From IMG/VR virus record IMGVR_UViG_3300036822_000079, positions 1-43,081 of that record: a DNA stretch of 43,081 nt; one strand, 5' to 3'. The first letter of the stretch is position 1; each line of letters opens with the position of its first letter. Of the stretch, positions 1 through 43,081 are shown one piece after another. The DNA comes from a virus. The translations under genes and the position numbers were made by a program. The notes under the pieces are model-generated. The model searched no databases, had not been told where the DNA came from, and saw only the letters and a program-made list of their open reading frames with translations.

Positions 1-105
1 ACCCGCACGCGTCCGGCCGATCCGAAAGAACTGGCCGACGCGTACTTCGATGCGCTTGATGGACGCGAGTATTTCACGATCCATGAATGCGAAGTTCAGC
101 ACTGA
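1..105 (+). CDS. C-terminal fragment of an unknown protein (cut by window edge)
   Basis: An open frame enters from the left edge and stops at TGA 103-105, giving 34 residues that end in ...FTIHECEVQH. The visible part is acidic and aromatic (DAYFDALDGREYF) with no recognisable domain. It is followed 27 bases later by the next plus-strand gene, so it is probably the upstream member of the same small-gene run. I do not recognise it, and the fragment is too short for a functional guess. Confidence 0.5.
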   Translation, partial: TRTRPADPKELADAYFDALDGREYFTIHECEVQH

Positions 106-132
106 GGACCCGGCGTGCAAAGGACAAGGGCG

Positions 133-324
133 ATGACCGAACCTGATCTCGCGTTCATCTCTCGCCAGCTTGAGCGCGTGCTGTTGGAGTTGCGTCATGT
201 GCGCAACGAAATGCGATTACTGCGCGATCAAGTCCAGATCCAAGGCGGCGCAATCGAACGCTTGGATGACACGATCCGCATGGATGTATTGGAACGATTG
301 CGCCAGCTCGAGAACCGAGCGTAG
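133..324 (+). CDS. Small coiled-coil protein, unknown function
   Basis: This 63-residue protein starts at ATG 133, preceded by an AGGACAAGG-type ribosome binding site; an in-frame GTG at 115 would add six residues. Almost the whole chain is predicted helix with heptad-like Leu/Ile spacing (LERVLLELRHVRNEMRLL), so it is probably a coiled coil. It has no Cys, no signal peptide and no membrane segment. It is followed closely by a tiny membrane peptide gene at 328. Function unknown. Confidence 0.6.
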   Translation: MTEPDLAFISRQLERVLLELRHVRNEMRLLRDQVQIQGGAIERLDDTIRMDVLERLRQLENRA

Positions 325-327
325 CGA

Positions 328-414
328 ATGCTCGATCAACCACGCTGGTGGGTCATTCTGGCGCTGGTGCTGGCGACCATGATGCTAGTGCTAGCGCTGA
401 GCAATCACGCCTGA
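328..414 (+). CDS. 28-residue single-pass membrane peptide
   Basis: A short frame (ATG 328, TGA 412-414) encodes a 28-residue peptide with a charged N-terminus (MLDQPRWW) followed by one hydrophobic segment of about 18 residues rich in Leu, Ala, Val and Met. It starts four bases after the preceding stop codon and fills the gap to the next gene, which supports translation. Such tiny membrane peptides are common next to phage accessory genes; the role is unknown. Confidence 0.45.
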   Translation: MLDQPRWWVILALVLATMMLVLALSNHA

Positions 415-438
415 AACATCAAACCAAACGAGGACAAC

Positions 439-1008
439 ATGCTTATTTTTCTGACCTGGATGACGCTCAGCGTCATCGTCGGCATTGCCGCAAGCCGCAA
501 GTTCAATCGCGATGGCGCTGGCTGGGCCGTGCTTTCGTTTATCGTCTCGCCACTGATCACGTTCCTACTGTTGCTCGCACTTGGGCCGAAAGGACAACAA
601 ACCCGGCGGCCAGCTCCACGCGAGGAGCTGGACTGGCGGTCGGTCGACTGGAGCAATGTCAAACCGATCCGGTCGGTGGCCGCGCCAGTGCAGGCGCCGG
701 TGTCGATCGACACGGCGGCGGCGTACGACATGCGCGGCTGGCTTATCCTGGCTGGCGTGCTCGCCGCGCTCGTTGCAACGCTCATGATCTCGACCGCGAT
801 GGCTGCGGAGCAAAGCCGCGCCTATGGCCCGGACGGCCGCAGCCTTGGCACGATCGTGCCGCTGGGCGACGGCTCGAGCCGGTTCTTTGACGCGCGCGGC
901 AACAGCCGCGGCACCTCGACGACAATCGGCAACACCACCAAAGACTACGACGCGCGCGGCAATGTGCTCGGCACTACCAGCGCACCGCGGAGCGATCGCT
1001 GGCGGTAA
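439..1008 (+). CDS. Membrane protein with C-terminal YDARGN-type repeats
   Basis: This 189-residue protein is preceded by AACGAGGACAAC, the leader motif also seen before 1085 and 1554. It has two N-terminal hydrophobic stretches (residues about 1-18 and 28-48), a Pro/Arg-rich linker, and a third membrane segment near residues 98-120 ending in an AMAAEQ-like sequence. The C-terminal part is Gly/Ser rich with repeats FDARGNSRGT and YDARGNVLGT. Similar short Gly-Asn repeats occur in bacterial surface proteins. I infer a membrane or envelope protein; function unknown. Confidence 0.6.
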   Translation: MLIFLTWMTLSVIVGIAASRKFNRDGAGWAVLSFIVSPLITFLLLLALGPKGQQTRRPAPREELDWRSVDWSNVKPIRSVAAPVQAPVSIDTAAAYDMRGWLILAGVLAALVATLMISTAMAAEQSRAYGPDGRSLGTIVPLGDGSSRFFDARGNSRGTSTTIGNTTKDYDARGNVLGTTSAPRSDRWR

Positions 1009-1032
1009 CCGAAGTGCCGCATCGTGCACATC

Positions 1033-1060
1033 TTGCATATAGGGCGGCATGCCCTATATT
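1033..1060 (+). promoter_or_regulatory. Sigma70-like promoter overlapping a perfect palindrome
   Basis: TTGCAT (1033-1038) and TATATT (1055-1060) are separated by 16 bases, close to a sigma70 promoter. The same stretch forms a perfect inverted repeat, ATATAGGGC (1037-1045) and GCCCTATAT (1051-1059), around a five-base centre. It lies 25 bases upstream of the secreted-protein gene at 1085. The geometry fits a promoter with an operator over the -10 element, but the hairpin could equally act in the RNA leader. The reading is inference. Confidence 0.45.
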
Positions 1061-1084
1061 AGAGGTGTAGGAAACGAGGACAAA

Positions 1085-1372
1085 ATGATCAAGCACTTGG
1101 CAGTTGGAATGCTCGCTGCGGCTTGCCTTGTCGCGGCATCTGGTGCGGCACATGCGTGTGCACCGCCACTGGTCGGCGATCAGTTCCGTTACGACACCGG
1201 CCCGGTCTTCGAAATCGTCAAGGTCACGGGCAGCTGTAATCTGGTCAAGCTTTGCGTGCATCCCGTTGGCACCAATCAATCCTGTCGCTGGATCAAAACT
1301 GAACATAATGACCTTCCGGACGTGACGTGGACCGTCATGTGGGGACAACTCTGGCCACCCCAACCAAACTGA
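1085..1372 (+). CDS. Small secreted Cys-containing protein
   Basis: This 95-residue protein starts at ATG 1085 behind ACGAGGACAAA. It has a typical signal peptide: a Lys at position 3, a hydrophobic core of about 18 residues and an AHA-like cleavage site near residue 25. The mature part has about 70 residues with several cysteines (CAPP, GSCNLVKLC, SCRW) and many Trp and Pro residues, suggesting a compact disulfide-stabilised periplasmic or secreted domain. An earlier in-frame ATG (1049) lies inside the promoter palindrome and is less likely. I do not recognise the family. Confidence 0.65.
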   Translation: MIKHLAVGMLAAACLVAASGAAHACAPPLVGDQFRYDTGPVFEIVKVTGSCNLVKLCVHPVGTNQSCRWIKTEHNDLPDVTWTVMWGQLWPPQPN

Positions 1373-1381
1373 ACCCAACCA

Positions 1382-1528
1382 ATGCGCAAGTCGCCCTTAC
1401 AGCAGCTCAGCGAGAATTACCGCGCCGATCCGAACCGACCCAAAAAGCCGGAGCAAGGGAAATTCACATGGGGCGGGCTGTTCGCGATCTTGGATCTGTT
1501 CGCGTTCATCGGGCGCCTGTTCGGGTAA
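1382..1528 (+). CDS. 48-residue protein, unknown
   Basis: A short frame from ATG 1382 to TAA 1526-1528 fills the gap between two secreted-protein genes. The N-terminal half is basic and Pro-rich (ADPNRPKKPEQGK); the C-terminal half is hydrophobic and aromatic (FAILDLFAFIGRLFG), possibly an amphipathic or membrane-inserting helix. It begins ten bases after the preceding stop codon. The next gene has its own AACGAGGACAAA leader just downstream. Coding status rests on position and composition only. Confidence 0.4.
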   Translation: MRKSPLQQLSENYRADPNRPKKPEQGKFTWGGLFAILDLFAFIGRLFG

Positions 1529-1553
1529 AATCAACAACGAGGACAAAAACCAA

Positions 1554-1931
1554 ATGTGGAAGCAATTCGTGGCCGCGGCAACGCTGGCGGCCGCGCTCAC
1601 CCCGGCGCATGCGCAACTGATCGTGCAACCGGTCGTAGTTCAACCCCCACCGATCGTGGTGCAGCCGCCGCCGGTGGTCGTGGAGCCCGCGCCGATCGTC
1701 ATCGCACAGCCAGTGATCGCACCACCGCCCGCCTGCGCCGCGGTCTCCTATGGCGGCCTGCTCAATCTGCGCAGCTGGCCGAACGGGCCGGTGCTGGCCT
1801 CCTACTGGCCGGGAACGCGGGTGCTGATCGACGGCGGCAACGGTAGCAATTGGTTGCACGTCGTCGTCGGGCCGGTCACCTCCGGCTGGATGTTCGCGCC
1901 GTATCTCGTGCCGCTGCCGTGCGGAGCTTGA
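1554..1931 (+). CDS. Secreted protein with Pro/Val repeat and SH3-like domain
   Basis: This 125-residue protein follows an AACGAGGACAAAAACCAA leader. Residues 1-20 are a signal peptide ending AHAQ. Residues about 21-60 are a proline-valine repeat of the type QPPPIVV. The C-terminal 65 residues resemble bacterial SH3 (SH3b) domains: LNLRSWPNGPVLASYWPGTRV, a WLHV strand and SGWMFAPYL. SH3b domains of this type bind cell-wall or other ligands in the envelope. The Pro-rich arm may act as a spacer. Exact role unknown. Confidence 0.65.
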   Translation: MWKQFVAAATLAAALTPAHAQLIVQPVVVQPPPIVVQPPPVVVEPAPIVIAQPVIAPPPACAAVSYGGLLNLRSWPNGPVLASYWPGTRVLIDGGNGSNWLHVVVGPVTSGWMFAPYLVPLPCGA

Positions 1932-1934
1932 TCA

Positions 1935-2195
1935 ATGACCAACATCAACCCCGCCGAGCGCGCCGTGCTCACTATCTTGGACGGATGCCCATCCGGCGCC
2001 ACCGAACACAATCTGTGCTGCAATCACAACGTCAAACCGGCAACGCTCTACAAGCTCGTGGTGCGCGATTTCATCCGCCCCGAGCTGCGCACCATCCGGC
2101 CGCCCTGGAACTGGAAAATCCAGTGGGTGAAGATCACCGACAAAGGTCGCGTCGCGCTGCAACAGCCGCAAGAGGACAGCGACCATGGGAATTAA
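1935..2195 (+). CDS. Small protein, possibly winged-helix-like
   Basis: This 86-residue protein starts four bases after the preceding stop. The order is an N-terminal helix (ERAVLTILDGC), a possible helix-turn (ATEHNLCCNHNVKPATLYKLV), a basic stretch and a final beta-like segment (IQWVKITDKGRVAL). The last segment resembles the wing and the 'ITdkGr.al' ending of winged-helix proteins. DNA binding is a weak inference. Its end overlaps the start of the next gene (ATG 2185) by 11 bases, so the two are probably translationally coupled. Confidence 0.5.
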   Translation: MTNINPAERAVLTILDGCPSGATEHNLCCNHNVKPATLYKLVVRDFIRPELRTIRPPWNWKIQWVKITDKGRVALQQPQEDSDHGN

Positions 2196-2610
2196 CATTG
2201 CGCCGCTGATCGCTGGTGCGTTGCTGGGTGGTATTGGCATCGCGCCGCCGCCCGCGTTCGGTGGCGGTGTGCTCTATTGCAACATCTATGGCTGCACCAG
2301 CTCGCCCTACTTCCGGCCGCCGATCGTGCCGACGTCGCCGCCGGTGGTGATCATTCCGCCACCGCTTGCCATTCCGCCCGCGCCGCGCCCCGTGGTCGCG
2401 CCACCGCCACCGCTGCGCGTTGATCCGCCGCCTAGAGTCGATCCGACTCCGCGCCAAGCCGATCCGCCGCCGCGCCTTTCGAAGCGCGAGCAGCAAGATA
2501 AAGCGAACATCGAGCAGGACATTCTTGCGTTTTGCGACGCGCATCCTGACGAGCATTTTTGCGGCCGTCTCGGGGAGTGGTTACGGGCGCACCCAAACGG
2601 GCGGAAGTGA
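2185..2610 (+). CDS. Proline-rich protein with hydrophobic N-terminus
   Basis: This 141-residue protein starts inside the end of the preceding gene, behind GAGGACAGCGACC. The N-terminus (residues 1-30) is hydrophobic and Gly/Ala rich and may be a signal or membrane-active segment. Residues about 40-100 are dominated by proline (PPPLAIPPAPRP type) with repeated VDPPPR. The C-terminal 40 residues form a charged helix followed by CDAHPDEHFCGRL, with two cysteines that could pair. The architecture suggests an envelope-spanning or secreted protein. I do not recognise a family. Confidence 0.55.
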   Translation: MGINIAPLIAGALLGGIGIAPPPAFGGGVLYCNIYGCTSSPYFRPPIVPTSPPVVIIPPPLAIPPAPRPVVAPPPPLRVDPPPRVDPTPRQADPPPRLSKREQQDKANIEQDILAFCDAHPDEHFCGRLGEWLRAHPNGRK

Positions 2611-2613
2611 ATT

Positions 2614-3054
2614 ATGCCCGAAACAAATCAACCCGGCATGCTTGCTGCTTTTCCGGTGCAGGACTTCCAACTGATCCGGATAGACGAGAACGAAACTGAA
2701 CCCGTCGAGACCCGACTTTCCGAACCCGAGCCCGTGCTCGGATTTATGATTAGATCGGAGTATTGGCGATATCACGGACCCTATCCGATCACGACGTCCG
2801 GTGTTGAAGAGGGCCCGCGCTACGCGCTGATCCGTCCCGACGGCAAGATCGAACACAGATACTTTGAGAACGTCGTCGTATTCGACTCGTTCGAGGCCTT
2901 CAAACAGTACCTGCGGCGCGACGCCGCCGAGCTTTATCGAGAGTTGGCAGCAGATGCGCGCAAACGCAAAGACGGCAGTGACGATGCGGCGCATTTCGCA
3001 TACTGGGCCAAGAAGCTCAAACGGATCGCCGACCGAATGGAAGAGGACGACTGA
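2614..3054 (+). CDS. Hypothetical acidic protein
   Basis: This 146-residue protein is preceded by GGAAGTGAATT and starts four bases after the previous stop. The N-terminal 45 residues are acidic and low in structure, followed by a mixed alpha/beta part (SEYWRYHGPYPI, GPRYALIRPDGKIEHRYFENVVVFDSFEAFKQYL) and a long charged helix. No known motif is visible. It is the last plus-strand gene of the left cluster and faces the minus-strand small-gene operon across a terminator. Confidence 0.6.
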   Translation: MPETNQPGMLAAFPVQDFQLIRIDENETEPVETRLSEPEPVLGFMIRSEYWRYHGPYPITTSGVEEGPRYALIRPDGKIEHRYFENVVVFDSFEAFKQYLRRDAAELYRELAADARKRKDGSDDAAHFAYWAKKLKRIADRMEEDD

Positions 3055-3055
3055 C

Positions 3056-3087
3056 AAAAATAAAAAGGACGCCGGATTGCTCCGGCG
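3056..3087 (-). terminator. Rho-independent terminator ending the small-gene operon
   Basis: Read on the minus strand, a 7-bp GC-rich stem (3081-3087 pairing with 3070-3076) with a GCAA tetraloop is followed by TTTTTATTTTT at 3066-3056. This is a textbook intrinsic terminator for transcripts coming from the minus-strand genes above 3173. On the plus strand the hairpin lacks a U tract, so it mainly serves the minus direction. Confidence 0.85.
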
Positions 3088-3172
3088 CCCCCTTGGCGGC
3101 CTCGATCAGGCCGAGGACAAATCGATACCTGAGACGCCACCAACAACGGTCTATCACACCGCGTCGGGAATT

Positions 3173-3493
3173 TCATCGACCGGGTAGCGGATAGCTGACC
3201 TCGCGTTCGTACACGAATGCTTTGGCGTGTTCCACCAGCTCCGTGACGCTGTCCCACCCCTTGCCGCCATGTGGCAAGCGATAGCTGCCATTGCTCAGCA
3301 CGGCGCCGAGGTCCCAGCGCCCTCCCCAAAGAACCAGGATAAACTTGGTGCCCGGCGGGCCGTCGCCGTTGAGGTGGCGGTCAATCGCCATTGCGACGTC
3401 TCCAACGATGTGCGGTTGGACCGGCTTGCGGCTGCGCTTAACCGGCCTTTTCGTCTTCGCCTTCGTCGTCCTCTTCTTCGTCGTCTTCGCCAT
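3173..3493 (-). CDS. Protein with Lys/Arg-rich N-terminal tail
   Basis: This 106-residue protein begins with about 22 strongly basic residues (MAKTTKKRTTKAKTKRP), then a small globular region with IVGDVAMAIDRHLNGDG, KFILVLWGGRWDLGAVLSNGSYRLP and a final helix. The basic tail could bind nucleic acid or an acidic partner. Its first 56 bases overlap, in another frame, the acidic tail of the upstream gene (3438-3659). It is the last gene of the operon, just before the terminator. Function unknown. Confidence 0.6.
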   Translation of the reverse strand: MAKTTKKRTTKAKTKRPVKRSRKPVQPHIVGDVAMAIDRHLNGDGPPGTKFILVLWGGRWDLGAVLSNGSYRLPHGGKGWDSVTELVEHAKAFVYEREVSYPLPGR

Positions 3494-3659
3494 CCAGCTC
3501 CTCCTGCAGTGCCTCGCATTGGCTCTCGCATTCGCTGATCAGTTGTTCGAGAAATTCCACCGCCTCTTTTTTGCTCATCGCCGATGGTTCGATGACGCGG
3601 TTGATGTCTTCCAAGATCCGCTGCAGTTCGGTCTGTTCGGTCGCCATGGCAGTCATCAT
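3438..3659 (-). CDS. Small protein with extremely acidic C-terminal tail
   Basis: This 73-residue protein has a helical N-terminal part (TELQRILEDINRVIEP, KKEAVEFLEQLISE) and a C-terminal tail made almost only of Glu and Asp (residues about 55-70). Its ATG overlaps the stop of the gene above (ATGA). Its tail-coding DNA also encodes the basic start of the next protein in another frame. A DNA-mimic, chaperone-like or partner-binding role is possible but unproven. Confidence 0.6.
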   Translation of the reverse strand: MMTAMATEQTELQRILEDINRVIEPSAMSKKEAVEFLEQLISECESQCEALQEELDGEDDEEEDDEGEDEKAG

Positions 3660-4177
3660 CCTTCTTTTTCACGCTCGCGATAATCGTTAGGAATCGGCTC
3701 GCGCTTCACCGGCTCGCCGTCCTCATCAATGGCTGGCTCGGGGATGCGCGCGTAGCGATCGTCAGCGATACGCTGCGCCCGCCATTCATGATACGCCGCC
3801 AGCAAAGCGCGCGCCAAGTCCGCCATCGGATGATCAGGCTGTTCCTCCTCCCAGCTGTGACATAGCGCGAACAGCAAGTCGCCGAGATCGCGTGAGATCC
3901 CTTTCGGCATCGGTGCGTTGAAGTCGTGGTACACGCCGGTCAAGCTGATAATAGGCGAGCCGCCGACACGGTAATCGATGGCGAAACTAGCCTCGCCGAG
4001 ATAGTCGAACAGTGCTTCTTTGACATTGCTACTGACGACTTGTTCTAGTTCCTCGGACAGCACATTGAACGCGGCGTCAATCTGCTCGCCCGCGGCATCC
4101 ACGGCGGCGCGCGCCTTGTCGAGCGGGCCATCAAAATCGTCGCCGACGCGCCAATAAACCAGATCGTCATCTGCCAT
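3656..4177 (-). CDS. Hypothetical protein, 173 aa
   Basis: The start is placed at ATG 4177 behind GAGGATCGAAGCA; ten in-frame residues upstream overlap the preceding gene. The protein is acidic with long helices (DKARAAVDAAGEQIDAAFNVL) and a central region with IDYRVGGSPIISLTGVYHDF. The end is charged and Pro-containing. No catalytic motif is visible. It sits in the chain of overlapping minus-strand small genes and ends in an ATGA overlap with the acidic-tail gene. Confidence 0.65.
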   Translation of the reverse strand: MADDDLVYWRVGDDFDGPLDKARAAVDAAGEQIDAAFNVLSEELEQVVSSNVKEALFDYLGEASFAIDYRVGGSPIISLTGVYHDFNAPMPKGISRDLGDLLFALCHSWEEEQPDHPMADLARALLAAYHEWRAQRIADDRYARIPEPAIDEDGEPVKREPIPNDYREREKEG

Positions 4178-4188
4178 TGCTTCGATCC

Positions 4189-4389
4189 TCAGCGCCGCGG
4201 CTTGCACGCCGCATCATCCTTGTAGCGGACGCAGAAGTCCTGGCCCTGCTCGATAATGTGTTGGCGCTCGGCGTCGCGCGACATAGGGGCGACGTCGATC
4301 TCGCGGGTGCTGCCCTCGATCTTGGTACGATCGCCGGTGCAGCTGCTCAATACGAGGCCGAGCCCGAGCGCGATGGCGGTAAACTTCAT
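4189..4389 (-). CDS. Small lipoprotein
   Basis: The ATG at 4389 overlaps the upstream stop (ATGA). The protein has 66 residues. MKFTAIALGLGLVLSSC is a lipoprotein signal peptide with a lipobox (LSSC), so Cys17 would be lipidated after signal peptidase II cleavage. The mature part is short and polar with two further cysteines (FCVRYKDDAACK). Phage lipoproteins of this size can be outer-membrane spanins (Rz1-like) or superinfection-exclusion proteins. There is no Pro-rich stretch and no neighbouring Rz partner, so neither is assigned. Confidence 0.6.
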   Translation of the reverse strand: MKFTAIALGLGLVLSSCTGDRTKIEGSTREIDVAPMSRDAERQHIIEQGQDFCVRYKDDAACKPRR

Positions 4390-4643
4390 GCTGGCTGCTC
4401 GAAACTTTCCACGATCTCGCACGGTGCCTCGCCGACGGCGCCGAGCACATGTGCGCGCGCCATCTGTTTTTGCAGGAAACTGGTGCTCAATGGCCAGTGT
4501 AGCTTGATATTGGTGTGGTTGAGCGGATCATCGATGCGATCGACGCGGAACGCGTCATCGATCAGTCGTCGGGCGGCTTCCTCGCTTTCGGCTTCGATCT
4601 CAATGTCGAGCCGGGCAAGCAGCTGAATGTAAAAACTTTTCAT
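4386..4643 (-). CDS. Hypothetical protein, 85 aa
   Basis: MKSFYIQLLARLDIEIEAES starts a small alpha/beta protein with a helix EEAARRLIDDAF, reminiscent of small 'DUF'-type phage proteins that begin with a strand and an EAxSxEEA helix. It lies just downstream of a 12-bp hairpin (4663-4698) and ends in an ATGA overlap with the lipoprotein gene. The ribosome binding site is weak (AAAGAAC). Function unknown. Confidence 0.55.
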   Translation of the reverse strand: MKSFYIQLLARLDIEIEAESEEAARRLIDDAFRVDRIDDPLNHTNIKLHWPLSTSFLQKQMARAHVLGAVGEAPCEIVESFEQPA

Positions 4644-4662
4644 ATTGTTGTTCTTTTAGAAA

Positions 4663-4698
4663 ACTCGGCGCCAGCTCAAAGACGAACTGGCGCCGAGT
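4663..4698 (-). terminator. 12-bp perfect hairpin between genes (possible terminator)
   Basis: ACTCGGCGCCAG (4663-4674) and CTGGCGCCGAGT (4687-4698) are perfect inverted arms around a 12-base loop. On the minus strand the stem is followed by TTTTCT. This fits a weak intrinsic terminator or attenuator between the 4708-5187 gene and the 4386-4643 gene. Part of the loop and stem recurs in the hairpin at 5219-5249. Confidence 0.6.
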
Positions 4699-4707
4699 GC
4701 CGTGTGG

Positions 4708-5187
4708 TTAGAAGCGGATCTCGCCGGTTTCACCGGCCGGGCCGGTCGCGCCGGTCGGGCCATGCAGCCTTAGTTCGCGGATCGGTGGAGCGATATCGAC
4801 TGGTCCATGGAACGTCCGTGCGTATGTACGGATACGGTCGGCCATATGAGCATTGCTGATGTAGCCGCCGCAATCGCAGGTGATGTAATGCAACGCGCTC
4901 ATGTGCATTTCGAAAAAGCGCATGATATCGGTCGGCGCTGAACTGATCAGACCAGCAGCCTTGAGCTGCGGATCGGAGGCGGCGAGGTCGAACGCCGTAC
5001 CGACCGACGCGGCGGTCGCCAGCATGCGCCTCGACCAGTATTCGATTTCATGCACAGGTCTCAGCTGCTTCTGATGCGCGTCGATTAAGTCAGCCCATCG
5101 CAGCAGCCGGTCGAGCATGCTCAGCGGCGGCGGCGGATAGTCAACCGCGATCTTCTGCAGTTCGTCGTTCGTCAGTGGCTTGTTCAT
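4708..5187 (-). CDS. Hypothetical protein with short collagen-like tail
   Basis: This 159-residue protein starts behind GAGGACATC. It is mainly helical (LSMLDRLLRWADLIDAHQKQ), with a central FFEMHMSALHYITCDCGGYISNAH segment containing two cysteines. The last 18 residues form three to four Gly-X-Y triplets (GPTGATGPAGETG). Collagen-like triplets occur in several virion proteins of this phage, so this could be virion associated, but it lies in the small-gene operon. Function unknown. Confidence 0.6.
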   Translation of the reverse strand: MNKPLTNDELQKIAVDYPPPPLSMLDRLLRWADLIDAHQKQLRPVHEIEYWSRRMLATAASVGTAFDLAASDPQLKAAGLISSAPTDIMRFFEMHMSALHYITCDCGGYISNAHMADRIRTYARTFHGPVDIAPPIRELRLHGPTGATGPAGETGEIRF

Positions 5188-5218
5188 GATGTCCTCGCAG
5201 TGGTGGGTGAAAGGAAAG

Positions 5219-5249
5219 CTCCGCGCCAGCTCAAACCACCGGCGCGGAG
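5219..5249 (-). terminator. 9-bp hairpin between genes (possible terminator)
   Basis: CTCCGCGCC (5219-5227) and GGCGCGGAG (5241-5249) pair perfectly around a 13-base loop. It lies between the Pro-rich repeat gene and the 4708-5187 gene on the minus strand and is followed by CTTTCCTTTC, a weak pyrimidine run. It shares TTTGAGCTGGCGC (minus strand) with the hairpin at 4663-4698, so the two look like copies of one element. Confidence 0.5.
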
Positions 5250-5260
5250 ATCAGCATTTA

Positions 5261-5899
5261 TCAGCTCGGCTTCGGTTGTCCCGGAGGCTGTTCAGCGATC
5301 GGATGCGTCGGCGCAGGCGGAGGTGGCTGGATTAGGAACCAAACACCACCAACACCAACGACGTAGACATGTACCAACGCCTTGTCACCTGTATCCGGCG
5401 TACCAGGAGGCGGCGGGATCACGATCGGATGCGTTGGCGATAGACCATCACCGGGCTCCGGTGGCTGCTCACCTGGAGGAAGCGGGATATAGATCGGCGG
5501 TGTGGGGAACGGCTGATTGCCGCCGCCCCAAATGCCAGGAGGCTGGCCACCGGGGGCGATCGGATGCGACGGATGGCCGGGGCTCGGCCAAATGCCCGGC
5601 GGCGGGCCACCCGGTGCGATCGGATGCGACGGCCAGCCCGGCACGCCGTACCCTGGATCAACAGGGCCTTGCCCCGGAGGCGACGGCCACACACCGGGCG
5701 GGATCGGATGCGACACCCATGGCGGGGGGCCGCCGGGGGCGATTGGATGCGACGGATGGCCGGGGCTCGGCCAAATGCCCGGCGGCGGGCCACCCGGTGC
5801 GATCGGATGCGACGGCCAGCCCGGCACGCCGTAGCCAGGATCGACGGGCCCACCGCCACCCCCTCCAAGTGGAGTAATCAAGGCCATAAAAGATTGCAT
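5261..5899 (-). CDS. Pro/Gly-rich repeat protein (SHPIAPGG repeats)
   Basis: This 212-residue protein starts behind CAGGAGTATCCAA. After a short N-terminus and a GGGGGG stretch it consists of repeats of the type GYGVPGWPSHPIAPGGPPPGIW and SPGHPSHPIAPGG. It ends with a Pro-rich region and one VHVYVVGVGGVWFLIQ hydrophobic strand. Pro-rich proteins with this motif are, from memory, frequent in small-gene regions of alphaproteobacterial phages. The gene holds a 183-base offset direct repeat. An extended, possibly surface-exposed or virion-bound protein is inferred; function unknown. Confidence 0.65.
   Translation of the reverse strand: MQSFMALITPLGGGGGGPVDPGYGVPGWPSHPIAPGGPPPGIWPSPGHPSHPIAPGGPPPWVSHPIPPGVWPSPPGQGPVDPGYGVPGWPSHPIAPGGPPPGIWPSPGHPSHPIAPGGQPPGIWGGGNQPFPTPPIYIPLPPGEQPPEPGDGLSPTHPIVIPPPPGTPDTGDKALVHVYVVGVGGVWFLIQPPPPAPTHPIAEQPPGQPKPS
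5552..5843. repeat. Imperfect direct repeat, ~109 bp, offset 183 bp
   Basis: The segment from about 5552 to 5660 recurs at about 5735 to 5843 with only a few differences. The 183-base offset equals 61 codons, so the reading frame of the Pro-rich gene is kept. The repeat encodes one full GYGVPGW-HPIAPGG-PGIW-SPGHPSHPIAPGG unit. It probably arose by in-frame duplication and could expand or contract by recombination. Confidence 0.75.
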
Positions 5900-5945
5900 T
5901 TGGATACTCCTGCGTGTTGCGTTTAGGTCGGGTCAACAAGTTCAG

Positions 5946-6104
5946 CTACGCAAACATCCTCTCGGGTCGCCCCGCAAGGAATTCCGATTCACACGTGAAG
6001 ATCTGATAACACGGTCGAACGCCGTTGGCGTCGTTTAGTCCTCGTGGCGCGTAAGTTCGCCTAACGATGCCGGACAAGTCAAGCTTAATGCGCGGTTTGT
6101 CCAC
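5946..6104 (-). CDS. Possible small protein, 52 aa
   Basis: A GTG start at 6104 begins a 52-residue frame that overlaps the end of the gene above by 20 bases and stops at TAG 5946-5948. The sequence looks protein-like (VDKPRIKLDLSGIVRRTYAPRG, CYQIFTCESEFLAGRPERMFA) and fills an otherwise empty gap before the Pro-rich gene. There is no clear ribosome binding site and no recognisable family, so coding is only tentative. Confidence 0.35.
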   Translation of the reverse strand: MDKPRIKLDLSGIVRRTYAPRGLNDANGVRPCYQIFTCESEFLAGRPERMFA

Positions 6105-6585
6105 GTCGTGGCAGCACGCCCACCAAGCGCCCACGCGAAACCGACATTGGCACATCAATCGTTAATGGGCCGAGATAGGGCTTGCCGTTCGCGGGTCTTT
6201 CGATCGGCCGATGCGCAGTGAGTGAGCCATATTGATCCTCGCCGGTGAATGCCACCACCTCTTGCCGACCCGGCTGTGTTTCCAGTGTGCCACCAGCGGC
6301 AAGACGGCGCTCGACCGCATCGGCTTCGTCACCGGTCAGGTACGCGAGCCACGCCTCATCAATATAAATGCAGCGGACCACGTTGGCTGCGCGGAATAGC
6401 ACGCGCACTATGTCGGCGGCGAAATCCTTACTACCGCGCGGATGATCGATGGCGAATTCCTGACCGTCGACGCACACCGCATGCCACATGCCGGAAATCT
6501 CGCCATGCTTGTCAAAATGCTCGCCCGCCCATTCCGACGCGCGCTTGATCATTCCCCGCAGCTCGGCGTGCAGTTCGTCGCTCAT
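6085..6585 (-). CDS. Hypothetical protein, 166 aa
   Basis: The ATG overlaps the stop of the upstream gene (ATGA). The chain is mixed alpha/beta: a helical N-terminus (ELRGMIKRASEWAGEHFDKHG), then MWHAVCVDGQEFAIDHPRGSKDFAADIVRVLFRAANVVRCIYIDEAW. The last 50 residues are Pro/Gly rich. No catalytic motif is evident to me. It belongs to the same minus-strand operon as its neighbours. Confidence 0.65.
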   Translation of the reverse strand: MSDELHAELRGMIKRASEWAGEHFDKHGEISGMWHAVCVDGQEFAIDHPRGSKDFAADIVRVLFRAANVVRCIYIDEAWLAYLTGDEADAVERRLAAGGTLETQPGRQEVVAFTGEDQYGSLTAHRPIERPANGKPYLGPLTIDVPMSVSRGRLVGVLPRRGQTAH

Positions 6586-6854
6586 GCCGTACCCTTCAGT
6601 TCCGGCTGGCCTTCGAAGCGCCGCAGCTGCTCTTTCAGCAAGATGACGATGTCCGCGCGCTCGGCATTGCTGATGTAGTTGGCGCGCCCGTCAAAGGCTT
6701 CGAACGGGAACACCATCAGGCAAAAGCCGGTCTTGCGGTCGTCGCCCTTGGCGCCGTCGTTCAAAATTGAATCGAGGGCATGCGCGAGCTTTTTCATCTT
6801 GTCGCGATATTGCTGCTCGATCGGCTGGTCGCCGAGCGTGTGATCTTCAGCCAT
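6582..6854 (-). CDS. Hypothetical protein with YISNAxRxD motif
   Basis: This 90-residue protein has two helices (YRDKMKKLAHALDSILND and ADIVILLKEQLRRFEGQ) flanking a strand region GFCLMVFPFEAFDGRANYISNAER. The 'YISNAxRxDIxxLLKEQLxRFEGQPE' pattern is familiar from small conserved phage proteins of unknown function. It starts inside the upstream gene through an ATGGCTGA overlap and ends in an ATGA overlap with the next gene, so translation is probably coupled on both sides. Confidence 0.7.
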   Translation of the reverse strand: MAEDHTLGDQPIEQQYRDKMKKLAHALDSILNDGAKGDDRKTGFCLMVFPFEAFDGRANYISNAERADIVILLKEQLRRFEGQPELKGTA

Positions 6855-7098
6855 AGTATTTTCCTATTTCTTTCCGTTGCTCGTCGCTCAGTCTTTCGAA
6901 TACGACTTCTTTGCCCGCCGCCTGATCGGCACGGATTTGCGCTTCGCCACATTGCATGCAGAGCACCAAATCAGTATCCGGAGACGACCGCGCGCGCCAC
7001 ACTGCCTTGCGACACTCGCTGCAGCTATCCACGGTGCTGGCCACGGGCGGATCGATATCGGCCACACGACAGCAAATGAGCACACTTTTTTCAGCCAT
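6847..7098 (-). CDS. Small zinc-ribbon-like protein
   Basis: Starting at ATG 7098, inside the upstream gene (ATGGCTGA overlap), this 83-residue protein has an N-terminal CC pair (LICCRVADIDPP), then CSECRKAVW and, about 18 residues later, CMQCGEAQI. The two CxxC pairs are a typical four-cysteine zinc site. The C-terminus is a charged helix (FERLSDEQRKEIGKYYG). Small zinc-ribbon proteins in phage genomes often bind nucleic acid or host proteins; the partner is unknown. Confidence 0.7.
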   Translation of the reverse strand: MAEKSVLICCRVADIDPPVASTVDSCSECRKAVWRARSSPDTDLVLCMQCGEAQIRADQAAGKEVVFERLSDEQRKEIGKYYG

Positions 7099-7267
7099 CC
7101 AGATCCTCAATACCGGCACGGATCGCTTGTGCGAAAGTGCCAAAGATCGCCGCGCGCGTTCGCATCTCTCGTTGAGTTTGCGGATCATTCGGAAACCCAA
7201 ACTCGGCCCGCTCCTGCAAGCCGAGGCTTTCAACTTCCAAGTAGTCCGCAACAGCTGACCAATCCAC
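7091..7267 (-). CDS. 58-residue hypothetical protein (GTG start)
   Basis: A short frame starting at GTG 7267, six bases after the stop of the gene above, ends at TGA 7093-7091 in an ATGGCTGA overlap with the zinc-ribbon gene. It fills the gap exactly. The protein is acidic and helical (DWSAVADYLEVESLGLQERAEFGF, then RAAIFGTFAQAIRAGIEDLDG). The exact operon-style spacing on both sides supports it. Function unknown. Confidence 0.55.
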   Translation of the reverse strand: MDWSAVADYLEVESLGLQERAEFGFPNDPQTQREMRTRAAIFGTFAQAIRAGIEDLDG

Positions 7268-7272
7268 GGTGG

Positions 7273-7578
7273 CTAATCCATGCGCGCGGCTTCGAAGCAG
7301 CCATCCGGCTGGATGATCGCGACCACCTCATGCTCGTAGAATCTGATCAGCTCGTCGCGCAGCCGCGCCTCGGCCAGCGGCCTGAACAGCGGATCACCGG
7401 GATATTGCAGGCAACCATTGTCCAGCAGCTTAAAGAGGCGCAGCGGTTGCCAGCCGCCGCCATGTTGATAGTTGGCATCGAGCTGCTCGCGCGCGGGCCG
7501 CGGATCGTCGTCGTCAAGCATGACCTCGATCAGCCCTAAGTCGATGTTCCGATACAGCCGCACCCATGGAACAATCAC
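7273..7578 (-). CDS. Hypothetical protein, 101 aa
   Basis: MIVPWVRLYRNIDLGLIEVMLD begins an alpha/beta protein with an acidic segment (DDDDPRPAREQLDANY), a Trp/Gly region and ELIRFYEHEVVAIIQPDGCFEA near the end. It overlaps the stop of the membrane-protein gene above by four bases. No known motif is visible. Same operon as its neighbours. Confidence 0.65.
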   Translation of the reverse strand: MIVPWVRLYRNIDLGLIEVMLDDDDPRPAREQLDANYQHGGGWQPLRLFKLLDNGCLQYPGDPLFRPLAEARLRDELIRFYEHEVVAIIQPDGCFEAARMD

Positions 7579-7925
7579 GCCGCGTCCTCCGGATCATAAA
7601 ACACCAATGTCACCACGCCGCCGGTCTGGCCGCTGTAGGCGTCCTCGAGATGCCAGCCGGGCACGTGAATGACCCAGTCGCCATCGCCAACTCGCTCGGC
7701 GACGCGTTTGCCGTCAACAACATAGAGCATGCTGCCGTCTTCAAGTCGGAATTCGCCCTCTGGCGTGTCACGACCATGATCGAGCCTGGGCGTGGGCCGT
7801 ATTTGTGCAGCGGCGTACCGCCGGGCAAACGCACGTTGACCGGCTATCCCGACGTACATCAGACCACCGGCTGCAAGCAGGCCCGTAAACAGCACCACAT
7901 AAAGCCACACGCCGACGTAGCTCAT
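7575..7925 (-). CDS. Single-pass membrane protein with soluble C-terminal domain
   Basis: The start is set at ATG 7925, which overlaps by ATGA the stop of the frameshifted gene above. The 116-residue protein begins MSYVGVWLYVVLFTGLLAAGG, an N-terminal membrane anchor. It continues with a small soluble domain, GEFRLEDGSMLYVVDGKRVAERVGDGDWVIHVPGWHLED, ending VTLVFYDPEDAA. Such anchored domains are probably on the inner membrane. Function unknown. Confidence 0.6.
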   Translation of the reverse strand: MSYVGVWLYVVLFTGLLAAGGLMYVGIAGQRAFARRYAAAQIRPTPRLDHGRDTPEGEFRLEDGSMLYVVDGKRVAERVGDGDWVIHVPGWHLEDAYSGQTGGVVTLVFYDPEDAA

Positions 7926-8115
7926 TCGTAGTCCTCGAGCACCTCGCGGGTGCTGAACTTGATCAGCCGCACCAGCATTTGGATATTTTGTTCCAAACAT
8001 AATCGCGGTCGTCATCCAATGGCGGGCGGCCATCCTCGGGATCAACCGAGACAAACGCCCAGATCGTGTCAATGCGGATGGTGTTCTTGGGAATAACAAT
8101 GACCGGATCGCTCAC
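7922..8115 (-). pseudogene. Frameshifted paralogue of the 8689-8964 'IWAF' gene
   Basis: A GTG start at 8115 (GTGA overlap with the gene above) reads 50 residues, including PKNTIRIDTIWAFVSVDPEDG, and stops at 7963. This matches PKNEMPRIDAIWAFLSIDPEDG in the gene at 8689-8964. Reading on in the -1 frame gives LVRLIKFSTREVLEDYE and a stop at 7922, matching VVRLVKFSQREVIREY at the end of the same paralogue. That stop makes an ATGA overlap with the next gene. I conclude that an indel and an internal deletion have split the gene, unless it is a read error. Confidence 0.65.
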
Positions 8116-8354
8116 GACACTGATCCTTGCTGCTTGAACTTTTCGCGCATGTCGCGCGCGATGCTCTCCAACATTTTTCGCCCGAGTTCGAGGCCCTCTT
8201 CGAAATAGGCATCCGGCGTGCCGTGCGCCTGCTCGGCGATACCCCAGGCCATCACGCTGGCGAAGATCGGCACCGCCGCCGAACGCGACAGCTTGCGCGC
8301 CTCGAGCCACGCGACCAAGGCCCACACCTGTTCGGGAACTTCTTTAGGGTCCAT
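8112..8354 (-). CDS. Small helical protein, paralogue of the 9026-9307 gene
   Basis: Starting at MDPKEVPEQVWAL (ATG 8354, overlapping the end of the upstream gene by 11 bases), the 80-residue protein is all helical: VAWLEARKLSRSAAVPIFASVMAW, a HGTPDAYFEEGLELGRKML segment and a charged end. The helix pattern and the '(V)PG/GTP...E..R..' turn match the protein at 9026-9307, so the two are probably paralogues within a duplicated cassette. Function unknown. Confidence 0.6.
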   Translation of the reverse strand: MDPKEVPEQVWALVAWLEARKLSRSAAVPIFASVMAWGIAEQAHGTPDAYFEEGLELGRKMLESIARDMREKFKQQGSVS

Positions 8355-8586
8355 TGTTGCGCCAATCCTTCCGCCGCAGCAGCGCTTGCATGGTGGCAAC
8401 GAAAATGTCGCTCAGATTCGCGGCCGCCTTGTCCATCGACGGGCTGTCGCACAACAGCATGTGGAGCAGATGCGCGGCTGCCGTCACGCGCTCCGCGTGA
8501 TTGAACCCAGCCGCACGGAGTTGCGCCTCCCATTGCTCGGTCAGTTCGGCGATGCGTTCTTCGCGCGATGCGGCCGGTTCGCTCAT
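8344..8586 (-). CDS. Small helical protein (complete copy of duplicated gene)
   Basis: This 80-residue protein has the pattern ELTEQWEAQLRAAGFNHAER followed by VTAAAHLLHMLL and a DSPSMDKAAANLSDIFVA helix. The upstream remnant at 8585-8692 carries the same start in short form (SESWWDDCRAAGFTSKEGTVAAAH). It is therefore the complete member of a pair. It overlaps the next gene. Function unknown. Confidence 0.6.
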   Translation of the reverse strand: MSEPAASREERIAELTEQWEAQLRAAGFNHAERVTAAAHLLHMLLCDSPSMDKAAANLSDIFVATMQALLRRKDWRNNGP

Positions 8587-8692
8587 GCGCAGCTGCTACC
8601 GTACCTTCCTTGGATGTGAAGCCTGCGGCGCGGCAATCGTCCCACCAACTCTCCGACATGTCGGCGGTCTGTTCCTCGCGTGGCTTGCTCAT
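8585..8692 (-). pseudogene. Truncated copy of the 8344-8586 gene
   Basis: The ATG at 8692 makes an ATGA overlap with the stop of the gene above. The first 36 codons read MSKPREEQTADMSESWWDD followed by CRAAGFTSKEGTVAAAH, which matches the first part of the 8344-8586 protein (EQWEAQLRAAGFNHAERVTAAAH). At the homologous point the DNA runs straight into the ATG of the complete copy. This looks like the junction of a tandem duplication that left a truncated first copy. Confidence 0.5.
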
Positions 8693-8964
8693 TTTCCACC
8701 ATATTCCCGGATCACCTCGCGTTGGCTGAATTTGACCAGCCGGACGACACGGCCGAACACTTCTGCCCATTGCTGGGCAAATGGTTCCAGGGAGGCCAGC
8801 CGCTTTTCGTCGGCCGCGACCAGCGGCACCACCGAGCCCGGCCCCATCAGCGGACCGGCGATCACGCCCTCGTTGCCGTCCTCCGGATCGATCGAGAGGA
8901 ACGCCCATATCGCATCGATGCGTGGCATCTCATTTTTCGGTACGTGTAGAACATCATCAACCAT
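8689..8964 (-). CDS. Small conserved 'IWAF..DPEDG' protein
   Basis: The start is placed at ATG 8964 behind GAGAGGGTGGCGAAG, giving 91 residues. The N-terminal motif DAIWAFLSIDPEDGNEGVIAG is followed by a helix with EKRLASLEPFAQQWAEVFG and RVVRLVKFSQREVIREY. The pattern is familiar from small proteins encoded in phage accessory regions; its biochemical role is unknown. A frameshifted paralogue lies at 7922-8115. Confidence 0.65.
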   Translation of the reverse strand: MVDDVLHVPKNEMPRIDAIWAFLSIDPEDGNEGVIAGPLMGPGSVVPLVAADEKRLASLEPFAQQWAEVFGRVVRLVKFSQREVIREYGGK

Positions 8965-9025
8965 CTTCGCCACCCTCTCTGCCCGTGCCGCCCTTTTAGT
9001 GGTGCCTCTCGGGGACCGCCCCGAT

Positions 9026-9307
9026 CTAGCGTTCAAACACCGACACCAGCTCCCATGTCTGCGCGATGTGCATCTCGAATATTTTCTGCCGGGCCGCCTC
9101 GGTCTCCTCGCGCGAGCCCGGCACCACATGTCCTGCCAGCCAGCGCGCGGTGAGCTGCGCCAGCACCGCGCCTTGAACATTCGGCCCCTTGCCGCGCAAC
9201 GCATCAAAAAAAGGCTCCAGCTTGGCGGCAATCTCCATCGCGCTCGTTGCTTGGTTGTGGCTCATAATCACACCTTCGTTGCGGGCGGCGGCTTGATGTA
9301 GTGTCAT
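9026..9307 (-). CDS. Small helical phage protein, paralogue of the 8112-8354 gene
   Basis: ATG 9307 overlaps the upstream stop (ATGA); a second start at 9265 (MSHNQATSAM) has a better ribosome binding site (GAAGGTG), so the true start is uncertain. The core is AAKLEPFFDALRGKGPNVQG followed by AVLAQLTARWLAGHVVPG, then REETEAARQKIFEMHIAQTW. It is an all-helical protein of a type often seen in phage small-gene operons. It is probably homologous to the 8112-8354 protein. Function unknown. Confidence 0.65.
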   Translation of the reverse strand: MTLHQAAARNEGVIMSHNQATSAMEIAAKLEPFFDALRGKGPNVQGAVLAQLTARWLAGHVVPGSREETEAARQKIFEMHIAQTWELVSVFER

Positions 9308-9651
9308 GCTTCCAATACTTTGCGCAGCGCCGCGACGATCACGTCATGTCCGAGCTTGGCTTCATCCCAGCTGGCAAAAGCCCAGCGACAGCCCGCGTAT
9401 TCGCCGCCAAAGATTTCGGTTTCGAATAGCAGCGGCGGTTCGTGCGGCGGCAGATCCATGCCGGTGAAAATGGTGCTGACCGTGATCATGTCGGTGAGCT
9501 GCGTGCGCGCCACGCGCCGATTATCGATGTCCTCATACCACGCGTACCACCCATCATCGTTGTCGCAGCGCACCGGCTTACGCGCGGCGTCGAGCCGATA
9601 GGTGTACTTGTCCATCACCCCGCCCACGTGCAGAAATTTTTCCTCGGTCAT
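9304..9651 (-). CDS. Hypothetical protein, 115 aa, first gene of small-gene operon
   Basis: This protein is beta-rich: YTYRLDAARKPVRCDNDDGW, VSTIFTGMDLPPHEPPLLFETEIFGG and CRWAFASWDEAKLGHDVIV. The 'VSTIFxGxD...PPLLFETxxFGG' pattern is one I associate with conserved phage proteins of unknown function. It is the first gene downstream of the terminator/palindrome region at 9673-9751 and so probably the first gene of its transcription unit. Confidence 0.7.
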   Translation of the reverse strand: MTEEKFLHVGGVMDKYTYRLDAARKPVRCDNDDGWYAWYEDIDNRRVARTQLTDMITVSTIFTGMDLPPHEPPLLFETEIFGGEYAGCRWAFASWDEAKLGHDVIVAALRKVLEA

Positions 9652-9672
9652 CGTAAGATTGTGTCCTCGTGA

Positions 9673-9707
9673 TCGCGAAAGCTAGACTTTCGCGCCCCGG
9701 CAAGTCA
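9673..9707 (-). promoter_or_regulatory. Possible promoter with 8-bp palindrome upstream of small-gene operon
   Basis: On the minus strand TTGACT (9707-9702) is followed after 18 bases by TAGCTT (9683-9678), a poor -10 box. CGCGAAAG (9673-9680) and CTTTCGCG (9686-9693) form a perfect 8-bp inverted repeat around CTAGA, overlapping the putative -10. It sits between the late-operon terminator and the first small gene, where a promoter is expected. A regulator-binding operator is possible; the assignment is tentative. Confidence 0.35.
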
Positions 9708-9713
9708 ACAGGT

Positions 9714-9751
9714 CAAAAAAAAGCCCCACCCGACACGGAAGCGGGCAGGGC
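9714..9751 (-). terminator. Rho-independent terminator at the end of the late operon
   Basis: Read on the minus strand, a GC-rich stem (9751-9742 pairing with 9732-9723, with a two-base internal mismatch) is followed by nine U residues (9722-9714). It lies directly downstream of the holin candidate, the last gene of the long structural and lysis operon. It is a strong intrinsic terminator for the minus strand. Confidence 0.85.
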
Positions 9752-9777
9752 CAAGTCCGGGAGGAACGGGAGTTAGT

Positions 9778-10008
9778 TCACGGCGGGCCGCGTCGGTCGC
9801 CCCACCAGTCGTAACCGCCGAGCACCGGCCAGAACAGTCGCACCAGCACCAGGATCACCACCAGGGCGACGATCACCCAGACGATGCGCTCGACCATGTA
9901 AGGAATGAGTAGGCCGATCGCCGCCAGGAACCAAAAGATCAGAAACACGCACAGCACCAGCACGGCGATGTAGATCAGCGCACGGATCACGCGTTCGATC
10001 AGGTTCAT
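9778..10008 (-). CDS. Two-TM membrane protein, holin candidate
   Basis: The start is at ATG 10008 with a strong AGGAGA site; 76 residues. Two hydrophobic segments (ALIYIAVLVLCVFLIFWFLA and WVIVALVVILVLVRLF) flank a short polar loop, and the C-terminus is short and polar. Size, topology and position right after the endolysin fit a class II holin, which would release the endolysin to the periplasm. No family-specific motif is visible, so it could also be another small membrane protein. Confidence 0.6.
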   Translation of the reverse strand: MNLIERVIRALIYIAVLVLCVFLIFWFLAAIGLLIPYMVERIVWVIVALVVILVLVRLFWPVLGGYDWWGDRRGPP

Positions 10009-10028
10009 GGTCCGTCTCCTATCTAGCG

Positions 10029-11309
10029 TTACGAGGTTTCGGCTTCGTCGGTGACGAGCTGCCAATGCACCTTGCCCTTGCCCTCAATGCCAATCGCATT
10101 GGCAAGCGCCGGGCTCAGATCGATGCCCGCGTCATTGCTCGGCACCTTGCCTGCGTTGCTGCCGCTTCCTGACGGCAACGGCTGTTTGTTCTTGTAGCAA
10201 GTTTCCGCAATCGGTCGCTGATCGCCGAACACATAGTCGTCGTCATTCACCACCCATGGCCCCTTGTCCATGATCGGCCCGACCGCGCTCAGCTCGTTGT
10301 CGACATTGAACACGCGCACGCCGCGAGCGCGCACGTCGGGATCATCGATGGTGACCGGCAAGCTGACATAGTAATCGGTGTCGTTGAGATACGGCCCGCG
10401 CCCCTGGCTGTCGTAGGGCCCATAGGCCGAATATTCGTTGTCCGCGTCGCCGCCGAACACGGTCGCCGTGATGTCTTTTTGATTCTCGGGAATGCGCTCG
10501 AGCTCGGGCGGAACTTCCGGCTCGTCGGGCTCGCTCGGTTCATCGGGCTTGTTGTGCAGATCCTGGCCATTGATCGAGATGATGATGTCGCCGGTCACCT
10601 TGGCTCGGATATGCACCACGTTGGGGCAACGTTCGCGCCCGCTCACCAGCTGGCCGTTGATGACGAACGCGACTTGGCCCTGGGTGTGGCTGACGATGTC
10701 GATGCGATTTTCGTCCGTGGGCGGTTCGGGCAGCGGTTGCGGCGGCAATTCCTGATCCGGCGGCTGTTCTTCGTCCGGCACTTCGTAGCCGCTGATGCTT
10801 TCGGCGATCGCCTCCGCAATGGCGTCGTGCTTGGCGTCGGCCGATTGGCAATCGCCAGTGTGGTCGCAAAACCAGCATTCGAGCAGGATTGCCGGTTCCT
10901 CGGTGCCGTTGAGAAACGCCAAGTCGGTTCGTTTCTTGGCGCCGCGATTGGTAAAGCCACCAGCGTCAGCAATTGCCGCCGAGACTTTCGACGCAAGGCT
11001 CGACTGGGTCACGTACAGAACTTCGACCCCATGGGCCGAGTGATCGAAGGCATTCAGATGGACGGACACATCCAAATCGCGGGTCTGCGAATTGTGGAAA
11101 TCAACAATACGATTTAGGTTCTCGTTCTGACTTGTTGAGACTGTGTCGGTAAAGGTGACGACTTCGACGCCTGCGGCTTTCAGCTTAGCCGCAACGGCGT
11201 TCATCATTTTGATTGCTTGGTCAACCTCGTCGTGTTGGGGCGGCACGGGGTAGCCTGACGCGCCGCGAATTTTGGTTCCGTGGCCGGACGATACGACGAT
11301 CCTGGTCAT
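10029..11309 (-). CDS. Endolysin: N-acetylmuramoyl-L-alanine amidase with C-terminal double-psi-barrel-like domain
   Basis: The start at ATG 11309 overlaps the upstream stop (ATGA). The 426-residue protein has an N-terminal Amidase_3 domain (about residues 1-165): SSGHG carries the first zinc ligand, an HDEVDQA helix the Glu, SVHLNAF the second His, and ILLECWF the catalytic Glu. A Pro/Glu linker and a central beta segment follow. The C-terminal part (TVFGGDADNEYSAYG..., GPWVVNDDDY, QRPIAE) resembles RlpA/expansin-like double-psi beta-barrel domains. It should cleave peptidoglycan stem peptides at lysis, next to the holin candidate. Confidence 0.85.
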   Translation of the reverse strand: MTRIVVSSGHGTKIRGASGYPVPPQHDEVDQAIKMMNAVAAKLKAAGVEVVTFTDTVSTSQNENLNRIVDFHNSQTRDLDVSVHLNAFDHSAHGVEVLYVTQSSLASKVSAAIADAGGFTNRGAKKRTDLAFLNGTEEPAILLECWFCDHTGDCQSADAKHDAIAEAIAESISGYEVPDEEQPPDQELPPQPLPEPPTDENRIDIVSHTQGQVAFVINGQLVSGRERCPNVVHIRAKVTGDIIISINGQDLHNKPDEPSEPDEPEVPPELERIPENQKDITATVFGGDADNEYSAYGPYDSQGRGPYLNDTDYYVSLPVTIDDPDVRARGVRVFNVDNELSAVGPIMDKGPWVVNDDDYVFGDQRPIAETCYKNKQPLPSGSGSNAGKVPSNDAGIDLSPALANAIGIEGKGKVHWQLVTDEAETS

Positions 11310-11539
11310 TTTGCTTGCTCCAACAACTCGTGAACCTTTTGGCACGTCTCGCTGACGTTGACGTTCTTGCCGTCGGTCGTGAAGACGATGCAGCGCGTGC
11401 CACGGGCGAAATGGTCCGCGTCGCGCACCGTGCGCAGCGTCGCCACGGTGCCCGGATTAAGCTCGATCACCTGCCCGTCTGGTCCGGTCAGCGTGATCAA
11501 GCGCAGCGCTATGAGCAACAAATAGACCGGCATCGCCAT
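11306..11539 (-). CDS. FlbD-like small protein
   Basis: The C-terminal 64 residues (ITLTGPDGQVIELNPGTVAT, then TRCIVFTTDGKNVNVSETCQKV) follow the pattern of the FlbD-type small beta protein: a strand pair, 'lNp', then 'T.dGk...V.Et...V'. The start is uncertain: ATG 11539 adds a hydrophobic MAMPVYLLLIALRL segment, while TTG 11500 would give a family-length protein. It ends in an ATGA overlap with the endolysin. The role in a phage is unknown. Confidence 0.5.
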   Translation of the reverse strand: MAMPVYLLLIALRLITLTGPDGQVIELNPGTVATLRTVRDADHFARGTRCIVFTTDGKNVNVSETCQKVHELLEQAK

Positions 11540-11696
11540 CGCGCTCACAGGATTGCAGATACACGAACCAGCTCGTGCGATTGCGCCGAGCAACGCTGCC
11601 GTCGTGAAACACGATGCAGTGAGACTTGGTCGCTAGCTCACGCAGCGTTTCCGCCGGGAGCGTCGCTATCGGCACGGCGAGGCAGACGTGGCTCAA
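11457..11696 (-). CDS. Possible small protein, 79 aa (tentative)
   Basis: A TTG-initiated frame starts 16 bases after the stop of the upstream gene and fills an otherwise empty stretch. The first 50 residues look protein-like (IATLPAETLRELATKSHCIV, FHDGSVARRNRTSWFVYL). The last part lies in another frame over the FlbD-like gene and has biased composition. No family is recognised. The start codon and coding status are weak. Confidence 0.3.
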   Translation of the reverse strand: MSHVCLAVPIATLPAETLRELATKSHCIVFHDGSVARRNRTSWFVYLQSCERDGDAGLFVAHSAALDHADRTRRAGDRA

Positions 11697-11712
11697 AGCC
11701 GCCTTCGAGCGT

Positions 11713-11988
11713 TTACGGAGGGAGTTTGACGTAGTGCCGCGTCGGCGTCGGTGCGTTGTTAAACTTGTCGTGCCAGAACCGCACGCGCCGATTGGGCATC
11801 TTGGGGTGGACGTTGTGGCGATACTTTCGCCCCACGAAGAAGTCGAAGATGTACCAGCGCAGCGCCAAGCCGAAGTCGGGCGGGTTGGTCGCGGCGATGC
11901 GCTTGAGAATGTCCTCCACCGGGCACTGATGCCAGAAGGCCATCAGCTTGAGGCCTTCCAGATATTCCACCTCCAGATCAAATGCCAT
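11713..11988 (-). CDS. Hypothetical protein, 91 aa
   Basis: MAFDLEVEYLEGLKLMAFWH begins a small protein rich in Trp, Phe and basic residues in its second half (ALRWYIFDFFVGRKYRHNVH, RRVRFWHDKFNN). It starts nine bases after the small tail-fibre-associated gene and is followed by the lysis genes. No catalytic motif or signal peptide is visible. Function unknown; an assembly or lysis accessory role is possible from position only. Confidence 0.6.
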   Translation of the reverse strand: MAFDLEVEYLEGLKLMAFWHQCPVEDILKRIAATNPPDFGLALRWYIFDFFVGRKYRHNVHPKMPNRRVRFWHDKFNNAPTPTRHYVKLPP

Positions 11989-11997
11989 TGCGCGGCC

Positions 11998-12177
11998 TCA
12001 CTTCTCTTTGGGCGGGGGCGTCATCTCAGGCGCCACATACGGATCAGGCACGCCACCATCCGCAAGCCAGTTCTGATACTCGACCCAGTCGCGGTTGGCG
12101 GGATCGTTGGGGATAAAGGCGCTATCCGCGGTGCGGATCACGGCTTGATCGGTCGCTGTAAGTTGATATTCAGCCAT
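11998..12177 (-). CDS. 59-residue tail-fibre-associated protein
   Basis: The ATG at 12177 shares one base with the stop of the fibre gene (TGATG), so it is probably translationally coupled. The protein contains AVIRTADSAFIPNDPANRDW followed by VEYQNWLADGGVPDP. This 'IRtaDgAfIPnDPaNrDW.eYq.WLa.G..PDP' pattern is characteristic of small proteins, and of N-terminal parts of larger ones, encoded next to phage tail fibres. They are often annotated as fibre-assembly-type proteins. Confidence 0.7.
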   Translation of the reverse strand: MAEYQLTATDQAVIRTADSAFIPNDPANRDWVEYQNWLADGGVPDPYVAPEMTPPPKEK

Positions 12178-14204
12178 CAGAGCCTCGCGTCAGCACCGAG
12201 TCCCCACGTAGCTAGATAGCCACCCGCTACGCCTGCTGTAAACTGCAAGCTGACCATGTCGACGGTGGCGCCAGCAATCGTCGCGCCAGAGGCATTTGAA
12301 TAAGTGGGAACTGTCAGTGTGGTCACTGTTGGCATGCTGCGCTTTAGCACCTTGAAACTGTATGGCACCGTCATCGTACTTGCTGCCGGAGACTGCAGTG
12401 CTTGAATGGTAAATTTCTCATACAGCCGCATGCACAACAACAATTCCTGATCGTAGGGCCGCATGATCAGAGCCGAGCGTGCCGCAGACGGCAGTTCGAT
12501 CCCGGGCAATACGATCAGCCCAGTTATTTGCACCTGATTGTTGGCGGTCGCAAAGAAATTGGTGGTGCTCGCCGTGCCGAACAAATTACCAGCTTGCCAC
12601 GCGTTTGGTGTGGCTTGAAAGGTTGACCCGCAACAAAAGCAAAAAGTAACAACCAACGCAGACGCATTGGTATTTACCCACGTTCCAGCCGTGTCGCCGG
12701 GAATGGTCACTGTCACCCATTGCCACGTGTTGGCAGCGGTAATGGCGACGTTAGTTACATAGCTACGGGTGCCACCGGCATTGCGAATTGATACCGCCAT
12801 CGTGCCAGCTATAGATGCAAATACCCAGAAGCCAATCGTAACTGGCTGCGCATTAGCGGTGCCGAAAACCAAGCGCGCAATACGGTAACCCTCAATAGGA
12901 ACTTGAAATGTCGCGCTATCGCCAGCGGCGACAGTGGTTATCGCTGTGGTCGCCTGCAATGCGATGCAATTGCTGAGATTGGTAATTCCTCCTGCTGGCT
13001 GTTGAAATGCTCGAAATACTGCTGTGCTATTCCCAAAATATGCAAACCAGCCATCAACGATATACTTGATCGTACCACCCGGCACAGCTACTACGTTCGC
13101 CCCGTTCTCCTGGCTGACATCGCAACTGCCGTTGATCTGCATGCCGTTGAAGGCCATCGCGTCGAGCGGCGCGGCGCTGACCCAACCAGCATTCTGGCGA
13201 CCGTAGAGTGTGTTGTCCGACGGCGCGTCGGGGAAACTAGCTGGACCAACCGGCCCCTGCGGCGCGATCGCGAAGCCTCCGAAGAAAGTAAATAGGTAGT
13301 TAGCCGTTACTGTGTTGGCAACATTACTTTGCACCCAGCATTCGTAATAATCAGTACCATTTGCATTGTCTACTATCGTGAGAGGAACGGTAGGAGTGTT
13401 GGTGCCAGCATTATGGCAGGCTTGTATACCATTTTTGTAAATGGCGAGCAAAACAGTAGCGACCGTGGGACAAGCGATTTGAGCATTTATCTCTACAGGC
13501 CCGGGACTCGGCGTCCAACGCGAACTAGAAGTATTAAACTTGCCATTCTGATTGTATCCAGACAAATTGAAATTGATCTTGGTCCAGGTATTCGCCGCGA
13601 TCCCCGTCTGATCCGCGCTCAGCGTTGCGACGAATGCATCCGCTGGTGTTGTTGGACCAGGAAGACCTTGTGGACCCTGCGGACCAGCCGCACCCGCTTG
13701 GCCCGCTGGACCACCTGGAGAAACCGCGAAGCCTTGGAAGAAAGTATAAACGGCACTAGAACTTATCCCGAATGGTCCAGTGCCCGACACTACTGATGCA
13801 TAAGCCTCGTAATAATCTGTGCCGTTTGCTGTATCAACAACCGACATAGTCGCAAAAGGACCGCTGCTATTAAACTGTTTCCAACTAACACCATTTTTGT
13901 AGAGAACTATAACCAAGTAAGTAATGGCAGAACCAGGGGTCGGGGTCCCAATACCCGCATACACTTGTAGTTCTATCTGCACCGGGCCAGCCGAAGGCGT
14001 CCAACGCTGCGTGGTGGTGTTGTATTTAGCATTCTGATTGTAAAGGGCTGTATTAAAATTGACTTTAGTGTTTGTGTTTATAGCGATACTCTGATCCGCG
14101 CTCAGCGTTGCAATAAATGCATCCGCAGGTACGCCACCCGGACCGGGCGCCCCTGTGGCTCCCTGTTGCCCTGCGAGATTTATATTCCAATCACTTGGCA
14201 TCAT
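12177..14204 (-). CDS. Tail fibre with collagen-like linkers and two C1q-like domains
   Basis: This 675-residue protein starts behind GAGGAAA. A short N-terminus leads to collagen-like triplets (GATGAPGPGG), then a jelly-roll-like domain (about residues 28-165), a second Gly-X-Y linker, and a second copy of the domain (about 188-315). Both copies share the patterns ATLSADQ, LYKNG, NGTDYYE and FFGGFA, as in C1q/TNF-type domains. The C-terminal 330 residues are beta-rich and end in a receptor-binding-like tip. The fibre is presumably trimeric and involved in host recognition. Confidence 0.75.
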   Translation of the reverse strand: MMPSDWNINLAGQQGATGAPGPGGVPADAFIATLSADQSIAINTNTKVNFNTALYNQNAKYNTTTQRWTPSAGPVQIELQVYAGIGTPTPGSAITYLVIVLYKNGVSWKQFNSSGPFATMSVVDTANGTDYYEAYASVVSGTGPFGISSSAVYTFFQGFAVSPGGPAGQAGAAGPQGPQGLPGPTTPADAFVATLSADQTGIAANTWTKINFNLSGYNQNGKFNTSSSRWTPSPGPVEINAQIACPTVATVLLAIYKNGIQACHNAGTNTPTVPLTIVDNANGTDYYECWVQSNVANTVTANYLFTFFGGFAIAPQGPVGPASFPDAPSDNTLYGRQNAGWVSAAPLDAMAFNGMQINGSCDVSQENGANVVAVPGGTIKYIVDGWFAYFGNSTAVFRAFQQPAGGITNLSNCIALQATTAITTVAAGDSATFQVPIEGYRIARLVFGTANAQPVTIGFWVFASIAGTMAVSIRNAGGTRSYVTNVAITAANTWQWVTVTIPGDTAGTWVNTNASALVVTFCFCCGSTFQATPNAWQAGNLFGTASTTNFFATANNQVQITGLIVLPGIELPSAARSALIMRPYDQELLLCMRLYEKFTIQALQSPAASTMTVPYSFKVLKRSMPTVTTLTVPTYSNASGATIAGATVDMVSLQFTAGVAGGYLATWGLGADARL

Positions 14205-14213
14205 TTTCCTCGT

Positions 14214-14963
14214 TCAACTATGCAAGTCGATGTTGACCGTGAGATTGTTTCCGGTGTAGCCCGTGACCACGCCTTCCATCCACAGGGCTGGATTGCTGTT
14301 CGAGGACAGGCGAGCACGCGCTCCAGGCGTGTAGGCGAGTCCAACCGGCACGATGACGGTCACGACGCCGAGCGCGATCGGCAAACTGGTTGTACTGGTC
14401 GCCAAATAGCCGGGCCCCGTTTGACCTACTCCCGTGGCGCCTTGAGGGCCGGTGAGGCCGATCGGGCCTTGCACACCTTGCATGCCGGTGGCGTTGAAGT
14501 TCCAGTTCGAGTAGCTGCCGCTGCCACTAATGAGATCGACAGCCAGGGTGATCACACCGGCCGTATAGTCAGTGACGTAGCCTTCGACCCAACTTGTCGG
14601 CGTGCCGCTGACCGAAGCTCGCATGCGAGCGCCGGGCAAATACGCGAGACCGGCTACGGTCGTAAACGAAGCCGTGCCGGTGGCGATCGCTACGGTCGAC
14701 GTGCTGGTGCCGCCGTAGCCGGGTCCTGGGGCGCCTTGGGTACCCAGTGGACCTTGCGGCCCGGGCGGGCCGACAGCGCCCGTGTTGCCCTGCGATCCCG
14801 GAGGACCGGGCGGGCCGGGAGGCCCAACAGGACCAATCGGCCCTTGCGGTCCCGCTGGACCGACTGGCGGCACGATCAGCGACGGTCCACCGGGCATCGG
14901 CGACAAGTTTGCGGTGCCGATGATGCGCGGGACGCCGTTGCCCATGCCTAGCAGTTCAGTCAT
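14214..14963 (-). CDS. Collagen-like tail protein with duplicated beta domain
   Basis: This 249-residue protein starts with an ATGA overlap. After a short N-terminus ([13 protein letters not shown]) comes a run of about 15 Gly-X-Y triplets (residues about 35-80). Two copies of a roughly 65-residue domain follow, separated by another triplet run: [17 protein letters not shown]...[13 protein letters not shown]... and [17 protein letters not shown]...[13 protein letters not shown].... The domains resemble the small beta modules found in collagen-containing phage tail proteins. It is probably part of the fibre assembly. Confidence 0.7.
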
Positions 14964-15337
14964 CGCGACGTTCCCTGTACCACTGTTGCGGTGGCATCGA
15001 TCAGGCGTTCCTGATAGCCGTTCGCCATCAACCGCACCAAATCAACAACATAACTTCCCGGCGCGAGCCGCCAAAGTATGCCGCGCGCGAGCGTGATGGT
15101 GAACGCGCCGCCGGTCATGTTGGTGATAGTGATGCCGTTGCTCGGCGAGCTAACGCTGACGATCGCCTCGTTATCAGATTCTTGCTCACGGATTTCCATC
15201 TTCAGCGTGCTGCCGGTGAGATCGATCCCGACCACTGTGATGCCATCAGCGGCATACGTGCCATAGACAAATGGCACGATCCAATCCTCGTTGAGCGCAA
15301 TGTTGATCGTCGCTTCGTAGTAGGCAGGCCCGGCCAT
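14960..15337 (-). CDS. Tail-associated beta-rich protein
   Basis: This 125-residue protein has an alternating beta pattern: [20 protein letters not shown], then [33 protein letters not shown] and [21 protein letters not shown]. The layout resembles N-terminal domains of baseplate upper proteins (BppU-type), which connect receptor-binding proteins to the baseplate. It lies between two fibre genes and ends in an ATGA overlap. The assignment is by pattern only. Confidence 0.55.
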
Positions 15338-15340
15338 AGG

Positions 15341-15913
15341 TCACACACCCGCAAACTTGGCGTCAACGTCAGCATAAATTTTGATCGTCGGCGTTGCGCC
15401 TGTGAGATCGGCGATGCAAGCCGCCTCGATGGTGCGGCACTGCTGAATGAGCGCACCGAATTGATTAGACAGACTGATCATCTCGGCCGCAGTCAACGGG
15501 TAATGCGTATTATTCTGGGTAAAATCGATCGCCGCCGTGGGCGCCAGGGTTGCCGCGTAGGCCGCTGTGTTACCGACCAACATGTAGCTCTCACGGTCGG
15601 TCGCAACCGGAACGACGCCGCTCGCTGCGGTGAAGTTGAACCCCTTATTGACGGTGTTGAACCGCACTTGCGCTGCGTAGGGGATCAATATCTGCGGCGT
15701 CTCGGTGGGTTGCTGATAAGGTCGCGTGTCTGGAGGGTTGGGAATAAGATTGTTTCCGACAGGCGGCGACCCGACGCGACTGAGCGTCGAGAGAGGTTGA
15801 CTGTAGGGAATGATGCGCACCACCGTCGGATAAGCCGACATGTCCACTTGGGGCTGTTGATCGTCATGAACGCTGACAACCGTGCCGTTTGCGTCGCAAT
15901 ACAGAAGGTTCAT
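15341..15913 (-). CDS. Tail protein with DUF4376-like C-terminal domain
   Basis: The start is placed at ATG 15913 (MNLLYCDANGTVVSV) behind GAGGGGCCGACG; 190 residues. The N-terminal half is polar and Pro-rich (SRVGSPPVGNNLIPNPPDTR). The C-terminal 100 residues (VPVATDRESYMLVGNTAAYA, AAIDFTQNNTHYPLTAAEMI, QFGALIQQCRTIEAACIADL) follow the DUF4376 pattern found at the end of many tail-fibre and tail-fibre-assembly proteins. It is probably a small fibre or fibre-assembly component. Confidence 0.65.
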   Translation of the reverse strand: MNLLYCDANGTVVSVHDDQQPQVDMSAYPTVVRIIPYSQPLSTLSRVGSPPVGNNLIPNPPDTRPYQQPTETPQILIPYAAQVRFNTVNKGFNFTAASGVVPVATDRESYMLVGNTAAYAATLAPTAAIDFTQNNTHYPLTAAEMISLSNQFGALIQQCRTIEAACIADLTGATPTIKIYADVDAKFAGV

Positions 15914-15923
15914 CGTCGGCCCC

Positions 15924-17258
15924 TCATGGCAGGAAGATATATGAATTATTGTTGCCGGGTCCGCCGTTAATAGCCGGCGATGCTGGATTGACGTTAGCTG
16001 AGCCAGCAAGATTAATAGTGCTGCTGTTATAAGCGAAGACATTCACACTCCCGTTAACGTTCGCTCCGGCCCCATAATCAGCCACAGCGGCGGCATATGA
16101 CGCATCAAGTACGTACATCCCGGCCCCCGCGTTTTTCCAGATTTGGCCGCCGTAACACATGAGAGTAGAGTTGTAAGCGACAGAAACACCTTGTCCGGCG
16201 TTGCAGGCAGATAAGCAATTGGCAAAATAATTAATAGATTGCGCGGTCGTGATGATGCCGTCGCTGCCGTTGCCTAACATAATAGCCGCATTGCCGACGT
16301 AAACTTCACAGCGCGAGTTCGCCACCAGTCCAGCCAAATTATTACCAAACGCAACGAGCGGACCGCCGCACCAATATGCTGCGGTTTCCCCGCCGCCAAT
16401 GCAGGTGAATCCCCAGTTGCCATTTATAGCCGCAAGACCACCGTTGACACCCTGCGGAGGATGAATCGTAGGTCCTTGCACCCACCAGTAAGTCGTATCA
16501 CTGGTACCGCACGCGGCGATGAGTTGCTGATCTGAGGTTGGACCCGTTGAGTGATCGCCACTAACCAAGATCGCATCGAGAAAGCCAAGGCCGATGTTGT
16601 CAATTTCGAGGCCGCACCCCAGTGTGAAGTGAAGCTCGGTAGCGAACTTGGTTCGCAGCATAGCTAAGTTCGTTACTGCATCAGCGGCTCGCTGTGGAGC
16701 GGTGTTGCCGGTGATTGCATAGGACGCAAGCGTCGTCGGAACCGGAGCCAGCATAGGCGCACCGCAGATGCCGATGCGATGGTTAGACGGGTGATCAAAA
16801 AATAGTTGGTTGGTGTAATTGTATACTGTCGCCGTGCCGGACGACGCTCCGGCCACCTGAAGAATGACGAAGCCATGCTGCGTGATCTTGTATTTGCTGA
16901 GATATTCCATTGCAACAAACAGATCGGGAAAATCCGGCGACGTGCCATGCACATGAAACGTCACCGTACTGTCTATCAAATCACTCGGGAACTGTGGCAC
17001 TGGAATGCTCTTGATGAAGCCTTCAATAGCTTTGCGCAATTGCATCAAGTCGGCATTGGCCGGAGGTGCGCACGGCGTGTCGCTGAAATCTGAATAGCCG
17101 CGCGAATTGGCGCGCGAGATGACCTCGATCACCTCGCGCTGATCAAATTCAAGCGCAGCAGCAGGCACGATCGAGCCCTGAATCCCGGCGTCCGGGTCGC
17201 CGTCGACGTAGGGCGCGTTGGGATTTGTTTTCTGATCGAGCGGTTGATTGTATTGCAT
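15924..17258 (-). CDS. Tail fibre/spike protein, probably beta-helical
   Basis: This 444-residue protein starts behind TGAGGAAACC. The first 100 residues hold the tail-attachment-like start (NPNAPYVDGDPDAGIQGSIV, then FDQREVIEVISRANSRGYSD). The remainder is rich in Gly, Asn, Ser and Ala with repeated short strands and turns (VYVGNAAIMLGNGSDGIITT, GQGVSVAYNSTLMCYGGQIW), typical of right-handed beta-helix tailspikes. No catalytic residues could be assigned. It lies between baseplate and fibre genes. Confidence 0.7.
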   Translation of the reverse strand: MQYNQPLDQKTNPNAPYVDGDPDAGIQGSIVPAAALEFDQREVIEVISRANSRGYSDFSDTPCAPPANADLMQLRKAIEGFIKSIPVPQFPSDLIDSTVTFHVHGTSPDFPDLFVAMEYLSKYKITQHGFVILQVAGASSGTATVYNYTNQLFFDHPSNHRIGICGAPMLAPVPTTLASYAITGNTAPQRAADAVTNLAMLRTKFATELHFTLGCGLEIDNIGLGFLDAILVSGDHSTGPTSDQQLIAACGTSDTTYWWVQGPTIHPPQGVNGGLAAINGNWGFTCIGGGETAAYWCGGPLVAFGNNLAGLVANSRCEVYVGNAAIMLGNGSDGIITTAQSINYFANCLSACNAGQGVSVAYNSTLMCYGGQIWKNAGAGMYVLDASYAAAVADYGAGANVNGSVNVFAYNSSTINLAGSANVNPASPAINGGPGNNNSYIFLP

Positions 17259-17265
17259 GGTTTCC

Positions 17266-17949
17266 TCAGTACATTGGAACTTCGGCCCAGTCGGCCGTCA
17301 GTGCGAATTGCCAATTGCCGCCGAATGGCACGGTCGCTTGCACCACGAAGCCCTCATTACTATTGAGCACGAGCGGTTGTTCACCTTGCTCGCGATTGAG
17401 AAGGATCATGGGCGTCGGAGTAAACGGCGTGTTGGTGGCGACCGGCGCGGCGACGATCACGCTCTCAAGCGGATCGGCATCAAGAACGCGCGTGCCCGGT
17501 GTCAGCGCGCCGCCGTTGGCATACGTGATGCCTGCCTCCGACGAGTTCATGGCGGTCAACAACTTACTTTGGTTGCCGCTAAAATTCACTGTGAGACCCC
17601 CTGTATCAGCCCCCGTGAACGAACGCGCTGGATAGAGGCTGAAGCGGGCAATGCCTGCGGTGAACGGATTCACCGTCGACCAAGCCGAAATCCGCAGCCG
17701 CCAAATTAAAGCTATCAGTGTGGGGCTGGCCCAAAGAAATGAATAGATCGGCACCGAAGTCAGTCCGGGCCCAAGCTGCGGCGGCCGCACACAGTGTTGA
17801 TAGATGCCGCCGACACCATAATCGACCGGATAGAGCGTGGCATAGAGCAAAGTGCGCTGGACCAGCCCGGATTGCGCCGAAGAGATATCCTTCATGCGCG
17901 TCGTGAATAAATTGCCCAGGCCGTCCTTGATCTCTCTGTTGTCGGGCAT
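17266..17949 (-). CDS. Virion tail/baseplate-associated protein
   Basis: This 227-residue protein starts three bases after the gp48-like gene. It begins KDGLGNLFTTRMKDISSAQS, followed by a hydrophobic aromatic stretch and a Gly/Ser-rich beta region with KLLTAMNSSEAGITYANGGA. A likely role is a baseplate-to-fibre adaptor by position between Mu gp48-like and fibre genes. No family motif is recognised. Confidence 0.6.
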   Translation of the reverse strand: MPDNREIKDGLGNLFTTRMKDISSAQSGLVQRTLLYATLYPVDYGVGGIYQHCVRPPQLGPGLTSVPIYSFLWASPTLIALIWRLRISAWSTVNPFTAGIARFSLYPARSFTGADTGGLTVNFSGNQSKLLTAMNSSEAGITYANGGALTPGTRVLDADPLESVIVAAPVATNTPFTPTPMILLNREQGEQPLVLNSNEGFVVQATVPFGGNWQFALTADWAEVPMY

Positions 17950-17951
17950 CG

Positions 17952-18704
17952 TCAGACCATCCCTAGTACGATGTACTGGCTATTGAACGACTGGCTGAAA
18001 TCGAGCGCCTCGAACGGCGAGAAGTTGTAGACGATCTCGGTGTGCGCTGGTTTCCAGCGACCGAGCACGCACTCCAAGTCAGCGGGCACGCCGATGCGCA
18101 ACAGACGATCGATGCCGCACTGGCTGGAATTACAGCGAAAGTAGATCAGCGATTTGGCATTGACGTAGACAGTCCAGTAATAACGAATCTCCGGCGGCCC
18201 CAGCTCCCAACGATTGTGCGTCACGTCGTCGGGATTGAACTTCCCTGAATAATCACCGCAGCGCGAGACCCCGCACATGTAGGGCGCGTGCTCGCCGATG
18301 ACGATGGTGTAACCCCACGCCTCGGCGACGCCGTAGAAGAACGCCCTCGACTGCGCGCCGAGCAGCGTCATCTTGTTGACGAGCGCGATACGGCGCTCGG
18401 CCATCCCGGTTGGCGGATCGGTCAGGCACGGGTCCGGCAGGCCCCAATTGCGCTCCCAATCAGGCAGCAGCTCGATCGTCGCCCGAGGGTCGGATTCGAT
18501 CTCCAGTAAGTCGGCGGCGCGGCTATCAACAAAACCCCAATAGTCCGCGAGCCCCTGCATCGTCAGCACGACCGTGCTGCCAGGATAGCGCGGCCATGCT
18601 TGCCCGTCGGGCAGCAAGCCGATCAGGGCTTGGGCATAATCATCACCGGACCGGCGGACATGCCGATCAACGGGCGGCTGTGGAATGACCAGATCATTAG
18701 CCAC
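17952..18704 (-). CDS. Baseplate wedge protein, Mu gp48-like (YmfQ/DUF2313 family)
   Basis: The frame is open further upstream, but the region before 18704 overlaps the J gene; I place the start at GTG 18704, five bases after the J stop, giving 250 residues. SGDDYAQALIGLLPDGQAWP is the hallmark of the DUF2313/YmfQ family, followed by ADLLEIESDPRATIELLPDW and ERNWGLPDPC. A Cys-containing insertion (MCGVSRCGDYSG) follows. In Mu, gp48 links baseplate J protein to the fibres. Confidence 0.8.
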   Translation of the reverse strand: MANDLVIPQPPVDRHVRRSGDDYAQALIGLLPDGQAWPRYPGSTVVLTMQGLADYWGFVDSRAADLLEIESDPRATIELLPDWERNWGLPDPCLTDPPTGMAERRIALVNKMTLLGAQSRAFFYGVAEAWGYTIVIGEHAPYMCGVSRCGDYSGKFNPDDVTHNRWELGPPEIRYYWTVYVNAKSLIYFRCNSSQCGIDRLLRIGVPADLECVLGRWKPAHTEIVYNFSPFEALDFSQSFNSQYIVLGMV

Positions 18705-18709
18705 GGGCT

Positions 18710-19783
18710 CTAGCCGTAAGTTATGTCTCCAAGCGTCGGCATATAGCCGGGGCTTGGCATTGTTACATCGCTGGCGTTGAGATCGTAGGAGTCGACGCCC
18801 GTGGCGTTGATGATGCCCTCGTCTAACCAAGCGCGGTACCAGTATAGACCGGGCTTCGTCCGTTGCAGAAATTCAACAAGCAAACTCTCGGTGATCGCCG
18901 CTCGCGTCGCCACCGTATCACTCTCAAGATTAGTGATATGCACATTGATCGGATAAGGGATCGGCGATTCGACAAACAAATCTTTGACCGTGACCGGCCG
19001 CACCGTGTTCAGATAGGCGGCCACCGTGTCGATATCGCCCGGTAATGGAAAGCCGCCGTTGCCAGCGCGCAGATCGTCCATCATGAAGCGCACCGTGCAC
19101 GTGCCGATGCCCATCTCTTGAGGGAAGCACCACGCGCGGGTCACGCCCGCGACGGCCAAAGTCCATTGCTCATAATCCGTGGCATCGCCGCCCATCGGCG
19201 GTTGCTGGATGCGCAACAACACGCGGTAGCGCAGTTGCGGGTCGGTCTCGTCGTCGGTGCCGTGATCGAGCTCAACCACGGTCGCCGTCCCGGTGATGCC
19301 GGGAACGGTGATGGTGAGCGGGGTTCCGGTGACCAGATTGCCGACCGTGCCGGGATCGAGCGCGCGCACCGCGACGGTGGTCGGCTCGACCGCCACCATG
19401 GTGTCGGCCAGGGTCTCGAAGCTGACGCCGGTGGTGCTGGTGATCGGGGTGTACTGCGGCACCAGGGTCGGCACCGACAGCGCCGTCATCGATACGCTGC
19501 CGTCGGAGAGGGTGGCGAGCTTGCGCCCGACCGAGCCGTCGGCGTTGACCAGCCAGATCCGACCATGGCGGTCGAGCCATTCGGTCTCCGCGGTATCGGG
19601 CATCAACTGCAGCGCCAGCCAATCGATGTACTGCAGGGTGAGGTGGCAGAGCGCGCCCTGACTATCGGATACCACCCGCAGCACCGAATTCGGCACCGTG
19701 GCGTCGGCGCCGGGTAGGGCGGCGTTGACGGAATCGCGGACAAGGCCGCGCACCGTCCGGAGCGTGGGAGTCGACCAGGGCAT
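18710..19783 (-). CDS. Baseplate J-like protein (Mu gp47-like)
   Basis: The start is chosen at ATG 19783 (MPWSTPTLRTVRGLVRDSVN), which is typical for this family; an in-frame start 14 codons upstream is less likely. The 357-residue protein has LPGADATVPNSVLRVVSDSQ, then a central region with NLVTGTPLTITVPGITG and DPQLRYRVLLRIQQPPMGGD, which includes the conserved J core. It ends with ESLLVEFLQRTKPGLYWYRA. J proteins form the ring of the contractile-tail baseplate wedge. It follows the gp46-like gene, as in Mu. Confidence 0.85.
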   Translation of the reverse strand: MPWSTPTLRTVRGLVRDSVNAALPGADATVPNSVLRVVSDSQGALCHLTLQYIDWLALQLMPDTAETEWLDRHGRIWLVNADGSVGRKLATLSDGSVSMTALSVPTLVPQYTPITSTTGVSFETLADTMVAVEPTTVAVRALDPGTVGNLVTGTPLTITVPGITGTATVVELDHGTDDETDPQLRYRVLLRIQQPPMGGDATDYEQWTLAVAGVTRAWCFPQEMGIGTCTVRFMMDDLRAGNGGFPLPGDIDTVAAYLNTVRPVTVKDLFVESPIPYPINVHITNLESDTVATRAAITESLLVEFLQRTKPGLYWYRAWLDEGIINATGVDSYDLNASDVTMPSPGYMPTLGDITYG

Positions 19784-19846
19784 GGGATGTTCCGGAATAG
19801 GCCCGCGGCGCCAAAGGGCGGCCACCGGTGCGTTTAGGCCGATCGG

Positions 19847-20395
19847 CTACCTGTCGTTGGGCGGGCTGTCGCCGCCACGCGACCAGCGCGCCTGCTCATC
19901 CCAAAGGACGGCATAGCGCAGCTCGATGATCGGTTGCGGCCCGCGGTAGACGATGATCAGAGCATCGATCTGCTGCGGCGAGGTTCTCGCCACCTCAACC
20001 CGGAAGGTGCTGCAGATGCGATGATCGACGAACGGTTGAATGCACTCGACGATGTAGTTCTGGACCCAGGCCATGGTGGCGCCGCGTTGCGCGTTCGGGC
20101 CTTCGATTTTGCTGCGGCGTAGCAGCCACAGCCGCGAGCCGATCGGCCAGCCGTTCCAGATGGTCTCGGCGTCCATATCCCCCCACCAGCCCTTGCGATC
20201 GCTGGAATCGGGATCGGGCAGCAAGTCGTCAACCGAGGCGAGGCCGTTCGTGCCGAGCGCGACACAGAGCGCGGTCGCCAGCGCCTGGGTGTCGTCGAGT
20301 GTGCCGTCCTCGAGCAGCTCCCAGTCAAGCGTGACCGAGTAGCGCGGGAACAGCGTGTTCTGGACAAGCCGGATATCCGGGACTTGGCTGACCAT
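19847..20395 (-). CDS. Baseplate protein, Mu gp46-like
   Basis: This 182-residue protein matches the Mu gp46 family in layout: DIRLVQNTLFPRYSVTLDWE at the start, a 'LATALCVALGTNGLA' helix, a KGWWGDM motif, then WPIGSRLWLLRRSK and a QPFVDHRICSTFRVEVART strand region. The GWWGD and 'GSRLWLL.R.K' motifs are diagnostic to me. It is a small baseplate component encoded between spike (gp45-like) and J proteins, the same order as in Mu. Confidence 0.85.
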   Translation of the reverse strand: MVSQVPDIRLVQNTLFPRYSVTLDWELLEDGTLDDTQALATALCVALGTNGLASVDDLLPDPDSSDRKGWWGDMDAETIWNGWPIGSRLWLLRRSKIEGPNAQRGATMAWVQNYIVECIQPFVDHRICSTFRVEVARTSPQQIDALIIVYRGPQPIIELRYAVLWDEQARWSRGGDSPPNDR

Positions 20396-20399
20396 CGTC

Positions 20400-21233
20400 T
20401 CACCCCAGCAAGCCCCAGACGTTCTTGCACGGCCCGCTCGTGGTCACGACTTTGGCGAACTTGCCTTTGCCCTTGAGCGCGCCGGTGTAGACGTTCTTGT
20501 CGGTGTTGACTTCGTGATAGCCGACGCCGTCATCGAGATAGGACCGCACATTGGTGCCGCTGTGCGCGGTCTCATCCTGGGTCATGTGGATGAAGCGCTT
20601 GGAACTTTGATTATCGTCGAGCAGATGCGTCTGTCCGGTCGGCTTGTTCTGGCCTTGGCCGCCACCGCTGCCGCTGCCGCTGCCGCCAGATCCGCCACCG
20701 CCACCGCCGCCACTGTCGCGGGTGCCGACACCGGCCTGACTTGAGCCGCCACCGCTGCCACCCTGGCCGCCTTGTTGTTGTTGATCCTGCGCATTCTGGT
20801 TGACCAGCGCTAAGCGCAAGGTGCGATTTTGTGCCGCCGACATGAAGCCGCCTTTCTGCGAGAAATGCAGCTGCAGGAAATCATTCTTGGTGCGGAACAT
20901 GGCGGTGTCGCCGGGGTCGAGCCCTTTCAAGCGGTGACGCCGATCGTCCATGTTGCCCGCGATCGGATAGGAGCGCGAGCCGCTCATGAAGCTCATCGCC
21001 ACTTCGGCGCAGCCGGTGATGTTGCCCATCTCGTCTTTATCGGCGGGCATGTTATGCGAGGTGAAACCGTAATTCTGCGCCGCCTCGATCGCTTTGCGCG
21101 CCTCGCCGTTCATAAACGTGCCGCTCATCTCCTGCATCAATTTGGAGTCATCGATGGTGTCGACGTTGCAGCGGGAGCCGCCGCCGACATAGCCACGGAA
21201 CGCGGCGCCGAGCGGGGTTGAACGATGCACCAT
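20400..21233 (-). CDS. Baseplate spike/gpV-like protein (Mu gp45-like)
   Basis: This 277-residue protein starts behind AGAGGAGATGAAAC. The N-terminal half includes the pattern AAQNYGFTSHNMPADKDEMG followed by GSRSYPIAGNMDDRRHRLKG and GDTAMFRTKNDFLQLHF, as in Mu gp45 membrane-piercing spike proteins with an OB-like fold. The middle holds a low-complexity Gly/Ser/Gln linker of about 60 residues. The end has TGALKGKGKFAKVVTTSGPC. The Gly-rich insert is unusual for this family. Confidence 0.8.
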   Translation of the reverse strand: MVHRSTPLGAAFRGYVGGGSRCNVDTIDDSKLMQEMSGTFMNGEARKAIEAAQNYGFTSHNMPADKDEMGNITGCAEVAMSFMSGSRSYPIAGNMDDRRHRLKGLDPGDTAMFRTKNDFLQLHFSQKGGFMSAAQNRTLRLALVNQNAQDQQQQGGQGGSGGGSSQAGVGTRDSGGGGGGGSGGSGSGSGGGQGQNKPTGQTHLLDDNQSSKRFIHMTQDETAHSGTNVRSYLDDGVGYHEVNTDKNVYTGALKGKGKFAKVVTTSGPCKNVWGLLG

Positions 21234-21236
21234 GTT

Positions 21237-22583
21237 TCATCTCCTCTTGAAGATCGGCCAGCCGTGGCCGGGCGTAAGCGCCTCGGGCGGCAATTTGACC
21301 GGTTGGTCGCGCCAGCTCGGCCTCGCCCCTTGCGGTGAACGGACGCTGCTGGCGGTCGGGAACGCCGATTCCGGCGGCAACAGGCCGATGCCCGGCTGCG
21401 CCCCGCCGAGACCGATCGTCGGCGATAACGGCCCGAGCCCGGTCATGTCCATCGGCGTGACTTGCGTCACCGGCCCACTGGCGGGCGCCGGATCGGCGAC
21501 GTTGACGCCGCCTTTGCCGTTCAGCGCCCACGGCTGCACGCATTCGAGCAAGGTCTCGGTGCCGCTCTCGCTGTCCTGGGTCCAGGTGACAGTTTTGAGT
21601 TTCAATGTCTGATTGATGAACACCATCGGCGAGATCACCATCACCTGCTGACCAGCGCGCCACAGATCGCCAAACTCATTGAACCAGCCCTGCACGGTGA
21701 TGTTGCACGTCACCTTGGCGCCGTCCGTCCATTGCGCTTCGAATTGCGCGCGCTTGGTAAGCTCGGCGGACGTCTGCACCGGGTCCTCGACCGGAATGAC
21801 CAAGGTCGACGCCACGCAGCTGCCGCCCGCGGCATGACCCTGCATATCGTTGGCGGCCGACATGTTCTGCTCGTCGTGACCGGCGACTTGGCCAATCGCA
21901 ATGATGTCGGCAAATGTGTCCTCGATCGAAATGTTGGATTGCATCTTCTTGATGTTGACGCCTTCTTTCAGCACCGCCACCGACGGCATGCCGTGCGGCC
22001 CGATCAATAACACCTCGCCCGCCGCATTGGAGCTGAGCAGCACCTTTTTCATGCGCGCCGCTTCATCCAGGAACTGCCAGATATTGCCGCCCGGCGGCGC
22101 TTGCTTTTGCTGAAACGGCGAGGTGTCCACATCGCCGATCGGAACGACGCTAACGCCATACGGCGCCACCAACTTGTTGGCGATCTGGACAATGTTCATG
22201 TTGTCCATGTTGGCATCTTCCGGCTTGATGCTCGATTTCGCAGGCCAGAAGGTGTTGGCCTTGCCGATGATCTGCACCTGATGCCGCTCGGCGTCGTAGG
22301 CCACCTGCCGCTGCGTCACCCAGCCGCTAATGGCGGTCGCCCCGCCCAGCACGATGGTGCAGCGATCACAGGGAATGATTTGCAGATCGGTGTAGACCTC
22401 CGGCAGCGGCGGATTCTCGGCGGTGGTGAAGCGAAAGAATGAGAACGCTTCGGCCCAGCGTTCCTGCGCCCACACCGTTTCCCAATCGGTGTATTCGATG
22501 CCGTTGACGACAATCGCAGCGATCTCGCGCGGATTGAATTCGCCCGGGCGTCGGGTGATTGGAGGGGTATCGGTCAGGGTCAT
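21237..22583 (-). CDS. Baseplate hub protein (Mu gpP/gp44-like)
   Basis: This 448-residue protein has an ATGA overlap with the gene above. It follows the Mu gpP pattern: N-terminal beta domain with VVNGIEYTDWETVWAQERWA, TTAENPPLPEVYTDLQIIPC and VLGGATAISGWVTQRQVAYD, then KANTFWPAKSSI and a WQFLDEAARMKKVLLSSNAA segment, then VMVISPMVFINQTLKLKTVT. The last 80 residues are Pro/Gly rich. It forms the hub around the spike (T4 gp27-like role). Position before gp45-like supports this. Confidence 0.85.
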   Translation of the reverse strand: MTLTDTPPITRRPGEFNPREIAAIVVNGIEYTDWETVWAQERWAEAFSFFRFTTAENPPLPEVYTDLQIIPCDRCTIVLGGATAISGWVTQRQVAYDAERHQVQIIGKANTFWPAKSSIKPEDANMDNMNIVQIANKLVAPYGVSVVPIGDVDTSPFQQKQAPPGGNIWQFLDEAARMKKVLLSSNAAGEVLLIGPHGMPSVAVLKEGVNIKKMQSNISIEDTFADIIAIGQVAGHDEQNMSAANDMQGHAAGGSCVASTLVIPVEDPVQTSAELTKRAQFEAQWTDGAKVTCNITVQGWFNEFGDLWRAGQQVMVISPMVFINQTLKLKTVTWTQDSESGTETLLECVQPWALNGKGGVNVADPAPASGPVTQVTPMDMTGLGPLSPTIGLGGAQPGIGLLPPESAFPTASSVRSPQGARPSWRDQPVKLPPEALTPGHGWPIFKRR

Positions 22584-23248
22584 GCTGATAATGCCACTCC
22601 AGTCGGAGGCGCGAAGGCGGGATGGACGATTTTATTTTCCGTGCGGATCTGATCGGCACGGCTGGCGTCGGCATAGAGCCGATAGGCGATCGTGAGCGTC
22701 GTCATCACCTGCGCGAACCGGTAGTTCAGCAGTTGTGGCAGCGGCCGCGCCGTCGTCACCAGATGATTGGTCACCGCCGCGTATAGCGCGGTCAGGTTCT
22801 GATAGGTCATCTGATCCATGTCATCGGCGGCGGTTTCGATCGCGTCCTGAAACGGTTGCTGCAGCGCCTTTTTCAGCGCGTCCACATCCTGGCGGCTGAC
22901 GAACGCGGTGGCGGCGATGATCTCCGCCTCGGTTACTAGACACAACTCGATGCCAGTGTTCTGGATCAGCACCGCGCCGAGCGTGCGCGGGGTCTCGGCA
23001 GCGATGCCTGTGCGGATCGCTTCGAGCTGCGGCTGCGTCGCTCCGACGGTCCGCGCCGCCACAAATGCGTTGTTGAGTGGCGGCCCAATCGCATCAGCGC
23101 GCAGCAACAAATAGGCGGTGGCGCGCACGTCGCTGATGGCGGTGCGCGCATCCGAGCCGATCCGGCCGACCGGCGGCACGGTGCGAATGAGCTGGGTCAT
23201 CATCCGTTGGACGATGCCCGCGGCTTCCTCGGCGTCGGCCTTGTCCAT
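22580..23248 (-). CDS. DNA-circulation protein, C-terminal part (Mu gpN-like)
   Basis: The ATG at 23248 follows the stop of the upstream gene by one base (TGAGATG). The 222-residue protein is helical (LIRTVPPVGRIGSDARTAIS) and ends LLNYRFAQVMTTLTIAYRLY, ADASRADQIRTENKIVHPAF. This 'AYRLYxDASRxxxIxxxNxIxHPxFxP' ending is the signature of the C-terminus of Mu gpN (DNA circularisation protein). With the 191-residue gene upstream it covers a gpN split into two polypeptides. Confidence 0.8.
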   Translation of the reverse strand: MDKADAEEAAGIVQRMMTQLIRTVPPVGRIGSDARTAISDVRATAYLLLRADAIGPPLNNAFVAARTVGATQPQLEAIRTGIAAETPRTLGAVLIQNTGIELCLVTEAEIIAATAFVSRQDVDALKKALQQPFQDAIETAADDMDQMTYQNLTALYAAVTNHLVTTARPLPQLLNYRFAQVMTTLTIAYRLYADASRADQIRTENKIVHPAFAPPTGVALSA

Positions 23249-23249
23249 C

Positions 23250-23825
23250 TCAGGACCCCGGCCGCAATGAGCTGATGCCGCCCGGGCGGCTGAGGAAGCC
23301 CGCGATTCCCTGATTGCCTGCGAGCTGCGCCATGATCTGATTGCGCATGTCCTGCGAGGTGTTGATCAGCGTGGTCGACGTGTCCTCGAGCGGGAAGGTC
23401 TGCGTGCCCGCCTCCATGAACGTCATGTCAAAGGTCGCATAGCCGCCGAGCTTCTGTTCCTCGGTCATGCGGAAGTGCTGGCACCACACGCTGAACGGCG
23501 GCAGCGTCTGCACCTGCAGCACGCCCGACTGCCCGGTGCTGAGCATGCGATACAGCTCATCGCGCGCGGTCCGATAGTCGCGTCGGTACAGGCTCGAGTT
23601 CGGAACGTCGAACGGATAGCAGATGACGTAGCCGCGCACGGTCCAGACAATCGCCTGATGCCCCATGTCCTCGGCGATCGGGGTGTCGCGCTTGGGAAAT
23701 TGATGCTGCACCATGCGGCGGCCGGTTTCCAAGCTGTGCGCTTCACAGTGGAACTGGGCGCCGCGAAACGCCGCCGGAATGAGATTGTCCCGCCACGCGT
23801 TGCGGATTGCGAAGATACTTGCCAT
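23250..23825 (-). CDS. DNA-circulation protein, N-terminal part (Mu gpN-like)
   Basis: This 191-residue protein matches the N-terminal domain of Mu gpN: AWRDNLIPAAFRGAQFHCEA, GRRMVQHQFPKRDTPIAEDM, GYVICYPFDVPNSSLYRRDY and LYRMLSTGQSGVLQVQTLPP, and FRMTEEQKLGGYATFDMTFM. In Mu this protein is a tail/baseplate component placed between tape measure and gpP. Here it ends with TGA one base before the ATG of the C-terminal part, so both halves are probably produced in equal amounts. Confidence 0.85.
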   Translation of the reverse strand: MASIFAIRNAWRDNLIPAAFRGAQFHCEAHSLETGRRMVQHQFPKRDTPIAEDMGHQAIVWTVRGYVICYPFDVPNSSLYRRDYRTARDELYRMLSTGQSGVLQVQTLPPFSVWCQHFRMTEEQKLGGYATFDMTFMEAGTQTFPLEDTSTTLINTSQDMRNQIMAQLAGNQGIAGFLSRPGGISSLRPGS

Positions 23826-23829
23826 CGCA

Positions 23830-26568
23830 TCACCACCCGTAACTGATGCTCGAGGCCTCCGCCGACTGCGCGCCGGGCCCGCCCTGGGCCGGGGTCATCT
23901 GCGCGCGGCGATCGATATGCGTCGGCCGGAACAGCGGCTCACGTCGCGGCTTGGCGACGTTCTCGGTGCGCTGCTCGATCGTCATCGTGCCTTCGATGCT
24001 GCCGCCTCCGCCACCCGCGGCACGATCGACGCTCTTGCGGTCAGCAGTTTCGTGTTCGTAGCCCAAGGCAGCCTGACCAAGCTGAAAAGCTTGTTTGCCT
24101 CTGGCCGCGAGCGCGGGCAACATTTTGTCGACGATACTGGACGTTCCCAAAATTCCGGTGACGTCGGACGTCAGACCGGCGCCCGCTTTCGACATTCCCG
24201 CCTGTGTCAGTGTCGGTTCAAGCACGCCATGAATACCTGCGCCGAGCAGTTCCTCTTTGGTCGTTGCTGCAACCAACCCAGCCCGCAACAAATCTCCGCC
24301 CTGCCCGCTGAACGCTGCGGCAAGCCCAGGCTCGGTCGAAATTCCCCGCTGATGCCCGGCAATCAGACTGTGAATATTCGAGATCACATTTTGCACGTGC
24401 GGCGCCGCCGCGGCATAGGCCGCATGTCCCGCCGCAGTAACGCTGTCGCCGGAAAAACCTGCTGCTGATGTTGTTGGTCCGCCGAGTCCCGGCGGCGGCG
24501 CGCCCATCGGCACGACGATGCCCCCGCTGGCCATCGCCGCCACCTGTGTCGGAGCGTGCAATTGAATTCGCGGCTCGGCCCGACGAACACTCAGCACACG
24601 ATTAGAACCTGTGCCGCCAACAGGCAGATTGGCTTGCTTGACCATGCCCGGGCTTGTCCCAGTGTTCCCAGATTCATACGGGAGCGAGCCGGTGTTTGGA
24701 TCATACGGCCCGGTGACGATGCCGACGTGACCGGTGCGGCCGCGTCCACCCACCCCAAAGGGCGCTATACCGGGAAGCGTGACCACATCCCCACGCTGCG
24801 CTTGGGTCGGGTCGACGCCACGCTGCCACGTGTTGAACGATGACGCGGCGGCAGATGTCCCGCCTAATGACTCACCTAATCCAGCTTGCCGGAATGACGA
24901 ACGGACCGTGTGCGCGCACCACGCTTCCTCGATCGCGCTCATCCCCTCGCCGCCAGTTTGCATATATTTCCGGAGCAGGTTTTTCTGCTGTGGATTTGCT
25001 TTCTGGTATCCGTCCAGAGTTTGGATCAGATCGGCGGCTTGTGCGCGCCCCGCGATGTATTTCTCCTGACCAGCAAAGCCCGCGACGGTCTTGTCGATAT
25101 CGGCCCCGGCCGACGTCAACGGCACAACGGCTTGCGCGCCATCGGTCCCGAGCATCAGCTGCGTAGGTTTGCTGACGACCGATGTCCCGCCTTTTGAAAC
25201 AATCGCTTCCGGCCCGGCCTCGCCAACCAGCGCACGTGTTGGCCCTTGCACAATGCCACCTTCGGCCATGGCGCGAATCGGCACGGACCCCCTGTCCTGG
25301 TCGAGCCAGCGCTTCATCCGCAGATTCAAACCGTGCAGCTGCTCGGTGTTCTGGTCGACCTCTTTAGTTTGTTGCTCGACGCGGTCGCTATGATCTTCGA
25401 TGTTCGTCGAGCGCCGCCAGCCTTTGCTGATATCGCCATAGCCGAGCGAGCCCGGCGCGAGGCCCAACACATCCGCGTTATCAGAAAGGTGCTGCGGCGC
25501 GGTCGCGCCACCGCCGCCGCGACCAAATAGATTGTGCCAGCCCCAGCTCGGATCGATCACCCCACCCTTCTTGGTCCAGTCTTGCTTGGTCACGCCCGGC
25601 TGCAATCCGGGCTGCACTCCTTCACCCGGCGGCTTCAAGATGCTGCCGCGCTCGAGATCGTGCAGCAGACCTTTTTCGAATTCGGTGGTGAGATTGACCA
25701 GCGCGGTATTGAATCCAGCGGTCCAGCTCATCGCCTCGCGATAGATTTGCTCGCGCGTTGATTGTTCGTCATCGAGCGCCGTGTTCAGCTTCTCTTGCCC
25801 GGCATACACTTCATCGAGATGCTTCGTGCGACCTTCCTCAATATCCTCGAGATCCTTGTTGGCATCGATCAGTTGCTCCATGCCAAGGTCGCGCAGGATT
25901 TGCTCCTTGCGGAAAGCCGCCAAGCGCGCATTGTGGCTTTGGTTGAATTCATTGGCGGCGACGTTGTTGGCAATCCGCTGCGCCTCCTGCATCTGCTTGT
26001 AGTAACTGCCCGCCTGCATCATCTTGACCAAGCCAGACTGCAGCTCGGCATAGTACGGACCAGCATCGCGCATGATTTGCTGACGCCGCTCGCTGCCTTG
26101 AATGCTCAGCTCGGCAACCGCACGGCTGAAGCCTTGCAAGGTGCCGGTTGCTTGCTCCGCGTTCAGCCCGGCTTTGCGCAAATTTTCGTTAATGAGTGCA
26201 TATTCGCCTGCGCCCAATCCGGCGCGCCGTGCCGCTTGGCTCATTTCCGTTGAGGCGCGCGCGTGTTCCTTCATCGCATTGATTTGCCGGACCAGTTCGT
26301 AGCCGATCAGGCCAATGGCGATCGGCACCGGGCCCAGCACGGCGGCCAGATCCTTGAACGTGCGGCCGATACCGAGTGCTGATTCACTGAGCCGGGCCGC
26401 GGCGCGCTGAAACTCGGTCGCCTGTTCCGTCGCCGCCTGCATCGAACGCCGCGTCGATCCGGTGCTGAGCTTGCCCAGCTCCTGCTGAATCGCCTGCAGC
26501 TTGGAGACCGCTTCGCCCTCCACCTGGGCGCGGATTCTCAGGACTTTGACGACTTCCTCGTCGGCCAT
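23830..26568 (-). CDS. Second tape-measure-like protein with CHAP/NlpC-type domain
   Basis: This 912-residue protein directly follows the first tape-measure gene (TAA-ATG). Its N-terminal 300 residues are clearly homologous to it: GRTFKDLAAVLGPVPIAIGL, then LIGYELVRQINAMKEHARAS and HNARLAAFRKEQILRDLGME. Around residues 549-640 a cysteine-hydrolase-like segment has EEAWCAHTVRSSFRQAG, GDVVTLPG and GRTGHVGIVTG. The C-terminal part is Gly/Ala rich with helices. I infer a paralogue of the tape measure or a tail-tip hydrolase; whether both set tail length is unknown. Confidence 0.75.
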   Translation of the reverse strand: MADEEVVKVLRIRAQVEGEAVSKLQAIQQELGKLSTGSTRRSMQAATEQATEFQRAAARLSESALGIGRTFKDLAAVLGPVPIAIGLIGYELVRQINAMKEHARASTEMSQAARRAGLGAGEYALINENLRKAGLNAEQATGTLQGFSRAVAELSIQGSERRQQIMRDAGPYYAELQSGLVKMMQAGSYYKQMQEAQRIANNVAANEFNQSHNARLAAFRKEQILRDLGMEQLIDANKDLEDIEEGRTKHLDEVYAGQEKLNTALDDEQSTREQIYREAMSWTAGFNTALVNLTTEFEKGLLHDLERGSILKPPGEGVQPGLQPGVTKQDWTKKGGVIDPSWGWHNLFGRGGGGATAPQHLSDNADVLGLAPGSLGYGDISKGWRRSTNIEDHSDRVEQQTKEVDQNTEQLHGLNLRMKRWLDQDRGSVPIRAMAEGGIVQGPTRALVGEAGPEAIVSKGGTSVVSKPTQLMLGTDGAQAVVPLTSAGADIDKTVAGFAGQEKYIAGRAQAADLIQTLDGYQKANPQQKNLLRKYMQTGGEGMSAIEEAWCAHTVRSSFRQAGLGESLGGTSAAASSFNTWQRGVDPTQAQRGDVVTLPGIAPFGVGGRGRTGHVGIVTGPYDPNTGSLPYESGNTGTSPGMVKQANLPVGGTGSNRVLSVRRAEPRIQLHAPTQVAAMASGGIVVPMGAPPPGLGGPTTSAAGFSGDSVTAAGHAAYAAAAPHVQNVISNIHSLIAGHQRGISTEPGLAAAFSGQGGDLLRAGLVAATTKEELLGAGIHGVLEPTLTQAGMSKAGAGLTSDVTGILGTSSIVDKMLPALAARGKQAFQLGQAALGYEHETADRKSVDRAAGGGGGSIEGTMTIEQRTENVAKPRREPLFRPTHIDRRAQMTPAQGGPGAQSAEASSISYGW

Positions 26569-29500
26569 TTATGCAAACTCCAAGCCGCCCGCCTTGAACT
26601 TGGTCGCCGCTTCCTTGGGCGGCGGCGGCGCATTCGTGCGCTCCATGCTGCTGCCCTTGAACGCCTCGCCCTCGGTCTTCACCGTGGTGTCGGCGGACGC
26701 GTTCTTGTGTTTGATCTTGAGCTTGATGCTCTGCTGCGCCGCGACCGCTGCCGCGCGTTTATCCACTGTCGCCCGATCCGCATCCACGTCGCCGGTGTCA
26801 TCACCGCCTTTGATTGGAAGCTTGATGCCTTTGTCGCCACCGAGCGCAATCGCGTTCATGCGTTTGATCGAGTCAGCGTTTGACTCGGTCCCCGATGTCG
26901 GCCACGCAAAAGGATTGTTTGGATCGGTCCCGGTTGCCCCCTGCGGTGCCGCAACTTTTGTCGAATCAACAGGCATGTGGCCGATGCGAAATTGATTATA
27001 GTACCCTTCGTCGATCCTCCCATCTGCGCCAACATGAACCGGCACTCGTCTATCATTGTTGGCTGATAGGACGTCCAGTATATGGGTCTGAGGGTTATAC
27101 CCGTCAGGCCCGACAATCATCGCGTGGCCCCCGCCACGCTTGGAGAGCACGTCACCGGGCTGAGCATGCGCCGCGTCCACCTCATCCCCGTAGTGGAGAT
27201 AGGATGCGGCCGATGGATAGTCGCCCTTCACGCCCTGTGGCAGCGCCCCTGGAGAGAGATGCTGCGACCGCGCCAGTACCGCGGTGACAAACTCGGCACA
27301 GTCCTCCCCTGTGGAATATGTTAACCCCTGGCTCGTGATGTATTGTTTGACTTGCTGTAAAGCCTCTCCTTGAGTACCACGCGCGTTGCCCAACTGGACT
27401 ATCTGTGCGGCTTGTTGCAGGACCGCCCTGTCAATCGGCTGGCCAGTGGTCGGGTTCACTCCCGTTAATAACGGATTGCTTGATGAAACGCCGGTCACCT
27501 GAGTCGTGGTAGCAGCGCCGCGAATGACTTGCGCGCCACTGGGGAGTGTTTCAACAACTTGAGAGCCAGTTGTGGTCGGCGTCGTCGTTTGTTGTACCGC
27601 ATTTGCTGCCGCAACCTTGCCAGCCGATTCCAAGTAGTTGTTGCGCAGCACGTCAATGCCGGGATGATTCCAATCACGAACCAATGATCCAAAGTATCTA
27701 CCAGCACCGGCTTGGGTACGACTCTGTGGGCTCGTGATGACGCCATCGCGCGGGATGAACTTGGTCATCACGTTGACCAATGCCTGCGCCTGCGCGTCGG
27801 GGTCGTTAACATCGCGACCGCGCAAGCCATAGTTTGCAAGATCATCGGACTTAGCGGTTCGATCAAACTGATTGAGGCCGCCATGGGCCGCGTTTGCTTT
27901 AAGCCCGCTCTCCTGCATCGACGTGGCAAGTGCAAGCCGAGCCCATTCCTCCGGTGTGCCTTTGGTGATGCCAAACTGAGCACCATCCTTGGGCACAAAA
28001 CCGTCGAGCGAAGTGCCCTTGAACTTGGTGACGTAGGATTGAAACAACGCGTTTGGATCAACAGCGCCGCTCGGGCCTGCTTTGACCGCAGGGCCACCGG
28101 TTGCGGTGCCGAGACCGCCGCCACCACCGACCGCTGCCGTCGTTGGCCAACTCACCGCAGGTTTTCCACCTACAAATCGAGCATCGAGCCCGACGCCGCC
28201 CGGACCCATCCCCGTACTGATGCCGCGCGCATAGGCGCGTTGCCCCGCGGTGACATTCATGAAGCTCGGCGGCAACCCCGTGATCTCGCTGAACCGTTCG
28301 GGGCTGACGTTGAGGCCGAATGGCTGGCCGCCTGTTACGCCTGCGAGCGGCGTGCCTGTTGGTCCGATTGCCGGTGACGGCAGCGGTGTTACTGTCGTCG
28401 TGCCGTCCGTGCCCGTGCCGGTCGTTCCGCCGCGATAGCCACCGCCTCCACCTCCACCACCTCCTCCGCCGCCGAACCCACCACCTCCGCCACCTCCACC
28501 AAGTCCACCGGGCCCACCGCCGCTCTCTAACCGATCGAGCATCAGATCCATATTCGCATTGAGCTGGCGGATCTCATCGCTGTTCTCACCCAGGCTGGTG
28601 GTTTGCGTCTCGGTTTGCCGGATGTCGTCTTCATCACCGCCGGAGAACCGCGCAATGCTGGTGGCACCGCCGCCGGTTGCCGGTCCGCCTAGCGAGCCGA
28701 GCCCGAGCTGATTGGCTAGACTGCCGCGCGCACCCTGCGCCCATTGGTGAAGGATCGGCGCGCCCTGGCCAGTATCCATTTGGCCGGTCAGCAAGTCGGT
28801 GAACAGGAAACGCCGCCACCAGTTCGGCAGATTGGGAAATGCTTGTGGCCCTTCGCCGGTATCGGCGCCATGCGCATAGCCCGCGATGAATTCCATGAGC
28901 GAGGTGGCTTTTTCCATCCGCTGCAGAATCTCGGCTTCGATCCGCGTCGCGAACTTGACCAATTCGGTTTCTGGCCCGGCGATCATGCCGTGCAATTCGC
29001 GGCTGAGAGCGTCGCGGGTGACGGCCTCCTTGCTCAGGGCTATGTGCAGATCGTCCTGTTTGGTGTTCAGCTCGCGCAAATGCTGGATGTGGGCAAGATC
29101 AGCTTGCGTCAAATCCTTGGTGTATTTTTCAAGAAATTGGGCATTGAACGCCTGCAGAACTTGCTCTTCGCGGAAAGCCGCCATCCGCTCATTGTGCGTT
29201 TCGTTCAGCTCGTTCTGGCGCACGAACGTCGCCGCGTGCCGAACGGCGTTCATCTGCGTCAGCTGATCGTTGGTGCGCGCGTATTCGAGCAGGAATCGCG
29301 CCATCTCCTGCGCGTGCCCCGGCGCGAGCTTCAGGATCTCCTGCCGCTTCTCCGGGCTCGTCATGATCTCGGTGTAGGCGCGATTGAAACCGATCAAATT
29401 GTTAATGGCGTCCTTGGAGTTGGTGCCCATCGCCCGCATCTGATCGGTGATCGCGGTGAACTGGCCAGGATCTATGCCGATCCGCCGCGCGGCATTACCC

Positions 29501-29814
29501 ATCTCGGCGCCCGCCTGCGCCCACTCTTTCATCGCCCCGATGCTGCGGACGATCTCATAACCGACCAGTCCGATCGCCAGCGGAACGGGGCCGATCACGC
29601 GCCCTAAGTCCTGGAACGTGCGGCCGACGCCGAGCACCGATTGGCCGAGATTCGCAATCGCTTTTTCGACCTCAGTAACGCCTTCGCCCACCCGCTGCCC
29701 GGCCGTCGCCGCGGCCTGGGAAGCATCATCCATCGTCTTGCGTAGCTGAATGATCTGGGCCGTAGCCTGATCATCGAGCACCGCCTGCACTCTGACGACT
29801 TGTTCTTCAGCCAT
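26569..29814 (-). CDS. Tape measure protein with lytic-transglycosylase-like and NlpC/CHAP-like domains
   Basis: This 1081-residue protein is the main tape-measure candidate, as it follows the chaperone gene with an ATGGCTGA overlap. The N-terminal 300 residues are helical (KTMDDASQAAATAGQRVGEG) with a hydrophobic segment VIGPVPLAIGLVGYEIV. Around residues 435-465 lies a poly-Gly linker. Residues about 600-720 resemble a lysozyme-like fold (LALATSMQESGLKANAAHGG, catalytic Glu near 634). Residues about 835-910 have GEDCAEFVTAV and GGGHAMIVG, the Cys and His of an NlpC/P60 or CHAP enzyme. It probably sets tail length and locally opens peptidoglycan. Confidence 0.8.
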   Translation of the reverse strand: MAEEQVVRVQAVLDDQATAQIIQLRKTMDDASQAAATAGQRVGEGVTEVEKAIANLGQSVLGVGRTFQDLGRVIGPVPLAIGLVGYEIVRSIGAMKEWAQAGAEMGNAARRIGIDPGQFTAITDQMRAMGTNSKDAINNLIGFNRAYTEIMTSPEKRQEILKLAPGHAQEMARFLLEYARTNDQLTQMNAVRHAATFVRQNELNETHNERMAAFREEQVLQAFNAQFLEKYTKDLTQADLAHIQHLRELNTKQDDLHIALSKEAVTRDALSRELHGMIAGPETELVKFATRIEAEILQRMEKATSLMEFIAGYAHGADTGEGPQAFPNLPNWWRRFLFTDLLTGQMDTGQGAPILHQWAQGARGSLANQLGLGSLGGPATGGGATSIARFSGGDEDDIRQTETQTTSLGENSDEIRQLNANMDLMLDRLESGGGPGGLGGGGGGGGFGGGGGGGGGGGGYRGGTTGTGTDGTTTVTPLPSPAIGPTGTPLAGVTGGQPFGLNVSPERFSEITGLPPSFMNVTAGQRAYARGISTGMGPGGVGLDARFVGGKPAVSWPTTAAVGGGGGLGTATGGPAVKAGPSGAVDPNALFQSYVTKFKGTSLDGFVPKDGAQFGITKGTPEEWARLALATSMQESGLKANAAHGGLNQFDRTAKSDDLANYGLRGRDVNDPDAQAQALVNVMTKFIPRDGVITSPQSRTQAGAGRYFGSLVRDWNHPGIDVLRNNYLESAGKVAAANAVQQTTTPTTTGSQVVETLPSGAQVIRGAATTTQVTGVSSSNPLLTGVNPTTGQPIDRAVLQQAAQIVQLGNARGTQGEALQQVKQYITSQGLTYSTGEDCAEFVTAVLARSQHLSPGALPQGVKGDYPSAASYLHYGDEVDAAHAQPGDVLSKRGGGHAMIVGPDGYNPQTHILDVLSANNDRRVPVHVGADGRIDEGYYNQFRIGHMPVDSTKVAAPQGATGTDPNNPFAWPTSGTESNADSIKRMNAIALGGDKGIKLPIKGGDDTGDVDADRATVDKRAAAVAAQQSIKLKIKHKNASADTTVKTEGEAFKGSSMERTNAPPPPKEAATKFKAGGLEFA

Positions 29815-30429
29815 CCGATGACTCGCGCGCGCGTTGCCGCTCGAGCTGCGAGGTGCGATGCAAATGCAGGCGCACTTCGCCGAGCGTCATGTTGAGAAAC
29901 ATTTCAGGCGGTTGATGGTAGTAGTGGGCGAGACGGTAGCAATCGAGGATGATGTCGAGTTCGGCGCCTAAGACACCCGACGAGTTGGAAGAAAAAAACG
30001 CATCAGTTCATAGGCCGCGAAATTCCAGTCGCGCGTATCCATGGCGTCGAGGAACGGCGGCAATACGTCGGACAGCGCCGCCATGATGTAGTGCATCTTG
30101 CGCTCCTCGATGCACCAATCCCCGGCCGCGTTCATGCGCACCGGATTGCCATAGCGGTTGATGTCGCCGCCCTTGGGCTCACGGAACACCAGTTCGTCGA
30201 CGGTCTCACCTTTGCCGTTCGGGATCGGCTTGAACGACAACTTAACCACCATCGGCCACGTTACGATCGGCGCGGCAACGTCCAGCTCGGCCGGAGAATC
30301 GGCAATCTCCGGACCCGGATGCGACGCCAGCGCCGCCGCTACGTCCTTGGGCTTGGACTTGTCGGCAGGGCCGGGTGTACTGACGAACCCCTCGCGAAAC
30401 TGCGATTGATCGCGCGGAACATCGTTCAT
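29807..30429 (-). CDS. Frameshift product of the tail assembly chaperone gene (207 aa)
   Basis: At 29998-29992 (minus strand) the sequence reads T TTT TTT C, a heptamer on which the ribosome can slip back by one. After the two Phe codons the -1 frame continues SSNSSGVLGAELDIILDCYR and LAHYYHQPPEMFLNMTLGEV, then a charged helix, to TGA 29809-29807: 61 extra residues. The frame end overlaps the tape-measure start. The extension looks like the T-part of phage chaperones (YxxPPexxxxMxLxE). This is the expected organisation of the lambda G/GT-type tail chaperone. Confidence 0.8.
29968..30429 (-). CDS. Tail assembly chaperone (zero-frame product, gp41/E-like)
   Basis: This 153-residue protein has a disordered N-terminus and a C-terminal domain with MVVKLSFKPIPNGKGETVDE, LVFREPKGGDINRYGNPVRM and ALSDVLPPFLDAMDTRDW, the pattern of Mu gp41/P2 E-type chaperones (PF10109 class). 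It binds the tape measure during tail assembly. The final codons contain the slippery T7 run, so a minority of ribosomes should make the longer form. It lies between tail tube and tape measure, the conserved position. Confidence 0.8.
   Translation of the reverse strand: MNDVPRDQSQFREGFVSTPGPADKSKPKDVAAALASHPGPEIADSPAELDVAAPIVTWPMVVKLSFKPIPNGKGETVDELVFREPKGGDINRYGNPVRMNAAGDWCIEERKMHYIMAALSDVLPPFLDAMDTRDWNFAAYELMRFFLPTRRVS
29992..29998 (-). promoter_or_regulatory. Programmed -1 ribosomal slippery site (T TTT TTT)
   Basis: Seven consecutive U residues in the frame CG-U UUU UUU C. Codons UUU UUU (Phe-Phe) re-pair perfectly after a slip of one base. The site is 22 bases before the zero-frame stop, and the -1 frame stays open for 61 codons to the tape-measure start. 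This is a classic signal in tail-chaperone genes. Confidence 0.8.
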
Positions 30430-30464
30430 GTTTTGCCATCCATGATTTGTTGTTGTTGATCAGA

Positions 30465-30830
30465 TTAGAGCGGGACCTCTTGGCAACTCAAGCCTTCCCA
30501 CCGCACCCGCACCTGACCGTCGCGGGTGTTGGCCTCGAGCCCGGCCTTACATGTTGATCCAATCAAGGTGTACTGCATGTTATTGGCGAGCTGTGCCACA
30601 ACTGTGCTATCAGTTTCCTGCTCGAGCGCCTCGAGCGAGAGGCCGGGCATGGTGGTGATGTCACCCTCGATGTAAGGTACTCTGGGAAGCTCCTGGTATC
30701 CATGTACCCCATCCTGACCAGCTATCATGGTCCTCTCTACCGCCGACGGTGAGACGGTGAAATTGCCACGCAGCTGCAGCTGATTGCCGTCGACAGCGAG
30801 GAACGCGATTCCTGCGACCCGTTGGGCCAT
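30465..30830 (-). CDS. Tail tube protein (Mu gpM-like)
   Basis: This 121-residue protein starts behind GGAGAACGACA. It matches the tube family of Mu-like myophages: VAGIAFLAVDGNQLQLRGNF, TVSPSAVERTMIAGQDGVHG and YQELPRVPYIEGDITTMPGL, EQETDSTVVAQLANNMQYTL. Length and order after the sheath gene agree. It polymerises on the tape measure to form the inner tube of the contractile tail. Confidence 0.85.
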   Translation of the reverse strand: MAQRVAGIAFLAVDGNQLQLRGNFTVSPSAVERTMIAGQDGVHGYQELPRVPYIEGDITTMPGLSLEALEQETDSTVVAQLANNMQYTLIGSTCKAGLEANTRDGQVRVRWEGLSCQEVPL

Positions 30831-30881
30831 TGTCGTTCTCCATTTGTGAGGAAGGGCGCGCCGTCACGGCGGGCCAGAGGT

Positions 30882-30904
30882 GAGCGCCGCAGGGCGCGGC
30901 GCTC
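30882..30904 (-). terminator. Hairpin between sheath and tube genes
   Basis: GAGCGCCGC (30882-30890) and GCGGCGCTC (30896-30904) form a perfect 9-bp stem with a five-base loop just downstream of the sheath stop codon. There is no U tract, so it is probably an attenuator or RNA-stabilising hairpin that adjusts the sheath to tube ratio rather than a full terminator. Confidence 0.5.
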
Positions 30905-30911
30905 GATTTGC

Positions 30912-32729
30912 TTAGCCGACCAGGATCTGCGAGGCGGCGTTGAACGGCGACGGCGCCGGGCCGATGATCGCGGTATCGACGCCGCGGTCGTACTGCAGGC
31001 GGAACTGATTGAGCACCGCGAAGATGCGCAATTGGTTGATCAGATCGGGCGGATACAACACGTTCGCCCGGTTCGGATCATTCGGGTCCCGCTCCACAAG
31101 TAGATGCGCCTTGAAGGCCGCCAGATTCTCCACAAGGCCGTTGTATTCATCCTGCTGATAATCGGCGATCAGTTCGGCCTTGATGATGCCGGGGGTGACG
31201 ATTGCTTGCCCGGGTCCGAACTTGGTGCCGTCGTCGGCCAGCTTGTGACGTGGGAACTTGGTGGTGATGACGTGTTTCTGATTGCGCATCAGCTTGGCCA
31301 GCGTCGCCAAGGTAGTGACCAGCTCGTAGGCGTCGTCGGTCGCCCCGTACAGGTTGAGCTGATACATCGTCTGCTCACGCAGGATCATCGGCTGCTTGTC
31401 GCTGCCCATCTGCTGGATCGCGAGCCCAGAGCTAGCCAGCGAATTCAGCTCGACGAAGTCGAACTGATGGTGCTCCGGCGCGCCCTTGATCTTGTTGAGC
31501 GAGAGCGATTGCAACGGCCGCGCCGGATCGTTGATCAGCGCGCGTTGCGCCTTGGCGGCATAGGCCGCGGCCCATTCGAAGTTCGGACTCGGCGCCATGC
31601 TTTCGAACGCCATTGCCGAGACCACACCCGAATTGTTGTTGAGGCCCCACAACACCAGATCGGAATACTCGCCGCGCCTTGCCATGAACACGTGGCCGAA
31701 CAGCTGACGCTGCCAGCCCCAGCGGCCCTGGTCGGTGAAGCCGTATTCCTGATCGAGATCGAAGATGGTGTTGGAGTCGGTATAGCCGCAGGCGACGTAT
31801 TCGAACGGCGATTCACCCAGGTTGAGGATGGCATTGGTCAGCGACGGCGTGCCGACGCCGCCGGTGAGTGTGCCACTGGGCGGCAAGCTGATGCCGAGTC
31901 CGACCGGGGTCGCCTCGCCGCCACGACCGCCGTAGTAGTTGAGTTGCACCGTGATCTCATTGCCCGCGATGCCTTTCCATACCGCGGTGAGCGCCACCGT
32001 GCCCGTCGTGTTCACTGCCGACACCGGCAACGTGTCGTCATCGTTGATCGCCATCTCGATCGCCGAGCCGATGTCGTCGACGGTGTCGGTGGTGGCGATG
32101 TTGACCGGCACGAAGGTGCCCGAGATGTACAGGAAGATCGTTCCGGCCGCAGTCGGCGGCGTCGATATCACAATATCGCCGGTGGCAGCGCTGGCACCGA
32201 TCGGCTCTGATAACCCAGTTCCCCAAACCTCATTCGCAAAGTTATTGGCATAATAGGCTTGGAACATGCGCGCCAGTTCCGAGCCGTGGCCGAAGCGGGC
32301 GTTGGCCTGCGCCTGCGAGCCGATCGGAATTGGCACATCCGGCGTGGCATCAGCGATACTCGGGTCTAGCGCGACGATCAGACCGCCGCTGGTATATGTC
32401 CCAGGATTTAGGGTCGGACCAGTCACGACGACGGTCGATCCGGTCGTCCCCGTGATCGTTGTGTAGTTGCCATCGTAAGCGGTCGGGGTCACTCCTTCGA
32501 CAGTGATCGCTTGACCCACAGTCAGATTGAGAGCCGAGGACGTCGTGAACGTCGTTACGCCCGCTGCCCATGTCGCAGTGGAGATGCCCGAACTCGGTCC
32601 AGTCAACATCGTGCCCATCAAGAGAGCACGCAAGTTGATCGATGGCAGACCGGCCATCGAGGGGTCGACCTCCACCCAGTAGAGGGGCACTTTGATATTT
32701 TGCGGGATTTGTGCAAAGCTAATAGGCAC
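30912..32729 (-). CDS. Contractile tail sheath protein (Mu gpL-like)
   Basis: This 605-residue protein has a GTG start behind AAAGGAGGCGCAA. The N-terminus (SFAQIPQNIKVPLYWVEVDP) and the SQAQANARFGHGSELARMFQ motif are typical for Mu-type sheath proteins. The C-terminal part (NVLYPPDLINQLRIFAVLNQ, FRLQYDRG) is the conserved sheath end. Between about residues 47 and 125 a Gly/Thr/Val-rich beta domain (ITVEGVTPTAYDGNYTTITG) is inserted. The sheath contracts to drive the tube through the envelope. Confidence 0.88.
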   Translation of the reverse strand: MPISFAQIPQNIKVPLYWVEVDPSMAGLPSINLRALLMGTMLTGPSSGISTATWAAGVTTFTTSSALNLTVGQAITVEGVTPTAYDGNYTTITGTTGSTVVVTGPTLNPGTYTSGGLIVALDPSIADATPDVPIPIGSQAQANARFGHGSELARMFQAYYANNFANEVWGTGLSEPIGASAATGDIVISTPPTAAGTIFLYISGTFVPVNIATTDTVDDIGSAIEMAINDDDTLPVSAVNTTGTVALTAVWKGIAGNEITVQLNYYGGRGGEATPVGLGISLPPSGTLTGGVGTPSLTNAILNLGESPFEYVACGYTDSNTIFDLDQEYGFTDQGRWGWQRQLFGHVFMARRGEYSDLVLWGLNNNSGVVSAMAFESMAPSPNFEWAAAYAAKAQRALINDPARPLQSLSLNKIKGAPEHHQFDFVELNSLASSGLAIQQMGSDKQPMILREQTMYQLNLYGATDDAYELVTTLATLAKLMRNQKHVITTKFPRHKLADDGTKFGPGQAIVTPGIIKAELIADYQQDEYNGLVENLAAFKAHLLVERDPNDPNRANVLYPPDLINQLRIFAVLNQFRLQYDRGVDTAIIGPAPSPFNAASQILVG

Positions 32730-32781
32730 TTGCGCCTCCTTTTGATGTGGGATATTCTCACGATGCTACCTGGAGGAACAG

Positions 32782-33399
32782 ATGCTGCCTGACAACAACC
32801 AACAGACCTTCGTTTATTGGCTGCACGACGAGCGTTGCATTTGTCCGTGGCATCACGGCTACGTCGGGATCACCGCGCATCTCCCCGTCCGAATTGCTGC
32901 TCATCGGCGCGGGAACGGTAAGGGCGCGCATTCGCTGCCGCCCGATTTCAGGGTCCAAGTTCTTTTTGTTGGTCCGGGTATCGAAGCGCTCGAACTAGAA
33001 GCGCGTTTACGGCCGCGTCCGGGGATTGGCTGGAACCGCGCTGGCGGCGGTCAAAAATCCTGCATCGGCTACAAACATGCCGAGGCATTTCGGAAGCTAA
33101 AAGCAAAAGAAGCTGCTGGCCGTTTCAAAGGCATTCCCAAAACTCCCGAGCAGCGCGAGAAGATGCGACAAGCGGCGTTGCGTCGTTACACTGATCCTGC
33201 AGAGCGCGAACGCTCATCGAGCGATGTCAAGCGCGGCATCAAGACCAAGAACCGCGACTATGCTGGCGCCAAGAATCCCAACTACGGAAAGCTGACGTCG
33301 GAAGCTGCCAAGCAAAAAATGCGCGACAAACTCACTGAGCGCGGCGGCGTGACCGGCGAGAACAATCCTAACTACAAGCACGGCCGGTACACCGAATAG
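32782..33399 (+). CDS. GIY-YIG homing endonuclease with NUMOD3-like C-terminus
   Basis: This 205-residue protein starts behind TGGAGGAACAG and is the only plus-strand gene inside the late operon. The N-terminal domain carries TFVYWLHDE and HHGYVGIT, a GIY-YIG-type strand pair, an Arg-containing helix (LPVRIAAHRR), a catalytic Glu region (LELEARLRPRPG) and NRAGGG. The C-terminal 110 residues are basic with TPEQREKMRQAALRRYTDP, KNPNYGKLTSEAAKQKMRDK and ENNPNYKHG, repeats of NUMOD3 DNA-binding type. It is a free-standing mobile nuclease gene. Confidence 0.8.
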   Translation: MLPDNNQQTFVYWLHDERCICPWHHGYVGITAHLPVRIAAHRRGNGKGAHSLPPDFRVQVLFVGPGIEALELEARLRPRPGIGWNRAGGGQKSCIGYKHAEAFRKLKAKEAAGRFKGIPKTPEQREKMRQAALRRYTDPAERERSSSDVKRGIKTKNRDYAGAKNPNYGKLTSEAAKQKMRDKLTERGGVTGENNPNYKHGRYTE

Positions 33400-33444
33400 G
33401 GGAACCTCCATCGGGGGAATGGCGCGTCATCACGACGGGCCGAG

Positions 33445-33476
33445 CAGCCCTGGTCCCGCACGGGCTGTTTGGTTTT
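33445..33476 (+). terminator. Probable terminator after the homing endonuclease
   Basis: CAGCCC (33445-33450) pairs with GGGCTG (33462-33467) around an 11-base loop and is followed on the plus strand by TTTGGTTTT. It lies 46 bases downstream of the endonuclease stop and would stop plus-strand transcripts before they run antisense into the methyltransferase gene. Confidence 0.6.
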
Positions 33477-33477
33477 G

Positions 33478-33513
33478 TCAGGCGCGGGCGCCTGATTTAC
33501 TAATCAGGATTAG
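33478..33513. repeat. Two adjacent perfect palindromes
   Basis: TCAGGCGC/GCGCCTGA (33478-33485 and 33488-33495, two-base centre) is followed by CTAATC/GATTAG (33500-33505 and 33508-33513, two-base centre). They lie between the endonuclease and the methyltransferase stop codon. They could end minus-strand transcription, or mark the edge of the inserted endonuclease segment. Confidence 0.55.
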
Positions 33514-33525
33514 CTGATCATCCGG

Positions 33526-34095
33526 CTACGTCCGCATGAACGCGAGCCAACTATTCTCGATGTGTTTGATGCGCCAGCCCTGATCGGCCAGCCGTTCGAG
33601 CGTTGCGGTGACCTCGACCGCCGGGTTTCCCGCGTCGTGCCAAACAATGATGCCGCCCGGCCGAACCAACGCGCGCGCCAGATCGCTGTCGCGACTCACG
33701 CCCTGCTCGCTGTGATCGCCGTCGATGAATACCGCGTCACATGGCTCTAGCTGATCGGCGGTCAGCCGTTCCTCTACCATTAACAACCAGAACCGTTCAT
33801 CGCTGGCGACGTACGAACCGGCGGCGGTCGGCACTTCGCTTCGTTGACATGTCAGCGTGGTTTCGTGCCCCGCTGGCACATCGATGCCGATGTAGCATTC
33901 GAGCGACGGCACGTTGTCGAGCACGCGCTTTGCGGTGAACCCGAGATTGCAGCCGAACTCGATCATCACGCGCGGCATCACGCTGCGCACCAGCGCAACC
34001 AGCAACTCCGTCTCGTTCCGATTTAGATATTGGCTGACCGGACCTCGGATGCGCCCCGCACCGATCGAAGTTTGTGAGACGCGTTGCAGGGGCAT
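33526..34095 (-). CDS. SAM-dependent methyltransferase (class I, Methyltransf_24-like)
   Basis: The start at ATG 34095 shares one base with the stop of the glycosyltransferase gene (TAATG); 189 residues. Motif I is VMIEFGCNLGFTAKRVLDNV, followed by CYIGIDVP (motif II acid). The later motif CDAVFIDGDHSEQGVSRDSD, then LVRPGGIIVWHDAG, is characteristic of the Methyltransf_24 family, which usually methylates sugars or small molecules. Coupling to a glycosyltransferase suggests it modifies a transferred sugar; this is inference. Confidence 0.8.
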   Translation of the reverse strand: MPLQRVSQTSIGAGRIRGPVSQYLNRNETELLVALVRSVMPRVMIEFGCNLGFTAKRVLDNVPSLECYIGIDVPAGHETTLTCQRSEVPTAAGSYVASDERFWLLMVEERLTADQLEPCDAVFIDGDHSEQGVSRDSDLARALVRPGGIIVWHDAGNPAVEVTATLERLADQGWRIKHIENSWLAFMRT

Positions 34096-35291
34096 TACAT
34101 TTGCGCTTGATTTAGGGCGCTCGCCCAATCGTCCGGCACTTGCTGGCGACACAGGCTGACGTTCGCGTACCAAGGCGCGATCCAGCGCCAGCTCGCCCAA
34201 TGCGACAGCAGGCCGACCACGCGCGGATGACCGATCGCACCGGCGAGGTGCAACGCCGCGGTGTCGACGCTGATGATTTGCTGCATCCGCCACATCAGCG
34301 CGGCACAGTCGGCGAAGTCCTCAAATTCAAACGCTTTGACGCCGATGCGCGCCGCCTCCTCCTGATATTGGGCTTGCACGCTATAGAGTTGCGCGTCGCC
34401 GAGCGGCGAGATCAGGTCGCTGAGCGAGATCTCGCGTGGATAATCACTGAGGCTCGGGTTACCGATCGACCAAGCAAGGCCAATGTTGCGGCGGTCCGCA
34501 TCGATACGTTTGGACCACCGATCAACCAGCGCACGATCGACGTTGAGATAGGGTTTCCCGGACACGTGGTCGGGATGCACTTGCAGTACGTGCAGCAGAT
34601 GCAGCATCGGACAGAAGAAATCAGCGTCCTGCAGCGCCCCCACAACCGAACCGCATTGCGCCGCCAACCGCTCTAGCTCGCGCGGCATCAGCATGACCAC
34701 GTCGGCGCCCATCGCTTGAAGCGCGGGCACGTAGCGCAGCGTCTGGATGCTGTCGCCAAAGCCGTGCGCGTGAATCAGCAAAAGCCGCTTACCGCACAGA
34801 TCTTCGCCGTGCCATGGCTGCAAGCCCGCATCGAGCGCGGCGCGCACCGGCGGACGCATGAGCGAAGATTCCTGCTCGCAGCTCCAGTATTCCGCGAAGC
34901 CCTCGCGCCAATGACCGACGGCGAGCAGCACCATCGCGCGATTGAAGCGCGCGCGCAGCGTCGGCGCGATCCGCAGCGTTGCGTCCGCCTCGACCAGCGC
35001 CTCGTTGAACTGGTTGGCGCGATGCAGCGCGACCATGCGATTGAAGTGCGCGAGATAGTCGTCAATGTTGATGGCCAGCTCATTGGTGACCGCGCGGCGG
35101 CCGATCGACCGGCCGCCGTGTGTCACCAGCAGTTCGATTGGCACCGCGATCGGGTGGCCGTTCGAACGTTTGACCTCCAACACCTCGCCGTGCGCCGTCA
35201 GCCCCCGCCAGCCGTAGGCCGTTGTTTCGTGCGCGACCACCGGATCGAGATCCGGCAAGTCATCCACGGTTGTTTCGACGGCGGTGCGCAC
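34095..35291 (-). CDS. TPR-containing glycosyltransferase (GT9-like)
   Basis: This 398-residue protein has a GTG start at 35291. Residues about 75-150 are TPR-like (FNRMVALHRANQFNEALVEA, ARFNRAMVLLAVGHWREGFA). The C-terminal 230 residues match the heptosyltransferase-like domain: GKRLLLIHAHGFGDSIQTLR, VPALQAMGADVVMLMPREL, then NIGLAWSIGNPSLSDYPREI and SVDTAALHLAGAIGHPRVVG, ending SWRWI. This architecture is common in bacterial surface-glycan and flagellin glycosylation loci. It is unusual between phage tail genes; a role in virion protein glycosylation is possible. Confidence 0.8.
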   Translation of the reverse strand: MRTAVETTVDDLPDLDPVVAHETTAYGWRGLTAHGEVLEVKRSNGHPIAVPIELLVTHGGRSIGRRAVTNELAINIDDYLAHFNRMVALHRANQFNEALVEADATLRIAPTLRARFNRAMVLLAVGHWREGFAEYWSCEQESSLMRPPVRAALDAGLQPWHGEDLCGKRLLLIHAHGFGDSIQTLRYVPALQAMGADVVMLMPRELERLAAQCGSVVGALQDADFFCPMLHLLHVLQVHPDHVSGKPYLNVDRALVDRWSKRIDADRRNIGLAWSIGNPSLSDYPREISLSDLISPLGDAQLYSVQAQYQEEAARIGVKAFEFEDFADCAALMWRMQQIISVDTAALHLAGAIGHPRVVGLLSHWASWRWIAPWYANVSLCRQQVPDDWASALNQAQM

Positions 35292-35294
35292 TGA

Positions 35295-35702
35295 TCATTC
35301 GCTGGCGGGCGGGGTGGGCTCGCGCCGCTGGTCCTGGCGCTGATCGCGCCGCTCCTCGCGGCGCTCCTCGCCGGATTTGTTGTTGTCGTCGGCGAGCCTG
35401 ATCACGCCCTCGCGCAAGCGCCGCTGGGTGAACCGGTCGTTGGGCCATTCGATACTGCCGCTATCGCGGAAGCGCACACCGGTCGGCGCGTGTTTGATGT
35501 GCTTGCGGATCTGCTCGGCCGTCAGCCGCGGATGATTCTCGGCGGGCACGACGCGGAGCCCTGGGCGCCGGAGCGCGCGCAGCTTTTCCTGGTTCTCGCG
35601 CAGCTTGCGGCCGCGGATGCCGTCGATCGGCTCGGCCTTTTGGCTGGCGGCGACGTCTGCTTGGTTGGTTGGTTTGCTGGGCTGCATGCGAACGTTCACC
35701 AT
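35295..35702 (-). CDS. Basic/charged virion-region protein, 135 aa
   Basis: The start is at ATG 35702 behind AAGGATCAGCACC. The protein is rich in Arg, Lys, Glu and Gln (GIRGRKLRENQEKLRALRRP), with a short folded motif (HIKHAPTGVRFRDSGSIEWP, then NDRFTQRRLREGVIRL) and a very charged tail (EERREERRDQRQDQRRE). A similar FTQRxLxxG element occurs in the protein at 42512-42859. Function unknown; a small assembly or scaffold-like role is only a guess. Confidence 0.6.
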   Translation of the reverse strand: MVNVRMQPSKPTNQADVAASQKAEPIDGIRGRKLRENQEKLRALRRPGLRVVPAENHPRLTAEQIRKHIKHAPTGVRFRDSGSIEWPNDRFTQRRLREGVIRLADDNNKSGEERREERRDQRQDQRREPTPPASE

Positions 35703-35715
35703 GGTGCTGATCCTT

Positions 35716-35961
35716 TCATGGGCTGAACACGTATTTGGCTTTGATCTGCAGGCGCTGCGCCATCTGCTCCGGCGTGTCGGCGATCTTGATTCCGGTCGAC
35801 ACGTCGATCTCGGCCAGCGCATCACCGTTGATGTTGGATGCGTCGGCGAAACTCATAATGCGGATCTGCGTGCGTCCGGCCATGCGCAGCGCGCTTTCCG
35901 GTGCGGTGGCGGTGCCGACAATGCCGACGGTGGTGGCGCCGGAGAGATCCAGAATGCTCAT
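35716..35961 (-). CDS. Small virion-region protein, 81 aa
   Basis: The start overlaps the previous stop (ATGA). The sequence MSILDLSGATTVGIVGTATA, RMAGRTQIRIMSFADASNIN and GDALAEIDVSTGIKIADTPE is beta-rich and small. It ends in QRLQIKAKYVFSP. It lies between a tail protein and the charged 135-residue protein. I do not recognise a family. Confidence 0.6.
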   Translation of the reverse strand: MSILDLSGATTVGIVGTATAPESALRMAGRTQIRIMSFADASNINGDALAEIDVSTGIKIADTPEQMAQRLQIKAKYVFSP

Positions 35962-36587
35962 GTGATGGTGACGATCAGTTGGCCTTCGGCGAACGTCGCC
36001 GAGATATTGCCGGAGATCACTTGCGCGCCGCCCGCAATAGTGTCGGCGATCAGCAAGTTGCCGCCGGTCTGCGCATCGAAGAATCCCCAGCCGTAGGCGG
36101 TGCCGGGCCCCGGCATGGTGGTGAGCGGAAAGCTGATCGGCCCGACATTACTGAAGATGCTCGGGTTGGAACCGGTGGCGTCCGCATAGACCGAGAAGCT
36201 GATGACGTCGCCGAGTGCAATCGCGTTGTCGATCAGCGCACTCAAGGTGACGGTGTTGTTGGTGGTGTCGACGGCGGCGACGGTTTGGTCACTCGCGATC
36301 GAGGTTTCATCACTGACGCTGAACACGCTCATGCCCGGCACGATCCAGGTTGGCACGCTGGCGAAGTTCAAAACGGTGCCGTTGGCGACCGCGGCCGAGA
36401 CCGCGAGCTGGCCGGACACCTGGGCGCGGCCGTAGCCGTTGCCGGACAGCTCGGTGCCGCCGATGTTGGAATCCGATGGCAGCGTGGCGAACAGCGCCAT
36501 CCAGACTTCCGGCAACGCGGGCATCGGTCGTTGCCCGGTCACCCAGCGCCCGACCAGAGTAGCCACATAATCGCTGGCGCCGCTCAT
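35958..36587 (-). CDS. Tail protein (phage tail fibre-like N-terminal domain)
   Basis: This 209-residue protein starts behind AGGAGCGGTGAGCC. The pattern VWMALFATLPSDSNIGGTEL followed by SGNGYGRAQVSGQLAVSAAV, and a TVLNFASVPTW region, matches the small 'phage tail fibre protein' family: '...ALfTt.PsdsGGTElSGnGYaRv.v....f..a'. The C-terminal half is beta-rich with a Gly turn (GPGTAYGWGFFDAQTGGNLL). It probably belongs to the head-tail region or a side fibre. Confidence 0.7.
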   Translation of the reverse strand: MSGASDYVATLVGRWVTGQRPMPALPEVWMALFATLPSDSNIGGTELSGNGYGRAQVSGQLAVSAAVANGTVLNFASVPTWIVPGMSVFSVSDETSIASDQTVAAVDTTNNTVTLSALIDNAIALGDVISFSVYADATGSNPSIFSNVGPISFPLTTMPGPGTAYGWGFFDAQTGGNLLIADTIAGGAQVISGNISATFAEGQLIVTIT

Positions 36588-36599
36588 GGCTCACCGCTC

Positions 36600-37202
36600 C
36601 TAAAAAACCGGGTCCCAAGGCGACCTGAAGAACACCGACATGACGTAGCGCAGTTCGCCGATCGGGGTTTCGTTGTTGCCGCTGGCGAGACCGAACACGG
36701 TCTCTTTCTGGCCGCGCACGATCGACTCGATTTTGACGTCGCCCGCGTTTTCGAGATGCGACCACGGATTGGTGGTGCGCAGCACGTTCATCACCCAGGC
36801 GTCGCGAAAGATCCGCTGCATGATGCGGTTATAGGCCTGATCCAGGGTGCGCTCGGCATCGTCGGCGTTGTTGTTGGCGATGATCACCGAGAAGTGGATC
36901 GGCAGCGTGTGGCTGAACCGGGTATCGCCCGCGTTGGCATCGCCGTCCGGGCCCATGTTTTCCTTGCCGAGATAGATTCCGAGATACGGCAACGCGTTGG
37001 CCTGCACCGGGTCCATCTTGGTGCGGCGCTTGGTTTTGTAGTCGGCGAAAAACGGTTCGCGCTCGGCCACCGCAGTGAACAGCGTCTCGCGGATCAGATA
37101 ACCGGCCGACTGGATCTGCTGCAGCGCATTGGTCGGCGGCTGCGGCACGAACAACGTCGGCCAGCTCTGCGGCACTTCCTCCAATTCATAGAACAGGTTC
37201 AC
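36600..37202 (-). CDS. Head-tail joining / tail completion protein, 200 aa
   Basis: It starts with GTG in a GTGA overlap with the preceding stop. The protein contains YLIRETLFTAVAEREPFFAD, QANALPYLGIYLGKENMGPD, THFSVIIANNN-like strands (FSHTLPIHFSVIIANNNADD), a helix ERTLDQAYNRIMQRIFRD and a final strand region. The layout resembles the tail-terminator/completion proteins that follow the connector genes in tailed phages. The assignment rests on gene order and fold-like pattern. Confidence 0.55.
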   Translation of the reverse strand: MNLFYELEEVPQSWPTLFVPQPPTNALQQIQSAGYLIRETLFTAVAEREPFFADYKTKRRTKMDPVQANALPYLGIYLGKENMGPDGDANAGDTRFSHTLPIHFSVIIANNNADDAERTLDQAYNRIMQRIFRDAWVMNVLRTTNPWSHLENAGDVKIESIVRGQKETVFGLASGNNETPIGELRYVMSVFFRSPWDPVF

Positions 37203-37576
37203 GGTTGCACCGCCAGCGCCGGGATCACCAGCTTTTTCAAAGTCAGGGTGGTTTCGCCGCCGCCATTGCTGGAGACGTCGACCACCTCATAATCGGGCAA
37301 CGGCGGCAGGCCCGAGGCCGGGTCCATCGGGATGCTGATGAGGTCATGCTGGGCGGGCACCACGGCAAACTCGGCCTCGAGTACGTCAAGTGTGGTCTGC
37401 TGGTCGGACAAAAGTGAACTGTCTTCCAACGGCACAAAGACCGCCCCGGTGTGATAGATGCCGCGCGCGCTATAGCTCGGCATGCCCGGCTGCGAACCGA
37501 TCGGTTTGACCGAGATCGGCCGCGCCCATTCCGCGTAATTCGCCGCATAGACCTCGATGCCGAAATTAACTGCCAT
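37199..37576 (-). CDS. Head-tail joining protein, 125 aa
   Basis: This small beta-rich protein reads NFGIEVYAANYAEWARPISV, GIYHTGAVFVPLEDSSLLSD and QQTTLDVLEAEFAVVPAQHD, then YEVVDVSSNGGGETTLTLKK. The pattern '..g..f..le...lsdq.ttLdv.eaEf...P.qhD.i' is the one seen in small head-tail joining proteins. It lies between the putative neck protein (37580-37996) and the 200-residue tail completion candidate. Confidence 0.6.
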   Translation of the reverse strand: MAVNFGIEVYAANYAEWARPISVKPIGSQPGMPSYSARGIYHTGAVFVPLEDSSLLSDQQTTLDVLEAEFAVVPAQHDLISIPMDPASGLPPLPDYEVVDVSSNGGGETTLTLKKLVIPALAVQP

Positions 37577-37579
37577 GGC

Positions 37580-37996
37580 TCATTCCATCAGTTTGGCCCG
37601 GCGCAGCAGTTCGCTGATGCGCATGCTCAGCGATTCAAACAGCTCGCTGCGAAGGATCGGGCGGCCCGACCGGAAGCCACTGCGTTGGCCGGTCGGTGAC
37701 TTGGGCCGAGCGCCGCGTGGCACGCGCAGGAAGCTCGAACGATAGTGCTGAGTTGGCGGCCGTCCCGGCGGTTGGCCGGTGGGCGGCTTGTGCCATGTAC
37801 GCGAGCGCGGATAGACGTCGGTCTCGGCCGTGTTTTCATCCGGCCGATCGGTCTGCGGATACTTGCGCCGCATGTCCTCGGCTTGCCAGTCGGTCAGCTC
37901 AGTGGCGAAGTCGTTGGGCAGCGCATGCAGGTTCTCGAGCAACTTATCGATCGCGTCGGTGACTTCGCTCGCATCCATCTCCATGCGCATCGGCAT
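37580..37996 (-). CDS. Neck / minor tail protein (HK97 gp10-like, tentative)
   Basis: This 138-residue protein starts seven bases after the capsid gene. The helix MDASEVTDAIDKLLENLHAL and the following WQAEDMRRKYPQTDRPDENT, then a Pro/Arg-rich middle and a C-terminal helix ELFESLSMRISELLRRAKLM are visible. In size and position it resembles HK97 gp10-type neck proteins, but the Pro-rich middle is unusual. The assignment is tentative. Confidence 0.5.
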   Translation of the reverse strand: MPMRMEMDASEVTDAIDKLLENLHALPNDFATELTDWQAEDMRRKYPQTDRPDENTAETDVYPRSRTWHKPPTGQPPGRPPTQHYRSSFLRVPRGARPKSPTGQRSGFRSGRPILRSELFESLSMRISELLRRAKLME

Positions 37997-38002
37997 GGCG
38001 GA

Positions 38003-39046
38003 TCACCAGGACACGCCGGTCATGTAGGCGACGTGCGGCGCGCGCATTGCCCAATCGCCGCGCAATATCATTCGCAGCGCCAGCGTATCGGTCTGGAACA
38101 GGCTTTTGACTGGCGTCGATCCTCCGGAAATATCGCCGGGCGTGGTGTCTTCCATGTGCAGGGTGCCGACGTCGGCGACGTCGAAGGTCTCGACCCCGAG
38201 CATGATGGCGAGCGAGGCTGGCTCGAGCGCAAGTACGGTGCCCCCGGCTAACGGCACGCTGCCCCAAGCGTCGAGCTGGGTGCCGCTGAAAAACCGAATG
38301 GTCATCGCCTGCGCCGGATTGGCGACAAATACCGCATTTGCGCCGCCGTTGCGGCTGGCAAGATCGCCGATCAAGGCGCCGAGATCGGCGCCGCAATCGT
38401 CATAGGCGGCGCCCGTCGACGGCGTCAGCCCGGTCACACCGTGCAGAATGCCGGGCGAGCGCGCGGCCGTGCCCGCGGCGGTGGAGAAGATCGCCGCATC
38501 GAGCGCCGGTCCGGCGGCTTCTGTGATCAGCGCCTTGATCACGTCCTCAATGTTGGAACTATCGCTCATCTCGCGGGTGAAGGTGGCGATTACCGCCAGC
38601 TTGTGCGCGGTCAAGGTCGAGCCGGGCAGCTGGAATTGCCGCACCGGAATCGGCGCGCCTTCCGCCACCCACTGACCGGCGTCGGCTATGGTGCTCGAAC
38701 GCCCCGGCACAACGATACTGGCAAAGCGACCGAGATCGATGCGCAGCGCTCCGGCGTCCATCACATGCCGCGCCGCGCTCATGCTGACGACGTCCTCAAT
38801 CGCCTGCGACACAGCTTTGCGCGCTAGCTCCGCCGCCCAGCCGGGCACGGTGGTTTTGGCGGGCGCCGACGCGGCGCGTAGCAGCAACGGTGCGATGTGA
38901 TCGTCGGGGTGCCGCTCGCGCAGCAAGTCCTCGGCAAGCTCGCCGAGGATCGAGCCGCGTACCTTGGCAGCAAAGGCGCGCCAGAAATGCTCGCCGGGAT
39001 GCGGCAGCGCCATGGCAGGACGACGGTCGTCGAGTTGTTTGTTCAT
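38003..39046 (-). CDS. Major capsid protein, HK97 fold (second copy)
   Basis: The start is placed at ATG 39046 (MNKQLDDRRPAMALPHPGEH), two bases after the connector gene; 347 residues. The N-terminal 80 residues are a helical delta-like region. The capsid core has GRFASIVVPGRSSTIADAGQ, WVAEGAPIPVRQFQLPGSTL and TAHKLAVIATFTREMSDSSN, then AVFVANPAQAMTIRFF, the E-loop/A-domain pattern of phage_capsid family proteins. The C-terminus ...TDTLALRMILRGDWAMRAPH... matches the C-terminus of the upstream paralogue at 42968. Confidence 0.85.
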   Translation of the reverse strand: MNKQLDDRRPAMALPHPGEHFWRAFAAKVRGSILGELAEDLLRERHPDDHIAPLLLRAASAPAKTTVPGWAAELARKAVSQAIEDVVSMSAARHVMDAGALRIDLGRFASIVVPGRSSTIADAGQWVAEGAPIPVRQFQLPGSTLTAHKLAVIATFTREMSDSSNIEDVIKALITEAAGPALDAAIFSTAAGTAARSPGILHGVTGLTPSTGAAYDDCGADLGALIGDLASRNGGANAVFVANPAQAMTIRFFSGTQLDAWGSVPLAGGTVLALEPASLAIMLGVETFDVADVGTLHMEDTTPGDISGGSTPVKSLFQTDTLALRMILRGDWAMRAPHVAYMTGVSW

Positions 39047-39048
39047 CG

Positions 39049-39705
39049 CTACACCCAAAATCGTGTGTATCTGGCGTCGAGAACGCTTTGCACGGCTTGC
39101 CAAGTCTCTGGCGAGCCGAGCGCAACGCCCAACTTGGTGGGATCGTAATAAGCGATGCGCGCTTCCTTGTGCCCGAGCTGGCGCACGCCAAACAGTGCCG
39201 GGTTGCGAATCCAGGCCATGTAGGATTCGCGGATCACGCCCGCGACCGCGAACTTGAGCGGGCCCGGCGCTTCATCTGGCAGCACGTAGCCGCCGGAATA
39301 AATCACATCGACCGTACCATACCAGTAACCACTGGCCGGGTAGCTGTAGAGCATCCCCGTCTCTTCCTCGAGCAGCCAGCGCGTCGGGTTGTCAGGTAGC
39401 AAATCGTAATCATCATCGTCGCGATTGATGCTCTCGATGTCTGCGAACTTCACCGGCCAGCGCGACAGATAGAGACGGCTGCTATTGCCGTCCTCGAGCT
39501 GATAGAACTGCTCGCGCACCTTCTCGTAGCTGAACACCCGATTGCACATTTTGGCGACGGTTTCGCTGACGACGGTAATCAACTCCGTCAGCAAGATGTC
39601 CTTGCTGGTGTCCGTTGGCGGGATCAGCAACATGGCCTTCATCCCCTCGAGCGTGACGAGGTCGTAGGTATCAGCCTTCACCAGGACATTGAGGATCTGT
39701 TGCAT
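39049..39705 (-). CDS. Head-tail connector (HK97 gp6-like adaptor)
   Basis: This 218-residue protein has TYDLVTLEGMKAMLLIPPTD, then SKDILLTELITVVSETVAKM, the pattern of gp6-type adaptor proteins. It continues with YLSRWPVKFADIESINRDDD and a YWYGTVDVIYSGGYVLPDE, the conserved 'v.YtaGY..P..' strand. The C-terminal helices hold AVAGVIRESYMAWIRNPALF. It forms a 12-13-mer ring below the portal. Placed between the collagen-like gene and the second capsid gene. Confidence 0.8.
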   Translation of the reverse strand: MQQILNVLVKADTYDLVTLEGMKAMLLIPPTDTSKDILLTELITVVSETVAKMCNRVFSYEKVREQFYQLEDGNSSRLYLSRWPVKFADIESINRDDDDYDLLPDNPTRWLLEEETGMLYSYPASGYWYGTVDVIYSGGYVLPDEAPGPLKFAVAGVIRESYMAWIRNPALFGVRQLGHKEARIAYYDPTKLGVALGSPETWQAVQSVLDARYTRFWV

Positions 39706-39708
39706 GAT

Positions 39709-41166
39709 TCAGTGCTCGCGATTGGCACGCTCGGCGTCGTACTGCTCGAACAGCGGCACCAAATTGATCGACGGACCCAGGGTGCCGTCGCTCAGCACGG
39801 TCTTCAGGATGAAGCCGTCGAGCTTGCATCCGATCCAGTGCGGGGCCGTCTTGCCGGGTTCGCCCTTGTCACCACGCGGTCCTGGCACGCCCTTTTCGCC
39901 CTTCTTGCCGACCGGCCCGCTTTGCCAGTTCGGTCCAGGAATCGGCCCCGGGTTATCGATCCGGGCGACGAACCAGGAATGATCCAGGGTAACGACGTCG
40001 AGCGCCTTGTAGACCTCGCCCGGCGTATGCGTGCCACGCACGCGGAACGACAGCCCCGGCTGGCCTGCGGCGGCGATCATCGCCCAGTCGTCGGACGTCC
40101 CAGGGCGCTTGGCGGTGTCGGTGACGGCTTGCCAGCACGAACCTTCGTGCGTGACGATCTCGCCCTCGTAAAAGATCTTGTCCGACCACGGCACGGCGCG
40201 GGCGATGACGCCGCGCGGGCCCGGCTCACCGCGTTGCCCGGTGTCGCCTTTTTCGCCCTTCAGTCCGCTCGGTCCGGCCGGGCCCAGAGCGCCATTGCGG
40301 CCGGGTTCGCCCGGGTCGCCCTTCGCTCCCGCGGGCCCGGCCGGTCCGGCCGCCCCCACCATCCCGTCAATGCCATTGCGGCCGTGCTCCCCTATTTCGC
40401 CGCGCAATCCTTGCTCGCCGCGGTCCCCGCGTTGCCCAGGCGATCCGGCGGGCCCTTGCGGGCCGACCTCGCCGCGCTCGCCGTTACGGCCCGGCTCCCC
40501 TGGGTCGCCCTTGGCGCCGGGTAAGCCTTGCTGACCTTGTGCCCCTGGCGCGCCATCAAGGCCGCGTTCACCGCGTTCCCCGTTGCGGCCGGGCTCCCCA
40601 AGTTCCCCGCGCTCGCCGCGAGGCCCTGGCCCACCCTGCTCGCCACGCGGGCCGGTGATGCCGATCGGTCCCGGCTCGCCGTTACGACCCGGCTCACCGG
40701 ACAGCCCTACTGGTCCAAGCAATCCAGGCGGTCCGATGGCCCCGATCGGCCCTTGCTCGCCGCGTTCACCGGTCAGGCCGCGCTCACCGTTCCGTCCGGG
40801 TTCGCCGGGCAAGCCCTGCGGCCCGATCGGCCCGATCTCGCCGCGGTCGCCGCGGTCGCCGGGCAATCCGCGCTGGCCGTCGGCGCCATTGCGGCCGGGC
40901 TCGCCGTCCTTGACGTCGTGAAGTCGCGTGCTGACTTCCGCGGCGAACTGATGTTGTAGTTGGATCAGCTCAGCGCGCAGATTGGCGATGGTCTCGCGGC
41001 TTTGCGCCCGCTGCACCTCCATCTCGCGCACCCAGTCGCGGCGCAGCTCGGCGATGACATGCGCGCCGGTTTCAAACAACATCTCCTGAAATGCGTCGCT
41101 GATGCTCGCGTTCGATCTGTTTGGATCGGTTGAGCATGCTTCGAACGTAGGCGTCTCGTTGTCCAT
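39709..41166 (-). CDS. Collagen-like virion protein with carbohydrate-binding-like C-terminus
   Basis: The start is ATG 41166 behind AGGAGCTTGTTTG, inside the end of the portal gene (95-base overlap); 485 residues. Residues 1-85 are helical (LRRDWVREMEVQRAQSRETI, coiled coil). Residues about 87-319 are near-perfect Gly-X-Y triplets (about 77). After them come two small modules (FYEGEIVTHEGSCWQAVTDT and VYKALDVVTLDHSWFVARID) resembling CBM5/12-type chitin-binding repeats, a further short collagen run and a C-terminal LSDGTLGPSINLVPLFEQYD. A trimeric head fibre is likely. Confidence 0.8.
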   Translation of the reverse strand: MDNETPTFEACSTDPNRSNASISDAFQEMLFETGAHVIAELRRDWVREMEVQRAQSRETIANLRAELIQLQHQFAAEVSTRLHDVKDGEPGRNGADGQRGLPGDRGDRGEIGPIGPQGLPGEPGRNGERGLTGERGEQGPIGAIGPPGLLGPVGLSGEPGRNGEPGPIGITGPRGEQGGPGPRGERGELGEPGRNGERGERGLDGAPGAQGQQGLPGAKGDPGEPGRNGERGEVGPQGPAGSPGQRGDRGEQGLRGEIGEHGRNGIDGMVGAAGPAGPAGAKGDPGEPGRNGALGPAGPSGLKGEKGDTGQRGEPGPRGVIARAVPWSDKIFYEGEIVTHEGSCWQAVTDTAKRPGTSDDWAMIAAAGQPGLSFRVRGTHTPGEVYKALDVVTLDHSWFVARIDNPGPIPGPNWQSGPVGKKGEKGVPGPRGDKGEPGKTAPHWIGCKLDGFILKTVLSDGTLGPSINLVPLFEQYDAERANREH

Positions 41167-42502
41167 CAAACAAGCTCCTGCTTGGCGGCGGCGGCCGTGG
41201 GGCTGTCGGCGCGGGCGGAGCGGCGGGAGCTGCAGGCGTTTTACCCACTTGCGACAATGGGACCACTTGTTGTTGAACCCTCGGCTCGTCTCCAAACGGT
41301 GTGTTAGGAAGATCCTCAGAATTTCTGGCTTCGTTCGGCGACATGACACCGCCGATGACGGCCTTCGTCAGACCTTCGATGCGGTTCACAAAAGCTGACC
41401 GCAGAAGTGCTTTGGTATCAAACTCCACGTACTCGTCCGGGACCCCCTTCAGCTCGAAGGTGAGGCCGAACGCTTCCTCGACGTGGTTCAAGCAAAAGCC
41501 GAGCCCGGAGGCAATCCAGCTTTGCATCAGCGCTTCGGTCTCGCGCGGACCTTGGGCAATGCCAAGGATCGCGGGCGGCACCCGGAACGCCATGGCGATA
41601 TCGGCGTCGGTCAGCTTCAACACTTCGGCCATCTGCGCATCGCGGAAGGCGACGTTCGGCAGCGCCAGCGGTTTTAGCCCGTTGGTGAGAATCGGCGTGC
41701 CGCCGACGTTGCTGCCGGATGTCTGCTCAGTCCAGCGATCGCGCAGCGCCGACACCTGATCCTTGTCGAGCTGCAGATCGGTCGCCAGCACAGTGCCGGG
41801 CTTGGCTTGGTTTTGGTAGAACGTTGCCTGCTGAGCGCGGATCGACATGCCGGTGGCGACGTCGAGATAGGCGCTGGTGAGCGGGCTTTCGCCGCGTAGC
41901 GGATCGCGCAGCTGATCGCAGTGCAGCTTGATATGCAGCACGTCGCGCATCGGCACCCGCGACAGTAGCGAGCCGAACCGGTTTAGAATGATGGCATTCC
42001 CGCCGAGTTGGTAATGCACCTCGCCCTCGCCGTCGATCATGGCGCGCGAGTAGCGGTTATCCATCAGGTGCAGTTCCTGGATCTCAAAGCGGGCGTTGCG
42101 CGGACACCACAGATAGGCGTTGCCCTCGAGGTAGAGCTGGCGCACCGCATTCAGCATCAAATCGGAAATGGATTGATAATCGTTCGGCTTGCGTAGAATG
42201 CGTGAGAGCGCCGAGGTGGTGACGCGCTCGCGCCCGCCGTTCGGCAAACTGCGCCAATGGTCGCCTGGGCACATCGCCAGTGTCTGGCTATAGGCACCGA
42301 CACACGCCTCGATGATGGCGAGCTTGCTGCCCGCCAGGATCGGGTCGTAACCGAGTTGCCACCAATTGATCGAATTGCCGATTTGGGCAGGCAACCAGCC
42401 GTTCGTGATCGGCAGATTCCACGGGCCGGGGCGATATTCGCCCTCGGCCGCTTTCGCGACCGGGGTCCTCCAGTTCCGTGAGAATCTGCCGAGCAGGTTC
42501 AT
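41072..42502 (-). CDS. Portal protein (HK97 family)
   Basis: This 476-residue protein matches phage_portal: ILRKPNDYQSISDLMLNAVR, LYLEGNAYLWCPRNARFEIQ and LHIKLHCDQLRDPLRGESPL, then NQAKPGTVLATDLQLDKDQV, and LKLTDADIAMAFRVPPAILG. The stem/clip and crown order is conserved. The C-terminal tail is Pro/Ala rich (APAAPPAPTAPRPPPP) and ends with a basic helix. It forms the dodecameric DNA channel at the capsid vertex. Confidence 0.9.
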   Translation of the reverse strand: MNLLGRFSRNWRTPVAKAAEGEYRPGPWNLPITNGWLPAQIGNSINWWQLGYDPILAGSKLAIIEACVGAYSQTLAMCPGDHWRSLPNGGRERVTTSALSRILRKPNDYQSISDLMLNAVRQLYLEGNAYLWCPRNARFEIQELHLMDNRYSRAMIDGEGEVHYQLGGNAIILNRFGSLLSRVPMRDVLHIKLHCDQLRDPLRGESPLTSAYLDVATGMSIRAQQATFYQNQAKPGTVLATDLQLDKDQVSALRDRWTEQTSGSNVGGTPILTNGLKPLALPNVAFRDAQMAEVLKLTDADIAMAFRVPPAILGIAQGPRETEALMQSWIASGLGFCLNHVEEAFGLTFELKGVPDEYVEFDTKALLRSAFVNRIEGLTKAVIGGVMSPNEARNSEDLPNTPFGDEPRVQQQVVPLSQVGKTPAAPAAPPAPTAPRPPPPSRSLFDGQRDAYVRSMLNRSKQIEREHQRRISGDVV

Positions 42503-42511
42503 TATCGTCGC

Positions 42512-42859
42512 TTACTTGTTCTCAGGTGGCCGCGGCGACGTATGCTGGGAATGCGGCTGCGGTTGCGGCGATCGTTGCTGCGAGCCGCTGGGCTGATGTT
42601 GCTGCGGTTCCGAACGCCGGGTCTTGTAATCACCGCCGCGTTCACCCTCGAGCTGGCGCTGGGTGAAGCCGACGTTGTGATCTTCCTCGGAGCCATCCTT
42701 GGCCAGCTCGACATGCTGCCCGAGATTGAGCAAGTCGGCCTCTTCCTGGGTCGGCGTCGGCGTGCCGCGATGTGCCGCGCGCTGTTCTTCCTGTTCCCTG
42801 GCACGCTGTTCGCGTTCCTGCATGAGGCGCTGTTTCTGATCCTGTTGCTGGTCTGCCAT
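42512..42859 (-). CDS. Gln/Glu-rich protein between capsid and portal, 115 aa
   Basis: The start is ATG 42859 behind AAGGAGAACGATC. The N-terminal half is a charged Gln/Glu/Arg helix (MADQQQDQKQRLMQEREQRA), then a short motif (EEADLLNLGQHVELAKDGSE, VGFTQRQLEGE), and the C-terminal 35 residues are Gln/Pro/Ser/His rich. It may be a disordered decoration or scaffold-like protein. It has a weak FTQRxL similarity with the protein at 35295-35702. Function unknown. Confidence 0.6.
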   Translation of the reverse strand: MADQQQDQKQRLMQEREQRAREQEEQRAAHRGTPTPTQEEADLLNLGQHVELAKDGSEEDHNVGFTQRQLEGERGGDYKTRRSEPQQHQPSGSQQRSPQPQPHSQHTSPRPPENK

Positions 42860-42897
42860 GATCGTTCTCCTTGTTTCGATTTTGTTTGGTCCTGCGC

Positions 42898-42919
42898 CGG
42901 GGCGTTTACAGTCGCCCCG
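42898..42919 (-). terminator. Hairpin between first capsid gene and next gene
   Basis: CGGGGCG (42898-42904) and CGCCCCG (42913-42919) form a 7-bp stem with an eight-base loop about 50 bases downstream of the first capsid stop. There is no U tract on the minus strand, so it may limit rather than stop transcription, as is common after highly expressed capsid genes. Confidence 0.45.
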
Positions 42920-42967
42920 AAGCACGTTCATTCGTGCTGGCACAGTTCCAATGAGTTTAGCAGAACA

Positions 42968-43081
42968 TTACTTCCAAGTGACGCCGCTCATCCAGGCGAC
43001 CACCGGGCGCCGCATGATCCAATTGAGGCGCATGATCATGCGGAGGGCGAGGCTGTCGGTCTGCCACATCGATTTGACCGG
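42968..43081 (-). CDS. C-terminal end of a first major-capsid-like protein (cut by window edge)
   Basis: On the minus strand the last 114 bases encode 37 residues and a TAA at 42970-42968. The peptide PVKSMWQTDSLALRMIMRLN, WIMRRPVVAWMSGVTWK aligns without gaps to the end of the capsid protein at 38003-39046 (PVKSLFQTDTLALRMILRGD, WAMRAPHVAYMTGVSW), with about half of the residues identical. HK97-type capsid proteins, including protease-capsid fusions, often end this way. The rest lies beyond the window, so whether it is a full capsid gene is unknown. Confidence 0.75.
   Translation of the reverse strand, partial: PVKSMWQTDSLALRMIMRLNWIMRRPVVAWMSGVTWK

Follow-up and report, generated by a model that had tools for sequence, protein, structure and literature searches.

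Two adjacent paralogous genes, TMP1 and TMP2, together occupy the tape-measure slot, i.e. the interval from the tail assembly chaperone to the DNA_circ hub gene, of a Mu/SfV-type contractile-tail cassette in the 43,081-nucleotide viral DNA analysed here (IMG/VR record IMGVR_UViG_3300036822_000079; hereafter the window). Judging from the sequences, what appears to be new is the pairing itself within an otherwise known tape-measure family, with the C-terminal anchor of the single-gene members divided between the paralogues. The division of this conserved end between the pair members suggests a tail assembled on two different rulers bundled together, and we see about an even chance that TMP1 and TMP2 are structural tape measures of one contractile tail, acting as a heteromeric pair.

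TMP1 (26569-29814, minus strand, 1081 aa) and TMP2 (23830-26568, minus strand, 912 aa) are both present exactly as originally predicted and abut, the TAA stop of TMP1 directly preceding the ATG of TMP2, whose start codon has a GGAG about 10 bases 5' of it. Upstream lies a gene for a tail assembly chaperone of the Phage_TAC_7 type (29968-30429, minus strand; Pfam PF10109, E = 3.4e-8), probably extended by a -1 frameshift (predicted extension at 29807-29998, minus strand) at the slippery T-run TTTTTTTC near 29998-29991; the extension frame runs open to a TGA that overlaps the TMP1 start. The window thus has one chaperone set for two tape-measure genes. The downstream edge of the slot is formed by the N-terminal half of a DNA_circ_N-type baseplate hub protein (23250-23825, minus strand; Pfam PF07157, E = 7.3e-15), followed by the second half of this DNA_circ-type protein as an ORF of its own (22580-23248, minus strand; phrog_184, baseplate hub, E = 2e-19); a further hub protein is encoded at 21237-22583. 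This placement, from chaperone to DNA_circ/hub gene, holds for both genes in the window and in 21 relatives. Tape-measure profiles match weakly, over the N-terminal part or a short motif only (phrog_2276, E = 3.7e-6 for TMP1 and 1.1e-3 for TMP2; phrog_10093, E = 7.5e-4 for TMP2), and neither protein has a Pfam match above the cut-off.

The two proteins share 34% identity across 440 aa (BLASTP, E = 6e-60). The original prediction placed their relatedness in the first 300 residues; in our alignments it is confirmed but reaches approximately residue 430, since the first ~430 residues score 552 against a shuffled maximum of 62 (300 shuffles), while beyond that point the score of 68 lies below the shuffled maximum of 77, i.e. 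there is no similarity above shuffles. The homologous region corresponds to a helical ruler domain, aa 1-430 of TMP1 (28525-29814, minus strand) and aa 1-426 of TMP2 (25291-26568, minus strand). AlphaFold2 predicts both N-domains to be all-alpha with a helix of ~75 residues within aa 233-315 (moderate confidence, overall pTM 0.31-0.33), and that of TMP1 has pLDDT values of about 80-94 across aa 110-230. Searches of the PDB with the full-length models of TMP1 and TMP2 gave no significant match, so the fold comparisons lend structural support neither to the enzymes nor to a ruler fold.

Among relatives, drawn from related viral contigs and Bradyrhizobium prophages, the tape-measure slot holds a tandem pair at 22 loci and a single gene at 43 (L058 being counted as single); contigs L003, L005, L006, L009 and L072, which match the window at 99-100% identity, were treated as copies of it rather than as independent loci. 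For 20 of the 21 pair-bearing relatives the gene junction lies between -8 and +10 nt, and in L036 a homing-endonuclease-like ORF lies between the two genes. One 1607-aa protein (L193) was considered as a fused pair and rejected, as it contains one N-domain and one anchor. Genomic position, sequence homology, family profiles and 21 other tandem pairs speak for the duplicated tape measure of the original prediction. A comparison of TMP1 and TMP2 with 50,697 phage records gave no match for either, and hence no characterised isolate that carries a pair; 392 genomes from the family of a Bradyrhizobium host gave only distant matches to the pair-bearing phages. Single-gene tape measures do occur in Bradyrhizobium. 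We found no literature report of such a tape-measure pair.

A further regularity of the family concerns the C-terminus. Every single-gene protein ends in a conserved anchor of ~46 residues, GKISVDVNAPKGTxVxAEGGGLFKxxEINRQTQMxPAxxGP, with both halves present in 43/43 cases (at least 32 bits each), whereas none of the 44 pair members reaches 32 bits for both. Instead, one member carries the NAPxGT half (NAP type) and the other the RQTQMxPAxxGP half (RQ type) in 22/22 pairs from seven lineages, as assigned with models trained on other lineages (the labels of the window, L165 and L029 having been set by eye before these models existed); half-models derived from the singles find 19/22 pairs complementary. 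In the window, TMP1 has a NAP-type anchor at about aa 1027-1066 (26617-26736, minus strand; out-of-clade models, 8.2 for NAP vs 0.0 for RQ) and TMP2 an RQ-type anchor at about aa 855-897 (23878-24006, minus strand; 27.4 for RQ vs 1.3 for NAP). The TMP1 anchor, at 8.2 bits, is among the most diverged. The NAP-type gene is usually first, the order being reversed in L046, L047 and L029. Because the anchors are complementary rather than complete, the pattern suggests that neither member does the whole job alone. AU tests on the anchor, which spans only ~46 columns, reject neither a single origin nor lineage-wise origins of the two types.

If they act as a heteromeric pair, TMP1 and TMP2 would lie alongside each other as a bundle within the lumen of the assembling tube, the N-terminal domains of both binding the same chaperones, terminator and tube, and the two different half-anchors docking on the baseplate hub. 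The stoichiometry would most simply be three TMP1 and three TMP2, and such a putative 3+3 heterohexamer is plausible where a six-fold tube meets a three-fold hub. Upon tail contraction each protein would deliver its own swappable peptidoglycan hydrolase. A fuller version of this model, in which the heterohexamer has a duplicated and divided anchor assigning two non-equivalent tube/hub positions to the two proteins, and in which the pair evolved repeatedly, or its N-domain was repeatedly re-homogenised, within one phage family, is advanced only tentatively.

Hydrolase-like modules of several kinds (Amidase_2, Glucosaminidase, M15/VanY, CHAP) are exchanged among the C-terminal halves of the family, and the enzyme assignments proposed for the window are only partly supported. 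TMP1 contains a candidate NlpC/P60-like segment (aa 790-950; 26965-27447, minus strand), whose motif DCxEFV ... GGHAMIVGP with C839 and H897 is kept in most orthologues, in agreement with the earlier reading, and which is modelled by AlphaFold2 as an alpha then beta pattern; it has no Pfam or PDB sequence match and no significant fold match. The putative lysozyme-like segment of this protein (aa 585-740; 27595-28062, minus strand) is identified by the motif MQESG (633-637, including E635) alone and remains a suggestion, because it matches no profile (Pfam included) and orthologues carry other modules in its place; TMP1 as a whole has no Pfam hydrolase match. The Cys/His motif predicted for TMP2 is real (C551/H614) and lies in a candidate CHAP-like segment (aa 505-660; 24589-25056, minus strand), with a weak match to Pfam CHAP (E = 2.3e-4; 22.0 bits where the cut-off is 26), a match to the endolysin family phrog_21357 (E = 7e-5) and none in a fold search. 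In L007 a different module replaces this segment between conserved flanks. It is preceded in TMP2 by a GGIVxGPTRALVGEAGPEAIVSK motif region (aa 428-490; 25099-25287, minus strand), matched at aa 431-457 by the tape-measure family phrog_10093.

These modules bring in the main rival to co-assembly, a tip-associated accessory: one protein would be the ruler, and the other a former tape measure, now a peptidoglycan hydrolase of the tail tip or lumen that kept its N-domain for loading. To such a separate tip enzyme, already considered in the original prediction, we assign a modest probability. The different, swappable modules of the C-terminal halves, the exchange seen in L007 and the usual first, canonical position of NAP-type genes, whose C-terminus resembles that of SfV, are all in its favour. 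It ranks second because both window members carry hydrolase-like segments, which leaves no clear division into ruler and enzyme, and because three loci show the opposite order of anchor types; it also leaves unexplained why both proteins keep a matching, full ruler domain with half an anchor, and why the N-domains of partners track each other.

The lengths of the proteins bear on a further proposal, namely that the paralogues are alternative rulers forming separate homo-oligomers, so that one genome would yield tails of two lengths or particles of two types. Partners differ in whole-protein length by 163 aa on average, with no correlation (r = -0.16), and in lambda and TM4 tail length is determined by that of the whole protein. 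The difference within pairs is, however, confined to the hydrolase-carrying C-terminal halves, and the helical ruler part is of similar length: a helical marker lies at aa ~418 in one partner and ~412 in the other, compared with ~404 in singles, and the homologous helical part stops near residue 412-426 in both proteins. Beyond the common value of ~415, the marker positions of partners show no significant correlation (p = 0.25). The C-terminal halves may nevertheless not be length-neutral, since the hydrolase segment of TM4 counts towards tail length (PMC1796659). With helical parts that end alike in pairs and singles, and anchors that are complementary rather than repeated, we consider two tail lengths, also among the outcomes offered by the original prediction, improbable.

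On the tail-cassette tree the pair was gained or lost at least six times, and module exchange is heavy in the C-terminal halves, with hydrolase choice evolving separately from the ruler. The N-domain tree groups partners by lineage, and a topology uniting all RQ-type members is rejected (lnL lower by 1050); in an all-pair clade of 13 loci each first-gene N-domain is closer to that of its own partner (0.39) than to those of the partners in near relatives (0.35; permutation p = 1e-4). This tracking speaks for a heteromeric pair, although it could stem from common partner proteins or recombination rather than direct contact. Together with the ORF splitting the L036 pair, the exchange and turnover would fit tandem duplicates that serve as a platform for swapping hydrolase modules, their complementary anchors reflecting post-duplication drift with no joint role in assembly. 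We find this explanation unlikely, given the same two anchor types across seven lineages with zero exceptions, purifying selection on both members (dN/dS 0.20-0.43) and long intact ORFs for both in 13/13 loci of the all-pair clade. Very improbable is a composite ruler, likewise offered by the original prediction, in which the second protein would start where the first stops and tail length would be roughly doubled: the genes are adjacent and their C-terminal ends differ, but each product has the same N-domain and its own anchor, as fits parallel rather than serial packing, and the ruler part matches that of singles.

Mu gp42 and SfV orf14 stand in the same slot, from tail chaperone to DNA circularization/hub gene, with the same surrounding gene order as in the window. 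They are single genes (690 and 611 aa), in contrast to two paralogues with hydrolase-like segments and half of the singles' anchor each. A NAP-like motif closes the tape measures of SfV and of Paraburkholderia phage IPK, and NAP-type members resemble SfV in this respect; TMP1 retains a diverged form of this end, but in TMP2 it is absent and the other half of the family anchor is present instead. The same family includes the single tape measures encoded by Bradyrhizobium prophages and soil viral contigs (L018-L026, L065-L071 and others); they have a homologous N-domain, and swappable hydrolase modules and an anchor sequence family in common with the pairs, but one gene holds both anchor halves (43/43). 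Tape measures with a hydrolase segment, as proposed for the window, are also found in TM4, where motif 3 of Tmp is a peptidoglycan-hydrolase segment that contributes to tail length (PMC1796659), and in phiCbK, whose gp95 carries CHAP (PMC3556154); these are single-gene systems with non-contractile tails. L181 has a segment of ~120 residues in common with phiCbK-like tape measures.

The pair offers a clear example, present in seven lineages, of a virion protein whose features have been divided in a complementary way during evolution, and touches on two unsettled matters, tape-measure stoichiometry and the matching of a six-fold tube to a three-fold baseplate. For JBD30 a trimeric tape measure has been described (PMC11445458), and hexamers are therefore not universal. 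Cyanophage A-1(L) has a six-fold bundle with three C-termini alone resolved at the hub, the loss of the other three being ascribed to proteolysis (PMC10966104). An anchor divided over two genes would let both position classes of the tape measure be labelled, deleted and counted separately. The window pair would face the six-to-three mismatch that A-1(L) shows at its hub; in A-1(L) a single gene encodes all copies, whereas in the window two kinds of terminus could be supplied by two genes.

Two homologous tape-measure genes adjoin on the minus strand of this viral contig: TMP1 (26569-29814, 1081 aa) and TMP2 (23830-26568, 912 aa). The stop codon of TMP1 is directly followed by the TMP2 start, which has GGAG about ten bases upstream. 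Homology runs from the first residue to about residue 430 (34% identity, E 6e-60); the alignment scores 552, and shuffled sequences reach 62 at most. These data bear out the original prediction of two abutting, related genes. Beyond residue ~430 the likeness of the two proteins does not exceed that of shuffled sequences. The genes of the tail cassette are ordered as in Mu and SfV: sheath (30912-32729), tube (30465-30830) and chaperone (29968-30429) are followed by TMP1, TMP2, two ORFs of the DNA_circ type (22580-23825, minus strand), the gp44-like hub, gp45, gp46 and gp47. The DNA_circularization/hub protein is encoded by one gene in Mu and SfV, but by two separate ORFs in the window and most relatives; hub gene order is rearranged in loci L040 and L058. 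The usual -1 frameshift could occur at a T-run (29991-29998) inside the chaperone gene, whose -1 frame is open as far as a TGA overlapping the TMP1 start; the two tape measures thus go with a single chaperone set. Collagen-like tail-fibre PHROGs match an ORF that overlaps the portal gene (39709-41349, minus strand), and a second collagen-like protein lies at 14214-14963.

Sheath and hub searches gathered approximately 200 related loci, and the 65 distinct ones with a complete chaperone-to-DNA_circ interval were counted. A homologous pair of large ORFs occupies the tape-measure slot in 22 of the 65 (window included), supporting the proposed duplication, and a single ORF in 43 (among them L058, whose second ORF is the gp44-like hub). 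The junctions (-8 to +10 nt) are abutting or nearly so in 20 of 21 paired relatives; in L036 the genes are separated by an HNH homing-endonuclease-like ORF (8563-9038; HHIVPRHAGG..., C-terminal CxxC pairs), which could promote recombination that homogenises or duplicates tape-measure genes. When sheath, tube and the two DNA_circ proteins are used for a tree, six changes of the pair label are needed, and the window sits in a clade of 13 loci that has full support and is paired throughout. In several comparisons dN/dS was 0.20-0.43, for either member of the pair. The pair is an established trait, neither an assembly artefact nor a passing duplication. Four singles (L065, L069, L070 and L071) are prophages within Bradyrhizobium genomes, and the family therefore includes temperate phages of Nitrobacteraceae.

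All 43 single proteins share a highly conserved C-terminal end (consensus kVeGtGKisVDVnAPkGTxVxAeggGLFKxtEinRQTQMePAxxGP). The tape measures of SfV and Paraburkholderia phage IPK end in a recognisable form of its first half (VNSPPGMRV, EDAPPGLRV). In the pairs this anchor is divided: NAP-type members keep the strand and NAPxGTxV loop and have lost the RQTQM part, while RQ-type members keep (L)F[KR]...RQTQMxPAxxGP and have lost the loop. With half-models derived from singles, both halves reached at least 32 bits in 43/43 singles and 0/44 pair members; 19 of 22 pairs were complementary, the window, L029 and L165 being too weak or mixed to call. These three were labelled by eye before cross-lineage type models were made; with type models from other lineages only, all 22 pairs, in seven lineages, comprise one NAP and one RQ member. 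Counting each lineage once, random assignment would give this with probability 2^-7 (about 0.008). In 19 loci the first gene is of the NAP type; in L046, L047 and L029 the second is. In AU tests on the anchor, one origin per type was not rejected (p 0.34), and neither were separate origins lineage by lineage (p 0.11 and 0.37).

Grouping of the helical N-domains follows the genome, not the anchor type. Their tree requires 11 changes per anchor type, of which supported branches force at least 9; placing all RQ members in one group was rejected (lnL lower by 1050). In the all-pair clade, where the pair is old, the N-domain of a first gene lies nearer to that of the partner in the same genome (0.39) than to those of partners in close relatives (0.35; permutation p 1e-4). 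Plain divergence after duplication predicts equal distances and is thus contradicted; the two N-domains are either homogenised or co-evolving within genomes.

Most likely, TMP1 and TMP2 co-assemble in one tail: with their matching N-domains they would share chaperone, terminator and tube, while the two half-anchors would serve the hub. In cyanophage A-1(L) only three ends of a six-fold tape-measure bundle are docked at the trimeric hub (PMC10966104), a geometry that a 3+3 heterohexamer would fit, but the JBD30 tape measure has been described as a trimer (PMC11445458).

The main rival, already envisaged in the original prediction as a separate tip enzyme, is one ruler accompanied by one tape-measure-derived tip enzyme. 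The Cys/His segments cited in that prediction are present as motifs, C551/H614 in TMP2 and C839/H897 (kept in most orthologues) in TMP1. Profile searches gave TMP2 a PHROG endolysin match (7e-5) and a CHAP match below the cut-off (E 2.3e-4), and no match for the NlpC/P60-like segment of TMP1; its supposed lysozyme-like MQESG segment also lacked profile support. Hydrolase modules are freely exchanged among tape measures: Amidase_2 occurs in L013, L029 and L053, Glucosaminidase in L036, and M15/VanY and lysozyme types in singles and, weakly, in L015. A clean swap is seen in the RQ-type tape measure of the window's nearest relative (L007:2-1411), where flanks that hardly differ enclose another module instead of the CHAP-like one. 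A module can accompany either anchor type, since parts of both C-terminal halves, in the second genes of L013 (RQ) and L047 (NAP), match that of TMP1.

Two tail lengths and end-to-end (composite) rulers, the other outcomes foreseen, are less likely. A short marker, NTxxLxxLNxxxxxLL, was located in 17 singles and in 15 of the 22 pairs. Its end lies at residue ~418 in the first gene of a pair, ~412 in the second and ~404 where there is one gene, while total length varies between 724 and 1607 and shows no correlation between partners. In AlphaFold2 models (low overall confidence) TMP1 and TMP2 each have an all-helical N-domain, after which come disordered linkers and small alpha/beta segments. 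These results favour a shared ruler part with variable cargo behind it, although a hydrolase segment contributed to tail length in TM4 (PMC1796659), a caution against taking cargo as length-neutral. The family anchor is intact in the 1607-aa single of L193 (12638-17458), where it is preceded by several hydrolase-like segments, long linkers rich in glycine, and RPGLGxSDPSGTASRD repeats that are almost identical to one another.

A paired tape-measure system was not found in full-text searches covering open-access journal papers. Known tape-measure duplications are repeats within one tape measure (PMC3271669). The split tape measure of ICP1 is a single gene interrupted by an endonuclease, its transcript being spliced (PMC10448857).
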